Assembly (NCBI GenBank): GCA_902571955.1
Contig: CACGDZ010000001.1
Coordinates: 1-64,000 of the forward strand
Direction: 5' to 3'
Origin: an uncultured Pelagibacteraceae bacterium
GTDB lineage: Bacteria; Pseudomonadota; Alphaproteobacteria; Pelagibacterales; Pelagibacteraceae
Length of the DNA stretch: 64,000 nucleotides
Shown here piece after piece: positions 1-64,000 of the stretch; position 1 is the stretch's first letter, and each line of letters starts with the position of its first letter. The position numbers and the translations under genes were made by a program. The notes beneath the pieces were generated by a model. It worked only from the letters and a program-made list of their open reading frames with translations, was not told the DNA's origin and did no database searches.

Positions 1-97
1 ATGAAAGCATTAAAAAAATTTCAATTAAAGAAAAAAAATCAATAAATATTTTGTGTAGAGGTGCAGCATTAAGATATTTATTAACAAGATTGTATGA

Positions 98-751
98 CTA
101 CTCAAATACACCAAAAACAGCATTGATTAAAATAGAAAAATAATCTAAAAAAACTGCAAATTTTTTGATTTCAAAATTCTTTAGGAAAAGAAAAATACTA
201 GAGAGAGTGCTACAGAATATTCCTATTTGAATTACATTATTTGTCTCAATAAAATTTAAACTTGAATAAAATGCCTCATTATCAATTAATAATAATTTAA
301 AAATCGCTATTGTTTCCTGAAAATGAAAATACAAAGGAGCAAGTATAATTAAAAATCCCTTAAAAAAATAAAGTATTTGAATGAAATAAGATCTATCATT
401 AATCAAAAATTGTGTATCCTCTTTTCCAAAGTGATAAGAGGCAATCATTAAAAAAACAATTAAAGTTATTGATGGCAATATTATCCAAGTTAGTATTACT
501 ATTACTGCAATAAAAATATACGTGATATAGAATATATAAGTTGATTTTATATTAAATAATCTTAGCAGTTTTTTTCCTTTTATATGATCTAAAGACCCAT
601 GGGAAACACCTATAATTAAAATTAAAAGTAAACACAAAATTGAAGAAATATTTAAATTATTAAACTTAAATAGCAAAATACAAAAAAGGTTTACAACAAA
701 GAAAAAAATAAATGAATGATTTAGATTTATTTTTTTTATTTTATTGATCAT
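98..751 (-). CDS. blh: Brp/Blh-type beta-carotene 15,15'-dioxygenase, probably C-terminally truncated
   Basis: Blh is a membrane dioxygenase that splits beta-carotene into two retinals, the chromophore of proteorhodopsin. The 217-residue product is very hydrophobic, with several membrane helices, and keeps the family's early histidine motifs: VSHGSLDH near residue 49 and YHFGKED near residue 106. Family members are normally about 250-280 residues. This frame stops at a TAG (98-100) before the C-terminal helices and the second conserved histidine region. Beyond the TAG the same frame stays open to the window edge. The ATG at 751 lies one base after the crtY stop, so it is the last gene of the crtI-crtB-crtY-blh run. 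The retinal role follows from the family and the operon; whether this copy is active is uncertain. Confidence 0.8.
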   Translation of the reverse strand: MINKIKKINLNHSFIFFFVVNLFCILLFKFNNLNISSILCLLLILIIGVSHGSLDHIKGKKLLRLFNIKSTYIFYITYIFIAVIVILTWIILPSITLIVFLMIASYHFGKEDTQFLINDRSYFIQILYFFKGFLIILAPLYFHFQETIAIFKLLLIDNEAFYSSLNFIETNNVIQIGIFCSTLSSIFLFLKNFEIKKFAVFLDYFSILINAVFGVFE

Positions 752-752
752 C

Positions 753-1817
753 TTAAATTAATTCTTTTAAAAATTTCCACTTTGGCATTTTTAGAATTAC
801 TTCTAAATCTTCAAAAAAACTGCTTTTATTTGATAAAAAATTGATAGCTGTTTTAGGCTTTGAATTAAAAACTTTGAAAAATATATTTCCCATTTCATTG
901 GAATTGTTTTTAAGAACCCTCAATAAGATTTTATCTAAAAAATCATATTTCGAATTAATTTTAAATAGATTTACATTTTTTATATTTTCTATGTTTTCTC
1001 TTATATATCTGCTTTGTTCTTGAATATTTAGGAAAGTATAACCTGTACTTAATCTAGTCATTCCTCCAGCTGAGCCTATATAAATTTCATTTAATTTATT
1101 TACATTTTTTTGTCTAAAAAGTGGGATTGCTCCAGTTTCTTTGAAATTGATTTTACAGTTTCTGATATTTAGGTGGTTGCTTAAATAATTATCAATTTGT
1201 TCATCATAATCTTTTAGTTTTTCATTATTTAGTTCAGATATCCAAGTAGTTTCAATTAAGGCGTTTCTTTTTGTAAATGGTAGCGTATAAAAAAAATGAA
1301 CTTTATTTCTTTGATCACAAGCAAAGTCCATCAAATTGAAAATTTCTTCATCAAAGAAGTCTTTATCTGTTTCTATTTCAACTCCGCAAAAATGTTGCCA
1401 TAACTCACTCTGTTTATTCTCAAAACTAGGTACACTATTAAATACAATTGAATTTGATTTATCTAATTGATCAATACTTTTAAAAAATTGAATATTTTTA
1501 TTTAATTTAAGTTTTGAAAGTATTTTTTCGTAGAACATGCCACTATCTATCGTTTGATATGGTGTAGGCTCGCAATCTACATATTTTGTATTATTGGGTG
1601 TATTTATTGTAAAATTATTCCAACTCTTTTTGACACAGTCATCGAAGTTATGTGAAAAAACCTTCCAAAATGACCAAGTTTTATCTCTTTTATAATCTTC
1701 TCTTGGCTCAATAATTGCTAAAGTTTTATCTTTTAATTTATCATAAACTTCTAGCTCATATGCTAATGAAAGACCTGCGCAACCTCCACCTATAATTATG
1801 TAATCAAATTCTTTCAT
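753..1817 (-). CDS. crtY: lycopene beta-cyclase
   Basis: This enzyme cyclises both ends of lycopene to give beta-carotene. The 354-residue protein opens with an FAD/NAD dinucleotide-binding motif (IIIGGGCAGLSLA, residues 7-19). Near residue 250 it has GSAGGMTRLSTGYTF, matching the lycopene cyclase signature (G-x-A-x-G-M...TGY). Its 5' end overlaps the end of crtB by 14 bases, which implies translational coupling. Its stop is one base from the blh start. Length is slightly short of the usual 380-390 residues, but both ends look intact. Together with crtI and crtB it gives the route from geranylgeranyl diphosphate to beta-carotene, the substrate of blh. Confidence 0.9.
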   Translation of the reverse strand: MKEFDYIIIGGGCAGLSLAYELEVYDKLKDKTLAIIEPREDYKRDKTWSFWKVFSHNFDDCVKKSWNNFTINTPNNTKYVDCEPTPYQTIDSGMFYEKILSKLKLNKNIQFFKSIDQLDKSNSIVFNSVPSFENKQSELWQHFCGVEIETDKDFFDEEIFNLMDFACDQRNKVHFFYTLPFTKRNALIETTWISELNNEKLKDYDEQIDNYLSNHLNIRNCKINFKETGAIPLFRQKNVNKLNEIYIGSAGGMTRLSTGYTFLNIQEQSRYIRENIENIKNVNLFKINSKYDFLDKILLRVLKNNSNEMGNIFFKVFNSKPKTAINFLSNKSSFFEDLEVILKMPKWKFLKELI

Positions 1818-2655
1818 TTAAATTTATTTCTTCATTAATTAAATTATGATCATGATTAATATTATCATCGTTTTTGTTTATAAGTGATAACTTAATTAAG
1901 TCAAAAATAGATAAAAAAGTTTCAATAATTTTTTCAATATTTGAAACATAAATTTTTCCTGACTTTTTATAATTTTCTATGTTCTGTTTATTTAAAATTT
2001 TATATCCTATTTTTCTATAAACTCTTCTTGCAACCAAAATAGAAAATCTAAAACTTAATGGTATTTCTTTTATTGAGTAAAATGAGTTTTCATAAAACTT
2101 TTCTGAAAGCTCGATTGTAGTCTTTATATCCTCAAAACTTTCATTTATATAAAATCTATTATTTTTTTTATCTTCAATAACATCCCTGGAAATATTTGTT
2201 AATTGCATAGCAATCCCAAGATCAATTGCTGATTTTAGAGATTGTTGTTTGTGAACATTCAATATTTTAGCCATCATCAATCCAACTGTTCCAGCCACCC
2301 TATAGGAATAAATTAATAATTCTTTTTTTGAATTAAGTTTAACATTTTCTTTTATATCAGAATTAATACCCTCAAATAAATCATCTACAATTTTAGTTGA
2401 AATACTAAATTCATTAATAAGATCCCACATGTTTTTAATAACTGGATAATCATGATTTTTATTAACAAAATTATTCCTAAATTTGATAAAATTATCTCTT
2501 TTTATTTCAATCTTATTTGCATCGTCAGCAATATTATCTGCTTCTCTACAAAAATCATAAAGTGCAGAGCATTTTTCATAGGTTTTTTTTGGTAAAAAAA
2601 AACCTGCCCAATTAAAAGATTTTGCGTAAATAGCTAAATAATTCTTTGTTAACAT
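1804..2655 (-). CDS. crtB: phytoene synthase
   Basis: It condenses two geranylgeranyl diphosphates head-to-head into phytoene, the first committed step of carotenoid synthesis. The squalene/phytoene synthase fold is shown by the two aspartate-rich Mg-diphosphate motifs: READNIADD (D40 and D44) and SRDVIEDKKNNRFY near residue 160. The 283 residues are a normal length. The start ATG shares one base with the crtI stop (TAATG), and the 3' end overlaps crtY by 14 bases. No crtE (geranylgeranyl diphosphate synthase) is seen in this operon, so the precursor must come from a prenyltransferase encoded outside the window. Confidence 0.93.
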   Translation of the reverse strand: MLTKNYLAIYAKSFNWAGFFLPKKTYEKCSALYDFCREADNIADDANKIEIKRDNFIKFRNNFVNKNHDYPVIKNMWDLINEFSISTKIVDDLFEGINSDIKENVKLNSKKELLIYSYRVAGTVGLMMAKILNVHKQQSLKSAIDLGIAMQLTNISRDVIEDKKNNRFYINESFEDIKTTIELSEKFYENSFYSIKEIPLSFRFSILVARRVYRKIGYKILNKQNIENYKKSGKIYVSNIEKIIETFLSIFDLIKLSLINKNDDNINHDHNLINEEINLNERI

Positions 2656-4115
2656 TAAAATAATTTATCTAAAACCTTCGCTGAAGAGAGAACACCTGGA
2701 ACACCGGCCCCTGGATGTGTGCCCGCACCAACAAAGTATAAACCATCATATATTTCTGATTTATTATGAAATCTAAAGTATGCGGATTGTGTAAATTTAG
2801 GTTGAATCGAAAACCCAGATCCAAATTTTGTATTTAATTCCTTTTCAAAGTAATCAGGTGTTAGATAAAAATCCTCAACTATATTATTCTTAAGATCTGG
2901 CATTAAGTCTTTTTCCATTTTTTCAATTACAAGATTTTTCATTATCTCACCTTCAGTTTCCCAATTTATTTTTGACTGATTGTTAGGAACAGGCACTAAA
3001 ACATAAAAACAATCATTTCCTTCTGGGGCCATAGTTTTATCAGTCGCTGTAGGTCTGTGAAGATAATAGCTAATGTCGTTATTTAATTTTTTCTTATCAA
3101 ATATGTCATCAAGATGTTCTTTATACTTGTTTCCAAACTTTATTGTGTGATGTTCAACATTATCATAAATTTTTTTTGTTCCAAAATAGTAAACAAATAA
3201 ACCCATAGAATATTCCATTCGATTTTTTTTCCAATTAAACAACATGGAACTCTCGTTGTTTTTGCTTAACATTTTTTCATAAAATGCAGGTGGATCTGCA
3301 TTACAAACAACATTATCTGCACCAACTTCATTTCCATTATTTAATTTTACACCACTTATTTTATTATTTTTTGTTATAATTTCGGTTACTTCACTGTTTT
3401 TTATTATTTCAATACCAACCTCATTCATTAACTTTTCAAAACCTTTAATTATATTTCCTGTTCCTCCAACTGAATAATGTATTCCCCATTTTTTTTCTAA
3501 ATAAAGAATTAATCCATAAATAGAGGTGGTAGTAAAAGGATTTCCCCCAACTAGCAAAGGATGCATGCTAAGCATTCTTCTTAATTTTTCATTTTTTATG
3601 TAAGATGAAACCAGTGAGTAAACTGATTTATAACTCTTAAGTTTTAATAGAGCAGGTAATTGTTGCATCATTACAAAAGGTTTATCAAATGGCACATCTG
3701 CAAGTTCTAAAAAACCTTTATCAAATATCTTTTTTGTAAAATTAACTAATTTTTCATATCCATTTACATCTTCTTTGCTAAGCTTCTCAATTTGGCTTTT
3801 CATTTCTCTTTCATCACCAGAGTAGTTAAACTTGGTTTTATCTTCAAAAATAAATTGGTACCAAATTTTAAGTGGTGTTAATTCTATATAATTTTTGGGA
3901 TCTTTATTGAATAACTCAAATAATTCATTAATTAAGTAGGGTGCAGTAATTACCGTTGGTCCAGCATCATATATAAATCCATTTCTTTTAAAAACCCTAG
4001 CTCTACCACCTAGGTCTGGGTGTTTTTCTATTAATTTTACTTTATGTCCTTTTGCCTTAAGTCTTAGTGCTGCTGCGATTCCACCAAATCCTGATCCAAT
4101 GACTATAGAGTTCAT
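2655..4115 (-). CDS. crtI: phytoene desaturase
   Basis: CrtI is an FAD-dependent desaturase that converts phytoene to lycopene in several steps at the membrane. The 486-residue protein starts with the FAD-binding motif GSGFGGIAAALRL (residues 8-20) and an acidic end to the second strand (LIEKHPDLGGRA). It ends with the bacterial CrtI signature GAGTHPGAGVPGV near residue 465. It is the first crt gene in transcription order, starting 39 bases after the ATP synthase b subunit gene on the same strand. The crt genes could therefore be read from the atp transcript or from a weak promoter in that 39-base gap, where I see no convincing hexamer pair. Confidence 0.95.
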   Translation of the reverse strand: MNSIVIGSGFGGIAAALRLKAKGHKVKLIEKHPDLGGRARVFKRNGFIYDAGPTVITAPYLINELFELFNKDPKNYIELTPLKIWYQFIFEDKTKFNYSGDEREMKSQIEKLSKEDVNGYEKLVNFTKKIFDKGFLELADVPFDKPFVMMQQLPALLKLKSYKSVYSLVSSYIKNEKLRRMLSMHPLLVGGNPFTTTSIYGLILYLEKKWGIHYSVGGTGNIIKGFEKLMNEVGIEIIKNSEVTEIITKNNKISGVKLNNGNEVGADNVVCNADPPAFYEKMLSKNNESSMLFNWKKNRMEYSMGLFVYYFGTKKIYDNVEHHTIKFGNKYKEHLDDIFDKKKLNNDISYYLHRPTATDKTMAPEGNDCFYVLVPVPNNQSKINWETEGEIMKNLVIEKMEKDLMPDLKNNIVEDFYLTPDYFEKELNTKFGSGFSIQPKFTQSAYFRFHNKSEIYDGLYFVGAGTHPGAGVPGVLSSAKVLDKLF

Positions 4116-4154
4116 TTTAATAATTTATAGCTTTTTTGTAAAATTGTAAGTGTA

Positions 4155-4652
4155 TTATGAGTTAATTTTTTTTAACTCTGCTTTAGTTTCATCTAAATTT
4201 TTTTGAAACACTGCGTCTAATTTTGACTTATCTACTGATGTAGTCATTATTTTTTTAACTGAGTCCACCGCAATCTTTATTGACGCATCTTTAATTTCTT
4301 TTATAGCAGCTTCTTTCATTTGACTAATTTTATTTTCAGTCAAATTTTTTTTAATTTCTGATGATTTATGAAACTTATCATTCATCTCAATTATTAATCT
4401 ATCTGCATCTTTTTTGGCGTTCTCAAGAATTTCGTTACTAACAGATTGAGCTGTATCTAATTTTTTTTGTGAGTTATCTAATAGAGTTTTTGCCTCTGTT
4501 CTTAATTTTTCACTTTCATCTATTTCATTCTTAATGTCAGATATCATTTTATCTAGCATTTCCAAAACTTTTTGAGGGATTTTAAAATATATTAATACTC
4601 CAAAAAAAATAATAAATGATATAGCCACCCAAAATGTTGCATCAATTGCCAT
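4155..4652 (-). CDS. atpF: ATP synthase F0 subunit b
   Basis: Subunit b is part of the peripheral stalk that ties the F1 head to the membrane a subunit. The protein (165 residues from the chosen start) has one N-terminal membrane helix (WVAISFIIFFGVLIYF) followed by a long charged coiled coil, as in all b subunits. I chose the ATG at 4652 because GGAG lies 8 bases upstream and the resulting N-terminus (MAIDATFW) is typical. A longer in-frame start at 4691 would add 13 polar residues that do not fit. The 5' end overlaps the end of the b' gene by 11 bases. It is last in the F0 gene order a-c-b'-b found in alphaproteobacteria. Confidence 0.93.
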   Translation of the reverse strand: MAIDATFWVAISFIIFFGVLIYFKIPQKVLEMLDKMISDIKNEIDESEKLRTEAKTLLDNSQKKLDTAQSVSNEILENAKKDADRLIIEMNDKFHKSSEIKKNLTENKISQMKEAAIKEIKDASIKIAVDSVKKIMTTSVDKSKLDAVFQKNLDETKAELKKINS

Positions 4653-5232
4653 AGTATTTATCTCCATTTCTCTTAGATAGATCGTCGACAATTGCAGATA
4701 TGCTACTATTATTTACATCAGCTCCAATAAGTTTTTGTAATAACTCAGATGAAGTCTCAATAGCTATTTTATTTATTTTATCTGGTGCATTCTTTCTTAA
4801 TATATCTATTTCTTTTTCAGCTTCTACAATTTCATTATCAATTTGCTGATCAAGAATTGCTCTCTTTGCACTAATATCTTTTAGTGCTTTTTCTCTTGCT
4901 TGATTGAAAATGCTATTAGCCTCAAGTTTGCTTTTAGATATAATTTCATCGTATTCTTTTAGTTTTGCATCACTATCTTCTCTTTGTTTCTCAGCAGCCT
5001 CAATATTTTCTAATATTTGAGATTTTCTCGTTTCTAAGTTGTTACTAATTTTTGGTAGTATTAGTTTAGATAAAACTAAATACATAATGCCAAAAGTAAG
5101 TATTAGCCAAAAAATTTGAGAAACCCAAAACTCTGGATTTAATTGAGGCATACCTCCACTTTCAGCTGCAAAAGCTTCTTTAATAAAAAAGAAGCTAAAA
5201 AATATTGACTGAAAATATATTTTTTTAACCAT
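4642..5232 (-). CDS. atpX: ATP synthase F0 subunit b'
   Basis: This is the second, diverged b-type stalk subunit found in alphaproteobacteria and cyanobacteria; b and b' form a heterodimer. The 196-residue product has a hydrophobic N-terminal stretch, then FWVSQIFWLILTFGIMYLVL as the membrane anchor, then a long charged coiled coil. I chose the ATG at 5232, four bases after the atpE stop. An upstream in-frame TTG at 5247 would overlap atpE and has no support. The segment before the membrane anchor (ending EAFAAESGG) resembles a cleavable signal, as seen in some other alphaproteobacterial b' proteins. The symbol follows Rhodobacter usage; some annotations call it atpG or atpF2. Confidence 0.9.
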   Translation of the reverse strand: MVKKIYFQSIFFSFFFIKEAFAAESGGMPQLNPEFWVSQIFWLILTFGIMYLVLSKLILPKISNNLETRKSQILENIEAAEKQREDSDAKLKEYDEIISKSKLEANSIFNQAREKALKDISAKRAILDQQIDNEIVEAEKEIDILRKNAPDKINKIAIETSSELLQKLIGADVNNSSISAIVDDLSKRNGDKYYGN

Positions 5233-5236
5233 CAAT

Positions 5237-5464
5237 TTAAAACGCAAAAAGAATGATTAACGCAACTACCAATCCAAATAATCCTGTAGCTTCTGCAAGT
5301 GCGAAACCTAAAAGCAAGTTAGGAAATTGCTTTTGTGCTGCAGATGGATTTCTCATTGCACCAGACAAATAATTTCCAAAAATTATTCCAATCCCAACAC
5401 CGGCTCCAGCTAAAGCAATTGCTGCTAAACCTGCTCCGATCATTTTTGCTGCTTCTAATTCCAT
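5237..5464 (-). CDS. atpE: ATP synthase F0 subunit c
   Basis: Subunit c forms the rotating proton-binding ring. The 75-residue hairpin has the glycine-rich first helix (AGAGVGIGII), the polar loop RNPSAAQ, and the ion-binding glutamate E58 in the second helix (ALAEATGLF). The residue after the glutamate is Ala, and the first helix lacks the Gln found in sodium-type rings, so it should be a proton ring. A strong Shine-Dalgarno (AGAGGAGG) ends about 6 bases before the ATG at 5464, one of the best in the window and fitting the high stoichiometry needed for c. Confidence 0.97.
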   Translation of the reverse strand: MELEAAKMIGAGLAAIALAGAGVGIGIIFGNYLSGAMRNPSAAQKQFPNLLLGFALAEATGLFGLVVALIILFAF

Positions 5465-5481
5465 TATATCCTCCTCTGTTA

Positions 5482-6216
5482 TTAATGGTGTAAATTTAAT
5501 GCATCATTTAAATAGATGCAGGTTAAGATTGCAAAAACATAAGCTTGAAGAAAAGCAACTAAGATCTCCAAACCAGTTAACGCAACCGAAAAACTTAGTG
5601 GAAGCCACCCACCAACTATTCCAAGGCTAATTACAAAGCCTCCGAAAACTTTCATCATTGTATGACCAGCCATCATATTGGCAAATAATCTAACTGATAA
5701 ACTTATAGGTCTACTCAAATAAGAAATAATTTCTATAACAACAATTAAAGGGAGCAATACTGCAGGCACTCCACTTGGAACAAATAATTTTAAATACCCA
5801 AACCCATGTTTAATAAACCCAATTACAGTCACTCCAATAAATATAAATGCTGCGAGCACAAATGTTACAATGATATGACTGGTTACAGTAAAAGTATAAG
5901 GTATCATTCCAAACATGTTACAAAATAAAACAAACATGAATAGAGAGAATATAAATGCGAAGTATGGTTTAGCTTTTGATCCGGCTGTATCACTAATCAT
6001 TTTGGATACAAAGGTGTAGCTAAGTTCTGCTATTAATTGAATTTTATTTGGTAGTATTGAATTTTTTTTTGATCCTAAATTAAAGATTAATAAAATAGAT
6101 ACTGTGCTTAAAATCATAAACAAACTCGCGTTCGTAAACGAGATGTCAAATGCTCCAACTTTAATTTCTGGTCCAATTCTATAAACATCGAATTGAGACA
6201 TCGGATTTGCTGCCAT
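5482..6216 (-). CDS. atpB: ATP synthase F0 subunit a
   Basis: Subunit a forms the two proton half-channels beside the c-ring. The 244-residue protein has five or six membrane helices and the essential arginine in SLSVRLFANMMAGH (helix 4, near residue 173). The C-terminal helix ILVAFLQAYVFAILTCIYL is characteristic. It lies 9 bases after atpI and 17 bases before atpE. The F1 genes are not in the window, in line with the usual alphaproteobacterial separation of F0 and F1 operons. Confidence 0.97.
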   Translation of the reverse strand: MAANPMSQFDVYRIGPEIKVGAFDISFTNASLFMILSTVSILLIFNLGSKKNSILPNKIQLIAELSYTFVSKMISDTAGSKAKPYFAFIFSLFMFVLFCNMFGMIPYTFTVTSHIIVTFVLAAFIFIGVTVIGFIKHGFGYLKLFVPSGVPAVLLPLIVVIEIISYLSRPISLSVRLFANMMAGHTMMKVFGGFVISLGIVGGWLPLSFSVALTGLEILVAFLQAYVFAILTCIYLNDALNLHH

Positions 6217-6225
6217 AATACTTAT

Positions 6226-6501
6226 TTATTTTTGCATTTTTTTTGCAGATCTAATCACATTGGTTATTCCAGCAACTACACCAACAAAAAAAAATATTAA
6301 TATAAACCAAGGTTTAGTACCAAAGGTCTTGTCAAAAATAAACCCAATAATTGTCCCCACAGCCACCGCAGACACAAGTTCTGTACTCAATTTGAATGCA
6401 GCGCCTAAAGGTGAGGGGTCATTCTTCTTATTGTAGAGATTTTTCTTTGAAATCTTGCTTTTTGCAATCTCTAAGCGATTTTTAAAAGGGTCTTTTGGCA
6501 T
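6226..6501 (-). CDS. atpI: ATP synthase protein I (AtpI)
   Basis: AtpI is a small non-structural membrane protein encoded ahead of the F0 genes; it is thought to help c-ring assembly or Mg2+ supply. The 91 residues comprise a basic, soluble N-terminus and two membrane helices (LVSAVAVGTIIGFIF and WFILIFFFVGVVAGI). The helices are separated by the short loop DKTFGTKP typical of AtpI/AtpQ proteins. It starts 9 bases after the smc stop, so the F0 genes may be cotranscribed with smc. Confidence 0.88.
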   Translation of the reverse strand: MPKDPFKNRLEIAKSKISKKNLYNKKNDPSPLGAAFKLSTELVSAVAVGTIIGFIFDKTFGTKPWFILIFFFVGVVAGITNVIRSAKKMQK

Positions 6502-6510
6502 TTATATAGT

Positions 6511-9084
6511 TTAAGCAACCATACTCTCTGCTTTTTGTAAATCAACAGCCACAAGCTGACTAATTCCTTTTTGAGGCATAGTCACTCCATATAGTCTGTT
6601 CATTTTTGACATGGTTAAAGCATGATGAGTTACAATTATGAATTTTGTATTGGTTATTTTTATTAATTCCTCGAGTAGACTACAAAATCTTGTTACGTTG
6701 GCATCGTCAAGTGGTGCATCAACCTCATCTAATACACATATAGGTGAAGGGTTTGTTAAAAATACTGCAAAGATTAAAGAGAGCGCAGTCAATGCTTGTT
6801 CACCCCCAGATAACAAAGTTATAGATTGAAGTCTTTTTCCTGGAGGGCTAACTAACATTTCTAAACCTGCTTCAAGTGGATCATCAGAGTCCACTAATTC
6901 TAATTTTGCATTTCCACCATTGAAAAGTTTTGTATAAACTTCATTAAATTTTCTATTAACTTTTTCAAAAGCTTCAATCAATCTTTCTCTTCCTTTTTGA
7001 TTAAGTTCATTAATGCTATCTTTCAGTTTCACAATAGCAGTAACAAGGTCAGCACGATCCTGTTCCATTTTTTTTATCTCTTCTTCATATTTACTTGTTT
7101 CTTCATCTGCTTTTAAATTTACAGATCCTAATTTTTCTCTTTCTTGTTTTTTCTTGTCCAAAGCATCTTCTTGATCAACTGGATTTGGAAGCTCTTCTAC
7201 TCCATTTAAATTTGAATTTTCTAAAATATTATCTTCATTCAAATTTAACTCAGAACTAATTCTATCAAGGAGATCATTTTTTCTTTTTTGCAGGCCTTCA
7301 ATTGTAGCTCCTGAGCTTGCTTTTCTTTCTCTGATTTGAATTGATTGTTCTTGAATTTCATTTAATTGTGTTCTTAACATTTCAATTTTTTGATCTGTTT
7401 CATCTATAATTGCTTCATTATCAATTTTTTCTTTATCCGAAATTCTTAAATTTTCTGAAATTTGACCTTTTCTTTCTGCCTGTACTCTAGGTTGATTTTC
7501 TAAATCACTTAATTGTTTTGATAATTTATCTTTCCTTTGTGTTAGTTCATTAACCATTTTTTCTGAGTTAGTTAATAAATTTTTCCAACTTTCAATTTCT
7601 GTTTCAATGGTTTTAATTCTCTCATTTCTTTTTAGAGACTCATTTTTTATTGATTGATTTTTGCTATATGCATCTGCATATTTTTCTTGAAGTAATTTTA
7701 TATTTTTTGATTTTTCACTAACTCCTAATAACTCACTTCTAGATCTCTCATTTTTTAAATCATTTAAAAAACTATCTAGCTCCATATTGCATCTATCTAG
7801 AAGTGTTGTTGCTTGATTTATTTCATTACTATCTATTAATTCTTTTATCCTTGATATAGTATTTTTCACATTTCTTATTGGACCAACACTTATATTTACG
7901 GTTTCTTCAGCTAAATTGTTTACAACTTCATCAACAGCTTTTTGTTCTTCTTTAAGTTTATTTTTTGCACTTTCCAACTCTTCATTAGATAATTTTTCTG
8001 TTTCAAAATATTTCGAGTCTGTCTCAATTAATTCAGTTTTTTCTTCCTTCAATCTTTTTTCATTTGAGTTAGCGTCTATAATAATTCCTTTTTCTCTTGT
8101 GATATCATCATCAAGTGTTTGAATTGATTTTTTGATGCTTTCTATCTCATCTTGAATTCTTGTATTTTCCTCATCTAAACTTTGAAGTTCTAGATTAAGT
8201 CTTTGTATCCTTGACAAATTTTCTATGTTTTTTTCTCTCAATGGATTTACTTTATCTGTAAAAGTTTTGATTGAATTTTCTAATTCAGATATTTTGTTAT
8301 TAAATCCTTCTACTTCTCCTTCTGCCTCAGTATTTATTTCATTTTCTATTTTAATTTCTTTGTCAATTTCTAATAATTTTAAATAATATAAACCTGCTTC
8401 AATTTTTTTAATTTGATCTGAAATTAGTTTGTATTTTGTTGCCTCTTCAGCTTGTTTTTGAAGATTTGCTAATTGTTTTTCTTGCTGTCTTCTTAATTCA
8501 TCTGCTCTTTTTAAATTATTCTCAGCCGCACCCAATCTTAATTCAGCCTCATGTCTTCTAACGTGTAAACCAGATATTCCTGCAGCTTCTTCTAAAATAG
8601 CTCTTCTATCTGTTGGTTTAGCAGTTACTAGTGCACCTATTCTTCCTTGGCTAATCATAGATGGAGAGTGTGCACCAGTCGAAAGGTCTGCAAAAAACAT
8701 TTGCGCATCTCTTGCTCTTACTTCTTTGTCATTAATGTAAAATTTAGATCCTTTATCTTTTTCTATTTTTCTTCTAATTTGTATTTGATCCAACTCGCGG
8801 TATTGGATTGGACCTTCTTTATCTTTGTTTTCAACTTCAATAGATACCTCTGCAATATTTTTTGATGCTTTATTAGATGTTCCTGAAAAAATAACATCTT
8901 CCATACCTGATCCACGCATACTTTTTGCTGAGGTCTCTCCCATTACCCATCTTAAAGATTCTACAATATTAGATTTACCACAGCCGTTTGGACCTACTAT
9001 ACCAGTAAGACCATCTTCAATTAAGAAATTGGTTTTTTCTGCAAAAGATTTAAATCCGTTTAATTGGATTTTTTTAAACTCCAT
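6511..9084 (-). CDS. smc: SMC-family chromosome segregation ATPase, short form
   Basis: SMC proteins organise and compact the chromosome. The N-terminal head is complete: FKSFAEKT, then Walker A GPNGCGKSN (residues 31-39). The C-terminal head has the ABC signature LLSGGEQALTAL near residue 760 and Walker B ICVLDEVDAPLDD soon after. At 857 residues it is about 300 shorter than typical bacterial SMC (about 1150). The middle is charged heptad-like coiled coil, and I see no globular hinge with its conserved glycines. It sits between the dsbA-like gene (8-base gap) and atpI (9-base gap). The alternative is a distant SMC-like protein such as a Rad50 relative, but the head motifs and the gene's place next to dciA/dsbA favour SMC. 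Confidence 0.9.
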   Translation of the reverse strand: MEFKKIQLNGFKSFAEKTNFLIEDGLTGIVGPNGCGKSNIVESLRWVMGETSAKSMRGSGMEDVIFSGTSNKASKNIAEVSIEVENKDKEGPIQYRELDQIQIRRKIEKDKGSKFYINDKEVRARDAQMFFADLSTGAHSPSMISQGRIGALVTAKPTDRRAILEEAAGISGLHVRRHEAELRLGAAENNLKRADELRRQQEKQLANLQKQAEEATKYKLISDQIKKIEAGLYYLKLLEIDKEIKIENEINTEAEGEVEGFNNKISELENSIKTFTDKVNPLREKNIENLSRIQRLNLELQSLDEENTRIQDEIESIKKSIQTLDDDITREKGIIIDANSNEKRLKEEKTELIETDSKYFETEKLSNEELESAKNKLKEEQKAVDEVVNNLAEETVNISVGPIRNVKNTISRIKELIDSNEINQATTLLDRCNMELDSFLNDLKNERSRSELLGVSEKSKNIKLLQEKYADAYSKNQSIKNESLKRNERIKTIETEIESWKNLLTNSEKMVNELTQRKDKLSKQLSDLENQPRVQAERKGQISENLRISDKEKIDNEAIIDETDQKIEMLRTQLNEIQEQSIQIRERKASSGATIEGLQKRKNDLLDRISSELNLNEDNILENSNLNGVEELPNPVDQEDALDKKKQEREKLGSVNLKADEETSKYEEEIKKMEQDRADLVTAIVKLKDSINELNQKGRERLIEAFEKVNRKFNEVYTKLFNGGNAKLELVDSDDPLEAGLEMLVSPPGKRLQSITLLSGGEQALTALSLIFAVFLTNPSPICVLDEVDAPLDDANVTRFCSLLEELIKITNTKFIIVTHHALTMSKMNRLYGVTMPQKGISQLVAVDLQKAESMVA

Positions 9085-9092
9085 GCACTAAC

Positions 9093-9671
9093 TTATATCA
9101 GTTTTTCTAGCGCTTTTTTTAAATTTTTATAATTTAAGGGTTTTTCAAATTTTTCGTTGTTAATAATTATCGTAGGAGTTGCGTTAACTTTGAAGTTCTT
9201 TGCTCCATCGATTCGATCCTTTAAAACAAAATCTTCAATTTCTTTATTATTTACACATGAGTCAAAATCAATTTTAAATCCTTCATTTTTTAAAAATTTT
9301 TGTAAGTTTTCATTTGCTTCCTCTACTGAACTTCCTTTAACCCATTTTTGTTGATTAGCGTATAAACTTTCAAGGATATCTGTATTTCCGTCATTCTTAC
9401 ATTGAGAAATTTTTGATGCATTAAAAGCAGCTATGTCTAGGGGAAAATGTCTAAATTCAATTTTGGCAACCCCTTTATCAAGAAATTCCTCTTTTAATTG
9501 AGGGTAAACATTTTTATGAAAATTAGCGCAGTGACTGCATGTTAAAGACTCAAATGCTATAATAGTTATTTTTGCATCTTTGTTACCAACAGTTATCCTT
9601 TTAATTTCCTCAGCTTGTAAATTTAAAACTGTAGTAAAAAATATTAATATTAAGAATATAATTTTTTTCAT
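9093..9671 (-). CDS. DsbA/BdbD-like periplasmic thiol oxidoreductase
   Basis: This is a secreted thioredoxin-fold protein. A signal peptide (about residues 1-20, ending LNLQA) precedes the DsbA-type fold with active site CSHC in ESLTCSHCANFH near residue 50. The cis-proline loop is NATPTIIINNEKF near residue 168. An extra cysteine pair outside the active site (SQCKN and DSCVN) may form a structural disulfide as in BdbD. It probably oxidises or isomerises disulfides in exported proteins. Its ATG overlaps the dciA stop by 4 bases, and smc follows after 8 bases. The DUF721-thioredoxin-smc order is common in alphaproteobacteria. Confidence 0.88.
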   Translation of the reverse strand: MKKIIFLILIFFTTVLNLQAEEIKRITVGNKDAKITIIAFESLTCSHCANFHKNVYPQLKEEFLDKGVAKIEFRHFPLDIAAFNASKISQCKNDGNTDILESLYANQQKWVKGSSVEEANENLQKFLKNEGFKIDFDSCVNNKEIEDFVLKDRIDGAKNFKVNATPTIIINNEKFEKPLNYKNLKKALEKLI

Positions 9672-10156
9672 TTCTCTCTAAAAACCTTGGATAACTCAGT
9701 TAATGATTTTTTAATCTTTTCGTTTTTAACATCTTTAATTTTATCTTGATATTTACTAATTGCCACATTTTTAACTTTTGTTTCACTCGAGCCCGTCATT
9801 TCATGTTCATCATCAAAACTTATAAATTTAAGCTTTTCAACAACAGAATATCCAAAAAAATTATTCATTTTATCCAAAATATTTTTTTTCGAATATTCTA
9901 CATCGACTTCATGACCACGCTTGACCATAACCACTAAGGTGCTAACACCAAATTTATTTGAATTTTTAAATGTTTTTGGATAGCAAATTTTAAATAATTC
10001 GCCTCCAACAAAATATTTCCAATTGCTCAGGGTTTCTGAATATACATGACCTTTTTTATTTATTATTTTTTTAACATTTTTTGGCAAAGTGTCTTTGAAA
10101 GATCTTAATCCTTGAATGCTAGCGTTTCTCTGCTTAGTATTATTTTTAGATTGCAT
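9668..10156 (-). CDS. dciA: DciA-like protein (DUF721), putative replicative helicase loader
   Basis: DUF721/DciA proteins load or operate the DnaB helicase in bacteria that lack DnaC. The 162 residues show the DUF721 pattern: a basic N-terminal segment, then the core ending in LVVMVKRGHEVDVEYSKKNILDKMN, where amphipathic helices follow a beta strand. I identify it from this core and from its place upstream of a thioredoxin-domain gene and smc, which is typical of alphaproteobacteria. Its ATG (10154-10156) touches the mutY ATG (10157-10159) on the other strand with no base between, so its promoter must lie inside mutY. The family is assigned with fair confidence; the helicase role is inferred. 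Confidence 0.72.
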   Translation of the reverse strand: MQSKNNTKQRNASIQGLRSFKDTLPKNVKKIINKKGHVYSETLSNWKYFVGGELFKICYPKTFKNSNKFGVSTLVVMVKRGHEVDVEYSKKNILDKMNNFFGYSVVEKLKFISFDDEHEMTGSSETKVKNVAISKYQDKIKDVKNEKIKKSLTELSKVFREK

Positions 10157-11143
10157 ATGAAAGATCCAATAATAACAAATAATATTCTTAATTGGTATGA
10201 TTTAAATAAAAGATCTTTACCTTGGAGAAAGAATGTTTCTCAATCAAAAAAGCAATACTATACTTTAGTAAGTGAATTTATGTTGCAGCAAACCCAGGTT
10301 GCAACGGTAATACCTTACTTTAACAGATTTATAAAAAATATTCCTACAATTGAAAAATTATCTAAATACGATGATAGAAAATTAATTAAACTTTGGGAGG
10401 GTCTTGGATACTATTCAAGAGTAAGAAATTTAAAAAAAACAGCTCAAATAATTGTTAAAAACTATAATAAAAAAATACCTAGAAATTTTGTAGATTTAAA
10501 GTCTCTTCCAGGAATTGGAGATTATACAGCAAGTGCAATTTCTGCAATTGCATTCAATGAACCAATAATTCCCCTTGATGGAAATATTGAAAGAGTATTA
10601 AAGAGATACTTATTTTTAAAAAAACATGATCAAATAAAAAAAGAAAATCTACAAGAGAAGAAAAAAATTTTTGGAACATCTATCAAAAGGTCTAGTGATT
10701 ATGCTCAAGCTTTAATGGAATTAGGGGCACTAATTTGTAAACCTGTTAGTCCTAATTGTAAGAACTGTCCATTAGTAAAAAAATGCAAATCATTTAAAAA
10801 TAAAAATTTTGATTTAGTAAAATTTAAAAAAAAAGATAAGGAAACTTTTTACAAGCTAAATGTTTATAAAAAAAATGATCATTATTTATTAATCAAAAAT
10901 AACAAATTTAATTTTTTGAAAAATTTTAATATCTTCCCAATGGAGGAAGTAAACAACCCTAAAAATTTTGATAAAGATTTGAATTTTAAAATGTCCAATA
11001 TGAACATGAATATTAAAATCGAATTTAAAAATAAATATAATTTAAATAAAAATAATTATTGGATTGATCCAACAAAGCTTCAAAATTACACACTGCCAAC
11101 ATTTACAAAAAAGATAGTAAAATTTTTAGAAAGTCATAAATGA
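10157..11143 (+). CDS. mutY: A/G-specific adenine DNA glycosylase
   Basis: MutY removes adenine mispaired with 8-oxoguanine. The 328-residue protein has the N-terminal catalytic helix (NWYDLNKRSLPWRK), the FMLQQTQVATV segment with the catalytic glutamate context, and the helix-hairpin-helix LKSLPGIGDYTASAI with the catalytic Asp nearby (PLDGNIERVLKR). It also has a C-x6-C-x2-C-x5-C iron-sulfur cluster site (CKPVSPNCKNCPLVKKC). I start it at the ATG at 10157; the longer frame from 10112 runs inside dciA and adds residues unlike MutY. The C-terminal NUDIX-like domain is short and very Lys/Asn-rich. Its stop overlaps the next ATG by 4 bases. Confidence 0.93.
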   Translation: MKDPIITNNILNWYDLNKRSLPWRKNVSQSKKQYYTLVSEFMLQQTQVATVIPYFNRFIKNIPTIEKLSKYDDRKLIKLWEGLGYYSRVRNLKKTAQIIVKNYNKKIPRNFVDLKSLPGIGDYTASAISAIAFNEPIIPLDGNIERVLKRYLFLKKHDQIKKENLQEKKKIFGTSIKRSSDYAQALMELGALICKPVSPNCKNCPLVKKCKSFKNKNFDLVKFKKKDKETFYKLNVYKKNDHYLLIKNNKFNFLKNFNIFPMEEVNNPKNFDKDLNFKMSNMNMNIKIEFKNKYNLNKNNYWIDPTKLQNYTLPTFTKKIVKFLESHK

Positions 11144-12282
11144 AAAAAATAGCAATAATTGGTGCTGGAATTTCTGGTTTGTATATTGCCAATTTATTCA
11201 AAGATCATAAGGATTATCAGGTTAGGATTTATGAAAAAAAGAATTCATTAGAAAATGATGAAGGCTATGGAATTCAGTTGTCAGTAAATAGCGTAAAGTT
11301 ATTAAATAAAATGGGCTTCACTTCTCTCACTGAAGAGGAAAAATTTAATCCAAAAAAAATTGATTTTTATGAGATTAAAAATTCAAAAAAAATTTGTGAC
11401 TTAGATATTTCAAAATTTAATTCTGGAGATTGTAAATATACAACATTGAAAAGATCAAAATTACTTCAATTTTTAAAAAAAAAACTAGACGAAGATATAA
11501 TTAAATATAACCACAGTATTGAACAGATTGATTATGATAAAGATTCAATAAAATTAATATTTAATAAAAATAAAATAACTTGTGACTATTTAATTATTTC
11601 AGATGGTGTGTTTTCTAAGGGGAAGTTATTAATTTCAAACAACAAGTCAAAACCAATTTACAATGAAACGATTGCTATTAGGGGCACTATATCTAGAGAA
11701 AATTTTCAAAATATAAATGAAGAAAATATTTCTTTGTTTTTAGGACCAAATTTTCATTATGTTGTTTATCCAATTAATAATGATAAAAAATTTAATTTTA
11801 TTGGCATTTTAAAACATAAATTAAATTCAAATGAGCAAGAGAACTATAATCTTTTTACCGAGAGTTCTTTTATAAAAAATATTAAATTTAAATTATCTCA
11901 AAAAGTTTCTCAAAGTTTTTTGGAAAGTCTTCAAAATATTAAATTATTTCCAATATTTGTAAGTAAAAACTTATATAATCCTCCAAAAAATATATTCCTT
12001 GTAGGAGATGCATTTTTTGCTTTTTCACCTTCATTTGCGCAGGGAGCTTCCCAATCAATTGAGGGGGCTAATGAATTATATGAATGTTTAATAAACAATA
12101 ATAATTTTTATGATACCAGATTAAAGAGAGTAAAAATGATTAATAGTAGATCTAATTTCAATCAATTTGCCTTCCATTTATCAAATCCAATTATGATCAT
12201 ATTTAGAAATATTTTTTTAAAACTTTTAACTAAAAATAAAAAATTTTTACAAGGTTATTTAGGTAAAATTTATAAAAGTTAA
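11140..12282 (+). CDS. FAD-dependent monooxygenase (group A flavoprotein)
   Basis: The 380-residue protein begins with the FAD-binding motif AIIGAGISGLYIA. Near residue 285 it carries the second FAD motif LVGDAFFAFSPSFAQGAS, both typical of aromatic or quinone-ring hydroxylases of the UbiH/salicylate-hydroxylase class. The usual GDAAH...P..GQG is altered here (F for A/H, S-F-A for the glycine run), so I do not name a substrate. Ubiquinone ring hydroxylation or a small aromatic substrate are both possible. It overlaps the mutY stop by 4 bases, so the two are probably cotranscribed, and it converges on ccrM with a 4-base overlap of stop codons. Confidence 0.72.
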   Translation: MKKIAIIGAGISGLYIANLFKDHKDYQVRIYEKKNSLENDEGYGIQLSVNSVKLLNKMGFTSLTEEEKFNPKKIDFYEIKNSKKICDLDISKFNSGDCKYTTLKRSKLLQFLKKKLDEDIIKYNHSIEQIDYDKDSIKLIFNKNKITCDYLIISDGVFSKGKLLISNNKSKPIYNETIAIRGTISRENFQNINEENISLFLGPNFHYVVYPINNDKKFNFIGILKHKLNSNEQENYNLFTESSFIKNIKFKLSQKVSQSFLESLQNIKLFPIFVSKNLYNPPKNIFLVGDAFFAFSPSFAQGASQSIEGANELYECLINNNNFYDTRLKRVKMINSRSNFNQFAFHLSNPIMIIFRNIFLKLLTKNKKFLQGYLGKIYKS

Positions 12283-13349
12283 TTTTTAGAAATTAATCTT
12301 TGTCTTAGATAATCAATAGGATAAGTTCGTCCATTTATATCACAGTGCCAAAAAGTCCATCCATTGCAACTTTCAGCTCCTAAAATAGTAGCAGCAACTT
12401 TGTGTATAGAACCCTCTGCTTGATTATGTTTTATACTACCATCAGCCATAATTCTGGCTGTTATTTTTTTCTTATTATCAAAAATATTAGTTCCAGGTTT
12501 AATTATTCCAAGCTCAACTAATGAACCAAAAGGAATTCTTGGTTTTGATCTATTATTTTTTAGCGTATCTAACAAATCATCCTCAATTGGCTTAGTAGTT
12601 TTTAAGCGTTGCTCAGCAGCTTTAAAATAATTTTTTTCTTTTTCTATTCCGAAATAATTTCTTCCTAGTTTTTTTGCTACTGTAGCTGTTGTTCCTGATC
12701 CTAAAAAAGGATCAAGTATTAGGTCATTTTTATTAGATGTAGCTAGTAAAATTCTATGTAATAGTGCTTCTGGTTTTTGTGTAGAGTGAATTTTTTTTCC
12801 ATCCTTTTTAAGTCTTTCAGATCCATTGCATATTGGAAGATCCCAATTAGATCTCATTTGCAAATCATCATTTAAACATTTTAAAGATTGATAATTGAAT
12901 GTGTATTTCGATTTTTCACTTTTAGATGCCCATATTAAAGTTTCATGAGCGTTAGTAAAACGTGTTCCTCTAAAATTTGGCATTGGATTATTTTTATTCC
13001 AAATAACATCGTTTAAAATCCAGAAACCTAAATTTTGGATTACTGTGCCAACTCTAAAAATATTATGGTAGCTTCCTATAACCCAAATAGCTCCATCTTT
13101 TTTTAAAATTCTTTTACATTCATTAAGCCATTTATAAGTGAAATCATCATATTTTTTAAAATTTTCAAATTGATCCCACTTATCATTTACCGCACTAACT
13201 TTTGATCTATCTGGTCTAGTTAATTCACTTTTTAATTGTAAGTTGTAAGGAGGATCAGCAAAAATTAAATCAAAAGTTTCACGTGGAATTTTTTTTAATT
13301 CTTCGAGACTATCTCCATTAATTATTTTATTTTTGAAACCAGTTTTCAT
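12279..13349 (-). CDS. ccrM: CcrM-type adenine-N6 DNA methyltransferase (GANTC)
   Basis: CcrM methylates adenine in GANTC and times cell-cycle promoters in alphaproteobacteria. The 356 residues match CcrM length. The catalytic motif is DPPY (residues 32-35) and the SAM motif is DPFLGSGTT near residue 213, the beta-class order. The C-terminus carries the extra domain typical of CcrM, ending WTFWHCDINGRTYPIDYLRQ. It lies just downstream of rnhB on the same strand, a neighbourhood shared with many alphaproteobacteria. No restriction endonuclease is adjacent, which fits an orphan regulatory methylase. Three GANTC sites lie within 65 bases of its start. Confidence 0.92.
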   Translation of the reverse strand: MKTGFKNKIINGDSLEELKKIPRETFDLIFADPPYNLQLKSELTRPDRSKVSAVNDKWDQFENFKKYDDFTYKWLNECKRILKKDGAIWVIGSYHNIFRVGTVIQNLGFWILNDVIWNKNNPMPNFRGTRFTNAHETLIWASKSEKSKYTFNYQSLKCLNDDLQMRSNWDLPICNGSERLKKDGKKIHSTQKPEALLHRILLATSNKNDLILDPFLGSGTTATVAKKLGRNYFGIEKEKNYFKAAEQRLKTTKPIEDDLLDTLKNNRSKPRIPFGSLVELGIIKPGTNIFDNKKKITARIMADGSIKHNQAEGSIHKVAATILGAESCNGWTFWHCDINGRTYPIDYLRQRLISKN

Positions 13350-13365
13350 TTGTAAAAATTAATTA

Positions 13366-13414
13366 GACTCCAAATGGATTCTTCGGTCAACCTGAGATTG
13401 AAAAATTTGGATTC
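13366..13414. promoter_or_regulatory. cluster of three GANTC methylation sites upstream of ccrM
   Basis: GACTC at 13366-13370, GATTC at 13377-13381 and GATTC at 13410-13414 lie 17-65 bases upstream of the ccrM start. In sequence this AT-rich one site per several hundred bases is expected. In Caulobacter, GANTC sites in the ccrM promoter tie transcription to the hemimethylated state after fork passage; the same logic here is inference. Confidence 0.6.
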
Positions 13415-13453
13415 AATTAGTGTTTCTAAATTAGAGGGTAACTAGATGTAGTG

Positions 13454-14014
13454 TTAATTTATTTTAGATATTGGTGAAAAAGTTTTTCTATGATGTTTAG
13501 TAATACCTAATTTTTTTAAAGCTTTTAAGTGTTGTTTTGTTCCGTACCCAAAGTTTTTATCCCAGTCATAACCTTTATTTTTTTTTGACAAGGTGGTTAT
13601 AAATTTATCCCTTGATACTTTTGCAATTATAGAAGCTGCCGAAATAGAGGGAATTTTTTTATCTCCTTTAATAACTGATTTTAAATAATAATTTTCTAAT
13701 TTTGGAGTTTTGTTTCCATCTATAATAACATGTGTTGGTTTTTTCTTAAGTTTTTTGATGGCTCTTTTCATAGCCAGCAAACTTGCTTGTAGTATATTCA
13801 GTTTTTCTATTTCTTTGACGGAAGCTTTACCTATGGACCAAGTAGAATTTTTTTTTATGTATGTACATAGATATTCTCTCTCTTTTTTACTTAATGATTT
13901 TGAATCTTTTAATAACTTTCGATTAATTGATTTTTTTAAAATTACTGCTGAAGCATAAACAGGCCCAATTAAACTTCCTCTACCAACTTCATCAACCCCA
14001 GCAATTATTTTCAT
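13454..14014 (-). CDS. rnhB: ribonuclease HII
   Basis: RNase HII removes ribonucleotides from DNA and RNA-DNA hybrids. The 186-residue protein shows the N-terminal GVDEVGRGSLIGPV motif with the first catalytic Asp-Glu pair, DGNKTPKL with a third acidic residue near residue 99, and ISAASIIAKVSRD, then the Tyr/Gly-rich NFGYGTKQHL. I start it at the ATG at 14014, which shares bases with the upstream gene's stop (TGATG). The TTG one codon earlier is not needed. It is followed after 104 bases by ccrM on the same strand. Confidence 0.95.
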   Translation of the reverse strand: MKIIAGVDEVGRGSLIGPVYASAVILKKSINRKLLKDSKSLSKKEREYLCTYIKKNSTWSIGKASVKEIEKLNILQASLLAMKRAIKKLKKKPTHVIIDGNKTPKLENYYLKSVIKGDKKIPSISAASIIAKVSRDKFITTLSKKNKGYDWDKNFGYGTKQHLKALKKLGITKHHRKTFSPISKIN

Positions 14015-14733
14015 CAAATTTTTAAGTTTAGTTCTTTAATTTTGTCTCTAATTTTCTTTAAATCTTCCCATGAGAGTTTTTTATTTTCTGGAAAACGGAT
14101 TAAATAAGATGGATTAAAAGTTATCATTAAAGGGAATGTTTTGTTTATTAAAATCACTTCCTTCCAATGTCCTCTTTCAGTAGTTATTTTTTCACTTATT
14201 CCTGTTATAGCCTCCATTGCTGAACTACCCATCAAAACAATAATCTTTGGGTTTATAATCGATATATGCTCCTTCAAAAATACTGAGTATCTTTTAATCT
14301 CAGTTGAGGTTGGTTTTCTGTCATCAGGTGGTCTAAAATTAATCGCATAACTAGTGTAAATATTTTGTCTCTTAATATTGATGGCTATAAGCATTTTGTC
14401 TAGAAGTTCTCCAACTTCACCTCTAAATGGGACACCCAATTTTTCCTCTTCAGCCCCTGGAGACTCTCCAATTAACATTAAAGGGCTATTTATATTTCCC
14501 TCACCAAAAATAATTTTTTTTGAATTTTCTTTCAATTTACAATTTTCAATTGAATTTATTTGATCTTTTAAATTTTTTAGTAATTCTTCTTTATTAATCT
14601 GCAGGGTGCCATTGTTCGTTTCTAAAATATTAAATCTATTTATTGGCTTATCAGCGAATATAAATTTTGGCTCAATCGTATTAATTAGTTCTTGGTTTAA
14701 TTTGGTATTTTGATTTATTACTTTTTTAGTCAT
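14014..14733 (-). CDS. uracil-DNA glycosylase superfamily protein (family 4-like)
   Basis: The 239-residue protein has the family 4 layout: motif 1 GESPGAEEEKLGVPF near residue 89, a central INFRPPDDRKPT segment, the VLMGSSAMEAITG helix, and a C-terminal FNPSYLIRFPENKKLSWEDL. It should bind and probably excise uracil from DNA. Two features depart from classical family 4. Only one cysteine (SIENCKLKE) is visible where the iron-sulfur ligands usually sit, and the motif-3 histidine of the HP(A/S)YLLR block is Asn here. It overlaps rnhB and diverges from the TPR gene across 11 bases. I am sure of the superfamily, less sure of activity. Confidence 0.8.
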   Translation of the reverse strand: MTKKVINQNTKLNQELINTIEPKFIFADKPINRFNILETNNGTLQINKEELLKNLKDQINSIENCKLKENSKKIIFGEGNINSPLMLIGESPGAEEEKLGVPFRGEVGELLDKMLIAINIKRQNIYTSYAINFRPPDDRKPTSTEIKRYSVFLKEHISIINPKIIVLMGSSAMEAITGISEKITTERGHWKEVILINKTFPLMITFNPSYLIRFPENKKLSWEDLKKIRDKIKELNLKI

Positions 14734-14744
14734 AGTATGGTCAC

Positions 14745-16430
14745 ATGTTCCTAAAATTTCTAAAATTAGTACTATTAATATTTATATCTTATCAGACACC
14801 TTTGTATTCTAAAAGTGCTACTTTTAATGATTTCAACTCAAGAGATTTATCAAATTATTTTTCTGGAATTGTTGCATTTGAAAATCGAGATAATTCTGAA
14901 GCTTTAAAATTTTTTAACTTAACTAAAGTATTAATTAACAAACATGACAGTTATTTAAAAAGATATGTTAACTCTTTAGTTTTAGATAACAAAGTACCTC
15001 AAGCAATTAATGTATTAAATAACAATGCAAAGAAATCTAATTCAGATTTTTATGATGCTTATATAATTTTAATAATTGACAGTTTAAAAAAAAATAATTT
15101 TAAAAAGGCTTACGAATATTTGACACAAAGCTTAAAATTTCAAGATGAAGATAGAATAAACTTGGTTATATTTGAAACTCTTAAACAGTACATTTATACA
15201 TTTAAAAATAAAAAAATATTAGATAACAAAAAAAATTTTGGGAACCTGTCTCTTATAGCTGAGACATTCCAAAGATGTTATATTGAAGATACAAGAACTT
15301 CATCATTTTTTCTTAATTTAATAAATAATCAACAAGGCGACTATTCAAGATATATTTTCTTTTATCTTAATCATTTAATTGATAACAATAAATTAAATGA
15401 AGCAAGATCAGTTGTTGAACAAATAGATTATATAAATTCAACACTTTTACTCTCACAAAGTAAAAGTTGGGTAGACAAAGAAAAATTCGATGATTTTGGA
15501 AAAATTTTTTCGTGCAAAGATCATAATGATCTTGTAAGTGAGTTTTTATTTTTAATCTCTAATCTTTATTCTTCTCAGGATAATTTTGAGAAATCAAATT
15601 TTTACTTAAATTTGTCAAACTATTTAAATCCTAAATTTAAATTTAATCTGTCATTGGTTGCAGAAAATTTTTATCTTAATGATGAATTTGATAAAGTACA
15701 AAGGATCTTAAAAAACTTTAAAAAAGAAGATGAATTTTATTATTGGTTTAGATTAAAAAAAGAAGCTCAAATAATAATTCAAGAGCAGGATTATGAAAAT
15801 GGAATTAAATTCATAGATTCAAAATTTAATAAAATTGAAAATCCAAACAAAAAAATGATTTTTGATTTAGCCAATTTTTATAAAAATTCTAAAAATTATG
15901 AAAAGGCAATAGATCGTTATACAGAAATTATTTTAACACTAGATGACAATTCACTTATTAAATCAGATGTATTGTATCGTAGAGGTGGTAGTTATGAAAG
16001 AATGGGCAATTATGAAAAGTCAGATGAAGATTTACTGCATGCGCTTAAAATTGATCCTAGTGATGCATATATTTTAAATTACCTTGCTTACTCTTGGTTA
16101 GAGCGTGATTATAAAATTAATGAAGCAATGGATATGTTAAAAACAGCATATGATTTAAAAAGCAATGATCCATATATTATTGATTCAATTGGATGGGCTT
16201 ATTTTTTAATTGAGGATTATCTAGAGGCAGAAAAGTATTTAAAAAGAGCTGTAGAATTAATGCCAGATGACCCAATTGTGAATGATCATTATGGAGACAT
16301 TTTATGGAAATTAAATCGAAAAATTCAAGCAAGATACTTTTGGAACAACGTATTAACTTTTGATGACACCGAAGACCATATGAGAGAAAAAATCAATATT
16401 AAAGTAATTGAAGGTCTTAAAAATTCCTAA
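14745..16430 (+). CDS. secreted TPR-repeat protein
   Basis: The 561-residue protein starts with a signal peptide (residues 1-22, FLKLVLLIFISYQTPLYS). It consists mainly of tetratricopeptide-like helices. The clearest repeats lie in the last 200 residues: NYEKAIDRYTEIILTLDDNS, NYEKSDEDLLHALKIDPSDA, INEAMDMLKTAYDLKSNDPY and YLEAEKYLKRAVELMPDDP. No catalytic domain is visible; it is likely a periplasmic or outer-membrane-associated scaffold. It starts 11 bases from the divergent glycosylase start and ends exactly one base before the ispE ATG (TAAATG). Such TPR proteins often precede ispE in alphaproteobacteria, but no function has been shown for it that I can name. Confidence 0.8.
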   Translation: MFLKFLKLVLLIFISYQTPLYSKSATFNDFNSRDLSNYFSGIVAFENRDNSEALKFFNLTKVLINKHDSYLKRYVNSLVLDNKVPQAINVLNNNAKKSNSDFYDAYIILIIDSLKKNNFKKAYEYLTQSLKFQDEDRINLVIFETLKQYIYTFKNKKILDNKKNFGNLSLIAETFQRCYIEDTRTSSFFLNLINNQQGDYSRYIFFYLNHLIDNNKLNEARSVVEQIDYINSTLLLSQSKSWVDKEKFDDFGKIFSCKDHNDLVSEFLFLISNLYSSQDNFEKSNFYLNLSNYLNPKFKFNLSLVAENFYLNDEFDKVQRILKNFKKEDEFYYWFRLKKEAQIIIQEQDYENGIKFIDSKFNKIENPNKKMIFDLANFYKNSKNYEKAIDRYTEIILTLDDNSLIKSDVLYRRGGSYERMGNYEKSDEDLLHALKIDPSDAYILNYLAYSWLERDYKINEAMDMLKTAYDLKSNDPYIIDSIGWAYFLIEDYLEAEKYLKRAVELMPDDPIVNDHYGDILWKLNRKIQARYFWNNVLTFDDTEDHMREKINIKVIEGLKNS

Positions 16431-17276
16431 ATGAAAATTAATAAAATTAAATCTAATGCAAAGTTAAATTTAGCACTAAATATCACTGGAAAAAAAAAGG
16501 TTTTACATAAAATTGAAAGTATAATTGGTTTCATAGATTTACATGATGTTATTTCGATAAATCAGCATAATGGAAAAAAACATGATATTTCTTTTTATGG
16601 AAAGTTTTCTAAAAATATTGGAAAAAAAAATACTGTTCAAAAATTATTTCAAATACTAGATAAAGAAAATTTATTAAAAAATAAAAAATTCAAAGTTAAA
16701 ATTAAAAAATTAATCCCTCAAGAAGCTGGGTTGGGTGGGGGATCGATGAATGCAGCTAGCGTGATTAATTATCTGGTTAAAAAAAAAATTATTAATCCTA
16801 ATCATCAAAAAACTCGAAGTATCTGTAACTTGGTTGGTTCCGATGTTATTCTGGGAACCATTTCTTCCAGCTGTGTGTTGTCATCAGATGGTAGATTAAA
16901 AAAGATTTATAATACTCCAAAATATTACTCTACTTTAGTAAAGCCTGATTTTGGGTGCTCAACTAAAAAAATATACTCAGCTGTTCGAAAGTATACAAAA
17001 TCAAAATATAACAAACCTAAGAAAAACATGTTTGGAGTAAAATATTTAATTGATCAACAAAATGCCCTTGAAACAATAGCACTCAAAAAATATCCAAAAC
17101 TTAAAAAAATAAAGTTGTTCTTAGAAAGTATAAATAATCCATTATTTGTAAGAATGACTGGTTCAGGATCAGCAATTGTTGCCTATTATAATTCATTAAA
17201 GAGTTGTAAATTGGCAAAAGCTAAATTTAAAAGAAAATATAAAAATTATTGGTGTGTTACAGCAAAAACTATATGA
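16431..17276 (+). CDS. ispE: 4-diphosphocytidyl-2-C-methyl-D-erythritol kinase
   Basis: IspE phosphorylates CDP-methylerythritol in the MEP pathway that makes IPP and DMAPP. The 281-residue GHMP kinase starts with SNAKLNLALNITGKK (substrate-binding Lys and Asn) and has the ATP loop PQEAGLGGGSMNAA near residue 100. It also has the family C-terminal motif MTGSGSAIVAYY near residue 243. It abuts the TPR gene stop with no spacer. Its product ultimately feeds quinone tails, undecaprenyl phosphate and the carotenoids made by the crt genes at the left of the window. Confidence 0.93.
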   Translation: MKINKIKSNAKLNLALNITGKKKVLHKIESIIGFIDLHDVISINQHNGKKHDISFYGKFSKNIGKKNTVQKLFQILDKENLLKNKKFKVKIKKLIPQEAGLGGGSMNAASVINYLVKKKIINPNHQKTRSICNLVGSDVILGTISSSCVLSSDGRLKKIYNTPKYYSTLVKPDFGCSTKKIYSAVRKYTKSKYNKPKKNMFGVKYLIDQQNALETIALKKYPKLKKIKLFLESINNPLFVRMTGSGSAIVAYYNSLKSCKLAKAKFKRKYKNYWCVTAKTI

Positions 17277-17309
17277 ATTTTATATTTTTATGTTATAGGA
17301 AGCTAGTAT

Positions 17310-17383
17310 TGGGGCGTAGCCAAGCGGTAAGGCACGGGTTTTTGGTACCTGCATCCTAGGTTCGAATCCTAGCGCCCCAGCCA
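17310..17383 (+). tRNA. tRNA-Gln (anticodon TTG)
   Basis: A complete cloverleaf: acceptor TGGGGCG/CGCCCCA, anticodon loop TTTTGGT with TTG at 17342-17344, T-arm CTAGG-TTCGAAT-CCTAG, discriminator G and an encoded CCA at 17381-17383. The start codon of the CCA-adding enzyme gene follows after only 3 bases. No firm promoter hexamers were found in the 33 bases upstream. Confidence 0.96.
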
Positions 17384-17386
17384 TTT

Positions 17387-18661
17387 ATGAAAAATTTTTT
17401 AGATAAATTTTTTTCTCGATCAAAAAATTTTGATTATATCAGTCAAAATTTAAAACAAATTACTTTAACAACACCCACGAATAAAATTTTTGAAGCAATT
17501 AATAATTTTTCAGAGAAAAGTGAAATTAGATATGTGGGTGGGTGTGTAAGAAAAGTAATAAAAAAAGAAAATGTTGATGATATTGACCTAGCAACAAATT
17601 TAACTCCCCTAGAAGTTTGTGAGGCTCTTAAAAAAAAACAAATAAGTTATTACGAAACAGGAATTGAACACGGAACTATAACCGCAATAATTGACGAATA
17701 TAAATATGAAATTACTTCTTTAAGGAAAGACGTCTCAACTGATGGAAGGCATGCTGAAGTAGAATTCTCTTTAGATTGGAAGGAAGATGCCTCTAGAAGG
17801 GATTTTACTATCAATTCAATTTATGCAGATGGCGATGGTAATTTATTTGATCCATTTAACGGTAAAAAAGATTTGGAAGAGGGTTATATTAATTTTATTG
17901 GCAATGCGGAAAAAAGAATTCAAGAGGATTATTTGCGTATTTTAAGGTATTTAAGATTTTATTTAAATTACTCAAATCATAAGCACCAATCAGAAATAAT
18001 AAAAAATATAAAAAAAAATATTGATGGAATTTCAAATATATCATCTGAAAGGCTAATAGATGAACTAAAAAAAATAACGGGTTCAAATGGATTTTTAAAA
18101 CTGTTTAAAGATATAGAAAGTTTAGAGCTAATAGAAATAATTTTCCCTCAATTTAAGAATATTAAAAATTTTAAAAAACAAAATTCTTATGCTGCAGAGA
18201 ATTTTTTAAAAATTGACTTTATATTCTTAATTGCCCTTTTAGTGATTGATGGTACTGATAATGCTGATTATTTTCTTTATAAATTTAAAATATCTAACAA
18301 AGACAAGAAAAGACTAAAATTGATAGATCTTTTTTATAGAGAAAAAGTAACTCTAAACAATTTTACAGAGAAAAATTTGAATAAATTATTTTATTTTAAT
18401 GGGCGACAGGCTGTAATAGATATAATTAATTTTAAAATTTTTACCTCTAATAAAGTAGAGAAAAAACTAATCAAACTATTAGATACTTATAAAGAAAGAG
18501 TAATTCCAACTTTGCCAATAGGGGCTGATCTACTAATGTCTAAATTTCAAATTCCTGAGGGTAAAACTTTAGGCAATAAATTAAAAAAAATAGAGGAAAC
18601 TTGGGTTCAAAACGGATTTCAAATTTCAGATAAGCAAGTACAGCAAATAGTTAAAAGTTAA
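17387..18661 (+). CDS. cca: tRNA nucleotidyltransferase / poly(A) polymerase family (CCA-adding enzyme)
   Basis: It adds or repairs CCA at tRNA 3' ends. The 424-residue protein has the class II nucleotidyltransferase core: [10 protein letters not shown], then [11 protein letters not shown] with the two catalytic aspartates. These are followed by the EITSLRKDV strand, the [12 protein letters not shown] motif (ERDFT block), and the head-to-neck motif [15 protein letters not shown]. About 50 residues precede the core, which is common. The ATG at 17387 is 3 bases after the tRNA-Gln CCA and no other ATG lies close. It converges on greA with a 4-base overlap. CCA-adding enzyme versus poly(A) polymerase cannot be settled by eye. 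Confidence 0.88.
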
Positions 18662-19134
18662 ATATATTTAACATCTTTAATTTCAAAATTTTTTACACCA
18701 GAGGGTGTATTTATTTCAACTAAATCACTTTTATTTTTTCCAATCAAACCTTTACCAATTGGTGATTGAAAGAAAATTAGTTTTTGTTTTAAATCTGCCT
18801 CATCTTTTCCAACAATTTTATAATTAATTTTTTCACCATTATCTAAATCTTCTAAATAAACTGTAGATCCAAAAATTACTTTTCCTTCATTATTTAGTTT
18901 TGTAACATCAATAACATTTGCTCTAGCAATAATATCGTTAATTTCGGTTATTCTTCCTTCGTTATGAGATTGTTCTTCTTTAGCTGCATGATATTCTGCA
19001 TTTTCTTTAAGGTCTCCATGGGATCTTGCTTCAGCAATTGCAGCTACTATTTCGGGTCTTTTTTTTTCTTTTAAAAAAACTAATTCTTCCTTTAGTTTAT
19101 TTAGTCCGTTTAATGTTATTGGCTCTTTATCCAT
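18658..19134 (-). CDS. greA: transcription elongation factor GreA
   Basis: GreA rescues backtracked RNA polymerase by stimulating transcript cleavage. The 158-residue protein has the N-terminal coiled coil with the acidic tip [14 protein letters not shown], where D and E are the catalytic residues inserted in the secondary channel. The C-terminal FKBP-like domain has the [10 protein letters not shown] loop. It lies 3 bases downstream of the hemF stop codon region on the opposite end and converges on cca, sharing 4 bases of stop codon sequence. Confidence 0.97.
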
Positions 19135-19137
19135 TTT

Positions 19138-19965
19138 TTATTTCCATTTTGCAATCGGAGGTAATGACATCAAAATTCCTTCAACATTACCACCAGTTTG
19201 TAGCCCAAATTTTGTTCCTCTATCATATAGCAAATTAAATTCTGCGTATCGACCTCTTTTAATATACTGAAACTCTTTATCTTTTAAAGTCCATTTTCTT
19301 TTTAATTTTTTTTTAATTATTTCATTAAATAGCATTTGAAATGTAACACCAACATCTCTGACGAATTTAAAGTCATTTTCAAAATTATCATTTTTATAGT
19401 CAAAAAAGATTCCACCTATACCTCTTGCTTCTTTTCTGTGAGGTAGATAAAAATATTCATCACACCACTTTTTATATTTTTTATAATAATTTTTATTATG
19501 TCTATCACACATTGCTTTTAATATTTTATGAAAGTTTTTCTTCTCTTTTTCATCTTTTATTGCTGGTGTTACATCCATACCTCCACCAAACCAATTCTTT
19601 GTTGTGCAAATAAATCTGGTATTAAAATGCATTGCAGGAATATGGGGATTTTGCATGTGCATAACTATTGATATTCCTGATGCCCAAAATCTAGGATCCT
19701 TGCTTGCACCTGGGATATTCTTTTGAAATTGTTTAGGAAATCTTCCATAAACCTTTGAAAAATTAACTCCTACTTTTTCAAAAATTTTTCCATTTTTAAG
19801 AATTCTATATTCACCACCCCCCTCATCTTTTTTGCCGCTTCTTTTCCAAGAAGTTGATTGAAAATTTAATTTATTTTTTTCAATTTTTAAAATGTCATCG
19901 CATATTGCATTTTGTAATAGTTTAAACCAATTACTAGCTAAGTCTTTTTTGATTGAAGTATCCAT
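19138..19965 (-). CDS. hemF: oxygen-dependent coproporphyrinogen III oxidase
   Basis: HemF decarboxylates coproporphyrinogen III to protoporphyrinogen IX using oxygen, a late step of heme synthesis. The 275-residue protein contains GGGEYRIL, the conserved block AMHFNTRFICTTKNWFGGG with the substrate-binding His/Asn/Arg, the GIGGIFFDY segment, and near the C-terminus YAEFNLLYDRGTKFGLQTGG. Only the aerobic form is present here, as expected for surface-ocean bacteria. It starts one base after trmL ends and supplies heme for the cytochromes encoded nearby (petB, petC). Confidence 0.96.
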   Translation of the reverse strand: MDTSIKKDLASNWFKLLQNAICDDILKIEKNKLNFQSTSWKRSGKKDEGGGEYRILKNGKIFEKVGVNFSKVYGRFPKQFQKNIPGASKDPRFWASGISIVMHMQNPHIPAMHFNTRFICTTKNWFGGGMDVTPAIKDEKEKKNFHKILKAMCDRHNKNYYKKYKKWCDEYFYLPHRKEARGIGGIFFDYKNDNFENDFKFVRDVGVTFQMLFNEIIKKKLKRKWTLKDKEFQYIKRGRYAEFNLLYDRGTKFGLQTGGNVEGILMSLPPIAKWK

Positions 19966-19966
19966 T

Positions 19967-20440
19967 TTATATTAATCCTATTTGACGCAAACTTTCAGCC
20001 AAAACAATGGCAACAGACGATGCAATATTAAGAGATCTTACTTGGTTATTCATTGGTATTTTTAAACGATTTTTAATTATTTTATGAACCTTTTCTGGTA
20101 CTCCAGCACTCTCTCTCCCAAACAAAATAGTATCATCAGGCTTAAATTTAAATTTAGTATAATTTATTGAACCCTTAGTTGTCATCAATACGATTCTCTC
20201 TTTCTTTTTTGCCTCAAAAAATTTCTCCGAACTTTGATAAAATTCTATTTGACTATAATCCATATAGTCCATAACCACTCTTTTTAAGCGTTTGTCTGAT
20301 AATAGAAAGCCACATGGTTCAATTATTTCTAGTTTGGCACCTAAACAAGCACAAGTTCTAATGATTGCAGCAGTATTCTGAGGTATATCAGGCTCATACA
20401 AAGCTATTTTGGGTCCTAAAATTGTTGAATTATGTGTCAT
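19967..20440 (-). CDS. trmL: tRNA (cytidine/uridine(34)-2'-O)-methyltransferase
   Basis: A SPOUT-class methyltransferase that 2'-O-methylates the wobble base of certain tRNA-Leu. The 157 residues match TrmL size. Characteristic motifs are LYEPDIPQNTAAIIRTCACLG, read here as the N-terminal NxxxxxRT motif; DTILFGRESAGVP; and the knot motif IPMNNQVRSLNIASSVAIVL. The gene is the first of trmL-hemF-greA and diverges from petA across 92 bases. Confidence 0.93.
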   Translation of the reverse strand: MTHNSTILGPKIALYEPDIPQNTAAIIRTCACLGAKLEIIEPCGFLLSDKRLKRVVMDYMDYSQIEFYQSSEKFFEAKKKERIVLMTTKGSINYTKFKFKPDDTILFGRESAGVPEKVHKIIKNRLKIPMNNQVRSLNIASSVAIVLAESLRQIGLI

Positions 20441-20486
20441 TCTTTCAGTAGTAAAATAATTATTTTATATTATATGAATTCGTATA

Positions 20487-20515
20487 TTAACTGTTTTAAA
20501 TCAAAAAGAGATAAT
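20487..20515 (+). promoter_or_regulatory. putative promoter of petABC
   Basis: A -35-like TTAACT (20487-20492), a 17-base spacer and a -10-like GATAAT (20510-20515) precede the petA GTG at 20533. They would give a 5' leader of roughly 10 bases. No Shine-Dalgarno is visible before the GTG. The match is to the general sigma70 pattern only. Confidence 0.42.
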
Positions 20516-20532
20516 AACAAAAGCTACTAAAA

Positions 20533-21042
20533 GTGTCTGAAAAAAAAACAAAAAGAAGAGATTTTTTATTTACAGCTACTACAGCTGTAGGAGCCGTCGG
20601 TGCCGCAGCAGTAGTGTGGCCAATGATAGATCAAATGAATCCAGATGCTTCCGTCAAAGCATTAGCTAGTACAGAGGTTGACGTCAGTTCATTAACACCT
20701 GGAAACACATTGACTGTTTTATGGAGAGGGAAACCAGTTTTTATAAGAAGAAGAACTCAAGAAGAAATTGAGGAGGCAAGATCTGTGAAGATGGAGGATT
20801 TAATTCATCCTGAAAAAGATGAAGATAGAGCAAAAAACCCCGAGTGGCTTGTTATGTTAGGTGTATGCACCCATCTTGGATGTGTACCTCTGAATGATAA
20901 AGGTGATTATAATGGTTGGTTCTGTCCATGTCATGGATCTCATTATGATACTTCCGGAAGAATTAGAAAAGGACCAGCACCTTGGAATATGGAAGTGCCT
21001 AAATACGAATTTGTTGATGCAAATACAATTAAAATTGGATAA
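20533..21042 (+). CDS. petA: cytochrome bc1 complex Rieske iron-sulfur subunit
   Basis: The Rieske protein carries electrons from ubiquinol to cytochrome c1. The 169-residue protein has a twin-arginine-type N-terminus (KRRDFLFTA) followed by one membrane anchor ([18 protein letters not shown]). The 2Fe-2S ligands lie in the two Rieske boxes CTHLGC and CPCHGSHYD. The start codon is GTG at 20533; no ATG is available in frame upstream of the Tat motif. petB follows 6 bases after the stop. The three pet genes together encode a minimal three-subunit bc1 complex. Confidence 0.97.
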
Positions 21043-21048
21043 AGAAAA

Positions 21049-22311
21049 ATGAGTGACCACGATTACAGACCAAAATCAAAAGTAGGACAATGGTTTAATG
21101 ACCGATTGCCACTATTAACACTTGCAAATCATTTAACAGATTACCCAACTCCTAAAAATTTAAACTATTGGTGGACATTTGGTGGAATTTTAACATTTTG
21201 TTTAATCACTCAAATTGTAACGGGATTAACTCTTGCAATGCATTATATTGCTCATGCTGATATGGCTTTTGAAAGTGTAGAGCATATAATGCGTGATGTT
21301 AACTATGGTTGGTTAATCAGATATATTCATGCAAACGGCGCTTCAATGTTTTTCTTAGCAGTGTATATTCATATATTTAGATCATTATTCTACGGTTCTT
21401 ATAAATCTCCAAGAGAAATAATATGGATTTTAGGAATAATAATTTATTTATTAATGATGGCTGCAGCCTTTATGGGTTATGTTTTGCCATGGGGTCAAAT
21501 GAGTTTTTGGGGAGCAACAGTTATTACAAATTTGTTTAGTGCTATTCCTCTCGTAGGAGAGGGAATAGTTACTTGGTTATGGGGTGGTTACTCAGTTGAC
21601 AACCCTACGTTAACTAGATTTTTTACTTTGCATTATTTAATTCCATTTTTAATTTTAGGATTAGTTGTTTTACATATATGGGCTCTACATGTGCCTGGAA
21701 ATAATAATCCAGTCGGTATAGACATTAAAAAACCATCTAAAGACACTGTGCCTTTCCATCCTTACATTGTAATTAAAGATGGTTTTGCTTTATTAATGTT
21801 CATGATTGTCTTTGCTTTCTTTGTTTTTTATGCACCAAATATTTTGGGACATGCGGACAATTATATTGAGGCAAACCCGATGGTAACCCCTGCGCATATT
21901 GTGCCTGAGTGGTATCTACTACCTTTTTATGCAATATTAAGATCAGTTCCTGATAAGTTGTTAGGAGTTGTGGCTATGTTATCTGCAATATTAATTTTAG
22001 CGGTTTTGCCGTGGCTGGATACCTCTAAAATAAGATCAGCTGTATTTAGACCTTTATATAAGCAATTTTACTGGATACTTGTTGCAGATGTTTTAATACT
22101 TGGATATGTGGGGGCTATGCCAGCTGAGGGACTTTATTTGTTAATAGCAAGAGTTGCGACAGCATATTACTTTCTGCATTTTCTAGTAATTCTTCCCGTA
22201 TTAGGATTTAAAGAAAAAACTTTACCGGTGCCTCTAAGTATTACTGAGCCTGTTCTTGGTGGTTCACCAAATTTTGCTGCCGCCAGAAATAAAGAAAGTA
22301 AAATAGAATAA
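21049..22311 (+). CDS. petB: cytochrome b of the bc1 complex
   Basis: Cytochrome b is the membrane core holding hemes bL and bH and the two quinone sites. The 420-residue protein has eight or nine membrane helices, with heme-ligating histidines in [18 protein letters not shown] and [10 protein letters not shown]. The Qo-site sequence PEWY is present in [19 protein letters not shown]. It is full length for the bacterial single-chain form. It lies between petA (6-base gap) and petC (1-base gap). Confidence 0.98.
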
Positions 22312-22312
22312 G

Positions 22313-23092
22313 GTGAAAAATTTTTTTAAGTTATTCTCAATTCTAATACTTATCATTTCGTCAAATTTAAGCTCTTTTGCGGCAGAAAAAGTAGAATATT
22401 TAAAAACAGATTGGAGCTTTAAAGGTTTATTTGGAAAATTTGATAGAGCTTCTCTTCAAAGAGGTTACCAAGTTTATACCGAAGTATGTGCTTCATGTCA
22501 TTCGATGAAATATTTAAGTTATAGAAATTTAGCTGAAAAGGGTGGACCAGAATTTTCTGAGGCTCAGGCCAAAGCTATAGCAGCTTCCTTTGATGTTACT
22601 GACGGTCCAAATTCTGATGGAGATATGTTTACAAGACCAGGTAAATTATCTGATAAATTTGTAATGCCTTACGATAATGTAAAAGCCGCTCAAGCTGCAA
22701 ATGGAGGTGCATACCCCCCTGATATGTCTGTTTTAGTGAAAGCAAGAGGTGGTGGTGTTGACTACATCTATTCCTTATTACAAGGATATGAAGAAGCCCC
22801 CAGCGACGTATCTTTAGATGATGGAGTTTATTACAACAAATATATGTATGGTAACAAAATAAGAATGGCTGCCCCATTATCAGATGGTCTAGTGGAGTAT
22901 GGTGATGGTACGAGCGCAACTGTAGAACAGATGTCAAAAGATGTAACGACTTTTTTAATGTGGTCTGCTGAACCTCATTTAGAAGCTCGACATCAGATGG
23001 GCTTTAAAGCAATTGTCTATTTGATTATTCTTACTATTCTAGTTTATTTTAGTATGAAAAAAATCTGGTCACGTGTTGAATCTGAAGTTTAA
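22313..23092 (+). CDS. petC: cytochrome c1
   Basis: Cytochrome c1 passes electrons from the Rieske protein to soluble or membrane cytochrome c. The 259-residue protein has a signal peptide (about residues 1-23) and the heme c site CASCHSMKYLSYRNL near residue 59. Methionine in the KIRMAAPLSDG region is the likely sixth ligand, and a C-terminal anchor is AIVYLIILTILVYFSM. It starts at GTG (22313) with AAG just before it. Its last 24 bases overlap the end of ychF on the other strand. Confidence 0.95.
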   Translation: MKNFFKLFSILILIISSNLSSFAAEKVEYLKTDWSFKGLFGKFDRASLQRGYQVYTEVCASCHSMKYLSYRNLAEKGGPEFSEAQAKAIAASFDVTDGPNSDGDMFTRPGKLSDKFVMPYDNVKAAQAANGGAYPPDMSVLVKARGGGVDYIYSLLQGYEEAPSDVSLDDGVYYNKYMYGNKIRMAAPLSDGLVEYGDGTSATVEQMSKDVTTFLMWSAEPHLEARHQMGFKAIVYLIILTILVYFSMKKIWSRVESEV

Positions 23093-24142
23093 AACATCCC
23101 CATCTTTTACGAGATAATCTTTACCTTCTAATCTCATCTTTCCGTTAGCTTTAGAATTTACCCATCCATCATTAGCAATGAAATCCTCATAAGATATAGT
23201 TTCAGCTTTAATAAAACCTTTTTCAAAATCAGTATGAATTTCTCCTGCCGCTTTAGGAGCAGTACAATTTTTTTGTATCGTCCAAGCTCTTGTTTCCTCA
23301 GGTCCAGACGTAAAAAACGTTTCAAGTTCTAATATTTTATAGCCCTTTTGAATTAGCACATTTAATCCTGTATTTTCTAAACCAATCATTTCCATATAAT
23401 TTTTTTTTTCATCTTCTGCCAATTCATTTATTTGGTTCTCTATGTCTGCAGAAACAATCAGCGTGTTGTCCTTTCCAAATTTATCGATGAAGTTTTTGGT
23501 ATAATTGTTTCCATTTTGGACATTTTGTTCATCCACATTGCAAACAAAAATTTTTGGCTTTATTGATAAAAGGCCACTTTGATTTAGTTGTTTTGTATCA
23601 AATTCAGATTTCAAGATTGATATATCTTTGTCATTATTAATGCAGTCTAAACAAATTTCTAAGATCTTAACCTGGTTTTCGTCTAAATTTTTTTTGTTAT
23701 TTTTTTCAAGTCTTTTTTGTATAGATTCTAGGTCAGCTAGCATCATCTCAGTTTCAATGATTTCAATATCTCTAATTGGATCGACGTTAGGATTAACATT
23801 TTGAACATCATCAGAGTCAAAGCATCTAATCATATGAATAACTGCATCAACTTCTCTTATGTGTGATAAAAACTTATTGCCTAATCCCTCACCTTTTGAT
23901 GCACCTTTTACGAGACCGGCTATATCTACAAATGAAATAGTGGTATTTATTGTTTTTTTTGATTTTGAAACTGCTGATAATTTATTTAATCTTTCATCTG
24001 GGACTGGGACTACTCCCACATTGGGATCTATCGTACAAAATGGAAAATTTGCTGCTTGAGCTTTACTTGAGTTTGTAAGTGCGTTGAAGAGTGTAGATTT
24101 ACCCACATTAGGCAAACCAACAATTCCACATTTAAAACTCAT
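23069..24142 (-). CDS. ychF: redox- and ribosome-associated ATPase YchF
   Basis: YchF is an Obg-family P-loop protein that prefers ATP, binds ribosomes and affects stress responses. The 357 residues include the P-loop GLPNVGKSTLFNALT (residues 8-22) and the switch region DIAGLVKGASKGEGLGNKFL. The C-terminal TGS domain ends in AKANGKMRLEGKDYLVKDGD-type sequence. The usual NKxD is NVDE here, which is the YchF hallmark for ATP preference. It shares one base with the pth stop and converges on petC with a 24-base overlap. Confidence 0.95.
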   Translation of the reverse strand: MSFKCGIVGLPNVGKSTLFNALTNSSKAQAANFPFCTIDPNVGVVPVPDERLNKLSAVSKSKKTINTTISFVDIAGLVKGASKGEGLGNKFLSHIREVDAVIHMIRCFDSDDVQNVNPNVDPIRDIEIIETEMMLADLESIQKRLEKNNKKNLDENQVKILEICLDCINNDKDISILKSEFDTKQLNQSGLLSIKPKIFVCNVDEQNVQNGNNYTKNFIDKFGKDNTLIVSADIENQINELAEDEKKNYMEMIGLENTGLNVLIQKGYKILELETFFTSGPEETRAWTIQKNCTAPKAAGEIHTDFEKGFIKAETISYEDFIANDGWVNSKANGKMRLEGKDYLVKDGDVLNFRFNT

Positions 24143-24702
24143 TATTTATTATTTACAGTGCTAGAGAATAAATCTAATTTTTTGTCGATAAGTATTGAAA
24201 TAGAATCTGTGATGTTATTTGTAATTTTTTTCAATCCAAGCATTTCATCCTCATCAAAATTTTGAAGGACAAAATCACTAACTTCAATTTTTTCTTTTGG
24301 TTTACCAATTCCTATTCGCACTCTGGAATAATCTTTGCCAATGAATTTATCTATTGAGGCAACACCATTATGACCTGCACTTGATCCACCAAATTTTGCT
24401 TTAATTTTTCCAAATTCAACATCTAGATCGTCATGAAATACAATTACATCTTCGGCATCTATTTTAAAATATTCAATCAATTCTCTTATACAAATTCCAG
24501 AATTGTTCATAAATGTTAAAGGTTTAATAGCATAAACCTTTTGCTCTCCAACATTTCCGGTTGTAAGCAGTCCTTTGAATTTTGGTTTTTGTTTTGAAAG
24601 ATTAAATTTTTTATTTATTGCATCTATGATTTTGAAACCAATATTGTGTCTATTGTTTTCACTGTCTGGGGTTGGATTGCCTAATCCTACAAGTAGAAGC
24701 AT
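24142..24702 (-). CDS. pth: peptidyl-tRNA hydrolase
   Basis: Pth recycles peptidyl-tRNAs that drop off the ribosome. The 186-residue protein has LLVGLGNPTPDSENNRHNIG with the catalytic His in the RHNIG segment. It then has KPLTFMNNSG, FHDDLDVEFGKIKAKFGGS and the GHNGVASIDKFIG block, all diagnostic. It is coupled to ychF by a one-base overlap and lies 41 bases downstream of rplY. The rplY-pth-ychF order is widespread among proteobacteria. Confidence 0.96.
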   Translation of the reverse strand: MLLLVGLGNPTPDSENNRHNIGFKIIDAINKKFNLSKQKPKFKGLLTTGNVGEQKVYAIKPLTFMNNSGICIRELIEYFKIDAEDVIVFHDDLDVEFGKIKAKFGGSSAGHNGVASIDKFIGKDYSRVRIGIGKPKEKIEVSDFVLQNFDEDEMLGLKKITNNITDSISILIDKKLDLFSSTVNNK

Positions 24703-24743
24703 AAAATATTAGTATTGGAGGATAAAATTCAATTTTAATTAAC

Positions 24744-25457
24744 TTATTTTTTTTCTTCAGCAGGTTTTTTGTCTTCACCTTCTTTTTTATCACCTTCAGC
24801 CGCTGGTTTCTCTCCACCTTCAGCTGCCGCCGCTTCTGTTCCTTCAGCACCTTCTCCCTCAGCCGCCTCAGCTTCTGCAGGTTTTTCAGGTTCTTTCATA
24901 ACAGTTGGAGCTGCTAGAGTTGCAATTACGAAATCTCTTCCTTGAATAGTAGGAGTGACTTCACTGTCAAGATTTATAGAAGAAATCTTAAAACTTTCTC
25001 CAATATCAACTCCATCAAGATCTATTACAAGATTTTCAGGAATTTTTTCACTTGGACATTTTAGCTCAACTTTTCTTCTAACAATGTTTAAAACCCCACC
25101 TCTTTTCAAACCAGGAGATTTTTCATGATTCAAAAATTTTACTGGAACTTCAATTCTAACTTTTATTCCTGCGACTATTCTTAGAAAGTCTACATGAATT
25201 GGTTCATCTGAAATAATGTCATATTTTATTTCTCTTGGAAGAGCTTTTTGTGGTTTGCCATCTACATTTAGAGTTATGATACTTGATAAAAAATTTTCAT
25301 TTTCAATTAGTGATTTAAGTACCTTTTTAGATATTGAAATCTTTTCGTTTTGAGCTTCACCGCCATATATTATCGCGGGCACATTACCGTTATCCCTCAG
25401 CGAATTAAGCTCACCTTTAGTTTTTGTAGTTCTGATGTTAGCGTCTAATGAATTCAT
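24744..25457 (-). CDS. rplY: 50S ribosomal protein L25 / general stress protein Ctc
   Basis: L25 binds 5S rRNA. The 237-residue CTC form has the L25 core (GELNSLRDNGNVPAIIYGG near residue 15), then the beta-barrel TL5-type domain ending at IATLAAP. After that comes a low-complexity tail of about 45 residues rich in Ala, Glu, Gly and Lys. Such tails are common in alphaproteobacterial L25. The tail is more G+C-rich than the rest because of Ala and Gly codons, not necessarily because of transfer. It lies between prs (45-base gap) and pth. Confidence 0.94.
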   Translation of the reverse strand: MNSLDANIRTTKTKGELNSLRDNGNVPAIIYGGEAQNEKISISKKVLKSLIENENFLSSIITLNVDGKPQKALPREIKYDIISDEPIHVDFLRIVAGIKVRIEVPVKFLNHEKSPGLKRGGVLNIVRRKVELKCPSEKIPENLVIDLDGVDIGESFKISSINLDSEVTPTIQGRDFVIATLAAPTVMKEPEKPAEAEAAEGEGAEGTEAAAAEGGEKPAAEGDKKEGEDKKPAEEKK

Positions 25458-25502
25458 AAAAACAAGGGTTTTTAGCTCAAGTTCCTTAATAACTCAAGGT
25501 AT

Positions 25503-26435
25503 TTATTTGAATAAATCTGATACTGAAGTTGAATTAGATATTCTTTTAATTGCTTCACCCATAAGACCTGAAATTGACAGAACTTCAATGTTTTTCGCAC
25601 CTTTAACTCTTTTCATGTTATCAATTGTATCAGTTATTACTAAATTTTTAATTACTGATTTTTTAATTTTATTTACAGCTTCTCCACTAAGTACACCGTG
25701 AGTAATGTAAACATAAACTTCTTTGGCGCCTCGATCTTTAAGAGCCTTAGCTGCGTTTACAATTGTACCACCTGAATCGATTATATCGTCAACAAGAATA
25801 CAAGTTTTTCCTTTAACGTCTCCAATAATATTCATTACTTGAGATTGACCTGGCTTTGGTCTTCTTTTATCTACAATAGCTAGTCCAACATTTAAAATCT
25901 TTCCTAGTGCTCTAGCCCTCTCAGTACCACCAACATCTGGTGCAACACAAATTAGATTTTTACTTTTTATCTTTTTTTTTACATGTCTTGCAAAAATAGG
26001 TGTTGCGAACAAGTTATCTACTGGAATATCAAAAAATCCTTGAATTTGTCCTGCATGCAAATCAACAGTAACAACTCTATCTGCTCCTGCTTTAGTAATA
26101 AGATTTGAGACCAATTTTGCTGAAATTGAGGTTCTTGGTGCAACTTTTCTATCTTGTCTAGCATAACCAAAGTACGGAATAACAGCAGTAATATTTTTTG
26201 CTGACGATCTCTTAAGTGCATCAATACATAGTAGTAATTCCATTAGGTTATCATTTGCCGGAGATGAAACAGATTGAATTAAAAAAATACTATTACCTCT
26301 AATATTTTCATTTATTTCCACATAGATTTCTCCATCAGAAAAATTTCTAATACTAGAGTTTACTAATTTAGATTTTAGATATTTAGCAATACTCTTGCTT
26401 AATGGTTTGTTGCTATTTCCGGATAATAATTTCAT
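25503..26435 (-). CDS. prs: ribose-phosphate pyrophosphokinase
   Basis: Prs makes PRPP from ribose 5-phosphate and ATP for nucleotides, His, Trp and NAD. The 310-residue protein has the ATP-binding [10 protein letters not shown] segment, the [11 protein letters not shown] motif, and the PRPP-binding loop [17 protein letters not shown] near residue 215, typical of class I enzymes. It lies 9 bases after pgeF and 45 bases before rplY on the same strand. Confidence 0.97.
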
Positions 26436-26444
26436 TAAAAAAGC

Positions 26445-27203
26445 CTAATAAAGCATAATTATTGAAATATTTCTACCATAATCATCATGATTTAGCCTTA
26501 ACGCTCTTCTTGCACTAAAAAAATTATTATTAATATCAAATGTATCAATATTTAAAAACTCAACATTTTTTATTTTATTCTTTAAAAGACATGATTTTAC
26601 ATATTTAGGTAAATCAAAATAAAGCTTTTTGTATTTAACTTTAAAAAATTTATTATTTTTTTTATCCTTTTTTATAAATTTTTTTTTAAAATCTGCTTTT
26701 ACCTCATAATTTTTAGCTGAGATAGCAGGTCCAATAGCCGCAATAATATTTTTAGGATTAGATCCTTTTTTGATCATAAATTTTATTACTTTGCTAATTA
26801 TATCTTTGTATGCACCTTTCCATCCAGCATGAATTGCTGCAATTAATTTAGTTCTTTGATCACAAATTAAAATTGGAACACAGTCAGCAGTTAAAACCCC
26901 AATTGGTAGTTTTTTTTGATTTGTTATTATTGCATCTGCTTTTGGTTTGAATTTAAATTTAATTTTTTTATTTATATAAATAAATTTATTACTATGTATT
27001 TGGTGAAGTAAAAAAATATTTTTAGCAGTACTTCCCATTTTTTTTTTAACTATTTGTAAATTTTTTCTAACATCTGACGGATTATCTTTAGAACCAGGAC
27101 CACAGTTTAAACTTTTATAAATTTTTTTTGATTTACCACCAGTTTTATTAAAAAAACCATGTTTAATTATTTTAATTTTTGATAGTTTTTTTGATTTTAT
27201 CAA
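26445..27203 (-). CDS. pgeF: peptidoglycan editing factor PgeF (YfiH/laccase-domain)
   Basis: YfiH proteins have a Cys/His metal site and purine nucleoside or peptidoglycan-editing activity in other bacteria. The 252-residue protein has the three metal-ligand blocks LLHQIHS, LTADCVPILI and IAAIHAGWKGAYKDI. The C-terminal block is FFSARRALRLNHDDYGRN (usually FSyRR.g..tGR). Lys and Asn are extreme even for this genome. It lies 2 bases after the MidA-like gene. The family is clear; which activity matters here is not. Confidence 0.9.
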   Translation of the reverse strand: MIKSKKLSKIKIIKHGFFNKTGGKSKKIYKSLNCGPGSKDNPSDVRKNLQIVKKKMGSTAKNIFLLHQIHSNKFIYINKKIKFKFKPKADAIITNQKKLPIGVLTADCVPILICDQRTKLIAAIHAGWKGAYKDIISKVIKFMIKKGSNPKNIIAAIGPAISAKNYEVKADFKKKFIKKDKKNNKFFKVKYKKLYFDLPKYVKSCLLKNKIKNVEFLNIDTFDINNNFFSARRALRLNHDDYGRNISIIMLY

Positions 27204-27205
27204 TT

Positions 27206-28252
27206 TTAAAAACCTGTTCTAAATTTATTTATCTTTTTTTTTATAAGCATCACTTTAAACAATTCACCCATTTGCTTTTCATCTGTCAAACGTCTTACTC
27301 GATAAAATAAATCTGCTTTTTGAGAAAATACTATATTTTTGCTTATTATTTCTGCTCTTTGAAAAATACCCATGTTTGTTAAAAATTTTTTTTGATTAGT
27401 AAAAATTGAATTAATTTCCTTAAATTGATTAATAAATTTCTCGAAAGAATGAAAATTTATATTGTAAGTAATATCAGAGTCTCCAATATTTTCCAAAATG
27501 TTGGAATACTTATGATTGTTTACTGCCTGAAGAGTTTCATGCATTTTGCTGTCTGCATAACCATAATCAATAAGTAACATTCCCCCATCATTTTTTTGTA
27601 TTAATTCGCAAATTATTCTTAGATATCTAAATGAATCTGGCGAATATTCTATAACGTCTTGATTTTTCGATATTTCGAAATTTAAATGTTTTTCAATTTT
27701 TTCTAAATTAATTTTTTCTTCTTTAAATTCAGCTTTTTTTGGATCATTCAAATTCACAAATCTTTCAAACCAAACATCTTTTTTTTTAAAAAATTGTTTA
27801 ATTGGAATGGCATCAAAAAATTCATTAGCTAAAAAAATTGTAGGTTTTGAATTTATTTTTTCAATATCTTTTAACCATGAAAATTTTTTAGAATTTAAAT
27901 TTTTTTTTTGTTCTTTGATTAAAAAATTACTTTTCTCATGAATTAGAAAACTGCAGGCATTGTAACACTCTGGAAAATTCATTAGTGTCTCATCTATGAC
28001 TTTCATCATTTCCCCATTTCCAGCTCCAAGTTCTAGCAAATTAAATTTTTTCGGAGATCCTATACTTTTCCAAAAAGTAACTGTCCAAATTGCAATTATT
28101 TCTGAAAATAATCTTGTGATATTAGGAGAAGTAATAAAGTCTCCATCCTTTCCAAAAGGATTTTTTTTCATATAATAACCTTTGTCCTTATCGTAAAGAG
28201 CTAAATTTATAAATTGATCTAATGGTAAATTATTAGTTTTAGTGAGTTTCAT
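27206..28252 (-). CDS. SAM-dependent methyltransferase, MidA/NDUFAF7 family (DUF185)
   Basis: NDUFAF7 methylates an arginine of a complex I subunit in mitochondria; bacterial homologues are probably protein methyltransferases too. The 348-residue protein opens with LPLDQFINLALYDKDKGYY and has PFGKDGDFITSPNITRLF, both diagnostic of the family. The SAM-binding segment is LLELGAGNGEMM and a second block is FLANEFFDAIPIKQF. Its first 14 bases overlap the end of lgt. The lgt - DUF185 - pgeF order is conserved in alphaproteobacteria. The substrate here is inferred at best. Confidence 0.87.
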   Translation of the reverse strand: MKLTKTNNLPLDQFINLALYDKDKGYYMKKNPFGKDGDFITSPNITRLFSEIIAIWTVTFWKSIGSPKKFNLLELGAGNGEMMKVIDETLMNFPECYNACSFLIHEKSNFLIKEQKKNLNSKKFSWLKDIEKINSKPTIFLANEFFDAIPIKQFFKKKDVWFERFVNLNDPKKAEFKEEKINLEKIEKHLNFEISKNQDVIEYSPDSFRYLRIICELIQKNDGGMLLIDYGYADSKMHETLQAVNNHKYSNILENIGDSDITYNINFHSFEKFINQFKEINSIFTNQKKFLTNMGIFQRAEIISKNIVFSQKADLFYRVRRLTDEKQMGELFKVMLIKKKINKFRTGF

Positions 28253-29009
28253 ATTTTAAATAAAATAAGATTACCCCTGATAGTATAAATATTAAACTTA
28301 CTACTTGCCCCATCGTAAAGTTTAAGAATATATAACCTAGTTGTTCATCTGGTGATCTATAAAATTCAACAATAAATCTGAAGATCGAGTAAATAATTAA
28401 AAATAATCCTGAAATTACACCAGGTTTATTTGAAAATTTATTTCTAAAATAAATTAATAATAAAAATAGAAATAAACCTTCTAATAGTGCTTCGTATAAT
28501 TGTGAGGGATGTCTTGGAAGATTATCTATTTGAATAAATGTTACTGCCCAAGGGACATTAGTTAAAGTTCCATATAACTCTGAATTTATAAAGTTTGCTA
28601 TTCGTCCAAAAAATAATCCCACTGGAGCTACTAAAGCGACAATATCCATATATAAAAATGGATTTTGATTATTTTTTTTGGCAAAAAGTATAGATGCAAA
28701 AATAACTCCAATTAAACCACCATGGAAGGACATACCCCCTTGCCAAATTTTAAATATATCTAATGGATTGTTTACATAAAAACTCAAATTATAAATAAAA
28801 ATATAACCAAGTCTTCCTCCTAAAATTATACCTACAATTAAATAGGCTAAGTAATCATCAAATTTATTTTTGATTTCTATATCTTGAATAAACAATTTTT
28901 TAGCTAGTATCCAGCCTAATATAATTCCAAATATATAAGCTAAAGAATACCATCTGATTTCTAAAGAAAATATTTCTAAGGCTACTGGGTCAAAATTATT
29001 AATGAACAT
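28239..29009 (-). CDS. lgt: prolipoprotein diacylglyceryl transferase
   Basis: Lgt attaches diacylglycerol from phosphatidylglycerol to the lipobox cysteine of prolipoproteins. The 256-residue protein has seven membrane helices and the Lgt signature GRIANFINSELYG near residue 134. The first part is SLEIRWYSLAYIFGIILGW and the essential HGG motif lies in MSFHGGLIGV. It is the first gene of the run lgt - MidA-like - pgeF - prs - rplY - pth - ychF, and diverges from a small coiled-coil gene across 32 bases. Confidence 0.96.
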   Translation of the reverse strand: MFINNFDPVALEIFSLEIRWYSLAYIFGIILGWILAKKLFIQDIEIKNKFDDYLAYLIVGIILGGRLGYIFIYNLSFYVNNPLDIFKIWQGGMSFHGGLIGVIFASILFAKKNNQNPFLYMDIVALVAPVGLFFGRIANFINSELYGTLTNVPWAVTFIQIDNLPRHPSQLYEALLEGLFLFLLLIYFRNKFSNKPGVISGLFLIIYSIFRFIVEFYRSPDEQLGYIFLNFTMGQVVSLIFILSGVILFYLKYETH

Positions 29010-29041
29010 TTTTAATAATACTTATAATGTATATCTTAAAT

Positions 29042-29293
29042 ATGAAAAATTCTAAATTCATAATTGATAAGATTGCTAAATTAATAGAGCAAGGACTAGT
29101 ATCTTCAAAAGATTTAACTACAGAACTATTTAATATATTAAAATCTAAAAGAGATGAGTTTGTTTTTAAAATGAAACTTACAAGTAAAGATGAGTTCGAA
29201 GTACTCTCAAAACGTGTTGAGAATCTTGAAAATAAAATAAATAAACTTGAGAAAAAAAAAATAAAAAAAGTTAAAAAGGTAAGAAAACCTTAA
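29042..29293 (+). CDS. small C-terminal coiled-coil protein, UbiK/BMFP-like
   Basis: An 83-residue protein with a helical N-terminal half and a C-terminal coiled coil (FEVLSKRVENLENKINKLEKK) ending in a Lys-rich tail. This matches the size and layout of the UbiK / BMFP family (former DUF526), which assists ubiquinone synthesis or has membrane fusogenic activity. I prefer the ATG at 29042 over that at 29027, because an exact TATAAT (29023-29028) overlaps the earlier ATG and would place a transcript start just before the later one. It diverges from lgt, as in other alphaproteobacteria, and its end overlaps the kinase gene by 23 bases. Confidence 0.7.
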   Translation: MKNSKFIIDKIAKLIEQGLVSSKDLTTELFNILKSKRDEFVFKMKLTSKDEFEVLSKRVENLENKINKLEKKKIKKVKKVRKP

Positions 29294-30590
29294 CTCTTAA
29301 ACCATTCATTTTTGATTTTTCCAACATAATATTCCCCCCATGGGATTTGATAATATCTGATGAAATTGATAAACCAAGACCAACACTTGATTTCGAGTCT
29401 GCTCGACCCTTATCTATTTTATAGAAAGGTTTAAAGACATTTTCATACTCATTTTTTGGTATTCCAGGACCATCATCATCTATAATAATGAATAAGCTTG
29501 TATTTTTCTTACTCAAGCTAATTTCAACTTTATTACCATATTTTAGTGAATTATCGATTAGATTATTTAGACATCTATTAATTAAATTTTTCCTACCATT
29601 AAAGTAAATTCTTGCTGTTAAGTTTTGTGAAATATTTTTATTATTATATTTTTTAATAACTTCTGAAATTAATTCAGATAGATTAAACATTTCATCTTTT
29701 TCATCATACGATGAGCTAGTAAATTGTAAATATTCATTTAACATTTTCTCCATTTCATTGATGTCTTCAGTTAATTTATTAACTGTTTCTCTATCTTTTA
29801 TAAAAGCTAGTTGTAGTTTCATCCTAGTTAAAGGAGTCCTTAAATCATGACTTATTCCAGATAACATTTCTGTTCTTTGATTTATGTGTCTTTCAATTCT
29901 CTTTCTCATTTTATCAAATTCATGTCCTGCTTGTCTTATTTCAAGGGCTCCAGAAGGTTTGAACTCCTCAACATTTTCTCCTTTACCAAACCTTTCAGCC
30001 GCACGAGCTAGATTCGTGATTGGTCTAGTTTGATTTTTTAAAAATATTAGAGAAATAATCACCATTATAATTGCAGGCACTGTGATCCAAAGTGCAAATA
30101 TTCTTGCTGAAGAACTTGCAACTCTATCTTTAGGCACTAAAAATTTAAAATAACCATCATCATATTTTATTCTTAAATCAATTAATTCTTTATAACTTGT
30201 TGTATCAAACCAATATTCATTTAATCCAAATTTTGATTTAAGCTCTCTTCTTAAAGTTCTATCTATGGGACTGAACCATCTTTCAGTATTTGTATTTTGT
30301 AATTTTTCGTTATTGGTAAATTCAATGTTTAAATCTAAAAATATGGAAAAAAGATCAAGTAACTCTTGTTTATTTTCTTGTTCATTTCCATAAGCCTCAA
30401 TAAAAGTACTAATTTCATTTACTAAAGTCCTTGTCATACCTTTATTTGTTTTTATCCAAAGGCTATCAAAAAAAACAATCGTTATAACTAGCTGTAAAAC
30501 TATAACTGGTATAGCAACAATAAGTAGAGCTCTATAAAATAATCTTTTAGGTAATATTTTTTTAAAAAAATCACTCAATCCAAAGAACAT
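29271..30590 (-). CDS. EnvZ-type sensor histidine kinase
   Basis: The 439-residue kinase has a membrane helix near residues 19-41, a periplasmic domain of about 120 residues, and a second helix near 165-185. A HAMP domain then leads to the H-box MLSGISHDLRTPLTRMKLQL near residue 245 and the ATPase domain (N-box NLIDNSLKYG, G1 DDDGPGIP, G2 VGLGLSI). It partners the OmpR-type regulator, whose gene overlaps its start by 20 bases. The periplasmic domain gives no obvious ligand clue. It is one of few two-component systems expected in a SAR11-size genome. Confidence 0.92.
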   Translation of the reverse strand: MFFGLSDFFKKILPKRLFYRALLIVAIPVIVLQLVITIVFFDSLWIKTNKGMTRTLVNEISTFIEAYGNEQENKQELLDLFSIFLDLNIEFTNNEKLQNTNTERWFSPIDRTLRRELKSKFGLNEYWFDTTSYKELIDLRIKYDDGYFKFLVPKDRVASSSARIFALWITVPAIIMVIISLIFLKNQTRPITNLARAAERFGKGENVEEFKPSGALEIRQAGHEFDKMRKRIERHINQRTEMLSGISHDLRTPLTRMKLQLAFIKDRETVNKLTEDINEMEKMLNEYLQFTSSSYDEKDEMFNLSELISEVIKKYNNKNISQNLTARIYFNGRKNLINRCLNNLIDNSLKYGNKVEISLSKKNTSLFIIIDDDGPGIPKNEYENVFKPFYKIDKGRADSKSSVGLGLSISSDIIKSHGGNIMLEKSKMNGLRVKVFLPF

Positions 30591-31248
30591 ATCCTGTACC
30601 TCTTATTGTTTGTAAAAATTTTGGATTTTTAGGATCAATTTCAATTTTCTTTCTTAATCGAGTAATAACAACATCTATTGATCTTTCTTTATCTAGATTA
30701 ATTAATTGACCAATATCTTCTCTAGAAAAAGTTTTACCTGGATAACTAATCATCTGTTCTAAAATTACTTTTTCTGTTGCATTAATTTTAAACTCTCTAT
30801 TATTCTTAAATATCAAAAATTTATTTAAATCAATTTTTACGTTTTCAAATTCTATAACTCTTTTTTGATCTATTTTGATGGTTTTGTTTAAAATATTTTT
30901 AATTCTTAAAATTAATTCTTTTGGTTCAAAAGGCTTTGGCAAATAATCATCAGCTCCAACTTCTAATCCTTCAACTCTTTCTTTAGCTTCACCTTTGGCA
31001 GTTAGGAGTATTACTGGTGTTTCTAATTTTTTTTTATTTTCCATTATAAACTCAAGTCCACTTTTACCTGGCATCATGATATCTAGAACTATTAAATCAA
31101 ACTTGATTATTTTTATTTTTTCCAAAGCATTTTCTGCACTATTCGCGGTTGTGACTAAAAAATTATTCTCGTTAAGGTATTTTTTTACAAGTGATCTGAT
31201 ACCGTCGTCATCATCAACCATCAATATATGTGCAATAAATTTATCCAT
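30571..31248 (-). CDS. petR: OmpR-family response regulator, PetR-like
   Basis: The 225 residues comprise a receiver domain (acidic pocket LMVDDDDGIR, phospho-acceptor Asp in LIVLDIMMPGKSG, Lys in LPKPFEPKEL) and an OmpR winged-helix DNA-binding domain ending RGTGYVLWIE. It is flanked by a MarR gene (8-base overlap) and a kinase gene (20-base overlap). In Rhodobacter a MarR-type PetP and OmpR-type PetR are encoded together and support cytochrome bc1 expression. The pairing and the petABC operon 8 kb away make PetR likely, but the name rests on gene order and family, not on a target site I can see. Confidence 0.72.
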   Translation of the reverse strand: MDKFIAHILMVDDDDGIRSLVKKYLNENNFLVTTANSAENALEKIKIIKFDLIVLDIMMPGKSGLEFIMENKKKLETPVILLTAKGEAKERVEGLEVGADDYLPKPFEPKELILRIKNILNKTIKIDQKRVIEFENVKIDLNKFLIFKNNREFKINATEKVILEQMISYPGKTFSREDIGQLINLDKERSIDVVITRLRKKIEIDPKNPKFLQTIRGTGYVLWIE

Positions 31249-31678
31249 TAATAATTTTATTTAATACGTTATCAAAATTAATAACTTCTTCAGATCTTGA
31301 ATTTAGTAAAGCGTTATAAATTCTTTTTTTTTGTAAATTAAAAATTTCATTAAATATTTTTTTACCTTTTTCATTAAGAAAGATATGCTTTACTCTAGTA
31401 TCTTGATCATCTTTTTTAAACACAACAATATCTAATTTAATTAAATCTTTGAGAACTCTATTCAAACTTTGTTTTGTTACTTTTAATCTTTTTAAAAGCT
31501 CTGAAATTGAAATTCCTTCGTACATTGATACCAAGTGAATTACTTTATGATGTGCTAAACCAATTGAATATCTATCTAATATTTTTTTTGAGTCTGAAAA
31601 GGTTTCTCTGTAGCTTACGAACAGTTTTTCAATAAGACCCTTAAGCTGCTCATCTTTTAAATATAAAAGTTCTTTCAT
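31241..31678 (-). CDS. petP: MarR-family transcriptional regulator, PetP-like
   Basis: A 145-residue winged-helix regulator. The recognition region is ISELLKRLKVTKQSLNRVLKDL and the wing is KKDDQDTRVKHIFLNEKG, the MarR DxRxxxxxLT-type signature. It overlaps the response regulator start by 8 bases, so the two are translated together, and diverges from ilvE. The MarR-OmpR pairing matches petP-petR of Rhodobacter. Which signal or promoter it responds to cannot be read from the sequence. Confidence 0.72.
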   Translation of the reverse strand: MKELLYLKDEQLKGLIEKLFVSYRETFSDSKKILDRYSIGLAHHKVIHLVSMYEGISISELLKRLKVTKQSLNRVLKDLIKLDIVVFKKDDQDTRVKHIFLNEKGKKIFNEIFNLQKKRIYNALLNSRSEEVINFDNVLNKIING

Positions 31679-31693
31679 TATAGGTAAGTTATA

Positions 31694-31722
31694 TTGACAT
31701 ATTAAAGATACAAAGATATTTT
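31694..31722 (+). promoter_or_regulatory. putative promoter of ilvE
   Basis: An exact -35 TTGACA (31694-31699), 17-base spacer and TATTTT (31717-31722) would start transcription about 22 bases before the ilvE ATG at 31751. The element lies in the 72-base gap shared with the divergent MarR gene, so that regulator could act here. Confidence 0.5.
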
Positions 31723-31750
31723 TCAGTTATAAATTAAAATATTTTCACAC

Positions 31751-32632
31751 ATGATACCTTACGACAAGAGATCTGGAAAAATATGGTACAACAACGAATT
31801 AGTTGATTGGGCTGATGTTAAATTGCATGTTTTAAGTCATGGAATGCACTACGCTAGTTGTGTATTTGAAGGTGAGAGAGTTTATGATGGTTCAATTTTC
31901 AAATTAGAAGAGCATACCTCAAGATTTTTTTATTCTGCAAAACGAATGGGTTTCGACATTCCATATACTGAAGAGGAAATAAATATTGCATCAAATAAGA
32001 TTGTTACGACTCAAAAAGTAGAAAATGGTTATGTGAGACCTGTGGCTTGGAGAGGTAGTGAGATGATGGCTATTTCAGCACAACACACAAAAATTCATGT
32101 TGCGATAGCAACCTGGGAGTGGGGATCGTATTTTGATCCTAAACTTAAAGTTGAAGGAATAAGATTAAATATTTCAAATTGGAGAAGACCAGCTCCTAAC
32201 ACAATACCATGGGATACGAAAGCATCAGGTTTATATATGATTTGTACTCTTTCAAAACATGAGGCTGAAAAACAGGGTTTTACGGATTCATTAATGTTGG
32301 ATCATGAGGGAAATATTGCTGAGGCAACAGGGGCAAATATTTTTTTTAAAGATAAAAATGGAGAAATCCATACTCCCATACCAGATTCATTTTTAGATGG
32401 TATCACCAGAAGAACTGTAATTGGAATAGCAAAATCTAAAAATATAAAAGTCCATGAAAGAAAAATTAGTCCAACAGAACTTCCAAATTTTGTTGGTTGT
32501 TTTTTAACAGGAACTGCAGCAGAGGTAACTCCTGTCTCATGTATTGCAGAAAATCAATTTGTAGTTTGTGACACTATTATTGATTTAAATGAAAGTTATC
32601 AAAAATTAGTTAGGAAGAAAAAAGCAGCTTAA
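31751..32632 (+). CDS. ilvE: branched-chain-amino-acid aminotransferase
   Basis: IlvE interconverts Val, Leu and Ile with their 2-oxo acids using PLP. The 293-residue class IV aminotransferase begins with GKIWYNNELVDWADVKLHVL and GMHYASCVFEGERVYDG. The PLP lysine lies in PWDTKASGLYMICTLSK near residue 160. EATGANIFF and the FLTGTAAEVTPV block near residue 255 complete the active site. It is a monocistronic plus-strand gene whose stop overlaps the end of pgsA by 4 bases. Confidence 0.95.
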   Translation: MIPYDKRSGKIWYNNELVDWADVKLHVLSHGMHYASCVFEGERVYDGSIFKLEEHTSRFFYSAKRMGFDIPYTEEEINIASNKIVTTQKVENGYVRPVAWRGSEMMAISAQHTKIHVAIATWEWGSYFDPKLKVEGIRLNISNWRRPAPNTIPWDTKASGLYMICTLSKHEAEKQGFTDSLMLDHEGNIAEATGANIFFKDKNGEIHTPIPDSFLDGITRRTVIGIAKSKNIKVHERKISPTELPNFVGCFLTGTAAEVTPVSCIAENQFVVCDTIIDLNESYQKLVRKKKAA

Positions 32633-33213
32633 TCTTTACTGTCTTCAGACATTGCGTGATCAATGCCTTTGCGCATATAATCATATGCGGTAAAAAGTGT
32701 TAAAGCAGCCGATAGCCATAAAAAAATTATACCAATGGTTTGTGCGTTATAATCTTGGAAGTTAATTATTTTATTTCCTGTATCTCCAGACAATAAAAGA
32801 GCTATAGCTACCATTTGTAATACCGTTTTAAGTTTTGCAAGGTTTGAAACAGGTAGTTTTATTTTTCCTTTTGCTAAAAATTCTCTTAAACCTGAAATTA
32901 AAATTTCCCTTGTAAGAATTATTATTGCTGCAATAACTTCATAATTTCTAATAGTACCATCCATAACTAAAAGTATTAATGCTGTTGCGACAATAATTTT
33001 ATCAGCTATAGGATCTAGTAACTCTCCTAATTTTGATTCTACCCCAAACATTCTAGCTAACATTCCGTCTAGAAAGTCAGTAAAAGATGCAACTATAAAT
33101 AAAATTAAAGCAGTTAGATCACCATAAAAACCTGGAAGATAAAAAGCTAAGACAAAAAAAGGGACTATTATTATTCGTCCGATAGTCAATATATTTGGAA
33201 TTTTTTTAATCAT
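32629..33213 (-). CDS. pgsA: CDP-diacylglycerol--glycerol-3-phosphate 3-phosphatidyltransferase
   Basis: PgsA makes phosphatidylglycerophosphate, the precursor of phosphatidylglycerol and the lipid donor for Lgt. The 194-residue membrane protein has the CDP-alcohol phosphotransferase motif D-G-x2-A-R-x8-G-x3-D-x3-D, visible as DFLDGMLARMFGVESKLGEL followed by LDPIADK. It lies 2 bases after uvrC on the same strand, the uvrC-pgsA order familiar from many proteobacteria. It converges on ilvE. Confidence 0.95.
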   Translation of the reverse strand: MIKKIPNILTIGRIIIVPFFVLAFYLPGFYGDLTALILFIVASFTDFLDGMLARMFGVESKLGELLDPIADKIIVATALILLVMDGTIRNYEVIAAIIILTREILISGLREFLAKGKIKLPVSNLAKLKTVLQMVAIALLLSGDTGNKIINFQDYNAQTIGIIFLWLSAALTLFTAYDYMRKGIDHAMSEDSKD

Positions 33214-33215
33214 AA

Positions 33216-35051
33216 TTATTCGTGAAAAAAGTTGTATATCTTTTTTGCTACTTTTTCCTCAACACCTTCCACAGATTTTATCTCATCTAAACTTGCAGAC
33301 TCAACAGATCTTGCAGATCCAAAATGATTTAATAGAGCCCTTTTTCTTATAGCTCCAATACCATCTATTTGGTCTAATAAAGATTTGCTTATTCCTTTTT
33401 TCCTTTTTGCTCTATGAGCACTTATAGCAAATCTATGTGACTCATCCCTAATTCTTTGAAGAAAAAATAGGGTTGGGTCGTTTCTATCAAATTTGTATTC
33501 TTTACCATTATGAAAAAAGGTTTCATTTCCACTGTTTCTAAACTTACCCTTTGCTATAGCAATAACTGGAATATCGTGAAGACCTAGCTCGTTAAGACTT
33601 TCTCTAGCAACTGAGTATTGACCCTTACCCCCATCAACTAGAACTAAATCAGGAAAAGTAAGGTAATTATCTTTTTCTTGAACTGCTCTTTTGAACCTTC
33701 TATTTAATACTTCTTTCATCATTCCATAATCATCTTGTTCATTTTTCTTATGTTTTATATTAAATTTTCTATATCTTTTTTTAATAAATCCTTCATCGCC
33801 ATAAGCTATTAATGCTCCCACACTATTTGTGCCTTGAATATGACTGTTATCATATACTTCAATTAAATTTATACTCGTTTCTAAATTAAATTTTTTAGCA
33901 ACTGAATCGAACAATTCCTTGTTATTCTGACTTTCATAAAGTTTTCTATTCAGGCTATCTTTTGCATTTTTAATTGCTTGATTGATAACTTTTAGTTTTG
34001 ATCCTTTTTTTGCAACCGAAATATTAATCTGTTTTCCCTCTTTTTGAGTAAGTGTTTTTTCAATTAAAGCTTTTTCTTTTATTTCTTCTGATAGAATAAC
34101 TGATGATGGAACACTCTTATTTTCATAAAATTGAGAAACAAATGAATTTAGAATTTCACTAAATTCTTCGTCTGGATCATGTTTTGGAAAAAAAGCCTGA
34201 TTGCCCCAATTTTGTTTTGATCGATAAAAAAATACCTGAATACAAGTTTTTCCAGATTCTTTATATCCAGCAATAACATCTGCCTCAACTAAATTTGCTT
34301 CATTAATTCTTTGAGAGGATTGAATTATATTTAGCGCTTTAATTCTGTCCCTTAATATAACAGCTTTTTCAAAATTGAGATCTTCACTTGCCTTTTCCAT
34401 TTGATTTGAAAGATTTTTTTGAATTTTCCTAGACTTACCAGAGACAAATTCAATCGCATCTTCTACAGTTTGATTATATTCTTCCTTTTTTACAAAACCC
34501 ACGCAAGGTCCTGAACATCTTTTGATTTGATATAAAATACATGGTCTTTCTCTGTTTTTGAAAACTGTATCATCACATACTCTTAAGTGAAAAATTTTTT
34601 GGATCATTTTTATTGTCCAATTTGCTGAACCAGCAGATGCAAAAGGTCCAAAATAAAAACCTTCTTTGGTTTTTTTACCTCTATGTCTTTTTATTTGAGG
34701 CCATTTATCTTTGTTTCCAATAAATATAAATGGAAATGATTTGTCATCACGTAAAAGGATATTAAATTTAGGCTTATGCTTTTTGATTAAATTTGCCTCT
34801 AAAAGTAATGCTTCACTTTCATTAGATGTTGTTGTTATCTCTAATTTTCTTGTCTGTGAAAGCATTCTCTCTGTTCTAATGATATGATTTTTTTCTGAAA
34901 TGTAACTTTTTAATCTGTTCGGTAGGTTTTTAGCTTTACCAACGTAAAGAATTTCACTTTTGTCGTTAAGCATCCTGTACACACCAGGAAGTTTTGGTAC
35001 CAAAGGTAACTCTTTTTTTATTACTTCTTTTCCTATTTCAGAGCTTATCAT
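33216..35051 (-). CDS. uvrC: UvrABC system protein C
   Basis: UvrC makes both incisions around a DNA lesion in nucleotide excision repair. The 611-residue protein has the GIY-YIG nuclease ([10 protein letters not shown] and [17 protein letters not shown]), the UVR domain, the RNase H-like C-terminal nuclease ([17 protein letters not shown]), and helix-hairpin-helix motifs at the end ([16 protein letters not shown]). I chose the ATG at 35051. A TTG at 35081 would lengthen the overlap with folB to 44 bases without adding conserved sequence. uvrB is two genes upstream on the same strand, so both repair subunits could be cotranscribed. Confidence 0.96.
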
Positions 35052-35463
35052 GGCTTCTCTTTTTGGTAATTTGAATACCAACCGATGAACACTGTTTTAA
35101 GATTTCTAATTTTTCAATTTTTAACATTATTTTAGCAATTCTTTTGTCTTTAAATAGTTCATCAAAAACAGCTTCTGCCAGGGTTTCTAAAAAATTGTAA
35201 TGTTTCTTTTTTACAAGTTTCGCAATTAATTTCACAATTGTTCCATAATTTACAATAGATTTTATATCTTTATCGCTAGAGGGTTTTTTATCTTCATAAT
35301 CTATTTCGAGACTAAATTTTACTTTTTGTGATTTTTCTTTTTCAGAGTCGTAATAACCAAGTTTTAAATCTAAAATTAACTCATTAATTAGTATTTTTTT
35401 CTCATAATTAAATAGGCTTTTATTCTTGTCTATTTTTACTATTTTCAAATTATTCTTTTTCAT
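35038..35463 (-). CDS. folB: dihydroneopterin aldolase family protein
   Basis: FolB cleaves dihydroneopterin in folate synthesis. The 141 residues have the family pattern [19 protein letters not shown] (usual L.v...iGv...Er...Q.v), then [19 protein letters not shown] (usual DY..v) and [13 protein letters not shown]. The start is the ATG at 35463, which overlaps the SDR stop (ATGA). A longer TTG-started frame from 35493 is unnecessary. The N-terminal 20 residues are Lys-rich and not conserved. The SDR upstream looks like a pteridine reductase, so both genes point to pterin chemistry. Confidence 0.82.
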
Positions 35464-36193
35464 TCTTTGCCCATTACATCTGGTGTTTGCCAATTAAGAT
35501 TTTGACCACTATCAATAGCCAAAACTTGGCCAGTAATAGATATATTTTTAATGAAAAAGTCAACAGCATTACATATTTGTTCTACATCAACTTGTCTTTT
35601 TAAGGGTGTTGCCAAATATTGCTTTTTGAAATGTTTTTCAGATTGTCTTTGATTTTTTATAGTAGGCCCAGGCGCAATTGCATTTACTCTAATATTAGGA
35701 GCTAAACTCATAGCGCTAGTTTTTGTTAGAGTATACAAACCAGTTTTGCTAAGAGTGTATGAAAAGAAGTATGGGGTTAATTTGAACACTCTTTGATCAA
35801 CAATATTTATAATATTGTTATTTTTGCCTTTAACATTTTTAGCAAATTCTTTTGTTAATAGTGCAGGTGCTCTTAAATTAGTCCTTAAATGTTTACTCCA
35901 ACTATCTAAAGAAAAATTTTCTAATTTATCATTTTCAAATAAAGAGGCATTGTTAATAAGACAATCAAATATTTTTAGTTTTGATTTTGCAAATTTAATT
36001 ATTTTTTTAATATCAGTTTCTTTACTTAAATCACCTTTGACTAAGTACACTTTTGAACCTTTATTGGATAATTCTTTCTTTAACTTTTCTGCCTTCAATT
36101 TTGATTTATTATAATGAATCAAGATTTCAACATTTGGACTAGATAACTTTCTCGCAATTGCAGCACCAATTCTAGTAGCTCCACCAGTAATAA

Positions 36194-36212
<19 letters not shown>
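35460..36212 (-). CDS. short-chain dehydrogenase, pteridine-reductase-like
   Basis: The 250-residue Rossmann protein starts with [15 protein letters not shown]. This TGx3RxG form is used by pteridine reductases (PTR1, FolM) instead of the common TGx3GxG. The catalytic region reads [22 protein letters not shown]: the Tyr-x3-Lys pair is present, and Asp replaces the classical catalytic Ser, again as in PTR1/FolM. LINNASLF is the NNAG-type motif. It is coupled to folB by an ATGA overlap and to uvrB by a 19-base overlap. I infer a dihydropterin or dihydrofolate reductase role; a general SDR with another substrate remains possible. Confidence 0.75.
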
Positions 36213-39603
<3,391 letters not shown>

Positions 39604-39604
<1 letters not shown>

Positions 39605-40251
39605 TGAAAACAGCCATAGTATTTGGTTCCACTGGATTAATTGGTGGCCATTTAGTTAATCAATTAATTCAAGATAATTATTACACTAAAGTTAAGATTT
39701 TCGTTCGTTCACAAACTTCAATTAATAATGAAAAAGTTGAGGTAATAAATATTGATTTTAATAATTTAGAAAGTCATAAAACTGAAATTACTGGGGATGA
39801 TTGTTTTTTTTGTATTGGTACTACAAAACAAAATTCTCCTGATAAAAACGATTACCAAAAAGTAGAGCTAGATATTCCAAAGGAAATTGCACAAATTGCA
39901 AAAGCTAATTCAGTTGAGTCATTTATTTTTATTTCTTCAATATATGCTAATCCAAATAGTTCTGGAAATTATGTGAAATTTAAAGGTTTAGTTGAAGAAG
40001 AATTAAAAAGATTAAACTTCTCTAAATTAGGAATATTAAGACCTTCTTTTTTAATGGGGAAAAGAAAAGAGAACAGAGTAGGTGAAAAAATAGGTATTTT
40101 GACATTTAGCGCATTGTCGCCTTTGTTATTTGGGCCATTTAAAAAAATGAGACCAATCAGTTCAGAAAATGTTGCAAAAGCAATGATCAAAATTGCTAAA
40201 GAAAATTTGCAAAAAATTACGTTTGAGTCTGATGAAATTTTAAAATTATAA
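39604..40251 (+). CDS. NAD(P)H-binding protein, HTATIP2/YbjT-like atypical SDR
   Basis: A 215-residue Rossmann protein with the N-terminal IVFGSTGLIGGHLVNQLI motif (GxxGxxG). It then has FFCIGTTKQNSPDKNDYQKV and FIFISSIYANPNSSGNYVKFK, where the Tyr/Lys pair of atypical SDRs sits. ILRPSFLMG is the proline-arginine block of the family. Such proteins act as NADPH sensors or assist quinone or complex I related processes; no substrate is evident. It is coupled to the aminotransferase gene by a one-base overlap and ends one base before the convergent epimerase stop. Confidence 0.75.
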
Positions 40252-41274
40252 TTAAACCAAACCTAGTCTCACAACAGATTTCGCATTCTCTGCCATACAA
40301 TCTTTTGCAGCTTTAAACTTAAAACCTAATAACTCTTCAGCATAAGAGGGGTCGGTTTGCATTAAAATTCCTAGATCAGGTATCATCATTTTAGCACTTG
40401 AGTCTATATAGCTTATCAACTTAACCATGAAATTTGGAAGCTCTTTTTTTGGAAGTTTCTTTGCATAAGCAGGCATTGCTTCAGCCATCAATTGGGATAA
40501 TTCGACCAATTTTTTTACCTCTTTTCCAACAATTAATCTTCTACCTCCAACTTTATCATTTCCAATACAAGCAACATGTGCTTTTGCAATATCTTTTACA
40601 TCAGAAATTAGAACAGCAAATTTAGGTGCTCCAGGAAATTTACCAGCCATAAATTGTCTAACATACTCAATTGAAGTACCTCCTTTTTTATCTAGAGCAT
40701 CACCAAAGACTCCACCAGGACAAATTGTTGTTAATTTATTTTTTAATCCTTTGCTTTCCATTAATTCCCAAGCAACTCTCTCAGCTTTAGTTTTTGATAA
40801 AAAATAATCATTTACCCCTTCTACCCAATTTTCGTCAGTCCAATCTTGTTCTCCAAATGTATAAGGATTAGTTCTGTTAGGTTTTCTAAACATAGCAACG
40901 ATAGAAGAAGTTTTAACGATTTGATCTACCCCAGCATTTATCCCTGCATTTAATACCCTTAAAGTACCATCTACTGCAGGAGGTAATAAACTTTCTCTAT
41001 TATTTGAAACTTTTATTGGAAAAGGAGATGCAATATGAAATATATATTTACATCCTTTAGCTGCATCATTCCATCCATCATCTCTAACAAGATCTAATTT
41101 AACAAAAGATAATTTATCTATAGTAGCGTATTTACTAATAGTATCTTTGGTTTGTTCAATTAAAGTTTCATTCCTTACTGTTCCTATGACTTCGTAACCA
41201 GAATTTAATAATTCTATTGCCGTGTGTTTTGCTATCCAACCGCTTATTCCAGTTAGCAATACTTTTTCTGACAT
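40252..41274 (-). CDS. NAD-dependent epimerase/dehydratase-type reductase (DFR-like)
   Basis: The 340-residue extended SDR begins LLTGISGWIAKHTAIELL (GxxGxxA variant) and has IFHIASPFP and the VKTSSIVAMF catalytic serine block. The Tyr-x3-Lys motif is in DYFLSKTKAERVAWEL, and TICPGGVFGDAL follows. This is the dihydroflavonol-4-reductase/aldehyde reductase subgroup that reduces carbonyls with NADPH. The substrate is unknown. Its ATG immediately follows the trxB stop with no spacer, so the two are likely cotranscribed. Confidence 0.8.
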   Translation of the reverse strand: MSEKVLLTGISGWIAKHTAIELLNSGYEVIGTVRNETLIEQTKDTISKYATIDKLSFVKLDLVRDDGWNDAAKGCKYIFHIASPFPIKVSNNRESLLPPAVDGTLRVLNAGINAGVDQIVKTSSIVAMFRKPNRTNPYTFGEQDWTDENWVEGVNDYFLSKTKAERVAWELMESKGLKNKLTTICPGGVFGDALDKKGGTSIEYVRQFMAGKFPGAPKFAVLISDVKDIAKAHVACIGNDKVGGRRLIVGKEVKKLVELSQLMAEAMPAYAKKLPKKELPNFMVKLISYIDSSAKMMIPDLGILMQTDPSYAEELLGFKFKAAKDCMAENAKSVVRLGLV

Positions 41275-42222
41275 TTAATTGTGTGAGAGATGTTTTTCTG
41301 CTTCAAGAGCTGCCATACACCCCATTCCAGCAGCTGTGACTGCTTGTCTGAAAATTTTATCTTTTACGTCCCCAGCTGCAAAAACTCCAGGTATATTAGT
41401 TTCAGTTGAGTCTGCTTTTGTGATTAAGTACCCTTCTTTATCCATTTCCAGCTGATCTTTAAATAGTTGAGTTGCTGGATCATGGCCAATAGCAATGAAT
41501 ACACCATCAAGCTTTAATTCTTGTGTTTTATTTGTTTTAACATTTTTAATTTTTATTCCATTAACATTTTTAGGATCTTTATCACCTAAAACATCTTCAA
41601 CTACAGAGTCCCAAATAATTTCAATTTTTTTATTCTCCATTAATTTTTTTTGAAGCATTTTCTCAGCTCTTAAACTGTCTCTTCTATGAATTAATTTTAC
41701 TTTTGATGCAAATTTTGTAAGAAACATTGCCTCTTCAACAGCTGCATTTCCTCCTCCAACGACTGCAACTTCTTTATTTTTAAAAAAGAAACCATCACAT
41801 GTTGCACAAGCAGAGACTCCAAATCCCCTAAATTCTTGTTCTGATTCTAAATTAAGCCATCTTGCCTGAGCACCCGTAGAAATAATTATACTATCAGCAG
41901 TATATTTTTGACCACTATCTCCAGTTGCCTCGAATGGAGAAGTTTTTAAATTTACATTACTTATATGATCTTCTATCATGTCTGTACCAACGGCTTTAGC
42001 TTGTTCTTTCATTTGTTCCATTAACCAAGGACCTTGTATTACCTCTGCAAATCCTGGAAAGTTTTCAACATCAGTTGTGGTAGTTAATTGACCACCAGGC
42101 TCAGATCCATGAACTAAAATTGGATTTAACATAGCTCGAGCCGCATAAACAGCAGCTGTGTATCCGGCAGGACCAGATCCAATTATTAACACTTTTGTGT
42201 GTTTAGTTGGATTTTGACTCAT
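41275..42222 (-). CDS. trxB: thioredoxin-disulfide reductase
   Basis: TrxB reduces thioredoxin with NADPH. The 315-residue protein has the FAD motif IIGSGPAGYTAAVYAARA, the redox-active disulfide CATCDG (in VSACATCDGFFF) and the NADPH motif VVGGGNAAVEEA. The FAD-binding end is GVFAAGDVKDKIFRQAVTAAG. All are canonical for the low-molecular-weight enzyme. It diverges from the ELM1-like gene across 21 bases. Confidence 0.97.
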   Translation of the reverse strand: MSQNPTKHTKVLIIGSGPAGYTAAVYAARAMLNPILVHGSEPGGQLTTTTDVENFPGFAEVIQGPWLMEQMKEQAKAVGTDMIEDHISNVNLKTSPFEATGDSGQKYTADSIIISTGAQARWLNLESEQEFRGFGVSACATCDGFFFKNKEVAVVGGGNAAVEEAMFLTKFASKVKLIHRRDSLRAEKMLQKKLMENKKIEIIWDSVVEDVLGDKDPKNVNGIKIKNVKTNKTQELKLDGVFIAIGHDPATQLFKDQLEMDKEGYLITKADSTETNIPGVFAAGDVKDKIFRQAVTAAGMGCMAALEAEKHLSHN

Positions 42223-42243
42223 ATGAAAGCTATATAGTGATTA

Positions 42244-43188
42244 ATGACTAAATTAAAAGGTATTTTATTAACTCAAGGTATGCACGGAATGATAAGCCAA
42301 GTTGAAGGATTGGCTAAAGCCCTTGAAATTGAATTTACACACCACAAGGTTGAACTAAATAATTTTTGGAATATGCTTCCACCAAAATTTACTCCCATCT
42401 CACAAAGTGTGTATAAAAAAATAGTGCACTTAGATTTTGATATAATTATATCCTGCGGAAGAAAGAGTGTAATTCCCTCAATTCATTTAAAAAGTATTTC
42501 AAATAAAAAAGTATTTAACATTCATATCCAGGATCCAAAAGTAGATTTAAACCATTTTGATTTTGTAATAGCTCCTGAACATGATGGAATAAAAGGTTCA
42601 AATGTAATTTCTACCAAAGGAGCAATACATTATCTTACAGAAAATGAAATCGAGGAAAATAAGCATTATTTAAATTCATTTATTAAAAAAGATGAAAGAA
42701 AAATTTGGTCTTTAATTTTGGGTGGGCCCACCAAATATTATGATTATTCAACAAAAAATATGAAACATATTTTTTCAATTTTTTATAAATTGTTAAAGAA
42801 ACATAATTTTCAACTTGTGGTAATTCCATCAATGAGAACACCACTGAATACTATTCATTATGCTAAAGAATTTTTTGGAGAAAATCACACAATTATAATG
42901 GATGTTGATAAGAGAGCTTATTTATCAGCACTAGGTTTATCTGAAAATATTGTGGTTACTTGTGACTCTAGCTCGATGATATCGGAAGCAGCTTTGACTG
43001 GAAAGCCTATTTATATAGCAAATATTTTACCAAAAAGAAATGATAAGAGATTTCAAAACTTTAGAAATCTATTTAGAGAATTAAATATCACAAGAAATTT
43101 AGGAGAAGAAATAGAAAATTGGAACTATGAAAAACTTGATGAAACGAATAGAGTTGCGAGAATATTAAAAACTAAAATCCAAAATTAA
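42244..43188 (+). CDS. ELM1-like protein (DUF1022)
   Basis: A 314-residue protein of the family named after plant mitochondrial fission factor ELM1. Recognisable segments are LTQGMHGMISQVEGLAKAL at the N-terminus, IISCGRKSV near residue 76, the HIQDPKVDLNHFDFVIAPEHDG block near residue 103, and VVTCDSSSMISEAALTGKPIY near residue 245. The last resembles the nucleotide-sugar site of GT-B glycosyltransferases and UDP-GlcNAc epimerases. In alphaproteobacteria these proteins are uncharacterised; a sugar-transfer role fits the fold and the glycosyltransferase two genes downstream. It shares one base with the next gene (TAATG). Confidence 0.78.
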   Translation: MTKLKGILLTQGMHGMISQVEGLAKALEIEFTHHKVELNNFWNMLPPKFTPISQSVYKKIVHLDFDIIISCGRKSVIPSIHLKSISNKKVFNIHIQDPKVDLNHFDFVIAPEHDGIKGSNVISTKGAIHYLTENEIEENKHYLNSFIKKDERKIWSLILGGPTKYYDYSTKNMKHIFSIFYKLLKKHNFQLVVIPSMRTPLNTIHYAKEFFGENHTIIMDVDKRAYLSALGLSENIVVTCDSSSMISEAALTGKPIYIANILPKRNDKRFQNFRNLFRELNITRNLGEEIENWNYEKLDETNRVARILKTKIQN

Positions 43189-43850
43189 TGTCATTTTTAA
43201 ATTCAATTAAAAACAATTCAAAAGAATATAATTTCCCTTTTAATCATTGGGAATATAGTAACGCTTTGTCAGAAGAGGCAATTGATGAAATAGTTAAAGC
43301 AGATATTCCTGATGTCAGTAAATATAATCTTAATTATGACGGAACAAGAGCAATAGATGGTGGAGCTGCAGAATTTAGGAAAGGTATAGCTTCAGGGGGA
43401 GAAGCAAAAAAGTTTAGATGTTTTATTAATAAAGAAAATTCCTATCAATTCCCAAATTTAGTAAAATTTATAAATGAACTTCAGTCCAAAGAAACATATG
43501 AAACAATTTCTAAAATGATAAATAAAGATTTATCAAATTCCTATGTTAGGGTTGAGGTAATATGCGATCGAGAAGGTTTTTGGCTTAAACCACATTGCGA
43601 TATAGAAGAAAAACTTATGTCAGGTTTAATATTTGTTAATAAAACCAATGAATCCGAGGACTTGGGTACTGATTTTTACAATGAAAAATTAGAAAAGGTA
43701 AAGACACTTCCTTACAAACATAATTATGGGTATCTTTTTACAAGTGGACCAAACACATGGCATGGAATGGAGAAGAAAAAAATTATAAAAGAAAGACGAT
43801 GTATTCAAGTAAATTATGTTACTTTTCCGACTGATTGGAAAGTAAAGTAA
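43188..43850 (+). CDS. 2-oxoglutarate/Fe(II)-dependent oxygenase-like protein
   Basis: The 220-residue protein has the HxD...H...R facial-triad pattern of 2OG-Fe(II) oxygenases. The pair is FWLKPHCDIEEKLMSG near residue 130, a distal His is in GPNTWHGMEKK near residue 190, and the 2OG-binding Arg is in KERRCIQVNYV. It likely hydroxylates a small molecule, sugar or protein side chain; the substrate is unknown. It lies between an ELM1-like gene and a glycosyltransferase with one-base overlaps on both sides, so the three form a translationally coupled operon. Confidence 0.75.
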   Translation: MSFLNSIKNNSKEYNFPFNHWEYSNALSEEAIDEIVKADIPDVSKYNLNYDGTRAIDGGAAEFRKGIASGGEAKKFRCFINKENSYQFPNLVKFINELQSKETYETISKMINKDLSNSYVRVEVICDREGFWLKPHCDIEEKLMSGLIFVNKTNESEDLGTDFYNEKLEKVKTLPYKHNYGYLFTSGPNTWHGMEKKKIIKERRCIQVNYVTFPTDWKVK

Positions 43851-44557
43851 TGATGGATAAATTAAGTTTAGTTATTCCTATACTAAATGAAGAAAAAAAT
43901 ATTTTACCTTTAACAAACAAAATTATTCAAAATTTAACTAAAATTAAATATGAAATTATTTTTGTTGATGACAGTTCGATAGATAATAGTAGGCAAAAGT
44001 TAAAAAAATTAAAAAAAAAATACAAATTTTTAAAGCCAATTTATAGGAACAAAAAAAGAGATCTTTGTCAATCCTGTTTTGATGGTATTAGAAAATCTAT
44101 ATACAAAAATATTTTGATCATGGATGGAGATTTACAGCATGATCCAAAATATATAAAAAAAATGTTAAAAATTTATAATAAATATAATCTTGATATAGTT
44201 ATTGGGTCAAGAAAACTTCTTGATGGTAAAAATAAAGGATTGTCAGAACCAAGAAGGTTCGCATCTATATTACTTATTTACTTATTTGGAATATTTAAGC
44301 TTGAAACTAACGATCCAATGAGTGGTTTTTTTTTATTTAAAAAAGAAATTTACCATGAAAATAAAAAATTTTTTTTTGGTAAAGGATTTAAAATTCTTGT
44401 AGATTTTTTAATAAATTCTAAGCAAAATTTACAAACAAAAGATGTAACTATAGATTTTAACCGAAGATATAATAGTGAAAGCAAAATGAGTTTAAAGGTT
44501 TTATTTATCTTGATCCAATTTTATTTAATTAGTTTAGTGAAAAAAATTTTTGTTTAA
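43850..44557 (+). CDS. family 2 glycosyltransferase, polyprenyl-phosphate-sugar type
   Basis: The 235-residue GT-A enzyme has LVIPILNEEKNILPL, then IIFVDDSSIDNSRQ and ILIMDGDLQHDPKYI with the DxD-like metal site. VIGSRKLLDGKNKGLSEPRR and TNDPMSGFFLFKKEI resemble dolichyl-phosphate-mannose synthase. Sequence ends with one hydrophobic segment (LFILIQFYLISLVKKIF) that could anchor it. I start it at the ATG at 43850, which overlaps the preceding stop (TAATG); the GTG-type start at 43835 is unnecessary. It probably transfers a sugar to a polyprenyl phosphate or a cell-surface glycan. It ends 9 bases from the carB fragment. Confidence 0.82.
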   Translation: MMDKLSLVIPILNEEKNILPLTNKIIQNLTKIKYEIIFVDDSSIDNSRQKLKKLKKKYKFLKPIYRNKKRDLCQSCFDGIRKSIYKNILIMDGDLQHDPKYIKKMLKIYNKYNLDIVIGSRKLLDGKNKGLSEPRRFASILLIYLFGIFKLETNDPMSGFFLFKKEIYHENKKFFFGKGFKILVDFLINSKQNLQTKDVTIDFNRRYNSESKMSLKVLFILIQFYLISLVKKIFV

Positions 44558-44566
44558 ATTCAATTA

Positions 44567-44818
44567 TTAAATATCCTGAAGGGATGTTACCTCTAATCTT
44601 TTTGTCTTAAGTGATTTAATCGCCTCCAGACATGCTTGTGCTGTTGACATATTAGTGCAATAAGGAACTTTATTTTTAAGTGTTGCCCTTCTTAAAGCTA
44701 TTGCATCACTTAATCGATGTTCACTGTTTCCAACCCTAGTATCTATTACTAGTCCAATTTTTTTAGAAGCTAAAATATCTACTATATGAGGTGAATTTGT
44801 GCTTACTTTATTTATAAT
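44567..44818 (-). repeat. direct repeat copy 1 (carB 3' end)
   Basis: This is the first of two same-orientation copies of the last 84 codons of carB, about 83% identical to copy 2 (47104-47355). Homology stops at 44818, exactly where the Anbu stop codon lies. Confidence 0.85.
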
Positions 44819-44830
44819 TATTTTTCCCAT
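44567..44830 (-). pseudogene. detached copy of the carB 3' end (MGS domain fragment)
   Basis: The 87-codon frame matches the last 83 residues of CarB encoded at 47104-50328: by eye 74 of 83 residues are identical, including [14 protein letters not shown] and [11 protein letters not shown]. It covers only the allosteric MGS-like domain, so it cannot be a working synthetase. Over the 252 aligned bases I count about 43 mismatches, most of them silent. The frame starts at an ATG inside the last codons of the Anbu gene (13-base overlap) and could be translated. It reads as a leftover 3' end from insertion or homologous exchange at carB; a retained ligand-binding protein is less likely. Confidence 0.88.
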
Positions 44831-45543
44831 TCAAATCTGGGAAATGAGTCAAAAACTTTAAATATTCCTTCTGACCACTGGTTACAAACTCGGGAATAAG
44901 TTTCGTCAGAAAGATTTAAACATTCAAGTGAAGCTAATTTTTCATTATCTTTTTTATGTACAGCAAAATCTATTGGTGGGCCTACTGTTAAATCACTTTT
45001 TAAGGTTGAGTCCATCGAAATTAATGCGCAACGTGATGCGTCTCCAATAGATACGTTTGGTTTGATTACTCTATCTAATATTGGTTTACCATATTTTACT
45101 TCTCCAATTACAAGATAAGGTTTGCTGTCTGCAGGTCTTATAAAATTTCCTTGAGGATATATTAAATATAGTTCGTGTTGCTGACCTTTGATTTGTCCTC
45201 CAACTATAAATGTTGAACCAAGTAAAACATTATCTGTATTAATTCCTTGAGGTGAGGAGTGCTCAATATTTAGTGAACCAATATAGGAAGCTATTTGTTC
45301 AAAATCAGAGCATGTATTTAAGTTCATTATCCCAGTTGAGCTTTTTAAATCTTTCTCTATTGATTTATAAACTGCTTGAGAGGTACCTAAATTTCCTGAA
45401 GTGACTATTACGATTGTTCTATCACCTACATCGTGAGTCATCATTTTGGAATAAATATTTACATTATCTAATCCAGCATTTGTCCTTGAGTCTGAGGCAA
45501 ACACAAGACCGTCATTTGTTTTAATTCCTATGCAGTAAGTCAT
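44818..45543 (-). CDS. proteasome-type protease, Anbu/BPH family
   Basis: Anbu is an HslV/proteasome-related N-terminal-nucleophile hydrolase that assembles into open rings. In this 241-residue protein, removal of Met leaves Thr as residue 1. Asp17 (in FASDSRTNAG) and Lys32 (in IYSKMM) then fall at the catalytic positions of proteasome beta subunits. VIVTSGNLGTSQAV and FIVGGQIKGQQHELYLIYP are typical of the family. Anbu genes usually sit with an ATP-grasp, an alpha-E (DUF403) and a transglutaminase-like gene; only the ATP-grasp gene is here, divergent across 112 bases. The 3' end abuts the carB-derived repeat. Confidence 0.92.
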   Translation of the reverse strand: MTYCIGIKTNDGLVFASDSRTNAGLDNVNIYSKMMTHDVGDRTIVIVTSGNLGTSQAVYKSIEKDLKSSTGIMNLNTCSDFEQIASYIGSLNIEHSSPQGINTDNVLLGSTFIVGGQIKGQQHELYLIYPQGNFIRPADSKPYLVIGEVKYGKPILDRVIKPNVSIGDASRCALISMDSTLKSDLTVGPPIDFAVHKKDNEKLASLECLNLSDETYSRVCNQWSEGIFKVFDSFPRFEWEK

Positions 45544-45655
45544 AGAGTAAAATAATTAATTAACTATAACATTTTTTTAAAATCAATTAAAAGCATAACA
45601 GATATATCTAAAATGCATTTGCTTATTTTATTTAATTATTAAACACTATAATTCT

Positions 45656-47101
45656 ATGATATCAAAACTTTGGAAAAACTATAACTCAAGTTATGCATAT
45701 GATGGTTATTTTACTAAAGATAATAAACTTCGGAAACATGCTGCAATAATTTCATCAATTTTAGAAAAATACGGTAAAAAAAAACTTCAAGAAATTGAAA
45801 AAAATTGCCAAAGTACAATTAGTGCCAGAGGTATTAATTTTAGAGTATATGCAGCTAACAATAGGGCAGAGGAAAAAAAATGGCCACTTGATATAATACC
45901 AAGAATAATACCGAAGTCACAATGGAACAAAGTTTCAAAGGGTTTAAAGCAGCGTGTAAAGGCCTTAAATTTATTTATTGATGATGTTTATAATCAAAAA
46001 AAAATATTCAAAGATAAAGTAGTACCAAAAGAAATTATTTTTAATTCTCCATTTTATGTAAAGGAATGTGAGGGTTTTTCTCCTAAACACAAAGCTTGGT
46101 CAAATATTTCTGGAATTGATTTAATTAGGAATTCTAATGGTGATTATTTAGTTTTAGAAGATAATTTAAGAGTACCCTCGGGTGTATCTTACATGCTTGA
46201 AAACAGGATGGTGATGCGAGATGTATTTCCTGAATTATTTACAAGATATAAAGTTGCATCAATTCATCAATACACAAATAAATTATTTAACTGTATGGTT
46301 GAATGTATTCCAAAAAAAACTTCAAACCCTCACATGGTGGTTCTAACACCTGGTATATACAACTCTGCTTATTTTGAGCACTCTTTCTTAGCTGAACAGA
46401 TGGGCATTGCTTTGGTTGAAGGAAAAGATTTATTTGTTGAGAATGATATCGTTTATATGAAGACTGTTAAAGGTCCATTAAAGGTTGATTGTATCTATAG
46501 ACGTCTTGATGACAATTTTTTAGATCCAAAAGTATTTTTCAAAGATTCACTGATTGGGGTGCCAGGATTATTTAAAAGCTGGCGTAAAGGAAATGTTGGT
46601 ATAATAAATGCAATAGGGACAGGTGTTGCTGACGACAAGGCGGTTTACTCTTATGTTAACAAAATGATTGTTTATTATCTAGGTGAACAACCTATCTTAA
46701 ATCAGGTAGAAACTTACTTATGTCATAATAAAAATGAGAGAAACTATGTTATTGAAAATATTTCTAAGTTAGTTGTTAAACCTGCTAACGCATCTGGTGG
46801 TTATGGTATAATGATTGGTCCTAAAGCAGACAAAAAAGAGAGAGATGAGGTAATAGCTAAAATCAAAAAAAATCCAAGAGAATATATTGCACAACCTCTT
46901 GAAACTCTTTCAACTGCCCCAACAATTACTGAAAATGATATTGAACCAAGACATCTCGATTTAAGACCATTTGTACTTAGTGGAAAAACTACATATGTAA
47001 GCACAGGGGGATTAACTAGGGTTGCGCTTAGAAAAGGAAGTACAATTGTTAATAGTTCCCAAGGTGGAGGATCTAAAGACACTTTAATTGTTGACGTATA
47101 G
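45656..47101 (+). CDS. circularly permuted type 2 ATP-grasp protein (COG2308)
   Basis: The 481-residue protein belongs to the permuted ATP-grasp group typically encoded with Anbu proteases and thought to ligate an amino acid or peptide. Visible blocks are IIPKSQWNKVSKGLKQRVKA and LVLEDNLRVPSGVSYMLENR near residue 170. Later come DGxx-like VDCIYRRLDDNFLDP, KPANASGGYGIMIG near residue 378 (phosphate-binding loop), and the ending GGLTRVALRKGS followed by NSSQGGGSKDT. The full family length is present. A TATAAT lies 3 bases before the ATG, too close for a normal leader. The stop is 2 bases from the convergent carB stop. Its function is not known in any detail. Confidence 0.88.
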   Translation: MISKLWKNYNSSYAYDGYFTKDNKLRKHAAIISSILEKYGKKKLQEIEKNCQSTISARGINFRVYAANNRAEEKKWPLDIIPRIIPKSQWNKVSKGLKQRVKALNLFIDDVYNQKKIFKDKVVPKEIIFNSPFYVKECEGFSPKHKAWSNISGIDLIRNSNGDYLVLEDNLRVPSGVSYMLENRMVMRDVFPELFTRYKVASIHQYTNKLFNCMVECIPKKTSNPHMVVLTPGIYNSAYFEHSFLAEQMGIALVEGKDLFVENDIVYMKTVKGPLKVDCIYRRLDDNFLDPKVFFKDSLIGVPGLFKSWRKGNVGIINAIGTGVADDKAVYSYVNKMIVYYLGEQPILNQVETYLCHNKNERNYVIENISKLVVKPANASGGYGIMIGPKADKKERDEVIAKIKKNPREYIAQPLETLSTAPTITENDIEPRHLDLRPFVLSGKTTYVSTGGLTRVALRKGSTIVNSSQGGGSKDTLIVDV

Positions 47102-47103
47102 AT

Positions 47104-47355
47104 TTATATATCTTGAAGAGAATTAACTTCTAATTTTTTAGTTTTAAGTGATTTGATTGCTTGCAAACATGCTTGAGCAGTAGACATATTAGTACAGTAT
47201 GGGACCTTATTTTTTAATGTCGCTCTTCTTAAAGCTATAGCATCGCTTAATCGGTGTTCACTATTTCCACCTCCAGTATTTATAACTAATGCAATCTTTT
47301 TGGAATCTAAAATATCTACTATATGAGGTGAACCTGTGCTTACTTTATTTATAAT
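47104..47355 (-). repeat. direct repeat copy 2 (3' end of intact carB)
   Basis: The second copy of the repeat described at 44567-44818, here forming the functional 3' end of carB. Homology between the copies ends near 47355. The roughly 45 bases next to that end differ only at a single codon, and identity falls towards the stop codon. Confidence 0.85.
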
Positions 47356-50328
47356 TTTGCATTTCATCCCATGTTTTCGAATGTATTTTGCAGTTCCTCT
47401 AGTTGCACATAATTGAAATTTCAGTTTTAGAAGTTCTTTTGCTAAATCTATTCCTTCATCTTTATGAGAGTCTTTTAACGAAATAAAAGCTAAACCTTGT
47501 TTTGGTAAAGAGTTAGCTGCAGCAATTTGACTTTTGGCAAAAGCCATTCCGAAGTTTTTGTCAAATCCCATAACCTCACCAGTTGATTTCATTTCGGGTC
47601 CTAACAATAAGTCACTATTTGGAAATTTATTGAACGGAAAAACAGCTTCTTTAACTGCATACATACCTTTGGACTTATCTTTTAAATTAAATTTAGACAA
47701 TCTTTCTCCTGCCATTACTCTCGATGCAATTTTAGCTAAAGGAAGACCTTTCGCTTTTGATACAAAAGGAACTGTTCGGCTTGCTCTAGGATTTACTTCA
47801 ATGACATAAATTTCATCTTTCTTAATTGCATATTGTATATTCATGAAACCCTTTACATTTAAAGCTAAGGCTAGTTTTTTTGTTTGATTTTCTATTTTTC
47901 TAAGGAGGTATGGTTTGATTGATACTGGAGGCAGGCTACATGCTGAGTCTCCTGAATGAATTCCAGCTTCTTCGATATGCTGCATAATTCCAGCAACATA
48001 AACCTGTTTTCCATCTGATATAGCATCCACATCTACTTCCATTGCACTATCAATAAATTTGTCAATCAAAATTGGATTTTCTTCTGCGGCTTTAAATGCC
48101 TCTTCAACAAATTTTTTAAGCTGATTTTTTTCATGAACGATTTCCATTGCTCTTCCACCCAAAACATAAGATGGTCTCACCATTAATGGTAATCCTATTT
48201 TATCTGCAATTTTTATTGCCTGATCAAACGTCTTTGCAATTCCACTTTCTGCTTGTTTTAGTTTTAATTTATTTAATAAATTTCTAAATCGGTCTCTATC
48301 CTCTGCTAAATCAATAGAGGTATATTGGGTTCCTAAAATTGGAAGCTTGTTGTCGTGTAAAAATTTAGCAAGCTTAATCGGAGTTTGGCCACCAAACTGG
48401 GCTATTACACCTATCAGATTTCCTTTTTCTTGCTCTTTTTTAATTATGTTAAAAACGTATTCTTCTTTTAAAGGTTCAAAGTATAATCGATCACTAGTAT
48501 CATAATCTGTTGATACTGTTTCAGGGTTACAATTTACCATTATCGTCTCATAACCAGCATCTTTTAATGAAAAACTTGCCTGACAACAGCAATAATCAAA
48601 CTCAATTCCTTGGCCAATTCTATTTGGACCTCCTCCAAGAATAATTATTTTTTTCCTATTAGATGGGTCAGCTTCACATTGAGAGTTAATTGAAAAGTTT
48701 CTTTGATAGGTTGAATACATATAAGGCGTAAACGATTTGAATTCTGCTGCACATGTATCTACTTTTTTATAAACTGGAAGTATTTTAAAAGCTGATCTTT
48801 TTCTTCTAACAATATCTTCAGAAGTTTTAGTTAATTCTGAAAGTTTTTTATCTGAAAATCCTATTGATTTTATTCTATTAAATTCTACAAAATTTTGAGG
48901 AAGTCCTTTATTTTTGATTTGTATTTCACAATCAACTATTTCTTTAATTTGTTCTAAAAACCAAGGATCAATTTTCGATAAATTGTATATTCTCTTTAAG
49001 TCTATTTTTTTTCTAATTGCTTCAGCGACTAATAATATTTTATTTGGAATAGTTTCTTTAAGTTTTTTTTCAATTTGTTCTTTGTTTAAATCAAAAATTC
49101 TGTCTAAACCTGAAAAACCAGTTTCTAGAGACACTAAAGCCTTTTGTAGGGACTCTTTAAAGTTTCTTCCTATTGCCATTGCTTCACCTACTGATTTCAT
49201 TGATGTCCCTAAAGTTGCAGGAGAAGTTGAAAATTTTTCAAATGTAAATCTTGGAATTTTAGTGACTACATAATCAATACTTGGTTCAAATGATGCAGGA
49301 GTAACTTTAGTTATTTCATTTTTTAATTCATCTAGAGTATAACCAACTGCTAACTTTGCAGCCACTTTCGCAATTGGAAATCCAGTTGCTTTTGATGCAA
49401 GTGCTGATGATCTTGATACACGTGGGTTCATTTCAATTATAACCATTCGACCGTTTTTAGGATTGATAGCAAACTGAACATTTGATCCTCCAGTTTCAAC
49501 TCCAATTTTTCTCAAACATGCAATAGAAGCATTTCTCATCACTTGGTATTCTTTATCTGTAAGTGTAAGAGCTGGTGCAACTGTTACGGAGTCACCTGTA
49601 TGAATTCCCATTGGATCTATATTTTCAATTGAGCAAATGATGATACAGTTGTCTTTCTTATCTCTTACAACCTCCATCTCAAATTCTTTCCAACCCTCCA
49701 AACATTCCTCAACTAGAACTTGGCTTACGGGAGATTCGTGCAATCCATTTTTCACAATTTTAAAATAATCCTTTTTAGTTTTAGCTATTCCTCCACCAAG
49801 TCCACCAAGTGTAAAAGCAGGTCTTATAATTGCTGGCAATCCAATTTTTTTTAATACCTTTGATGCTTGGTTGTTGCTATTAACAATTTCAGATTTTGGT
49901 AAATCTAAACCAATATCAATCATGTTTTTTCTAAATTTCTTTCTGTCCTCAGCGTTAGAAATTGCTTTTGAATTCGCTCCTATCAATTCTATTTTGTATT
50001 TTTTTAAAAGTCCTCTTTTCTCAGCTTCCATTGCAAGATTAAGAGCAGTTTGACCGCCCATAGTTGGTAGAATTGCGTCTGGCTTTTCTTTTTTGAGGAT
50101 TTTTTCTAGTACGCCAAGTGTAATTGGCTCAATGTATGTTTTATCTGCAACATCTGGATCTGTCATAATTGTTGCTGGATTTGAATTTATTAGGACTACT
50201 TTATAACCTTCATCTTTTAAAGCTTTACATGCTTGTGTGCCTGAATAGTCAAATTCACACGCTTGCCCTATAATTATTGGACCAGCGCCCACGACTAAAA
50301 TTTTTTTAATATCTTTTCTTTTTGGCAT
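47104..50328 (-). CDS. carB: carbamoyl-phosphate synthase large subunit
   Basis: CarB makes carbamoyl phosphate for pyrimidines and arginine from bicarbonate, ATP and ammonia delivered by CarA. The 1074-residue protein is full length. It has two ATP-grasp halves, each starting with a GQ-type motif ([19 protein letters not shown] and [19 protein letters not shown]). Each half has a metal-binding block ending in ExNPRxSR ([20 protein letters not shown] and [20 protein letters not shown]). The C-terminal MGS-like allosteric domain ends [15 protein letters not shown]. Its first 23 bases overlap the end of carA. The 3' end is duplicated at 44567. Confidence 0.98.
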
Positions 50329-51502
50329 TTTTTTTCATGTTGTTAATAAATTCTTGAAACAAATAAATACTGTCTTGGGGTCCAGGATTAGATTCCGGAT
50401 GATATTGAACTGAAAATATTGGTTTATTTTTAAGCTTTATTCCTTCAATAGTATTATCAAAAAGAGACTTATGAGTTACTTCAATTTTTTTTGGTAAAGT
50501 CTCTTCAACTACTACAAACCCATGATTTTGACTGGTAATTTCAACTTTGTCATGAACTAAATTTTTAACAGGATGGTTCGCACCTCTATGTCCTAACTTC
50601 ATTTTTTTTGTTTTGCCACCTAAAGCTAACGCCAAAATCTGATGACCTAAACAAATACCAAATATTGGTAAATTTTTTTTAATTAGATCTTTAATAATTT
50701 CTATAGCATATTTTCCTGTTGCAGCTGGATCACCAGGACCATTTGATAAAAATATTCCATTTGGTTTTAAAGCTAAAATTTTTTGTGCATTTGTTTTGCA
50801 AGAAACAACAGTAACTTTACAATTAAAGTCAGAAAAATATCTTAGGATATTTTTTTTTATTCCATAATCAATTGCAACAACATGAAATGAATTTTTATTA
50901 TTTTTCTTATATCCAAATTCTTTTTTCCAGGTTTTAAGACCTTTCCAAATATAATTTTTCTGAGTAGAAACTACTTCTGCAAGATCAAGATTTTTTAATC
51001 CACTCCATTTGATGGTAGAATTAGTCAATTTATTAATATTAAACTTTCCTTTTTTTGAATTACTAATCGTGCCTTTTGGAGCACCTTTGTCTCTTATAAA
51101 GTTTGTAAGGCTTCTGGTGTCTAAGCCAGTAATTCCAACAATTTTATTTTTCTTAAGCCAATTATCTAAATGTAGGAACGATCTGTAATTTGAGGGAGAG
51201 GTTATTTCAGAGTTAATTATAACTCCTCTGGCCCATATCTTATCAGACTCATGATCCTCTTTGTTGGTTCCAACATTTCCAATATGAGGAAAAGTAAAGT
51301 TAATAATTTGACCTGCGTATGATGGATCGGAGATGATTTCTTGATAACCAGTCAAAGATGTATTGAAGCAAACTTCACCTGTAGCTTCTCCATGGTATCC
51401 AATTCCAATTCCTCTAAATACTTTTTTGTTTTCAAGAACTAAAACGCCTGTGCTGATTAGAGATTTTATTTTTGAGTTAGTTTTTTTTGCTTTTTTGATC
51501 AA
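50306..51502 (-). CDS. carA: carbamoyl-phosphate synthase small (glutaminase) subunit
   Basis: CarA hydrolyses glutamine and channels ammonia to CarB. The 398-residue protein has the N-terminal domain with [20 protein letters not shown] and the class I amidotransferase domain with catalytic Cys in [15 protein letters not shown]. The His and Glu are in [16 protein letters not shown]. An in-frame TAA lies immediately upstream of a TTG at 51502 and no suitable ATG follows, so the gene appears to start at TTG. It diverges from the yqeY-like gene across 126 bases. Confidence 0.95.
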
Positions 51503-51566
51503 TTACAACTCATAAGTTAAAGGTTAATACAATAATTGCTTTATTATCGCAACAGAGATGTAATAT

Positions 51567-51588
51567 AAAATTGTAAAAAAACAATTTT
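51567..51588. other. AT-rich inverted repeat in the carA-yqeY gap
   Basis: An 8-base perfect inverted repeat (AAAATTGT / ACAATTTT) with a loop of six A lies between divergent carA and the yqeY-like gene. It could be a regulator site for either gene. In DNA this A+T-rich, chance is a serious alternative. Confidence 0.25.
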
Positions 51589-51628
51589 TCTTTTGCAGAA
51601 TTTTTTCTTTAAAGTAGATTAAAAAATT

Positions 51629-52090
51629 ATGTCATTAAAACAGACTCTTGAAAACGAATACAAAAATGCTCTAAAATCTAAAGATAAAAATAAAATATCA
51701 ACCTATAGGTTAATATTATCTTCTATTAAGGATTTGGACATTGTTAATAGATCAGGCCCTAACAAAAAGGAAACTGATGATGAGGATATTAAAAAACTTT
51801 TAAAAAAAATGGTTAAACAGCGCGCCGAATCGATTGATATTTATAAAAAAAATAATAGGACAGATCTTTTAGAGGTTGAACAAAATGAATATGAAATTTT
51901 AACAAGTTTCTTACCAAAGCAGCTTAGTGAAGAGGAAACTAAGAAAATCTGTGCAGATGTAATTTCAAAAATTGGAGCAAATTCATTAAAAGATATGGGT
52001 AAAGTGATGAGTGAACTAAAAAAAACTCATGCAGATGAAATTGATTTTTCCAAAGCAGGGTCAATGATTAAAGAATTGTTGATTAAATAA
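51629..52090 (+). CDS. GatB/YqeY domain-containing protein
   Basis: A 153-residue YqeY protein. It has MSLKQTLENEYKNALKSKDK, then STYRLILSSIKDLDI and the KKMVKQRAESIDIYKK block. LEVEQNEYEILTSFLPKQL is diagnostic of the family, and MGKVMSELK is near the end. The domain resembles the tRNA-binding tail of GatB, but free-standing YqeY has no established role beyond a presumed tRNA link. It precedes dnaG with a one-base overlap (TAATG), a gene order common in alphaproteobacteria (yqeY-dnaG-rpoD), often just after carA on the opposite strand, as here. Confidence 0.9.
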   Translation: MSLKQTLENEYKNALKSKDKNKISTYRLILSSIKDLDIVNRSGPNKKETDDEDIKKLLKKMVKQRAESIDIYKKNNRTDLLEVEQNEYEILTSFLPKQLSEEETKKICADVISKIGANSLKDMGKVMSELKKTHADEIDFSKAGSMIKELLIK

Positions 52091-53865
52091 TGAAATATCC
52101 AAAAGAGTATCTTGATGAAATTAAAAATAGGTTGAAAGTTTCAACAGTGGTATCAAAAAGTGTTTCATTAAAAAAAAGAGGTAAAGAATTTGTAGGTTTG
52201 TCACCTTTCAAAAATGAAAAAACACCATCATTTACTGTGAATGATGAAAAAGAATTTTATCATTGTTTTGCAACTTCAGAACATGGCAATATTTTTGATT
52301 TTGTTATGAAAACTCAAAATTTAAAATTTGGTGAAGCAGTTAAATACTTAGCCCAATTAGCAGGTATGCAGCCATATATGTTTTCTAAAAAAGATGAAGA
52401 AAGAGAAAAAAAGTGGAATGAGTATAAATCTATTTTTAGTAATTATGTAGAATTTTATCATAATGAACTTTTAAAAAATGAAAACTATTCTATTGCTAGA
52501 GATTATTTAAAAAATAGATCGCTAAGCAAAGATGAAGTTAAAAAATTCAAAATAGGATACATAGAAAAAAATCCAAATTTTTTTGAAAAATTAAAAAAAA
52601 ATTATAGTGAACAAACCTTGGTAGAAACTGGTTTATTCTATTTTGATGAGAAAAAAAAAATTTATGTCGAGAGATTTAGAGGTCGATTAATATTTCCAAT
52701 CAATAATATATCGGGCCAACCAATTGCTTTGGGTGGAAGAATTATTGAAAATTTAGATTACTTAGCCAAATATATAAATTCACCTGAAACAAATTTTTTT
52801 AAAAAAGGATCTAATTTATATAATTTAGACTTAGCAAGAAAACTTTCTAATAAAATTGATCATATTTATTTAGTTGAGGGATACATGGATGTTGTAGGTT
52901 TGAGCAAAAATGGAATTGATAACGTAGTAGCAAATCTCGGTACATCATTAACCGACAAACAAATTTTAACTTTAAATCAATTTTTTGATGATATCATAAT
53001 ATGTTTTGATGGTGACGAGAGTGGATATAAAGCTGCTGTTAGAGCAGCAGAAAACTCAATTAAAGAACTAAAACCAGAGAAACAAATTTCGTTTTTATTT
53101 TTACCGGATAAAGAAGATCCTGATAGCTATGTAAATGAAAATGGTAAAGATAATTTTATAGACTTTACAAAGCAGAGCAAATTATCTATTCATCAATTTA
53201 TTTTTAGTCATTATAAAAAACAAACTAAAAATAATCCATCATCGATGGCTATTTTTGAAAAAAAACTTAGAAGTGTTGCAAACACAATCAAAGATAATTT
53301 TATAAAAAAATATGTCTTAGAATACTTTTTGGAAAAAATTACTGAGTTAACTCCACATTCAAATCAAAATAATAAAAGATTTTATACAAAAAAAACCAAA
53401 TCTTTAGAGAGTACAAAAAAATATTTTCAAGCAAGTCGTTCTTTGACAGGCGTTGAATTGAAAGAGTTTTCTTTATTATATTTGGTCATAAATAAATTAG
53501 ATTTGTTGCAAGCCAACATTCATTTGATTGAAAATATTAAATTATTCACTGAGTTAAATAAAAAAATATTTGAAATGATTGTTGAAAAATTAAAATCTGG
53601 TTCTCAAATTACAATTCAAGATCTTAAATTGGATACTCAACTGATTGAAAAAATAAATAAATTTGCTCCAATTAAACATATTCTAAAAAACCAATCTGAT
53701 GATGATCAAAAAATAATAGAATTGTTAGAGGATATCTCTAGAGATTTAATTAATTATGATCTTGACTTCAGAATCCAGGAATTAGAATCGAAGTTTTCAT
53801 TGGATATGAGTGAGTCTACATTTAATGAGTTAAAAGAGCTAAAAAAAAAGCAGAATCTCAATTAA
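52090..53865 (+). CDS. dnaG: DNA primase
   Basis: DnaG makes RNA primers at the replication fork. The 591-residue protein keeps the overall plan: N-terminal zinc-binding-like domain, RNA polymerase domain with LVEGYMDVVGL (catalytic Glu) and IICFDGDESGYKAA (Asp pair), and a C-terminal helicase-binding region. In the N-terminal domain the CHC2 zinc ligands are mostly replaced. The Cys-Pro-Phe-His block reads LSPFKNEKTPSF, and HCFGCG reads HCFATS, leaving one of four ligands. The gene lies between the yqeY-like gene (one-base overlap) and rpoD (67-base gap), the macromolecular-synthesis order. Confidence 0.95.
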   Translation: MKYPKEYLDEIKNRLKVSTVVSKSVSLKKRGKEFVGLSPFKNEKTPSFTVNDEKEFYHCFATSEHGNIFDFVMKTQNLKFGEAVKYLAQLAGMQPYMFSKKDEEREKKWNEYKSIFSNYVEFYHNELLKNENYSIARDYLKNRSLSKDEVKKFKIGYIEKNPNFFEKLKKNYSEQTLVETGLFYFDEKKKIYVERFRGRLIFPINNISGQPIALGGRIIENLDYLAKYINSPETNFFKKGSNLYNLDLARKLSNKIDHIYLVEGYMDVVGLSKNGIDNVVANLGTSLTDKQILTLNQFFDDIIICFDGDESGYKAAVRAAENSIKELKPEKQISFLFLPDKEDPDSYVNENGKDNFIDFTKQSKLSIHQFIFSHYKKQTKNNPSSMAIFEKKLRSVANTIKDNFIKKYVLEYFLEKITELTPHSNQNNKRFYTKKTKSLESTKKYFQASRSLTGVELKEFSLLYLVINKLDLLQANIHLIENIKLFTELNKKIFEMIVEKLKSGSQITIQDLKLDTQLIEKINKFAPIKHILKNQSDDDQKIIELLEDISRDLINYDLDFRIQELESKFSLDMSESTFNELKELKKKQNLN

Positions 53866-53932
53866 ACAGAGTAAATTAGTAATGGATTTTTTTACAATTG
53901 ACATTATATAAGAGTTCCAAATTCAAAAAACT

Positions 53933-55756
53933 GTGGAAAGAATAATTACAAAATCATTTGCTAGATTAATGGGGAGAGGAACCCATAGAGGATTTATAAC
54001 TTACGAAGAGTTGAGTAAATCTTTAGGAAAAAGAAATTTATCTGATGATAATTTAGCCCAAGCATTTATTCATATATTAGATGAAAATATATCCTTGGTT
54101 GAAAAAAAATCAGATTTTAAAGTTTTAAGAAAAAAAGAAAATTCTAATAAAGAGGAAGGTAAGACTATTGAAAAAAGTGATGACCCTATAAGGATGTACC
54201 TTCGTGAAATGGGAGGCGTTGAACTTTTATCTAGAGAGGGTGAAATTGCAATTGCAAAAAGAATAGAAGCTGGAAAAGATGTTATGCTTATTGCACTTTC
54301 ACAAAGTCCTATTACTGCACAACAATTTTTTGATTGGAACGAGAAATTACAAAAAGATGAAATACTTGTTAGAGAAATTATTGATATTGATACAAATTAT
54401 ATGGAAGATGAGAGCACAGGGCCAAGTGCTAAGCAAAAAAATTCAGGGGAAACTGATAAAGATGAGGGCACATCTGAAGAAGATGATGATTTTAATCCAA
54501 CTCTTGCAGCGATGGAAACTGAAATTAAACCAAAGGTATTAAAAACGGTAAATACTTTAACAAAAGAGTATACAAAACTGATAAAGTATCAAAAGGAAAA
54601 ATTAGAGTGTATTTTAAACTCTCAAAATTTTTCTCCAACAAAAGAGCGAGGATATGAAAAGATTGTAAATGATATTTTGGAAAATATTAAATCTTTGCAG
54701 TTATCACCCTCAGTGTTAGAGGAGCTTGTTCAGAAACATTATGCTGAAAACAAAAAAATTATATCATTGGAAGGTAATCTTTTAAGATTTGCAATAGATC
54801 ATAAAATACCAAGAAATGAATTCATTAAATTTTATGTGGGAAATGAGATCAACCCCAATTTAAAAAAATTTTTAGATACAAATACAATATGGAAGCAATT
54901 TTTTTCAAAATATAAAGAAGAATTTAAGAATATAAGAGATAGACTAGTTGAAATTAGTCATAAATTAGGAATCTCAGTTACTGATTTTAAGAAATTGGTT
55001 AGCAGAATTCAAAAAGGTGAGAAAGAATCTAGATTAGCTAAAAAAGAAATGGTTGAAGCAAACTTAAGATTAGTTATTTCTATAGCGAAAAAATATACAA
55101 ATAGGGGTCTTCAATTTTTAGACTTAATTCAAGAAGGAAACATAGGTTTAATGAAAGCTGTAGACAAATTTGAGTATAGAAGAGGATATAAATTTTCGAC
55201 ATACGCAACATGGTGGATTAGACAGGCAATTACTAGATCAATTGCCGATCAAGCAAGAACTATACGTATACCTGTTCATATGATTGAAACTATAAATAAA
55301 ATAGTTAGAACTCAAAGGTTAATATTGAGTGAATTTGGTAGAGAGGCAACACCAGAAGAACTAGCCAAGAAACTGCGAATGCCTTTGGATAAGGTTAGAA
55401 AAGTACTAAAAATTTCAAAAGAACCAGTATCATTAGAAAAACCAGTTGGAGATGAAGAAGATAGTAGTTTAGGAGATTTTATAGAAGATACTAAAGCTCT
55501 TGCTCCTTTAGAGCAGGCTATCAAATCAAATCTTGGTGAAGCAACAACAAAAATTTTGTCAACACTTACCCCAAGAGAAGAAAGGGTTCTAAGAATGAGG
55601 TTTGGTGTGGGAATGAACACTGATCACACATTAGAAGAAGTTGGATTACAGTTTTCAGTAACAAGAGAGAGAATTAGACAAATTGAGGCTAAAGCTCTTA
55701 GAAAATTAAAACATCCAAGTAGATCGAAACAACTAAAAAGTTTTTTAGAAAGTTAA
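53933..55756 (+). CDS. rpoD: RNA polymerase primary sigma factor (sigma70)
   Basis: The housekeeping sigma factor. The 607-residue protein has region 1.1 ([17 protein letters not shown]), region 1.2 ([21 protein letters not shown]) and a long non-conserved insert rich in acidic residues. Regions 2.1-2.4 include [19 protein letters not shown] and [19 protein letters not shown], followed by region 3. Region 4 has [14 protein letters not shown] and [17 protein letters not shown]. It starts at GTG (53933). An exact TTGACA lies at 53898-53903, but I find no good -10 at the right distance. tRNA-Val follows 4 bases after the stop. Confidence 0.97.
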
Positions 55757-55760
55757 TCTA

Positions 55761-55835
55761 GGGCCGTTAGCTCAATAGTAGAGTACTGCATTGACATTGC
55801 AGGGGTAGTTGGAGCGTAACCAACACGGCCCACCA
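55761..55835 (+). tRNA. tRNA-Val (anticodon GAC) with non-canonical elbow
   Basis: Acceptor GGGCCGT/ACGGCCC, D-stem GCTC/GAGT, anticodon stem CTGCA/TGCAG with loop TTGACAT (anticodon GAC at 55793-55795), T-stem GTTGG/CCAAC and encoded CCA. The T-loop is AGCGTAA instead of TTCRANN, and the D-loop is AATAGTA with A where G18 is expected. C56 and G19 are kept. All stems pair, so it looks like a real but unusual tRNA rather than decayed sequence. It follows the rpoD stop by 4 bases. Confidence 0.85.
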
Positions 55836-55893
55836 TTTATTTATTATCTTTAATTGATAAGTTTAAAAAAATGATATAACTAATATTCTGTTT

Positions 55894-55970
55894 GGGCCTG
55901 TAGCTCAGTTGGTTAGAGCAGTACACTCATAATGTATTGGTCCCAGGTTCGAGTCCTGGCGGGCCCACCA
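55894..55970 (+). tRNA. tRNA with CAT anticodon, probably tRNA-Ile2 (lysidine-modified)
   Basis: Acceptor GGGCCTG/CGGGCCC, anticodon loop CTCATAA (CAT), T-arm CCAGG-TTCGAGT-CCTGG, encoded CCA. The acceptor contains C4-G69 and C5-G68, pairs that favour the lysidine synthetase TilS, and the variable region resembles E. coli tRNA-Ile2 more than tRNA-Met. Elongator tRNA-Met is the alternative; initiator is unlikely without the GGG/CCC anticodon-stem pairs. Confidence 0.82.
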
Positions 55971-55982
55971 AATAAATCTATC

Positions 55983-56573
55983 TTAGTTATTAGAAAATTC
56001 TTCTAAAGTTTTAAATAAAATATTAATGTCTCCATCATTTGAATTTAAAATTGATGAAAACTCTTCTTTTTGTGTTCTTGCAAGACTTAAGCCTTCGATT
56101 ATCAAATCTCTTATTAATGGATTGTCAGGATTTTTAGTATATATCCTCCAATCAATTTTTACTTCAGGCCTATCAGATGTTCCAACTAATAAGCTATTTA
56201 CAATTGTATAATTTTTATTCAGAACCTCTTTACCCTGAACTTCAATTTCTGGATTAGTATACTCAGCTAGTCTACTAGAAAAACTTTTTAAAAAATAAGA
56301 CTCAAACAATTTTGAATATTTAATTTTTTGATTTTGATCTAAATTTTTTCTAGCTGATCCAAGAGAATAAAAACCAACACCTCTTATGTCTACTGTTTCT
56401 TTAGCTATAACCTTTAATTCATTTATTTTTTCATCTTTGGATATATCTTTTGAGAGAACATTAGACGCCCTATTTACTGTAGACTGCACAAATACGTCTG
56501 GCTCTAATGAATAGGAATTTGTGAAAGCTAATGTATAAAAAAATAAAACTAATAAAAATTTTTTAATTTTCAT
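55983..56573 (-). CDS. mlaC: MlaC-type phospholipid-binding protein (Ttg2D/toluene tolerance family)
   Basis: MlaC shuttles phospholipids across the periplasm between the MlaA complex at the outer membrane and the MlaFEDB transporter. The 196-residue protein has a signal peptide (about residues 1-21) and the family segments VDIRGVGFYSLGSARKNL and YFLKSFSSRLAEYTNP. VKIDWRIYTKNPDNPLIRDL is the usual W.v....g..i.D strand pair. It starts 15 bases after mlaA on the same strand, and its end lies 12 bases from tRNA-Ile2, convergent. Confidence 0.88.
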   Translation of the reverse strand: MKIKKFLLVLFFYTLAFTNSYSLEPDVFVQSTVNRASNVLSKDISKDEKINELKVIAKETVDIRGVGFYSLGSARKNLDQNQKIKYSKLFESYFLKSFSSRLAEYTNPEIEVQGKEVLNKNYTIVNSLLVGTSDRPEVKIDWRIYTKNPDNPLIRDLIIEGLSLARTQKEEFSSILNSNDGDINILFKTLEEFSNN

Positions 56574-56588
56574 TATAATTATTTAAAA

Positions 56589-57377
56589 TTACTGTGTTTC
56601 GATCTCTTCCCAATCACTATCGTCTTGGGTTTCAATAATTTTATTTGTATTTAGTATTTTTTGCTGTCTGTCTTGTAAATATAGACTTTTTACTGAAGCG
56701 TAAAAATCAATTGAATTTTTTTCTAAATTTTCTATTGCATCATAGTTTTTTGCTCTAAAATCTATGCCACTTGTAACTCTTGATGCGTAATAATCAAAGT
56801 CACTGAAATGTTGTGTATCGTTTGTAACAGTAATATTATACCAAGCGTCTCCACCAACCAAGCTTACAATTGAAGCGGAAGTATCTCTAACTGTACTTGG
56901 TCCTAAAACAGGCAAAACTAAATAACAACCAGGACCAACACCCATTGTTGCTAAAGATTGACCATAATCCTCTTTTTCGTATTCTGGAAACCCTAAATGC
57001 TGGGCTACATCAACAAAACCTAAAATACCAACTGTTGTGTTAATAACAAATCTACCCGAATTAACTCCAGCTTTTTTTAATTCTCCTTGCAAAATATTAT
57101 TTGGAATTGTTATAAGTGTAGTTAGATTGTCAAGAGAATTACTTACCCCAGTTTTAATTGGAGATGGCAGGACTCTATATGCACTAGCAACAGGTTGAAA
57201 TAATATTCCATCTAGTGCTTGGTTAAAAGCAAAAGTAGCTCTATTCAAATTTTCAAAACAGTCTTTAACTTCATTAGGCTGATTTTTTTTTAAAATTAAT
57301 TCACCATCAGATCCAGCATTTGCGTTGAACGCTACAAATAAAAATAAAGTTACTATTAGGGCCAATTTTCTAAACAT
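56589..57377 (-). CDS. mlaA: MlaA/VacJ family outer-membrane lipid asymmetry protein
   Basis: MlaA extracts misplaced phospholipids from the outer leaflet. The 262-residue protein has a signal peptide ending near residue 21 (FVAFNANAGS). It then has the VacJ core: ENLNRATFAFNQALDGILFQ, VNSGRFVINTTVGILGFVDVA and EDYGQSLATMGVGPGCYLVL, followed by GPSTVRDT. No lipobox cysteine follows the signal sequence, unlike E. coli MlaA, so it may not be a lipoprotein. It is the first gene of mlaA-mlaC and diverges from the amidase gene across 99 bases. Confidence 0.9.
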   Translation of the reverse strand: MFRKLALIVTLFLFVAFNANAGSDGELILKKNQPNEVKDCFENLNRATFAFNQALDGILFQPVASAYRVLPSPIKTGVSNSLDNLTTLITIPNNILQGELKKAGVNSGRFVINTTVGILGFVDVAQHLGFPEYEKEDYGQSLATMGVGPGCYLVLPVLGPSTVRDTSASIVSLVGGDAWYNITVTNDTQHFSDFDYYASRVTSGIDFRAKNYDAIENLEKNSIDFYASVKSLYLQDRQQKILNTNKIIETQDDSDWEEIETQ

Positions 57378-57476
57378 TGTAAGTTATATAATATATAAAT
57401 TCTAAAAGTAAATTAAGTATTATTTTATAAAAATGACAACAAAATGTCTATAAAGTAGCTAAAATTGACATCAAAA

Positions 57477-58214
57477 ATGAGTATAAATACAACTCTAAAT
57501 TATTCTCCTAATTTTGATAAAAAAAAAAGAAAATTTAAACAAATTAAATTTATTATTTTTCACTATACTGGAATGAAAAGTGAAAAGGATGCAATTCAAC
57601 GTCTTACTAATATTAAATCAAAAGTTAGCAGTCATTATTTAATAAAAAATAATGGAGAGATTGTAACTTTAGTGCCAGAACTTTACGTAAGTTGGCATGC
57701 TGGAATATCATCTTGGCAAAATTATAATTTTATTAATAAACATTCGATTGGTATAGAAATAAGTAATCCAGGGCACAATAATAAATATAAAAAATTTTCA
57801 AAAAAACAAATTCACTCATTATTAAAACTTAGTAAATATTTAATTAAAAAATATAAAATTAAAATTAAATTTGTTTTAGGACATTCTGATATTGCTCCTT
57901 ATAGAAAAAAAGATCCTGGTGAAAAGTTTCCCTGGAAATATTTATCAAAAAGTAAAGTTGGTTTATGGCATAATTTAAATGAAAAAAAACTCTTCAAAAC
58001 AAAAGAAATAAAAGTTGATAAATATGACAAAATTGATTTTCTTAAAAATTTACGTAAAATTGGTTATTCAATAGAGTTAAATAAATACAAAAATAAAAAT
58101 ATTAAATTACTTACAAAAGCTTTCCAAAGAAGATTTAGACAGGATTTGGTTAATGGAATAATTGATAAAGAATGTTTATTGATAAGTAAAAATCTTGCTA
58201 AAAATCTAAAATAA
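57477..58214 (+). CDS. amiD: N-acetylmuramoyl-L-alanine amidase (AmiD/AmpD type)
   Basis: It cleaves the bond between MurNAc and the peptide stem. The 245-residue amidase_2 protein has the zinc ligands in FIIFHYTGM, VSWHAGIS and VLGHSDIAPYRKKDPGE, the last with the catalytic Lys/Asp region. After residue 185 a small domain (IDFLKNLRKIGYSIE and KLLTKAFQRRFRQDLVNGII) resembles a peptidoglycan-binding fold. No signal peptide is obvious, so a cytoplasmic AmpD-like recycling role is possible. I chose the ATG at 57477 rather than a TTG at 57465. Confidence 0.88.
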   Translation: MSINTTLNYSPNFDKKKRKFKQIKFIIFHYTGMKSEKDAIQRLTNIKSKVSSHYLIKNNGEIVTLVPELYVSWHAGISSWQNYNFINKHSIGIEISNPGHNNKYKKFSKKQIHSLLKLSKYLIKKYKIKIKFVLGHSDIAPYRKKDPGEKFPWKYLSKSKVGLWHNLNEKKLFKTKEIKVDKYDKIDFLKNLRKIGYSIELNKYKNKNIKLLTKAFQRRFRQDLVNGIIDKECLLISKNLAKNLK

Positions 58215-58220
58215 TTTTCC

Positions 58221-58248
58221 TTGAAAATTTTAAGTTAAGTAATAAATT
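58221..58248 (+). promoter_or_regulatory. putative promoter of the RNase P RNA gene
   Basis: TTGAAA (58221-58226), a 16-base spacer and TAAATT (58243-58248) would start transcription close to 58254, which is where the pairing 5' strand of the RNase P RNA begins. The agreement of the two supports the call. Confidence 0.45.
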
Positions 58249-58253
58249 GATAA

Positions 58254-58610
58254 TGCCAGATAAATGACTTATCGCTTTAAGTTTTCTTAAAGAGGAAAGT
58301 CCGGGCTCTACGAGGACACAGTGCCAGGTAATACCTGGCGGGGGAAACCCTAGGGACAGTGCCACAGAAAATAAACCGCCATAACATGGCAAGGGTGAAA
58401 AGGTGTGGTAAGAGCACACCGGTTCTATTGGTAACAATGAACGCTGGAAAACCCCACTGGGAGCAAGACTAAGTAGAGATGACATTGTTGAAAAACTAAA
58501 AGCCGTCCTTGGCTAGTCATCAGGGTTAGTTGCTTGAGCTTAAGAGTGATCTTAAGCCTAGACAAATGATAAGTTTAAATGACAGAACCCGGCTTATAGT
58601 TTATCTGGCA
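58254..58610 (+). ncRNA. rnpB: RNase P RNA (bacterial class A)
   Basis: The catalytic RNA that trims tRNA 5' ends. Recognisable core elements in order are GAGGAAAGTCCGGGCTC near 58291, ACAGAAAATAAACCGCC near 58364, and AAGGGTGAAAAGGTG near 58391. They are followed by the GGTAAGAGCACACC segment, GACAAATGAT near 58561, and GACAGAACCCGGCTTA near 58581. The outer helix P1 pairs 58254-58264 with 58600-58610 over 11 bases, which sets the ends. About 357 bases is a usual size. The gene follows the amidase by 39 bases. An antisense frame at 58198-58485 is not a gene. Confidence 0.95.
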
Positions 58611-58796
58611 AACTTATTCTTAGCATAATATTTTTTATTACATAAATGTTCTTGTTTAGATTCAATGTTAAGTCATTTATGTTCTTTTTTTTCACTTATT
58701 TATTTAAAATCAATAATCATTAAAAAATACTCTTCTAATTAACGCTAGTATAAAAAAGACCAATATGTATGAGGAAAATTGGCCCAGATTCAGGGT

Positions 58797-58825
58797 TTGA
58801 CTATTATTTTAAATACCCATATATT
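58797..58825 (+). promoter_or_regulatory. putative promoter of mraZ-ftsZ
   Basis: TTGACT (58797-58802), a 17-base spacer and TATATT (58820-58825) form the best sigma70-like pair in the gap. A GATTC (GANTC) site ends 5 bases before the -35. Transcription would start about 35 bases before the mraZ ATG. Confidence 0.6.
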
Positions 58826-58840
58826 CCCATGTATTCCCAA
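58814..58840 (-). promoter_or_regulatory. three MraZ-type operator boxes
   Basis: CCCA occurs at 58816-58819, 58826-58829 and 58836-58839, each preceded by AT(A/T), exactly 10 bases apart. On the minus strand they read TGGGA, TGGGA, TGGGT. MraZ is known to bind three TGGG-containing direct repeats at helical-turn spacing upstream of its own gene. The boxes overlap the -10 hexamer, as expected for repression. Confidence 0.68.
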
Positions 58841-58867
58841 ATATGGAATTTAAATATTTAAAAATAT

Positions 58868-59326
58868 ATGTTTTTATCAACTTACGAGAACAAGTTAGAC
58901 AAAAAAGGGAGAGTGTCTGTGCCTGCTAGTTTTAGGTCATATTTATCTAACTTAGGTTACAATGGAGTTATTTGTTATCCATCATTTAATAATTCTTCAA
59001 TAGAAGCATGTTCTCAGGATAGAATTGAAAAAATTTCTTCAGCAATTGATTCTTTAAACCCTTTTGATGAAAAAAGAGATTATTTTGCTACTTCAATATT
59101 AGCAGAAAGTATAAATTTACAGTTTGATAGTGAAGGTAGAATTTCACTTACAACAAAATTACTAAAACATGCAAAAATAAAAAATAGCATGTTGTTTGTT
59201 GGTCAAGGACAAACCTTTCAAATTTGGGAACCAACTTTATTTGATAAATTTAAGATAAGAGCAAGAAAAAAGGCAAATATAAATCGAGCCAATCTTAAAT
59301 GGGAGCTTCAACAAAACAAACAATAG
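58868..59326 (+). CDS. mraZ: division/cell wall cluster transcriptional regulator MraZ
   Basis: MraZ is a ring-forming AbrB-fold DNA-binding protein that represses its own division cluster. The 152-residue protein has the two MraZ repeats. The first is LSTYENKLDKKGRVSVPASF with the DxxGR DNA-contact motif. The second is NLQFDSEGRISLTTKLLKHA, followed by MLFVGQGQTFQIWEP. It is preceded by three TGGG boxes over its promoter. ftsZ follows after 10 bases, which is unusual: rsmH (mraW) normally comes next. Confidence 0.95.
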   Translation: MFLSTYENKLDKKGRVSVPASFRSYLSNLGYNGVICYPSFNNSSIEACSQDRIEKISSAIDSLNPFDEKRDYFATSILAESINLQFDSEGRISLTTKLLKHAKIKNSMLFVGQGQTFQIWEPTLFDKFKIRARKKANINRANLKWELQQNKQ

Positions 59327-59336
59327 GGGATAAAAG

Positions 59337-60821
59337 ATGACAATAAACTTTAAAGCACCAGAGATAAAAGAGTTACAACCACGACTATTAGTATTAGGTG
59401 TAGGTGGAGCAGGTGGAAATGCAATTAACGAAATGATAGAAAATAATCTACAGGGAGTTGAATTTATTGCAGTAAATACTGATGCTCAAGACCTGAAGCT
59501 TAGCAAAGCAAAAACAAGAATTCAAATTGGTTTGAATTTAACAAAAGGTTTAGGCGCAGGTGCAAAACTTGATATTGGACAAGCTGCAGCTGACGAATCT
59601 TTAAACGAAATTGTAAACACACTTCAAGGTGCAAACATGGTTTTTATTGCAGCCGGCATGGGTGGTGGAACAGGTACTGGAGCCGCTCATGTAATCGCAA
59701 GAGCTGCTAAAGAATTAAATATATTGACTGTAGGCGTTGTGACTCTTCCGTTTTTATATGAAGGCCCCTCTAGAATGAGAAGAGCACAACAGGGCTTAGA
59801 AGAGTTAAGAAAACATGTTGATACAATAATTGTTATTCCTAACCAAAACTTATTTAAAATAGCTAACGAACAGACAACTTTTGAGGAGTCATTTAATCTT
59901 TCAAATAATGTTTTGATGCACGGTGTTCAAAGTATAACTGATTTGATGGTTAGACCTGGTTTAATTAATTTAGATTTTGCTGATGTTGAAACTGTTATGG
60001 CAGCAATGGGTAAAGCTATGATGGGAACAGGAGAAGCTGAAGGAGAAGGTAGAGCCTTAAAAGCTGCAGAAATGGCAATTAGCAATCCATTAATAGATGA
60101 CTATACTTTAAAAGGTGCAAAAGGTTTATTAGTAAATATTACTGGCGGCAAAGATCTAAAACTTTTTGAAGTTGATGAAGCTGTAAATAAAGTTAGAGCA
60201 GAAGTGGATCCAGAGGCAGAATTAATCATTGGCGCTATCACTGATACAGAATTAGATGGAAAAATGAGAGTTTCGATTGTTGCTACTTCTTTAGACGGTC
60301 AGCAGCCTGAGTCGAAATCAGTAGTTAATATGGTTCATCGAATTCAAAACCGTAACCCTGGTTATTCTGATTTTTCAAACATGGGATCATCTCAATCTTT
60401 CAATTTTTCAAATTCGATATCATCAAATCCAATTACACATGGTGCTAATGCTTTAAAACTTGAAAATGAGGTCACCCAAGATCAAAAAATCGAAAGTTCT
60501 CAAAATCAAATGTTGAATGAGGAAATTGTTGAAAACAATAGTGTAGAAAGCGAAAGTATAGTTGAAGATAATACATTTAATGAAATAGAAAAATCTTTTA
60601 CACAAGAAGCTATGGAAACAACTCACGAAGAAACCCAAAAGATGAATATTGAGACAGAAGTTTCTAACGATTTAAAAGAATTTGGGGTTGATTCTGATGC
60701 ACCAGATTTATTCAGTTCAGAAACTGAAAGCTCAAGTTCAGATGAACTTTTATCTTCTGACCAAGAGGAAGAAGAAGATGATCTTGAAATACCAGCATTT
60801 TTAAGAAGACAAAAAAATTAA
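59337..60821 (+). CDS. ftsZ: cell division GTPase FtsZ
   Basis: FtsZ forms the cytokinetic ring. The 494-residue protein has [16 protein letters not shown], the tubulin signature [17 protein letters not shown] and the T7 loop region [16 protein letters not shown]. After a variable acidic linker of about 150 residues (from about 335), the conserved C-terminal peptide [12 protein letters not shown] binds FtsA and other anchors. GGGG about 6 bases before the ATG is a fair Shine-Dalgarno. It lies second in the cluster, between mraZ and rsmH, instead of at the distal end after ftsA. Confidence 0.98.
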
Positions 60822-60839
60822 TGGTCTTCAAAGAAATAA

Positions 60840-61850
60840 ATGGACGCCACCATTGTACCGAAAATGCAAAAGCATTATCCGGTGCTGCTAAAAGAAATTA
60901 TTAGCGTTATTTCCCCTCAACATGGTGGCACATTTATTGATTGCACCTTTGGTCAAGGTGGTTACACAAAAAAAATTCTAGATTTTAAAAATACGAATGT
61001 AATAGCTCTTGATAGAGATAATGAGAGTGAAAAAATTGCTGCTCAATTAAAAGAAAACTTTGAAGATAGATTTATTTTTAAAAATATTAAATTTAGCCAG
61101 TTAAGTAATTTAAAGCTAAAAAATGAAAACATAAGAGGAGTGGTTTTTGATCTTGGTTATTCCTATACTCAAATAAAAGATCCTCAAAAGGGATTATCTT
61201 TTGATGCTAATGGTAAACTAAATATGAAGCTGGGATTAAACAGTTATTCAGCAGAAGATGCAATCAATAAACTTGATGAAAAAGAATTAGAAAAAATATT
61301 TAAATTTTTTGGTGACGAAAAAGAGGCAAAATATATTTCACGAAATATCATAAAAGAGAGATCAAAAAATAAAATTGATACTCAATCTTTAGTTGAAATT
61401 ATTGATAAATCAAAAAAAAGAAAAAATTTTAAAGTTCATAATGCAACCAAAGTTTTTCAGGCACTTAGAATATTTGTAAATAAAGAAGTAAGCGAATTAA
61501 TTAATGGACTAATTAATGCCACTAAAGTTTTAAAAAAAGGAGGTGTTATAGGTGTAGTTACATTTCATTCTTTAGAGGATAAAATAGTGAAATATTTTTT
61601 TAAAAGTCTCTCTGAAAATAAAAGCGTTTCACGTTATAGTCCTGTTGTAAAACAAGCAGATACATTATTTAATTTGATACACAAAAAACCAATAATTCCC
61701 TCAGAGGAAGAAGTAAGCGAAAATCCATCATCTAGATCTGCTAAATTTAGATATGCAATTAAAAAAACAGATTTTTATAATTTTGATACAGATATAAAAG
61801 AGCAATTTAGAAATTATATTGAAATTGAAAATTATGGAGACAAACTGTGA
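60840..61850 (+). CDS. rsmH: 16S rRNA (cytosine(1402)-N4)-methyltransferase
   Basis: RsmH (MraW) methylates C1402 in the ribosomal P site. The 336-residue protein has [13 protein letters not shown] and [16 protein letters not shown] (SAM motif). It also has [30 protein letters not shown] and [16 protein letters not shown], then a C-terminal [11 protein letters not shown] block. All are diagnostic. The ATG at 60840 gives 8 residues before MQKHYPV; the ATG at 60864 is an equally good start. It overlaps ftsL by 4 bases. Confidence 0.96.
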
Positions 61851-62152
61851 AAAAGTTTACTTTAGCTCTAGTGATTTTTTTCTTAGTCCTATCAACTGCA
61901 ATAATAAAAAATACCACTAAACAAATTGAAGATGAAATATTTGCAGTAAAAGAGAATATTAGAGTTTTAAATTCTGAATTTGAAAATGTATCCTTAGAGT
62001 ATGATTATTTAAGTTCTGCAGAAAGATTACTTGATTATCAATCACAGTATTTTGAGGATGAGTTAATTCAAAAAAATATAAACAACATAAAAATCTTTGT
62101 TATTTCAGATGACATAAATAAAATCCAAAATTTTAAAATTATTAAAGAGTAA
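61847..62152 (+). CDS. ftsL: cell division protein FtsL-like
   Basis: A 101-residue bitopic membrane protein. It has a short cytoplasmic start, one helix ([17 protein letters not shown]), then a periplasmic coiled coil ([16 protein letters not shown] to [10 protein letters not shown]) ending in a divergent tail. This layout, and the place between rsmH and ftsI, identify FtsL, which joins FtsB and FtsQ to activate septal wall synthesis. Sequence conservation is low, as always for FtsL. It begins at GTG (61847) overlapping the rsmH TGA and shares one base with ftsI (TAATG). Confidence 0.85.
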
Positions 62153-63843
62153 TGGCTAATAATAAATCGAAATTAATAATAGAAGACTATAAAAGTGAAT
62201 TTACATTTAAGAAAAAAGAGAATGGGCTAAATATTCATTTTAATCGTGTAGCTTTTATTTTCTTTGTTTTTTTTATTATCTATTTGATTTACACAATACA
62301 CCTCGTTCACCTAGGTTTACGAAAGAGTAAGTTAGAAAAAATAAATAATCTTCCTACATTTAAAAATCAGCTATATCGAGCAGACATCATAGATATTAAT
62401 GGAAATTATTTAGCTAAGACAGTTAAATCGATTGATATTGGTTTAAAAACTTCAGATATAATCAATGAAAAAAAATTACTTTTAAGTTTAAACATTATTT
62501 TTCCTAATAAAAATTTTGATGAAATTAAAAAAAAAATAAAAACTAAAAAATTTTTTTATTTAGAGAAGAAAATTTCAGAGGAAAATTATGAAAAAATAAT
62601 GAAATTAGGTGACAAATCTTTAGTTCCAGAGGAAAGAGTTTTAAGGATGTATCCACAAAAAAATCTTTTTAGTCATGTTTTGGGTCAGATAGATGATGAT
62701 AATAATGGTATCTCTGGATTAGAAAAATCGTTAAATGATGAACTCAGAAAATCTAAAGAGTCAATTAAACTTACATTAGATAAAGATATTCAATTTTTAA
62801 TTAGAAAAGAATTAATTAAATATCAGGAAATTTTTAAAAGCAAAGGTAGTGCAGCTATTTTAATGGATGTAAATAATGGCAATATTTTATCATTAGTTTC
62901 TTTGCCAGATTTCAATCCAAATGAAAGACAAAATATTACAGATGTAAATTACATTAACAGGGTAACTAAAGGAACATATGAACTTGGGTCTGTATTTAAA
63001 GCATTTACTTTTGCTAGCGCCTTAAATGAAAAAGTAATTAAACCAGAGACTGAATTTTTAGATTTACCCAAATCAATTAAATGTGACAAATACAGAATAG
63101 GTGAGTACGACAATGAAATACCATCAGATTTAACTGCAGAGCAAATTTTAGTTAGATCTGGTAATATAGGATCAGTAAAAATTGCACAAAAAATTGGCTC
63201 AGAAAAATTTAAATTATTTTTAGAAAAAATTGGCGTTTTAAGTGATATTGATTTTGATATTGAAGAAGTTGCTCCTCAAAAAAATTATGATTTTGGAAAA
63301 TGCAGATTGGCTACAGCTTCTTTTGGACATGGAATAGCAACTACAATTCTTCAATTAGCAAAAGGATATTCTGTTTTATCAAATGGCGGTTATGAAATTA
63401 AGCCAACATTAATTTATAAAGAAAAAAATTTTAATAAAAAAAATGTAAGAATATTGAACAGAGGTATTTCAGAACAAGTTGTTAGTGCGTTAAGAAAAAT
63501 TGTAAATACTGAAGAAGGGACAGCTAAATTTGCAGATATTCAAAATTATGAAATTGGTGGAAAAACAGGAACCGCTGATCAACCTGAAGGAGGAGCATAT
63601 TCTGAGGCAAAAATAAATACTTTTGCTTCCATTTTTCCCACATCAAATCCACAATTTGTTTTTGTTGTAATGTTAGATACTCCAAAAAAATCTAAAGATT
63701 ATTATTATAAGTATAGACATCGAGAAGGAGGGTGGAAGGGTACACTTTATAATACTGCCGGCTGGACCTCAGTAGAGGTAGCTGGGCAAGTCATAGATAA
63801 AATTGGGCCTATTTTAGCCACAAAATATATAGAGGTTAATTAA
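62152..63843 (+). CDS. ftsI: septal peptidoglycan transpeptidase FtsI (PBP3)
   Basis: FtsI cross-links septal peptidoglycan. The 563-residue class B penicillin-binding protein has one membrane helix near residues 31-50. A non-catalytic domain follows (RADIIDINGNYLAKTV and RVLRMYPQKNLFSHVLGQID). The transpeptidase motifs are SxxK in GSVFKAFTF near residue 281, SGN in VRSGNIGSVK near 337, and KTG in GGKTGTADQPEG near 477. It lies between ftsL (one-base overlap) and murE (2-base gap). Confidence 0.96.
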   Translation: MANNKSKLIIEDYKSEFTFKKKENGLNIHFNRVAFIFFVFFIIYLIYTIHLVHLGLRKSKLEKINNLPTFKNQLYRADIIDINGNYLAKTVKSIDIGLKTSDIINEKKLLLSLNIIFPNKNFDEIKKKIKTKKFFYLEKKISEENYEKIMKLGDKSLVPEERVLRMYPQKNLFSHVLGQIDDDNNGISGLEKSLNDELRKSKESIKLTLDKDIQFLIRKELIKYQEIFKSKGSAAILMDVNNGNILSLVSLPDFNPNERQNITDVNYINRVTKGTYELGSVFKAFTFASALNEKVIKPETEFLDLPKSIKCDKYRIGEYDNEIPSDLTAEQILVRSGNIGSVKIAQKIGSEKFKLFLEKIGVLSDIDFDIEEVAPQKNYDFGKCRLATASFGHGIATTILQLAKGYSVLSNGGYEIKPTLIYKEKNFNKKNVRILNRGISEQVVSALRKIVNTEEGTAKFADIQNYEIGGKTGTADQPEGGAYSEAKINTFASIFPTSNPQFVFVVMLDTPKKSKDYYYKYRHREGGWKGTLYNTAGWTSVEVAGQVIDKIGPILATKYIEVN

Positions 63844-63845
63844 TT

Positions 63846-64000
63846 ATGCTTCTAGGAAATTACTTCCATAACATAAATAAAAATTACAAAAATTTTTCTT
63901 TTTCAGGAATTTCTTTTGATACAAAAAGTATTAAAAAAAATAATATTTTTTTTGCAATCAAAGGAAATACTATTGATGGTAATAAATTTATTCCTAAAGC
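63846..64000 (+). CDS. murE: UDP-MurNAc-tripeptide synthetase MurE, 5' part (cut by window edge)
   Basis: Only the first 51 codons are in the window. The translated start contains SGISFDTKSIKKNNIFFAIK followed by GNTIDGNKFIPKA. This matches the N-terminal UDP-MurNAc-binding domain of MurE (D-S/T-R/K-x-(V/I)-xxGxxFxAxxG...DGxxFI). Position directly after ftsI supports it over MurF, whose gene usually follows murE. The ATG at 63846 lies 2 bases after the ftsI stop. Nothing can be said of the catalytic domains. Confidence 0.85.
   Translation, partial: MLLGNYFHNINKNYKNFSFSGISFDTKSIKKNNIFFAIKGNTIDGNKFIPK

Follow-up and report, generated by a model that had tools for sequence, protein, structure and literature searches.

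The carB 3′ end doubled around an Anbu/ATP-grasp module in a SAR11-type genome: a probable fusion of two haplotypes of one cargo site

Results

Organization of the locus

The window (the whole stretch of 64,000 nt analysed here, from an uncultured Pelagibacteraceae bacterium) carries the 3′ end of carB twice, in direct orientation. A repeat search paired 44567-44819 with 47104-47356 at 83% identity over 253 nt, and an ungapped comparison gave 43 differences in 252 nt (82.9% identity), distributed as 7, 6 and 30 over codon positions 1, 2 and 3, with 9 of the 83 amino acids differing (89% protein identity). One copy is the last 252 nt of intact carB (47104-47355); the other is a detached fragment (Table 1). 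An 801-nt query across the fragment also hit the other copy in this genome (E 6e-71), which excludes a chance repeat, and no third carB-tail match was present in this genome.

Exactly two genes lie between the copies, an Anbu protease and a circularly permuted ATP-grasp gene, which are divergently transcribed. The stop codon of Anbu (44818-44820) falls at the edge of the repeat, and 2 nt separate the ATP-grasp stop from the carB stop. On all these points –the last 84 codons of carB doubled in the same orientation, the two genes between them, and the position of both stops– the preliminary description was accurate. It did not include a GT2 glycosyltransferase gene on the far side of the fragment, only 9 nt away (44557 to 44567). 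Leftward from GT2, the order is the 2OG oxygenase-like gene (2OG), elm1, and trxB.

Table 1. Features of the carB locus, with positions in the window
Feature	Position	Strand	Basis or remark
elm1-like gene (Mito_fiss_Elm1)	42244-43188	+	Pfam PF06258; allele as in eight close haplotype B relatives
Probable homologous breakpoint, elm1/2OG	43150-43250	.	Shift in sliding identity
Putative 2OG-Fe(II) oxygenase-like gene	43188-43850	+	Conserved gene on the left of the cargo site; Pfam match weak and below the cut-off
GT2 glycosyltransferase, haplotype A cargo	43853-44557	+	PF00535
Orphan carB 3′ end	44567-44818	-	84 codons including stop; repeat search and profile coverage
Probable illegitimate junction: A carB codon ~992 / B 2OG-Anbu stop-codon spacer	44814-44820	.	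Comparison of relatives' sequences
Anbu proteasome-type protease	44818-45543	-	PF00227; PDB 5loy_A
Probable second homologous switch, in 5′ part of Anbu	45300-45450	.	Sliding identity
Circularly permuted ATP-grasp, Anbu partner	45656-47101	+	PF14403, E 2.4e-157; PDB 3n6x_A, E 3.5e-145
Intact carB	47104-50328	-	NF003671 and TIGR01369 above cut-off

Formally, the fragment makes up an open reading frame of 87 codons (44567-44830), whose ATG overlaps the end of Anbu. On the 94-position MGS profile it spans positions 37-94 only, and therefore it is not a whole CarB MGS (allosteric) domain. The Anbu product belongs to the Anbu family: it starts with MTYC, placing the catalytic Thr directly after the start Met, and a PDB search aligned its residues 2-240 with the designed Anbu 5loy_A (E 5e-62).

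Rarity of the doubled tail

Two carB-tail matches were found in one of 399 same-genus genomes, the window's own (E<=1e-33; 214 genomes matched and 185 gave no match). The window's genome was again the single case among 201 genomes at E<=1e-3 (172 with any match), and none of 36 chosen genomes, a subset of the 399, had the tail doubled. These draws of genomes overlap, and many of the genomes are incomplete. The junction itself had no full-length match elsewhere, either among 150 relatives (801-nt query) or among 397 family members (1098-nt query, E<=1e-60).

The boundary between 2OG and carB in relatives

Of 40 genomes sampled, 30 have the stop codons of 2OG and carB touching or overlapping (-3 to +5 nt). 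These are module-free strains with the trxB-side gene directly next to carB, as the check proposed earlier had sought. The rest of the sample comprised one genome with the module, five with 369-761 nt of other DNA, and four with another or an unreadable neighbour. The sample consisted of 39 genomes taken in handle order up to G067, plus G297; genomes already fetched, those without a listed carB row, and one with the site at a contig end were left out.

Other contents of the interval came from loci that had been chosen for other reasons and not sampled. In two of them the interval holds a MOSC-domain gene, identified by Pfam in L090 and by visual resemblance in L096; in L091 it holds an ATP-grasp gene of the D-Ala ligase-like kind. 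L092 has a 7.3-kb set there, with genes for a multicopper oxidase, the small chain of a ribonucleotide reductase and a regulator of the Crp type, and L134 has a cupredoxin and an NAD-binding gene. In L130 the module is present, with an autotransporter gene between ATP-grasp and carB. No integrase was found among nine scanned cargo proteins. Judged from these gene neighbourhoods, the boundary between 2OG and carB is a true cargo site, whose contents vary and at which no integrase is apparent; this supports the earlier idea of a docking site beside carB that holds other cargo in other strains.

Two haplotypes of the site

From left to right, the window reads 2OG-GT2-carB tail and then Anbu-ATP-grasp-carB, and both arrangements occur in relatives. 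Haplotype A, 2OG-GT2-carB without the module, was found through a GT2 search in three genomes: AH-287-B05 and AG-410-O02, where GT2 lies between 2OG and carB, and AG-447-A16, where it lies beside carB on a contig that begins just before GT2 and cuts 2OG. AH-287-B05 apparently has the same 6780-nt contig as G277 and was counted once, and G769, in which GT2 and the carB tail matched in one piece, may be AG-410-O02, since contig 9 carries the locus in each, and was left out of this count. Since 2OG-GT2-carB exists without the module in relatives, the displaced carB end goes with GT2. At E<=1e-20, GT2 matched in 45 of the 399 genus genomes, most matches being distant; outside haplotype A, they were sited elsewhere or their location was unchecked.

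Haplotype B, elm1-2OG-Anbu-ATP-grasp-carB, is found in many close module-bearing relatives. Anbu and ATP-grasp adjoin carB in 20/20 loci, which were chosen as carriers, and 2OG neighbours Anbu in all 23 of the chosen module-carrying loci with both genes readable. From the last sense codon of 2OG to that of Anbu the distance is mostly 7-9 nt, a figure that counts in the two stop codons. By eye, Anbu lay within ~5 kb of carB in 27 of 36 Anbu carriers, on another contig in 7, and was unreadable in 2; these carriers were picked from good Anbu matches, which biases the share. Anbu was present in 167 of the 399 same-genus genomes. The preliminary description took the module for the newcomer beside carB, but at this place it recurs in many close relatives. 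What appears unique to the window's genome is GT2 and the fragment beside the module.

Mosaic flanks and gene trees

The elm1 gene of the window is 91% identical to that of eight close B genomes, and 82-84% identical to that of the close module-free genomes AG-410-O02, G058, G076 and G166 (82.6% to the B genome G092). The elm1 tree placed the window with the eight B genomes (support 100/100), and a grouping with the four module-free genomes and G092 was rejected (p-AU 0.0018). For 2OG, identity was 90-92% to the four module-free genomes and 88-90% to nine close B genomes. The 2OG tree placed the window with the four module-free genomes (81/95); placement with seven B genomes was not rejected (p-AU 0.106), and the B genomes G343 and G092 fell beside the module-free group. 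G092 is haplotype B yet lacks the B-type elm1, and hence the linkage is not strict.

Within the module, G107, G343, G280 and G237 show 94-98% identity to the window in the 3′ half of Anbu. From ~45.3-45.45 kb onwards, the module is of the type of G122, G022, G093 and G273 (94-99%, versus 66-82% for the former four).

The tree of carB tails (249 nt) lacked resolution. The fragment fell loosely near the B genomes G093, G273, G022 and G122 and not with the A genomes in the best tree, and its grouping with haplotype A was not rejected (p-AU 0.516).

Sequence at the junction

In the A relatives AG-447-A16 and G277 the carB tail has the sequence ...TTTATAATTTTAC..., whereas the B relatives G343, G280, G237, G107 and G092 have ...AAATAATTTTATTTTTCCC... 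in the spacer between 2OG and Anbu. The sequence at the junction in the window is ...TTTATAATTATTTTTCCC.... At the joined places, these A and B relatives have the 9-mer ATAATTTTA in common. The join lies inside this short AT-rich sequence, which in relatives is found both in the carB tail and in the spacer that holds the 2OG and Anbu stop codons. Where the relatives of both parents have ATAATTTTA, the window reads ATAATTA, with two T fewer: the strict ungapped overlap is 2 nt, and 9 nt is reached only if the two T were lost afterwards. Of the 9-mer, AG-410-O02 and the intact carB of the window have just ATAATTTT (8 of 9 nt), and in the B genomes G122 and G022 the spacer differs. Random junctions simulated on the local sequence showed an overlap of at least 2 nt in 21% and of at least 8 nt in 0.08% of cases.

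Apparent decay of the fragment

Four residues of the fragment are private (G8N, N26D, G28R and G29V), at sites invariant in 78 carB tails, and private changes fall in the NTGGGN stretch. The other carB tails examined had at most two such residues each, fewer than the fragment. The differences in amino acids resemble decay that followed detachment, and the silent ones probably came from a living carB allele. The proposal that both copies diverged within working carB genes therefore seems to hold for the silent changes, but not for the four private residues.

Discussion

We consider it probable, if well short of certain, that two allelic haplotypes of one cargo site, the convergent 2OG/carB boundary, were fused at this locus, with the left half of haplotype A joined to the right half of haplotype B. 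The preliminary description saw a gene end rebuilt by insertion and the old end displaced. A one-sided insertion or displacement between related strains, and not a simple duplication, does agree with our results, but the displaced end belongs with GT2.

In the course of events that we favour, a module-bearing (B) cell would have received A DNA covering 2OG-GT2-carB tail. The left end of this DNA would have entered by homologous recombination near the elm1/2OG boundary. At its right end, inside carB, no homologous partner would have been in place, and an illegitimate join would have formed at the Anbu stop. The imported carB end would thereby have become an orphan, now decaying, and in a separate homologous exchange the 5′ end of Anbu would have been replaced, together with the ATP-grasp gene. 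The function of the cargo genes need not change through such a fusion. No MutS domain was matched in the window's genome, in line with the deep-sea SAR11 representatives that are described as lacking mutS and mutL in an account of promiscuous SAR11 recombination (PMC12374537). ComEC and DprA also gave no match in this 88%-complete genome, where absence is weak evidence, and for this reason we do not claim transformation.

The same final gene order would result if a haplotype A cell (2OG-GT2-carB) had imported Anbu-ATP-grasp-carB from a B strain and displaced its old carB end, either by a homologous crossover in carB with an illegitimate end at Anbu, or from a circularised donor that integrated through one crossover within the carB tail. 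Single crossovers typically produce direct repeats. The tree of the fragment itself offers no argument against this course, and the intact carB end with the ATP-grasp spacer matches G022, G093, G122 and G273 over ~30 nt, which a later exchange also explains. However, elm1 to the left of GT2 is B-type and the two A genomes with a readable elm1 carry other alleles, so that an extra exchange on the left would be needed. We regard import into an A cell as unlikely, though deserving serious attention. The B-type elm1 favours, not conclusively, import into a module carrier; judging by the flanking alleles, import of 2OG-GT2-carB tail into a B cell is probably the likelier direction. The preliminary description had suggested the reverse, the arrival of the module with a carB end from a related strain.

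An old tandem duplication of the carB end in one lineage, with the module inserted between the copies, seems to us extremely improbable. The preliminary description would have preferred it if all relatives carried the fragment and module and the two repeats were each other's closest relatives. The former is clearly not the case; the fragment and the window's own carB tail as sisters were not rejected (p-AU 0.36 on 249 nt), but each copy is closer to G343 (88 and 89%) than to the other copy (83%). Besides, haplotypes A and B occur separately, and GT2 adjoins the fragment as it adjoins carB in the A genomes. We also hold a chimeric contig, from mixed strains or the amplification of two cells, to be very improbable. 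The nearby switches of affinity could reflect strain mixing, and amplification chimeras also arise at short shared sequences. Nevertheless, the shared sequence is at most 9 nt and the usual word sizes of assemblers are far above this, the fragment and the intact carB of the same genome differ by 17%, with no third carB-tail match present, genome contamination is 0.12%, and the amino-acid changes private to the fragment suggest evolution after detachment. Site-specific integration was dropped: no integrase or recombinase is encoded among the genes at 43853-47101 (GT2, carB end, Anbu, ATP-grasp), and the near-identical attachment repeats of an integrative element are absent, the repeats being only 82.9% identical.

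The locus resembles the products of homology-facilitated illegitimate recombination as described in PMC3240628, with one end probably joined by homology, the other probably joined illegitimately where a short sequence is shared, and a small insert (here ~1 kb of new DNA). The cases described there, from natural transformation in S. pneumoniae, A. baylyi and P. stutzeri and from conjugation in E. coli, mostly have 3-10 nt of microhomology and ~1 kb inserted, with a deletion of similar size generally seen. In contrast, our locus is inferred from one natural genome and almost nothing was deleted. The same one-sided mechanism has been proposed for the displaced type VI immunity genes of Vibrio cholerae (PMC5361080), where orphan 3′ gene pieces also lie beside a new module; the orphaned 3′ regions of rhs loci are a further parallel. 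The orphan immunity genes are thought to be still useful (PMC5361080), whereas the orphan of our locus is the apparently decaying end of a housekeeping gene.

At the level of the site, alternative content, exchange through homologous flanks and no integrase recall the replacement flexible genomic islands of aquatic prokaryotes (PMC4033161). Those islands encode surface structures and bear no clear signs of an illegitimate join, whereas the site studied here holds one to a few genes and bears one such mark. The module itself is like the Anbu operon of PMC5666114, where ATP-grasp, Alpha-E and transglutaminase are given as frequent neighbours: its Anbu is near the designed Anbu-1 consensus and has an ATP-grasp partner. 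Unlike that operon, the two genes are divergent and do not form one operon, and Alpha-E had no match in the window's genome (88% complete). One text search found no paper plainly on the Anbu protease in SAR11, and no title among the matches listed in another, which also matched words such as 'carbon', concerned this site.

Gene swapping by recombination is described as promiscuous in SAR11 (PMC12374537). Here, two alternative cargos would have been stacked at one site by a one-sided event and not exchanged, with both parental arrangements present in relatives. The process is known and the instance is new; the direction of transfer is what we infer. With Anbu in 167 of the 399 genomes, the Anbu/ATP-grasp module is optional and mosaic within a genus. 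The orphan end of a housekeeping gene is a footprint by which such events could be counted in other genomes. A broader reading, which we offer as tentative and somewhat doubtful, is that SAR11-type bacteria gain and stack small modules at the integrase-free 2OG/carB site by one-sided recombination, leaving orphan carB ends as marks, and that the window is a rare case in which both parental arrangements are known.

The orphan carB fragment is most likely without function. In a bolder version of the cargo-stacking reading, which starts from the overlap of its ATG with the Anbu stop, the orphan end may still be translated, giving one half of the CarB regulatory domain as a free product.

Further cargo at the 2OG-carB site

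Cargo at the boundary between the 2OG-Fe(II) oxygenase-like gene (2OG) and carB can be large or stacked (see the table). The set in G129 included genes for a multicopper oxidase, the small chain of a ribonucleotide reductase, and a regulator of the Crp type, along with a second 2OG-like gene at 32% identity. The autotransporter gene in G359 is a second mode of cargo stacking at this site. In G036 (locus L184), G060 (L198), and G067 (L202), the carB 3' neighbor differed and encoded large proteins of about 740-765 residues.

Features in relatives' genomes (locus coordinates)
Feature	Locus (genome)	Positions	Location
Cargo, ~7.3 kb	L092 (G129)	857-8159	between 2OG and carB
Autotransporter gene, 785 residues	L130 (G359)	7552-10118	between ATP-grasp gene and carB
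Look-alike protein, 81-86 residues	L091	7579-7824	2OG-carB interval
Same	L165 (G003)		2OG-carB interval
Same	L168 (G007)		2OG-carB interval
Same	L177 (G021)		2OG-carB interval
Same	L201 (G064)		2OG-carB interval

Alleles and location of the Anbu/ATP-grasp module

Deeply divergent alleles are known for the module (44818-47101 in the window). When compared with relatives, the ATP-grasp alleles presented about 79% versus 96% DNA identity to the window. Sequence comparison suggests that divergent alleles have recombined inside Anbu in the window's module, and apparently also in G122 (L068), at a different point.

The module of G097 (contig 5, L100) presented 97% (Anbu) and 86% (ATP-grasp) identity to that of the window and lay on a separate contig from carB; thus, the pair is also found outside the 2OG-carB site.

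Small proteins and a possible remnant

Several genomes had the 2OG-carB interval filled by proteins of 81 to 86 residues that looked alike by sight; a Pfam scan of one of them gave no match. In G062 (L200), the carB-adjoining interval contained a 51-codon frame that, by sight, resembled a truncated MOSC-domain gene and may be what is left of decayed cargo.
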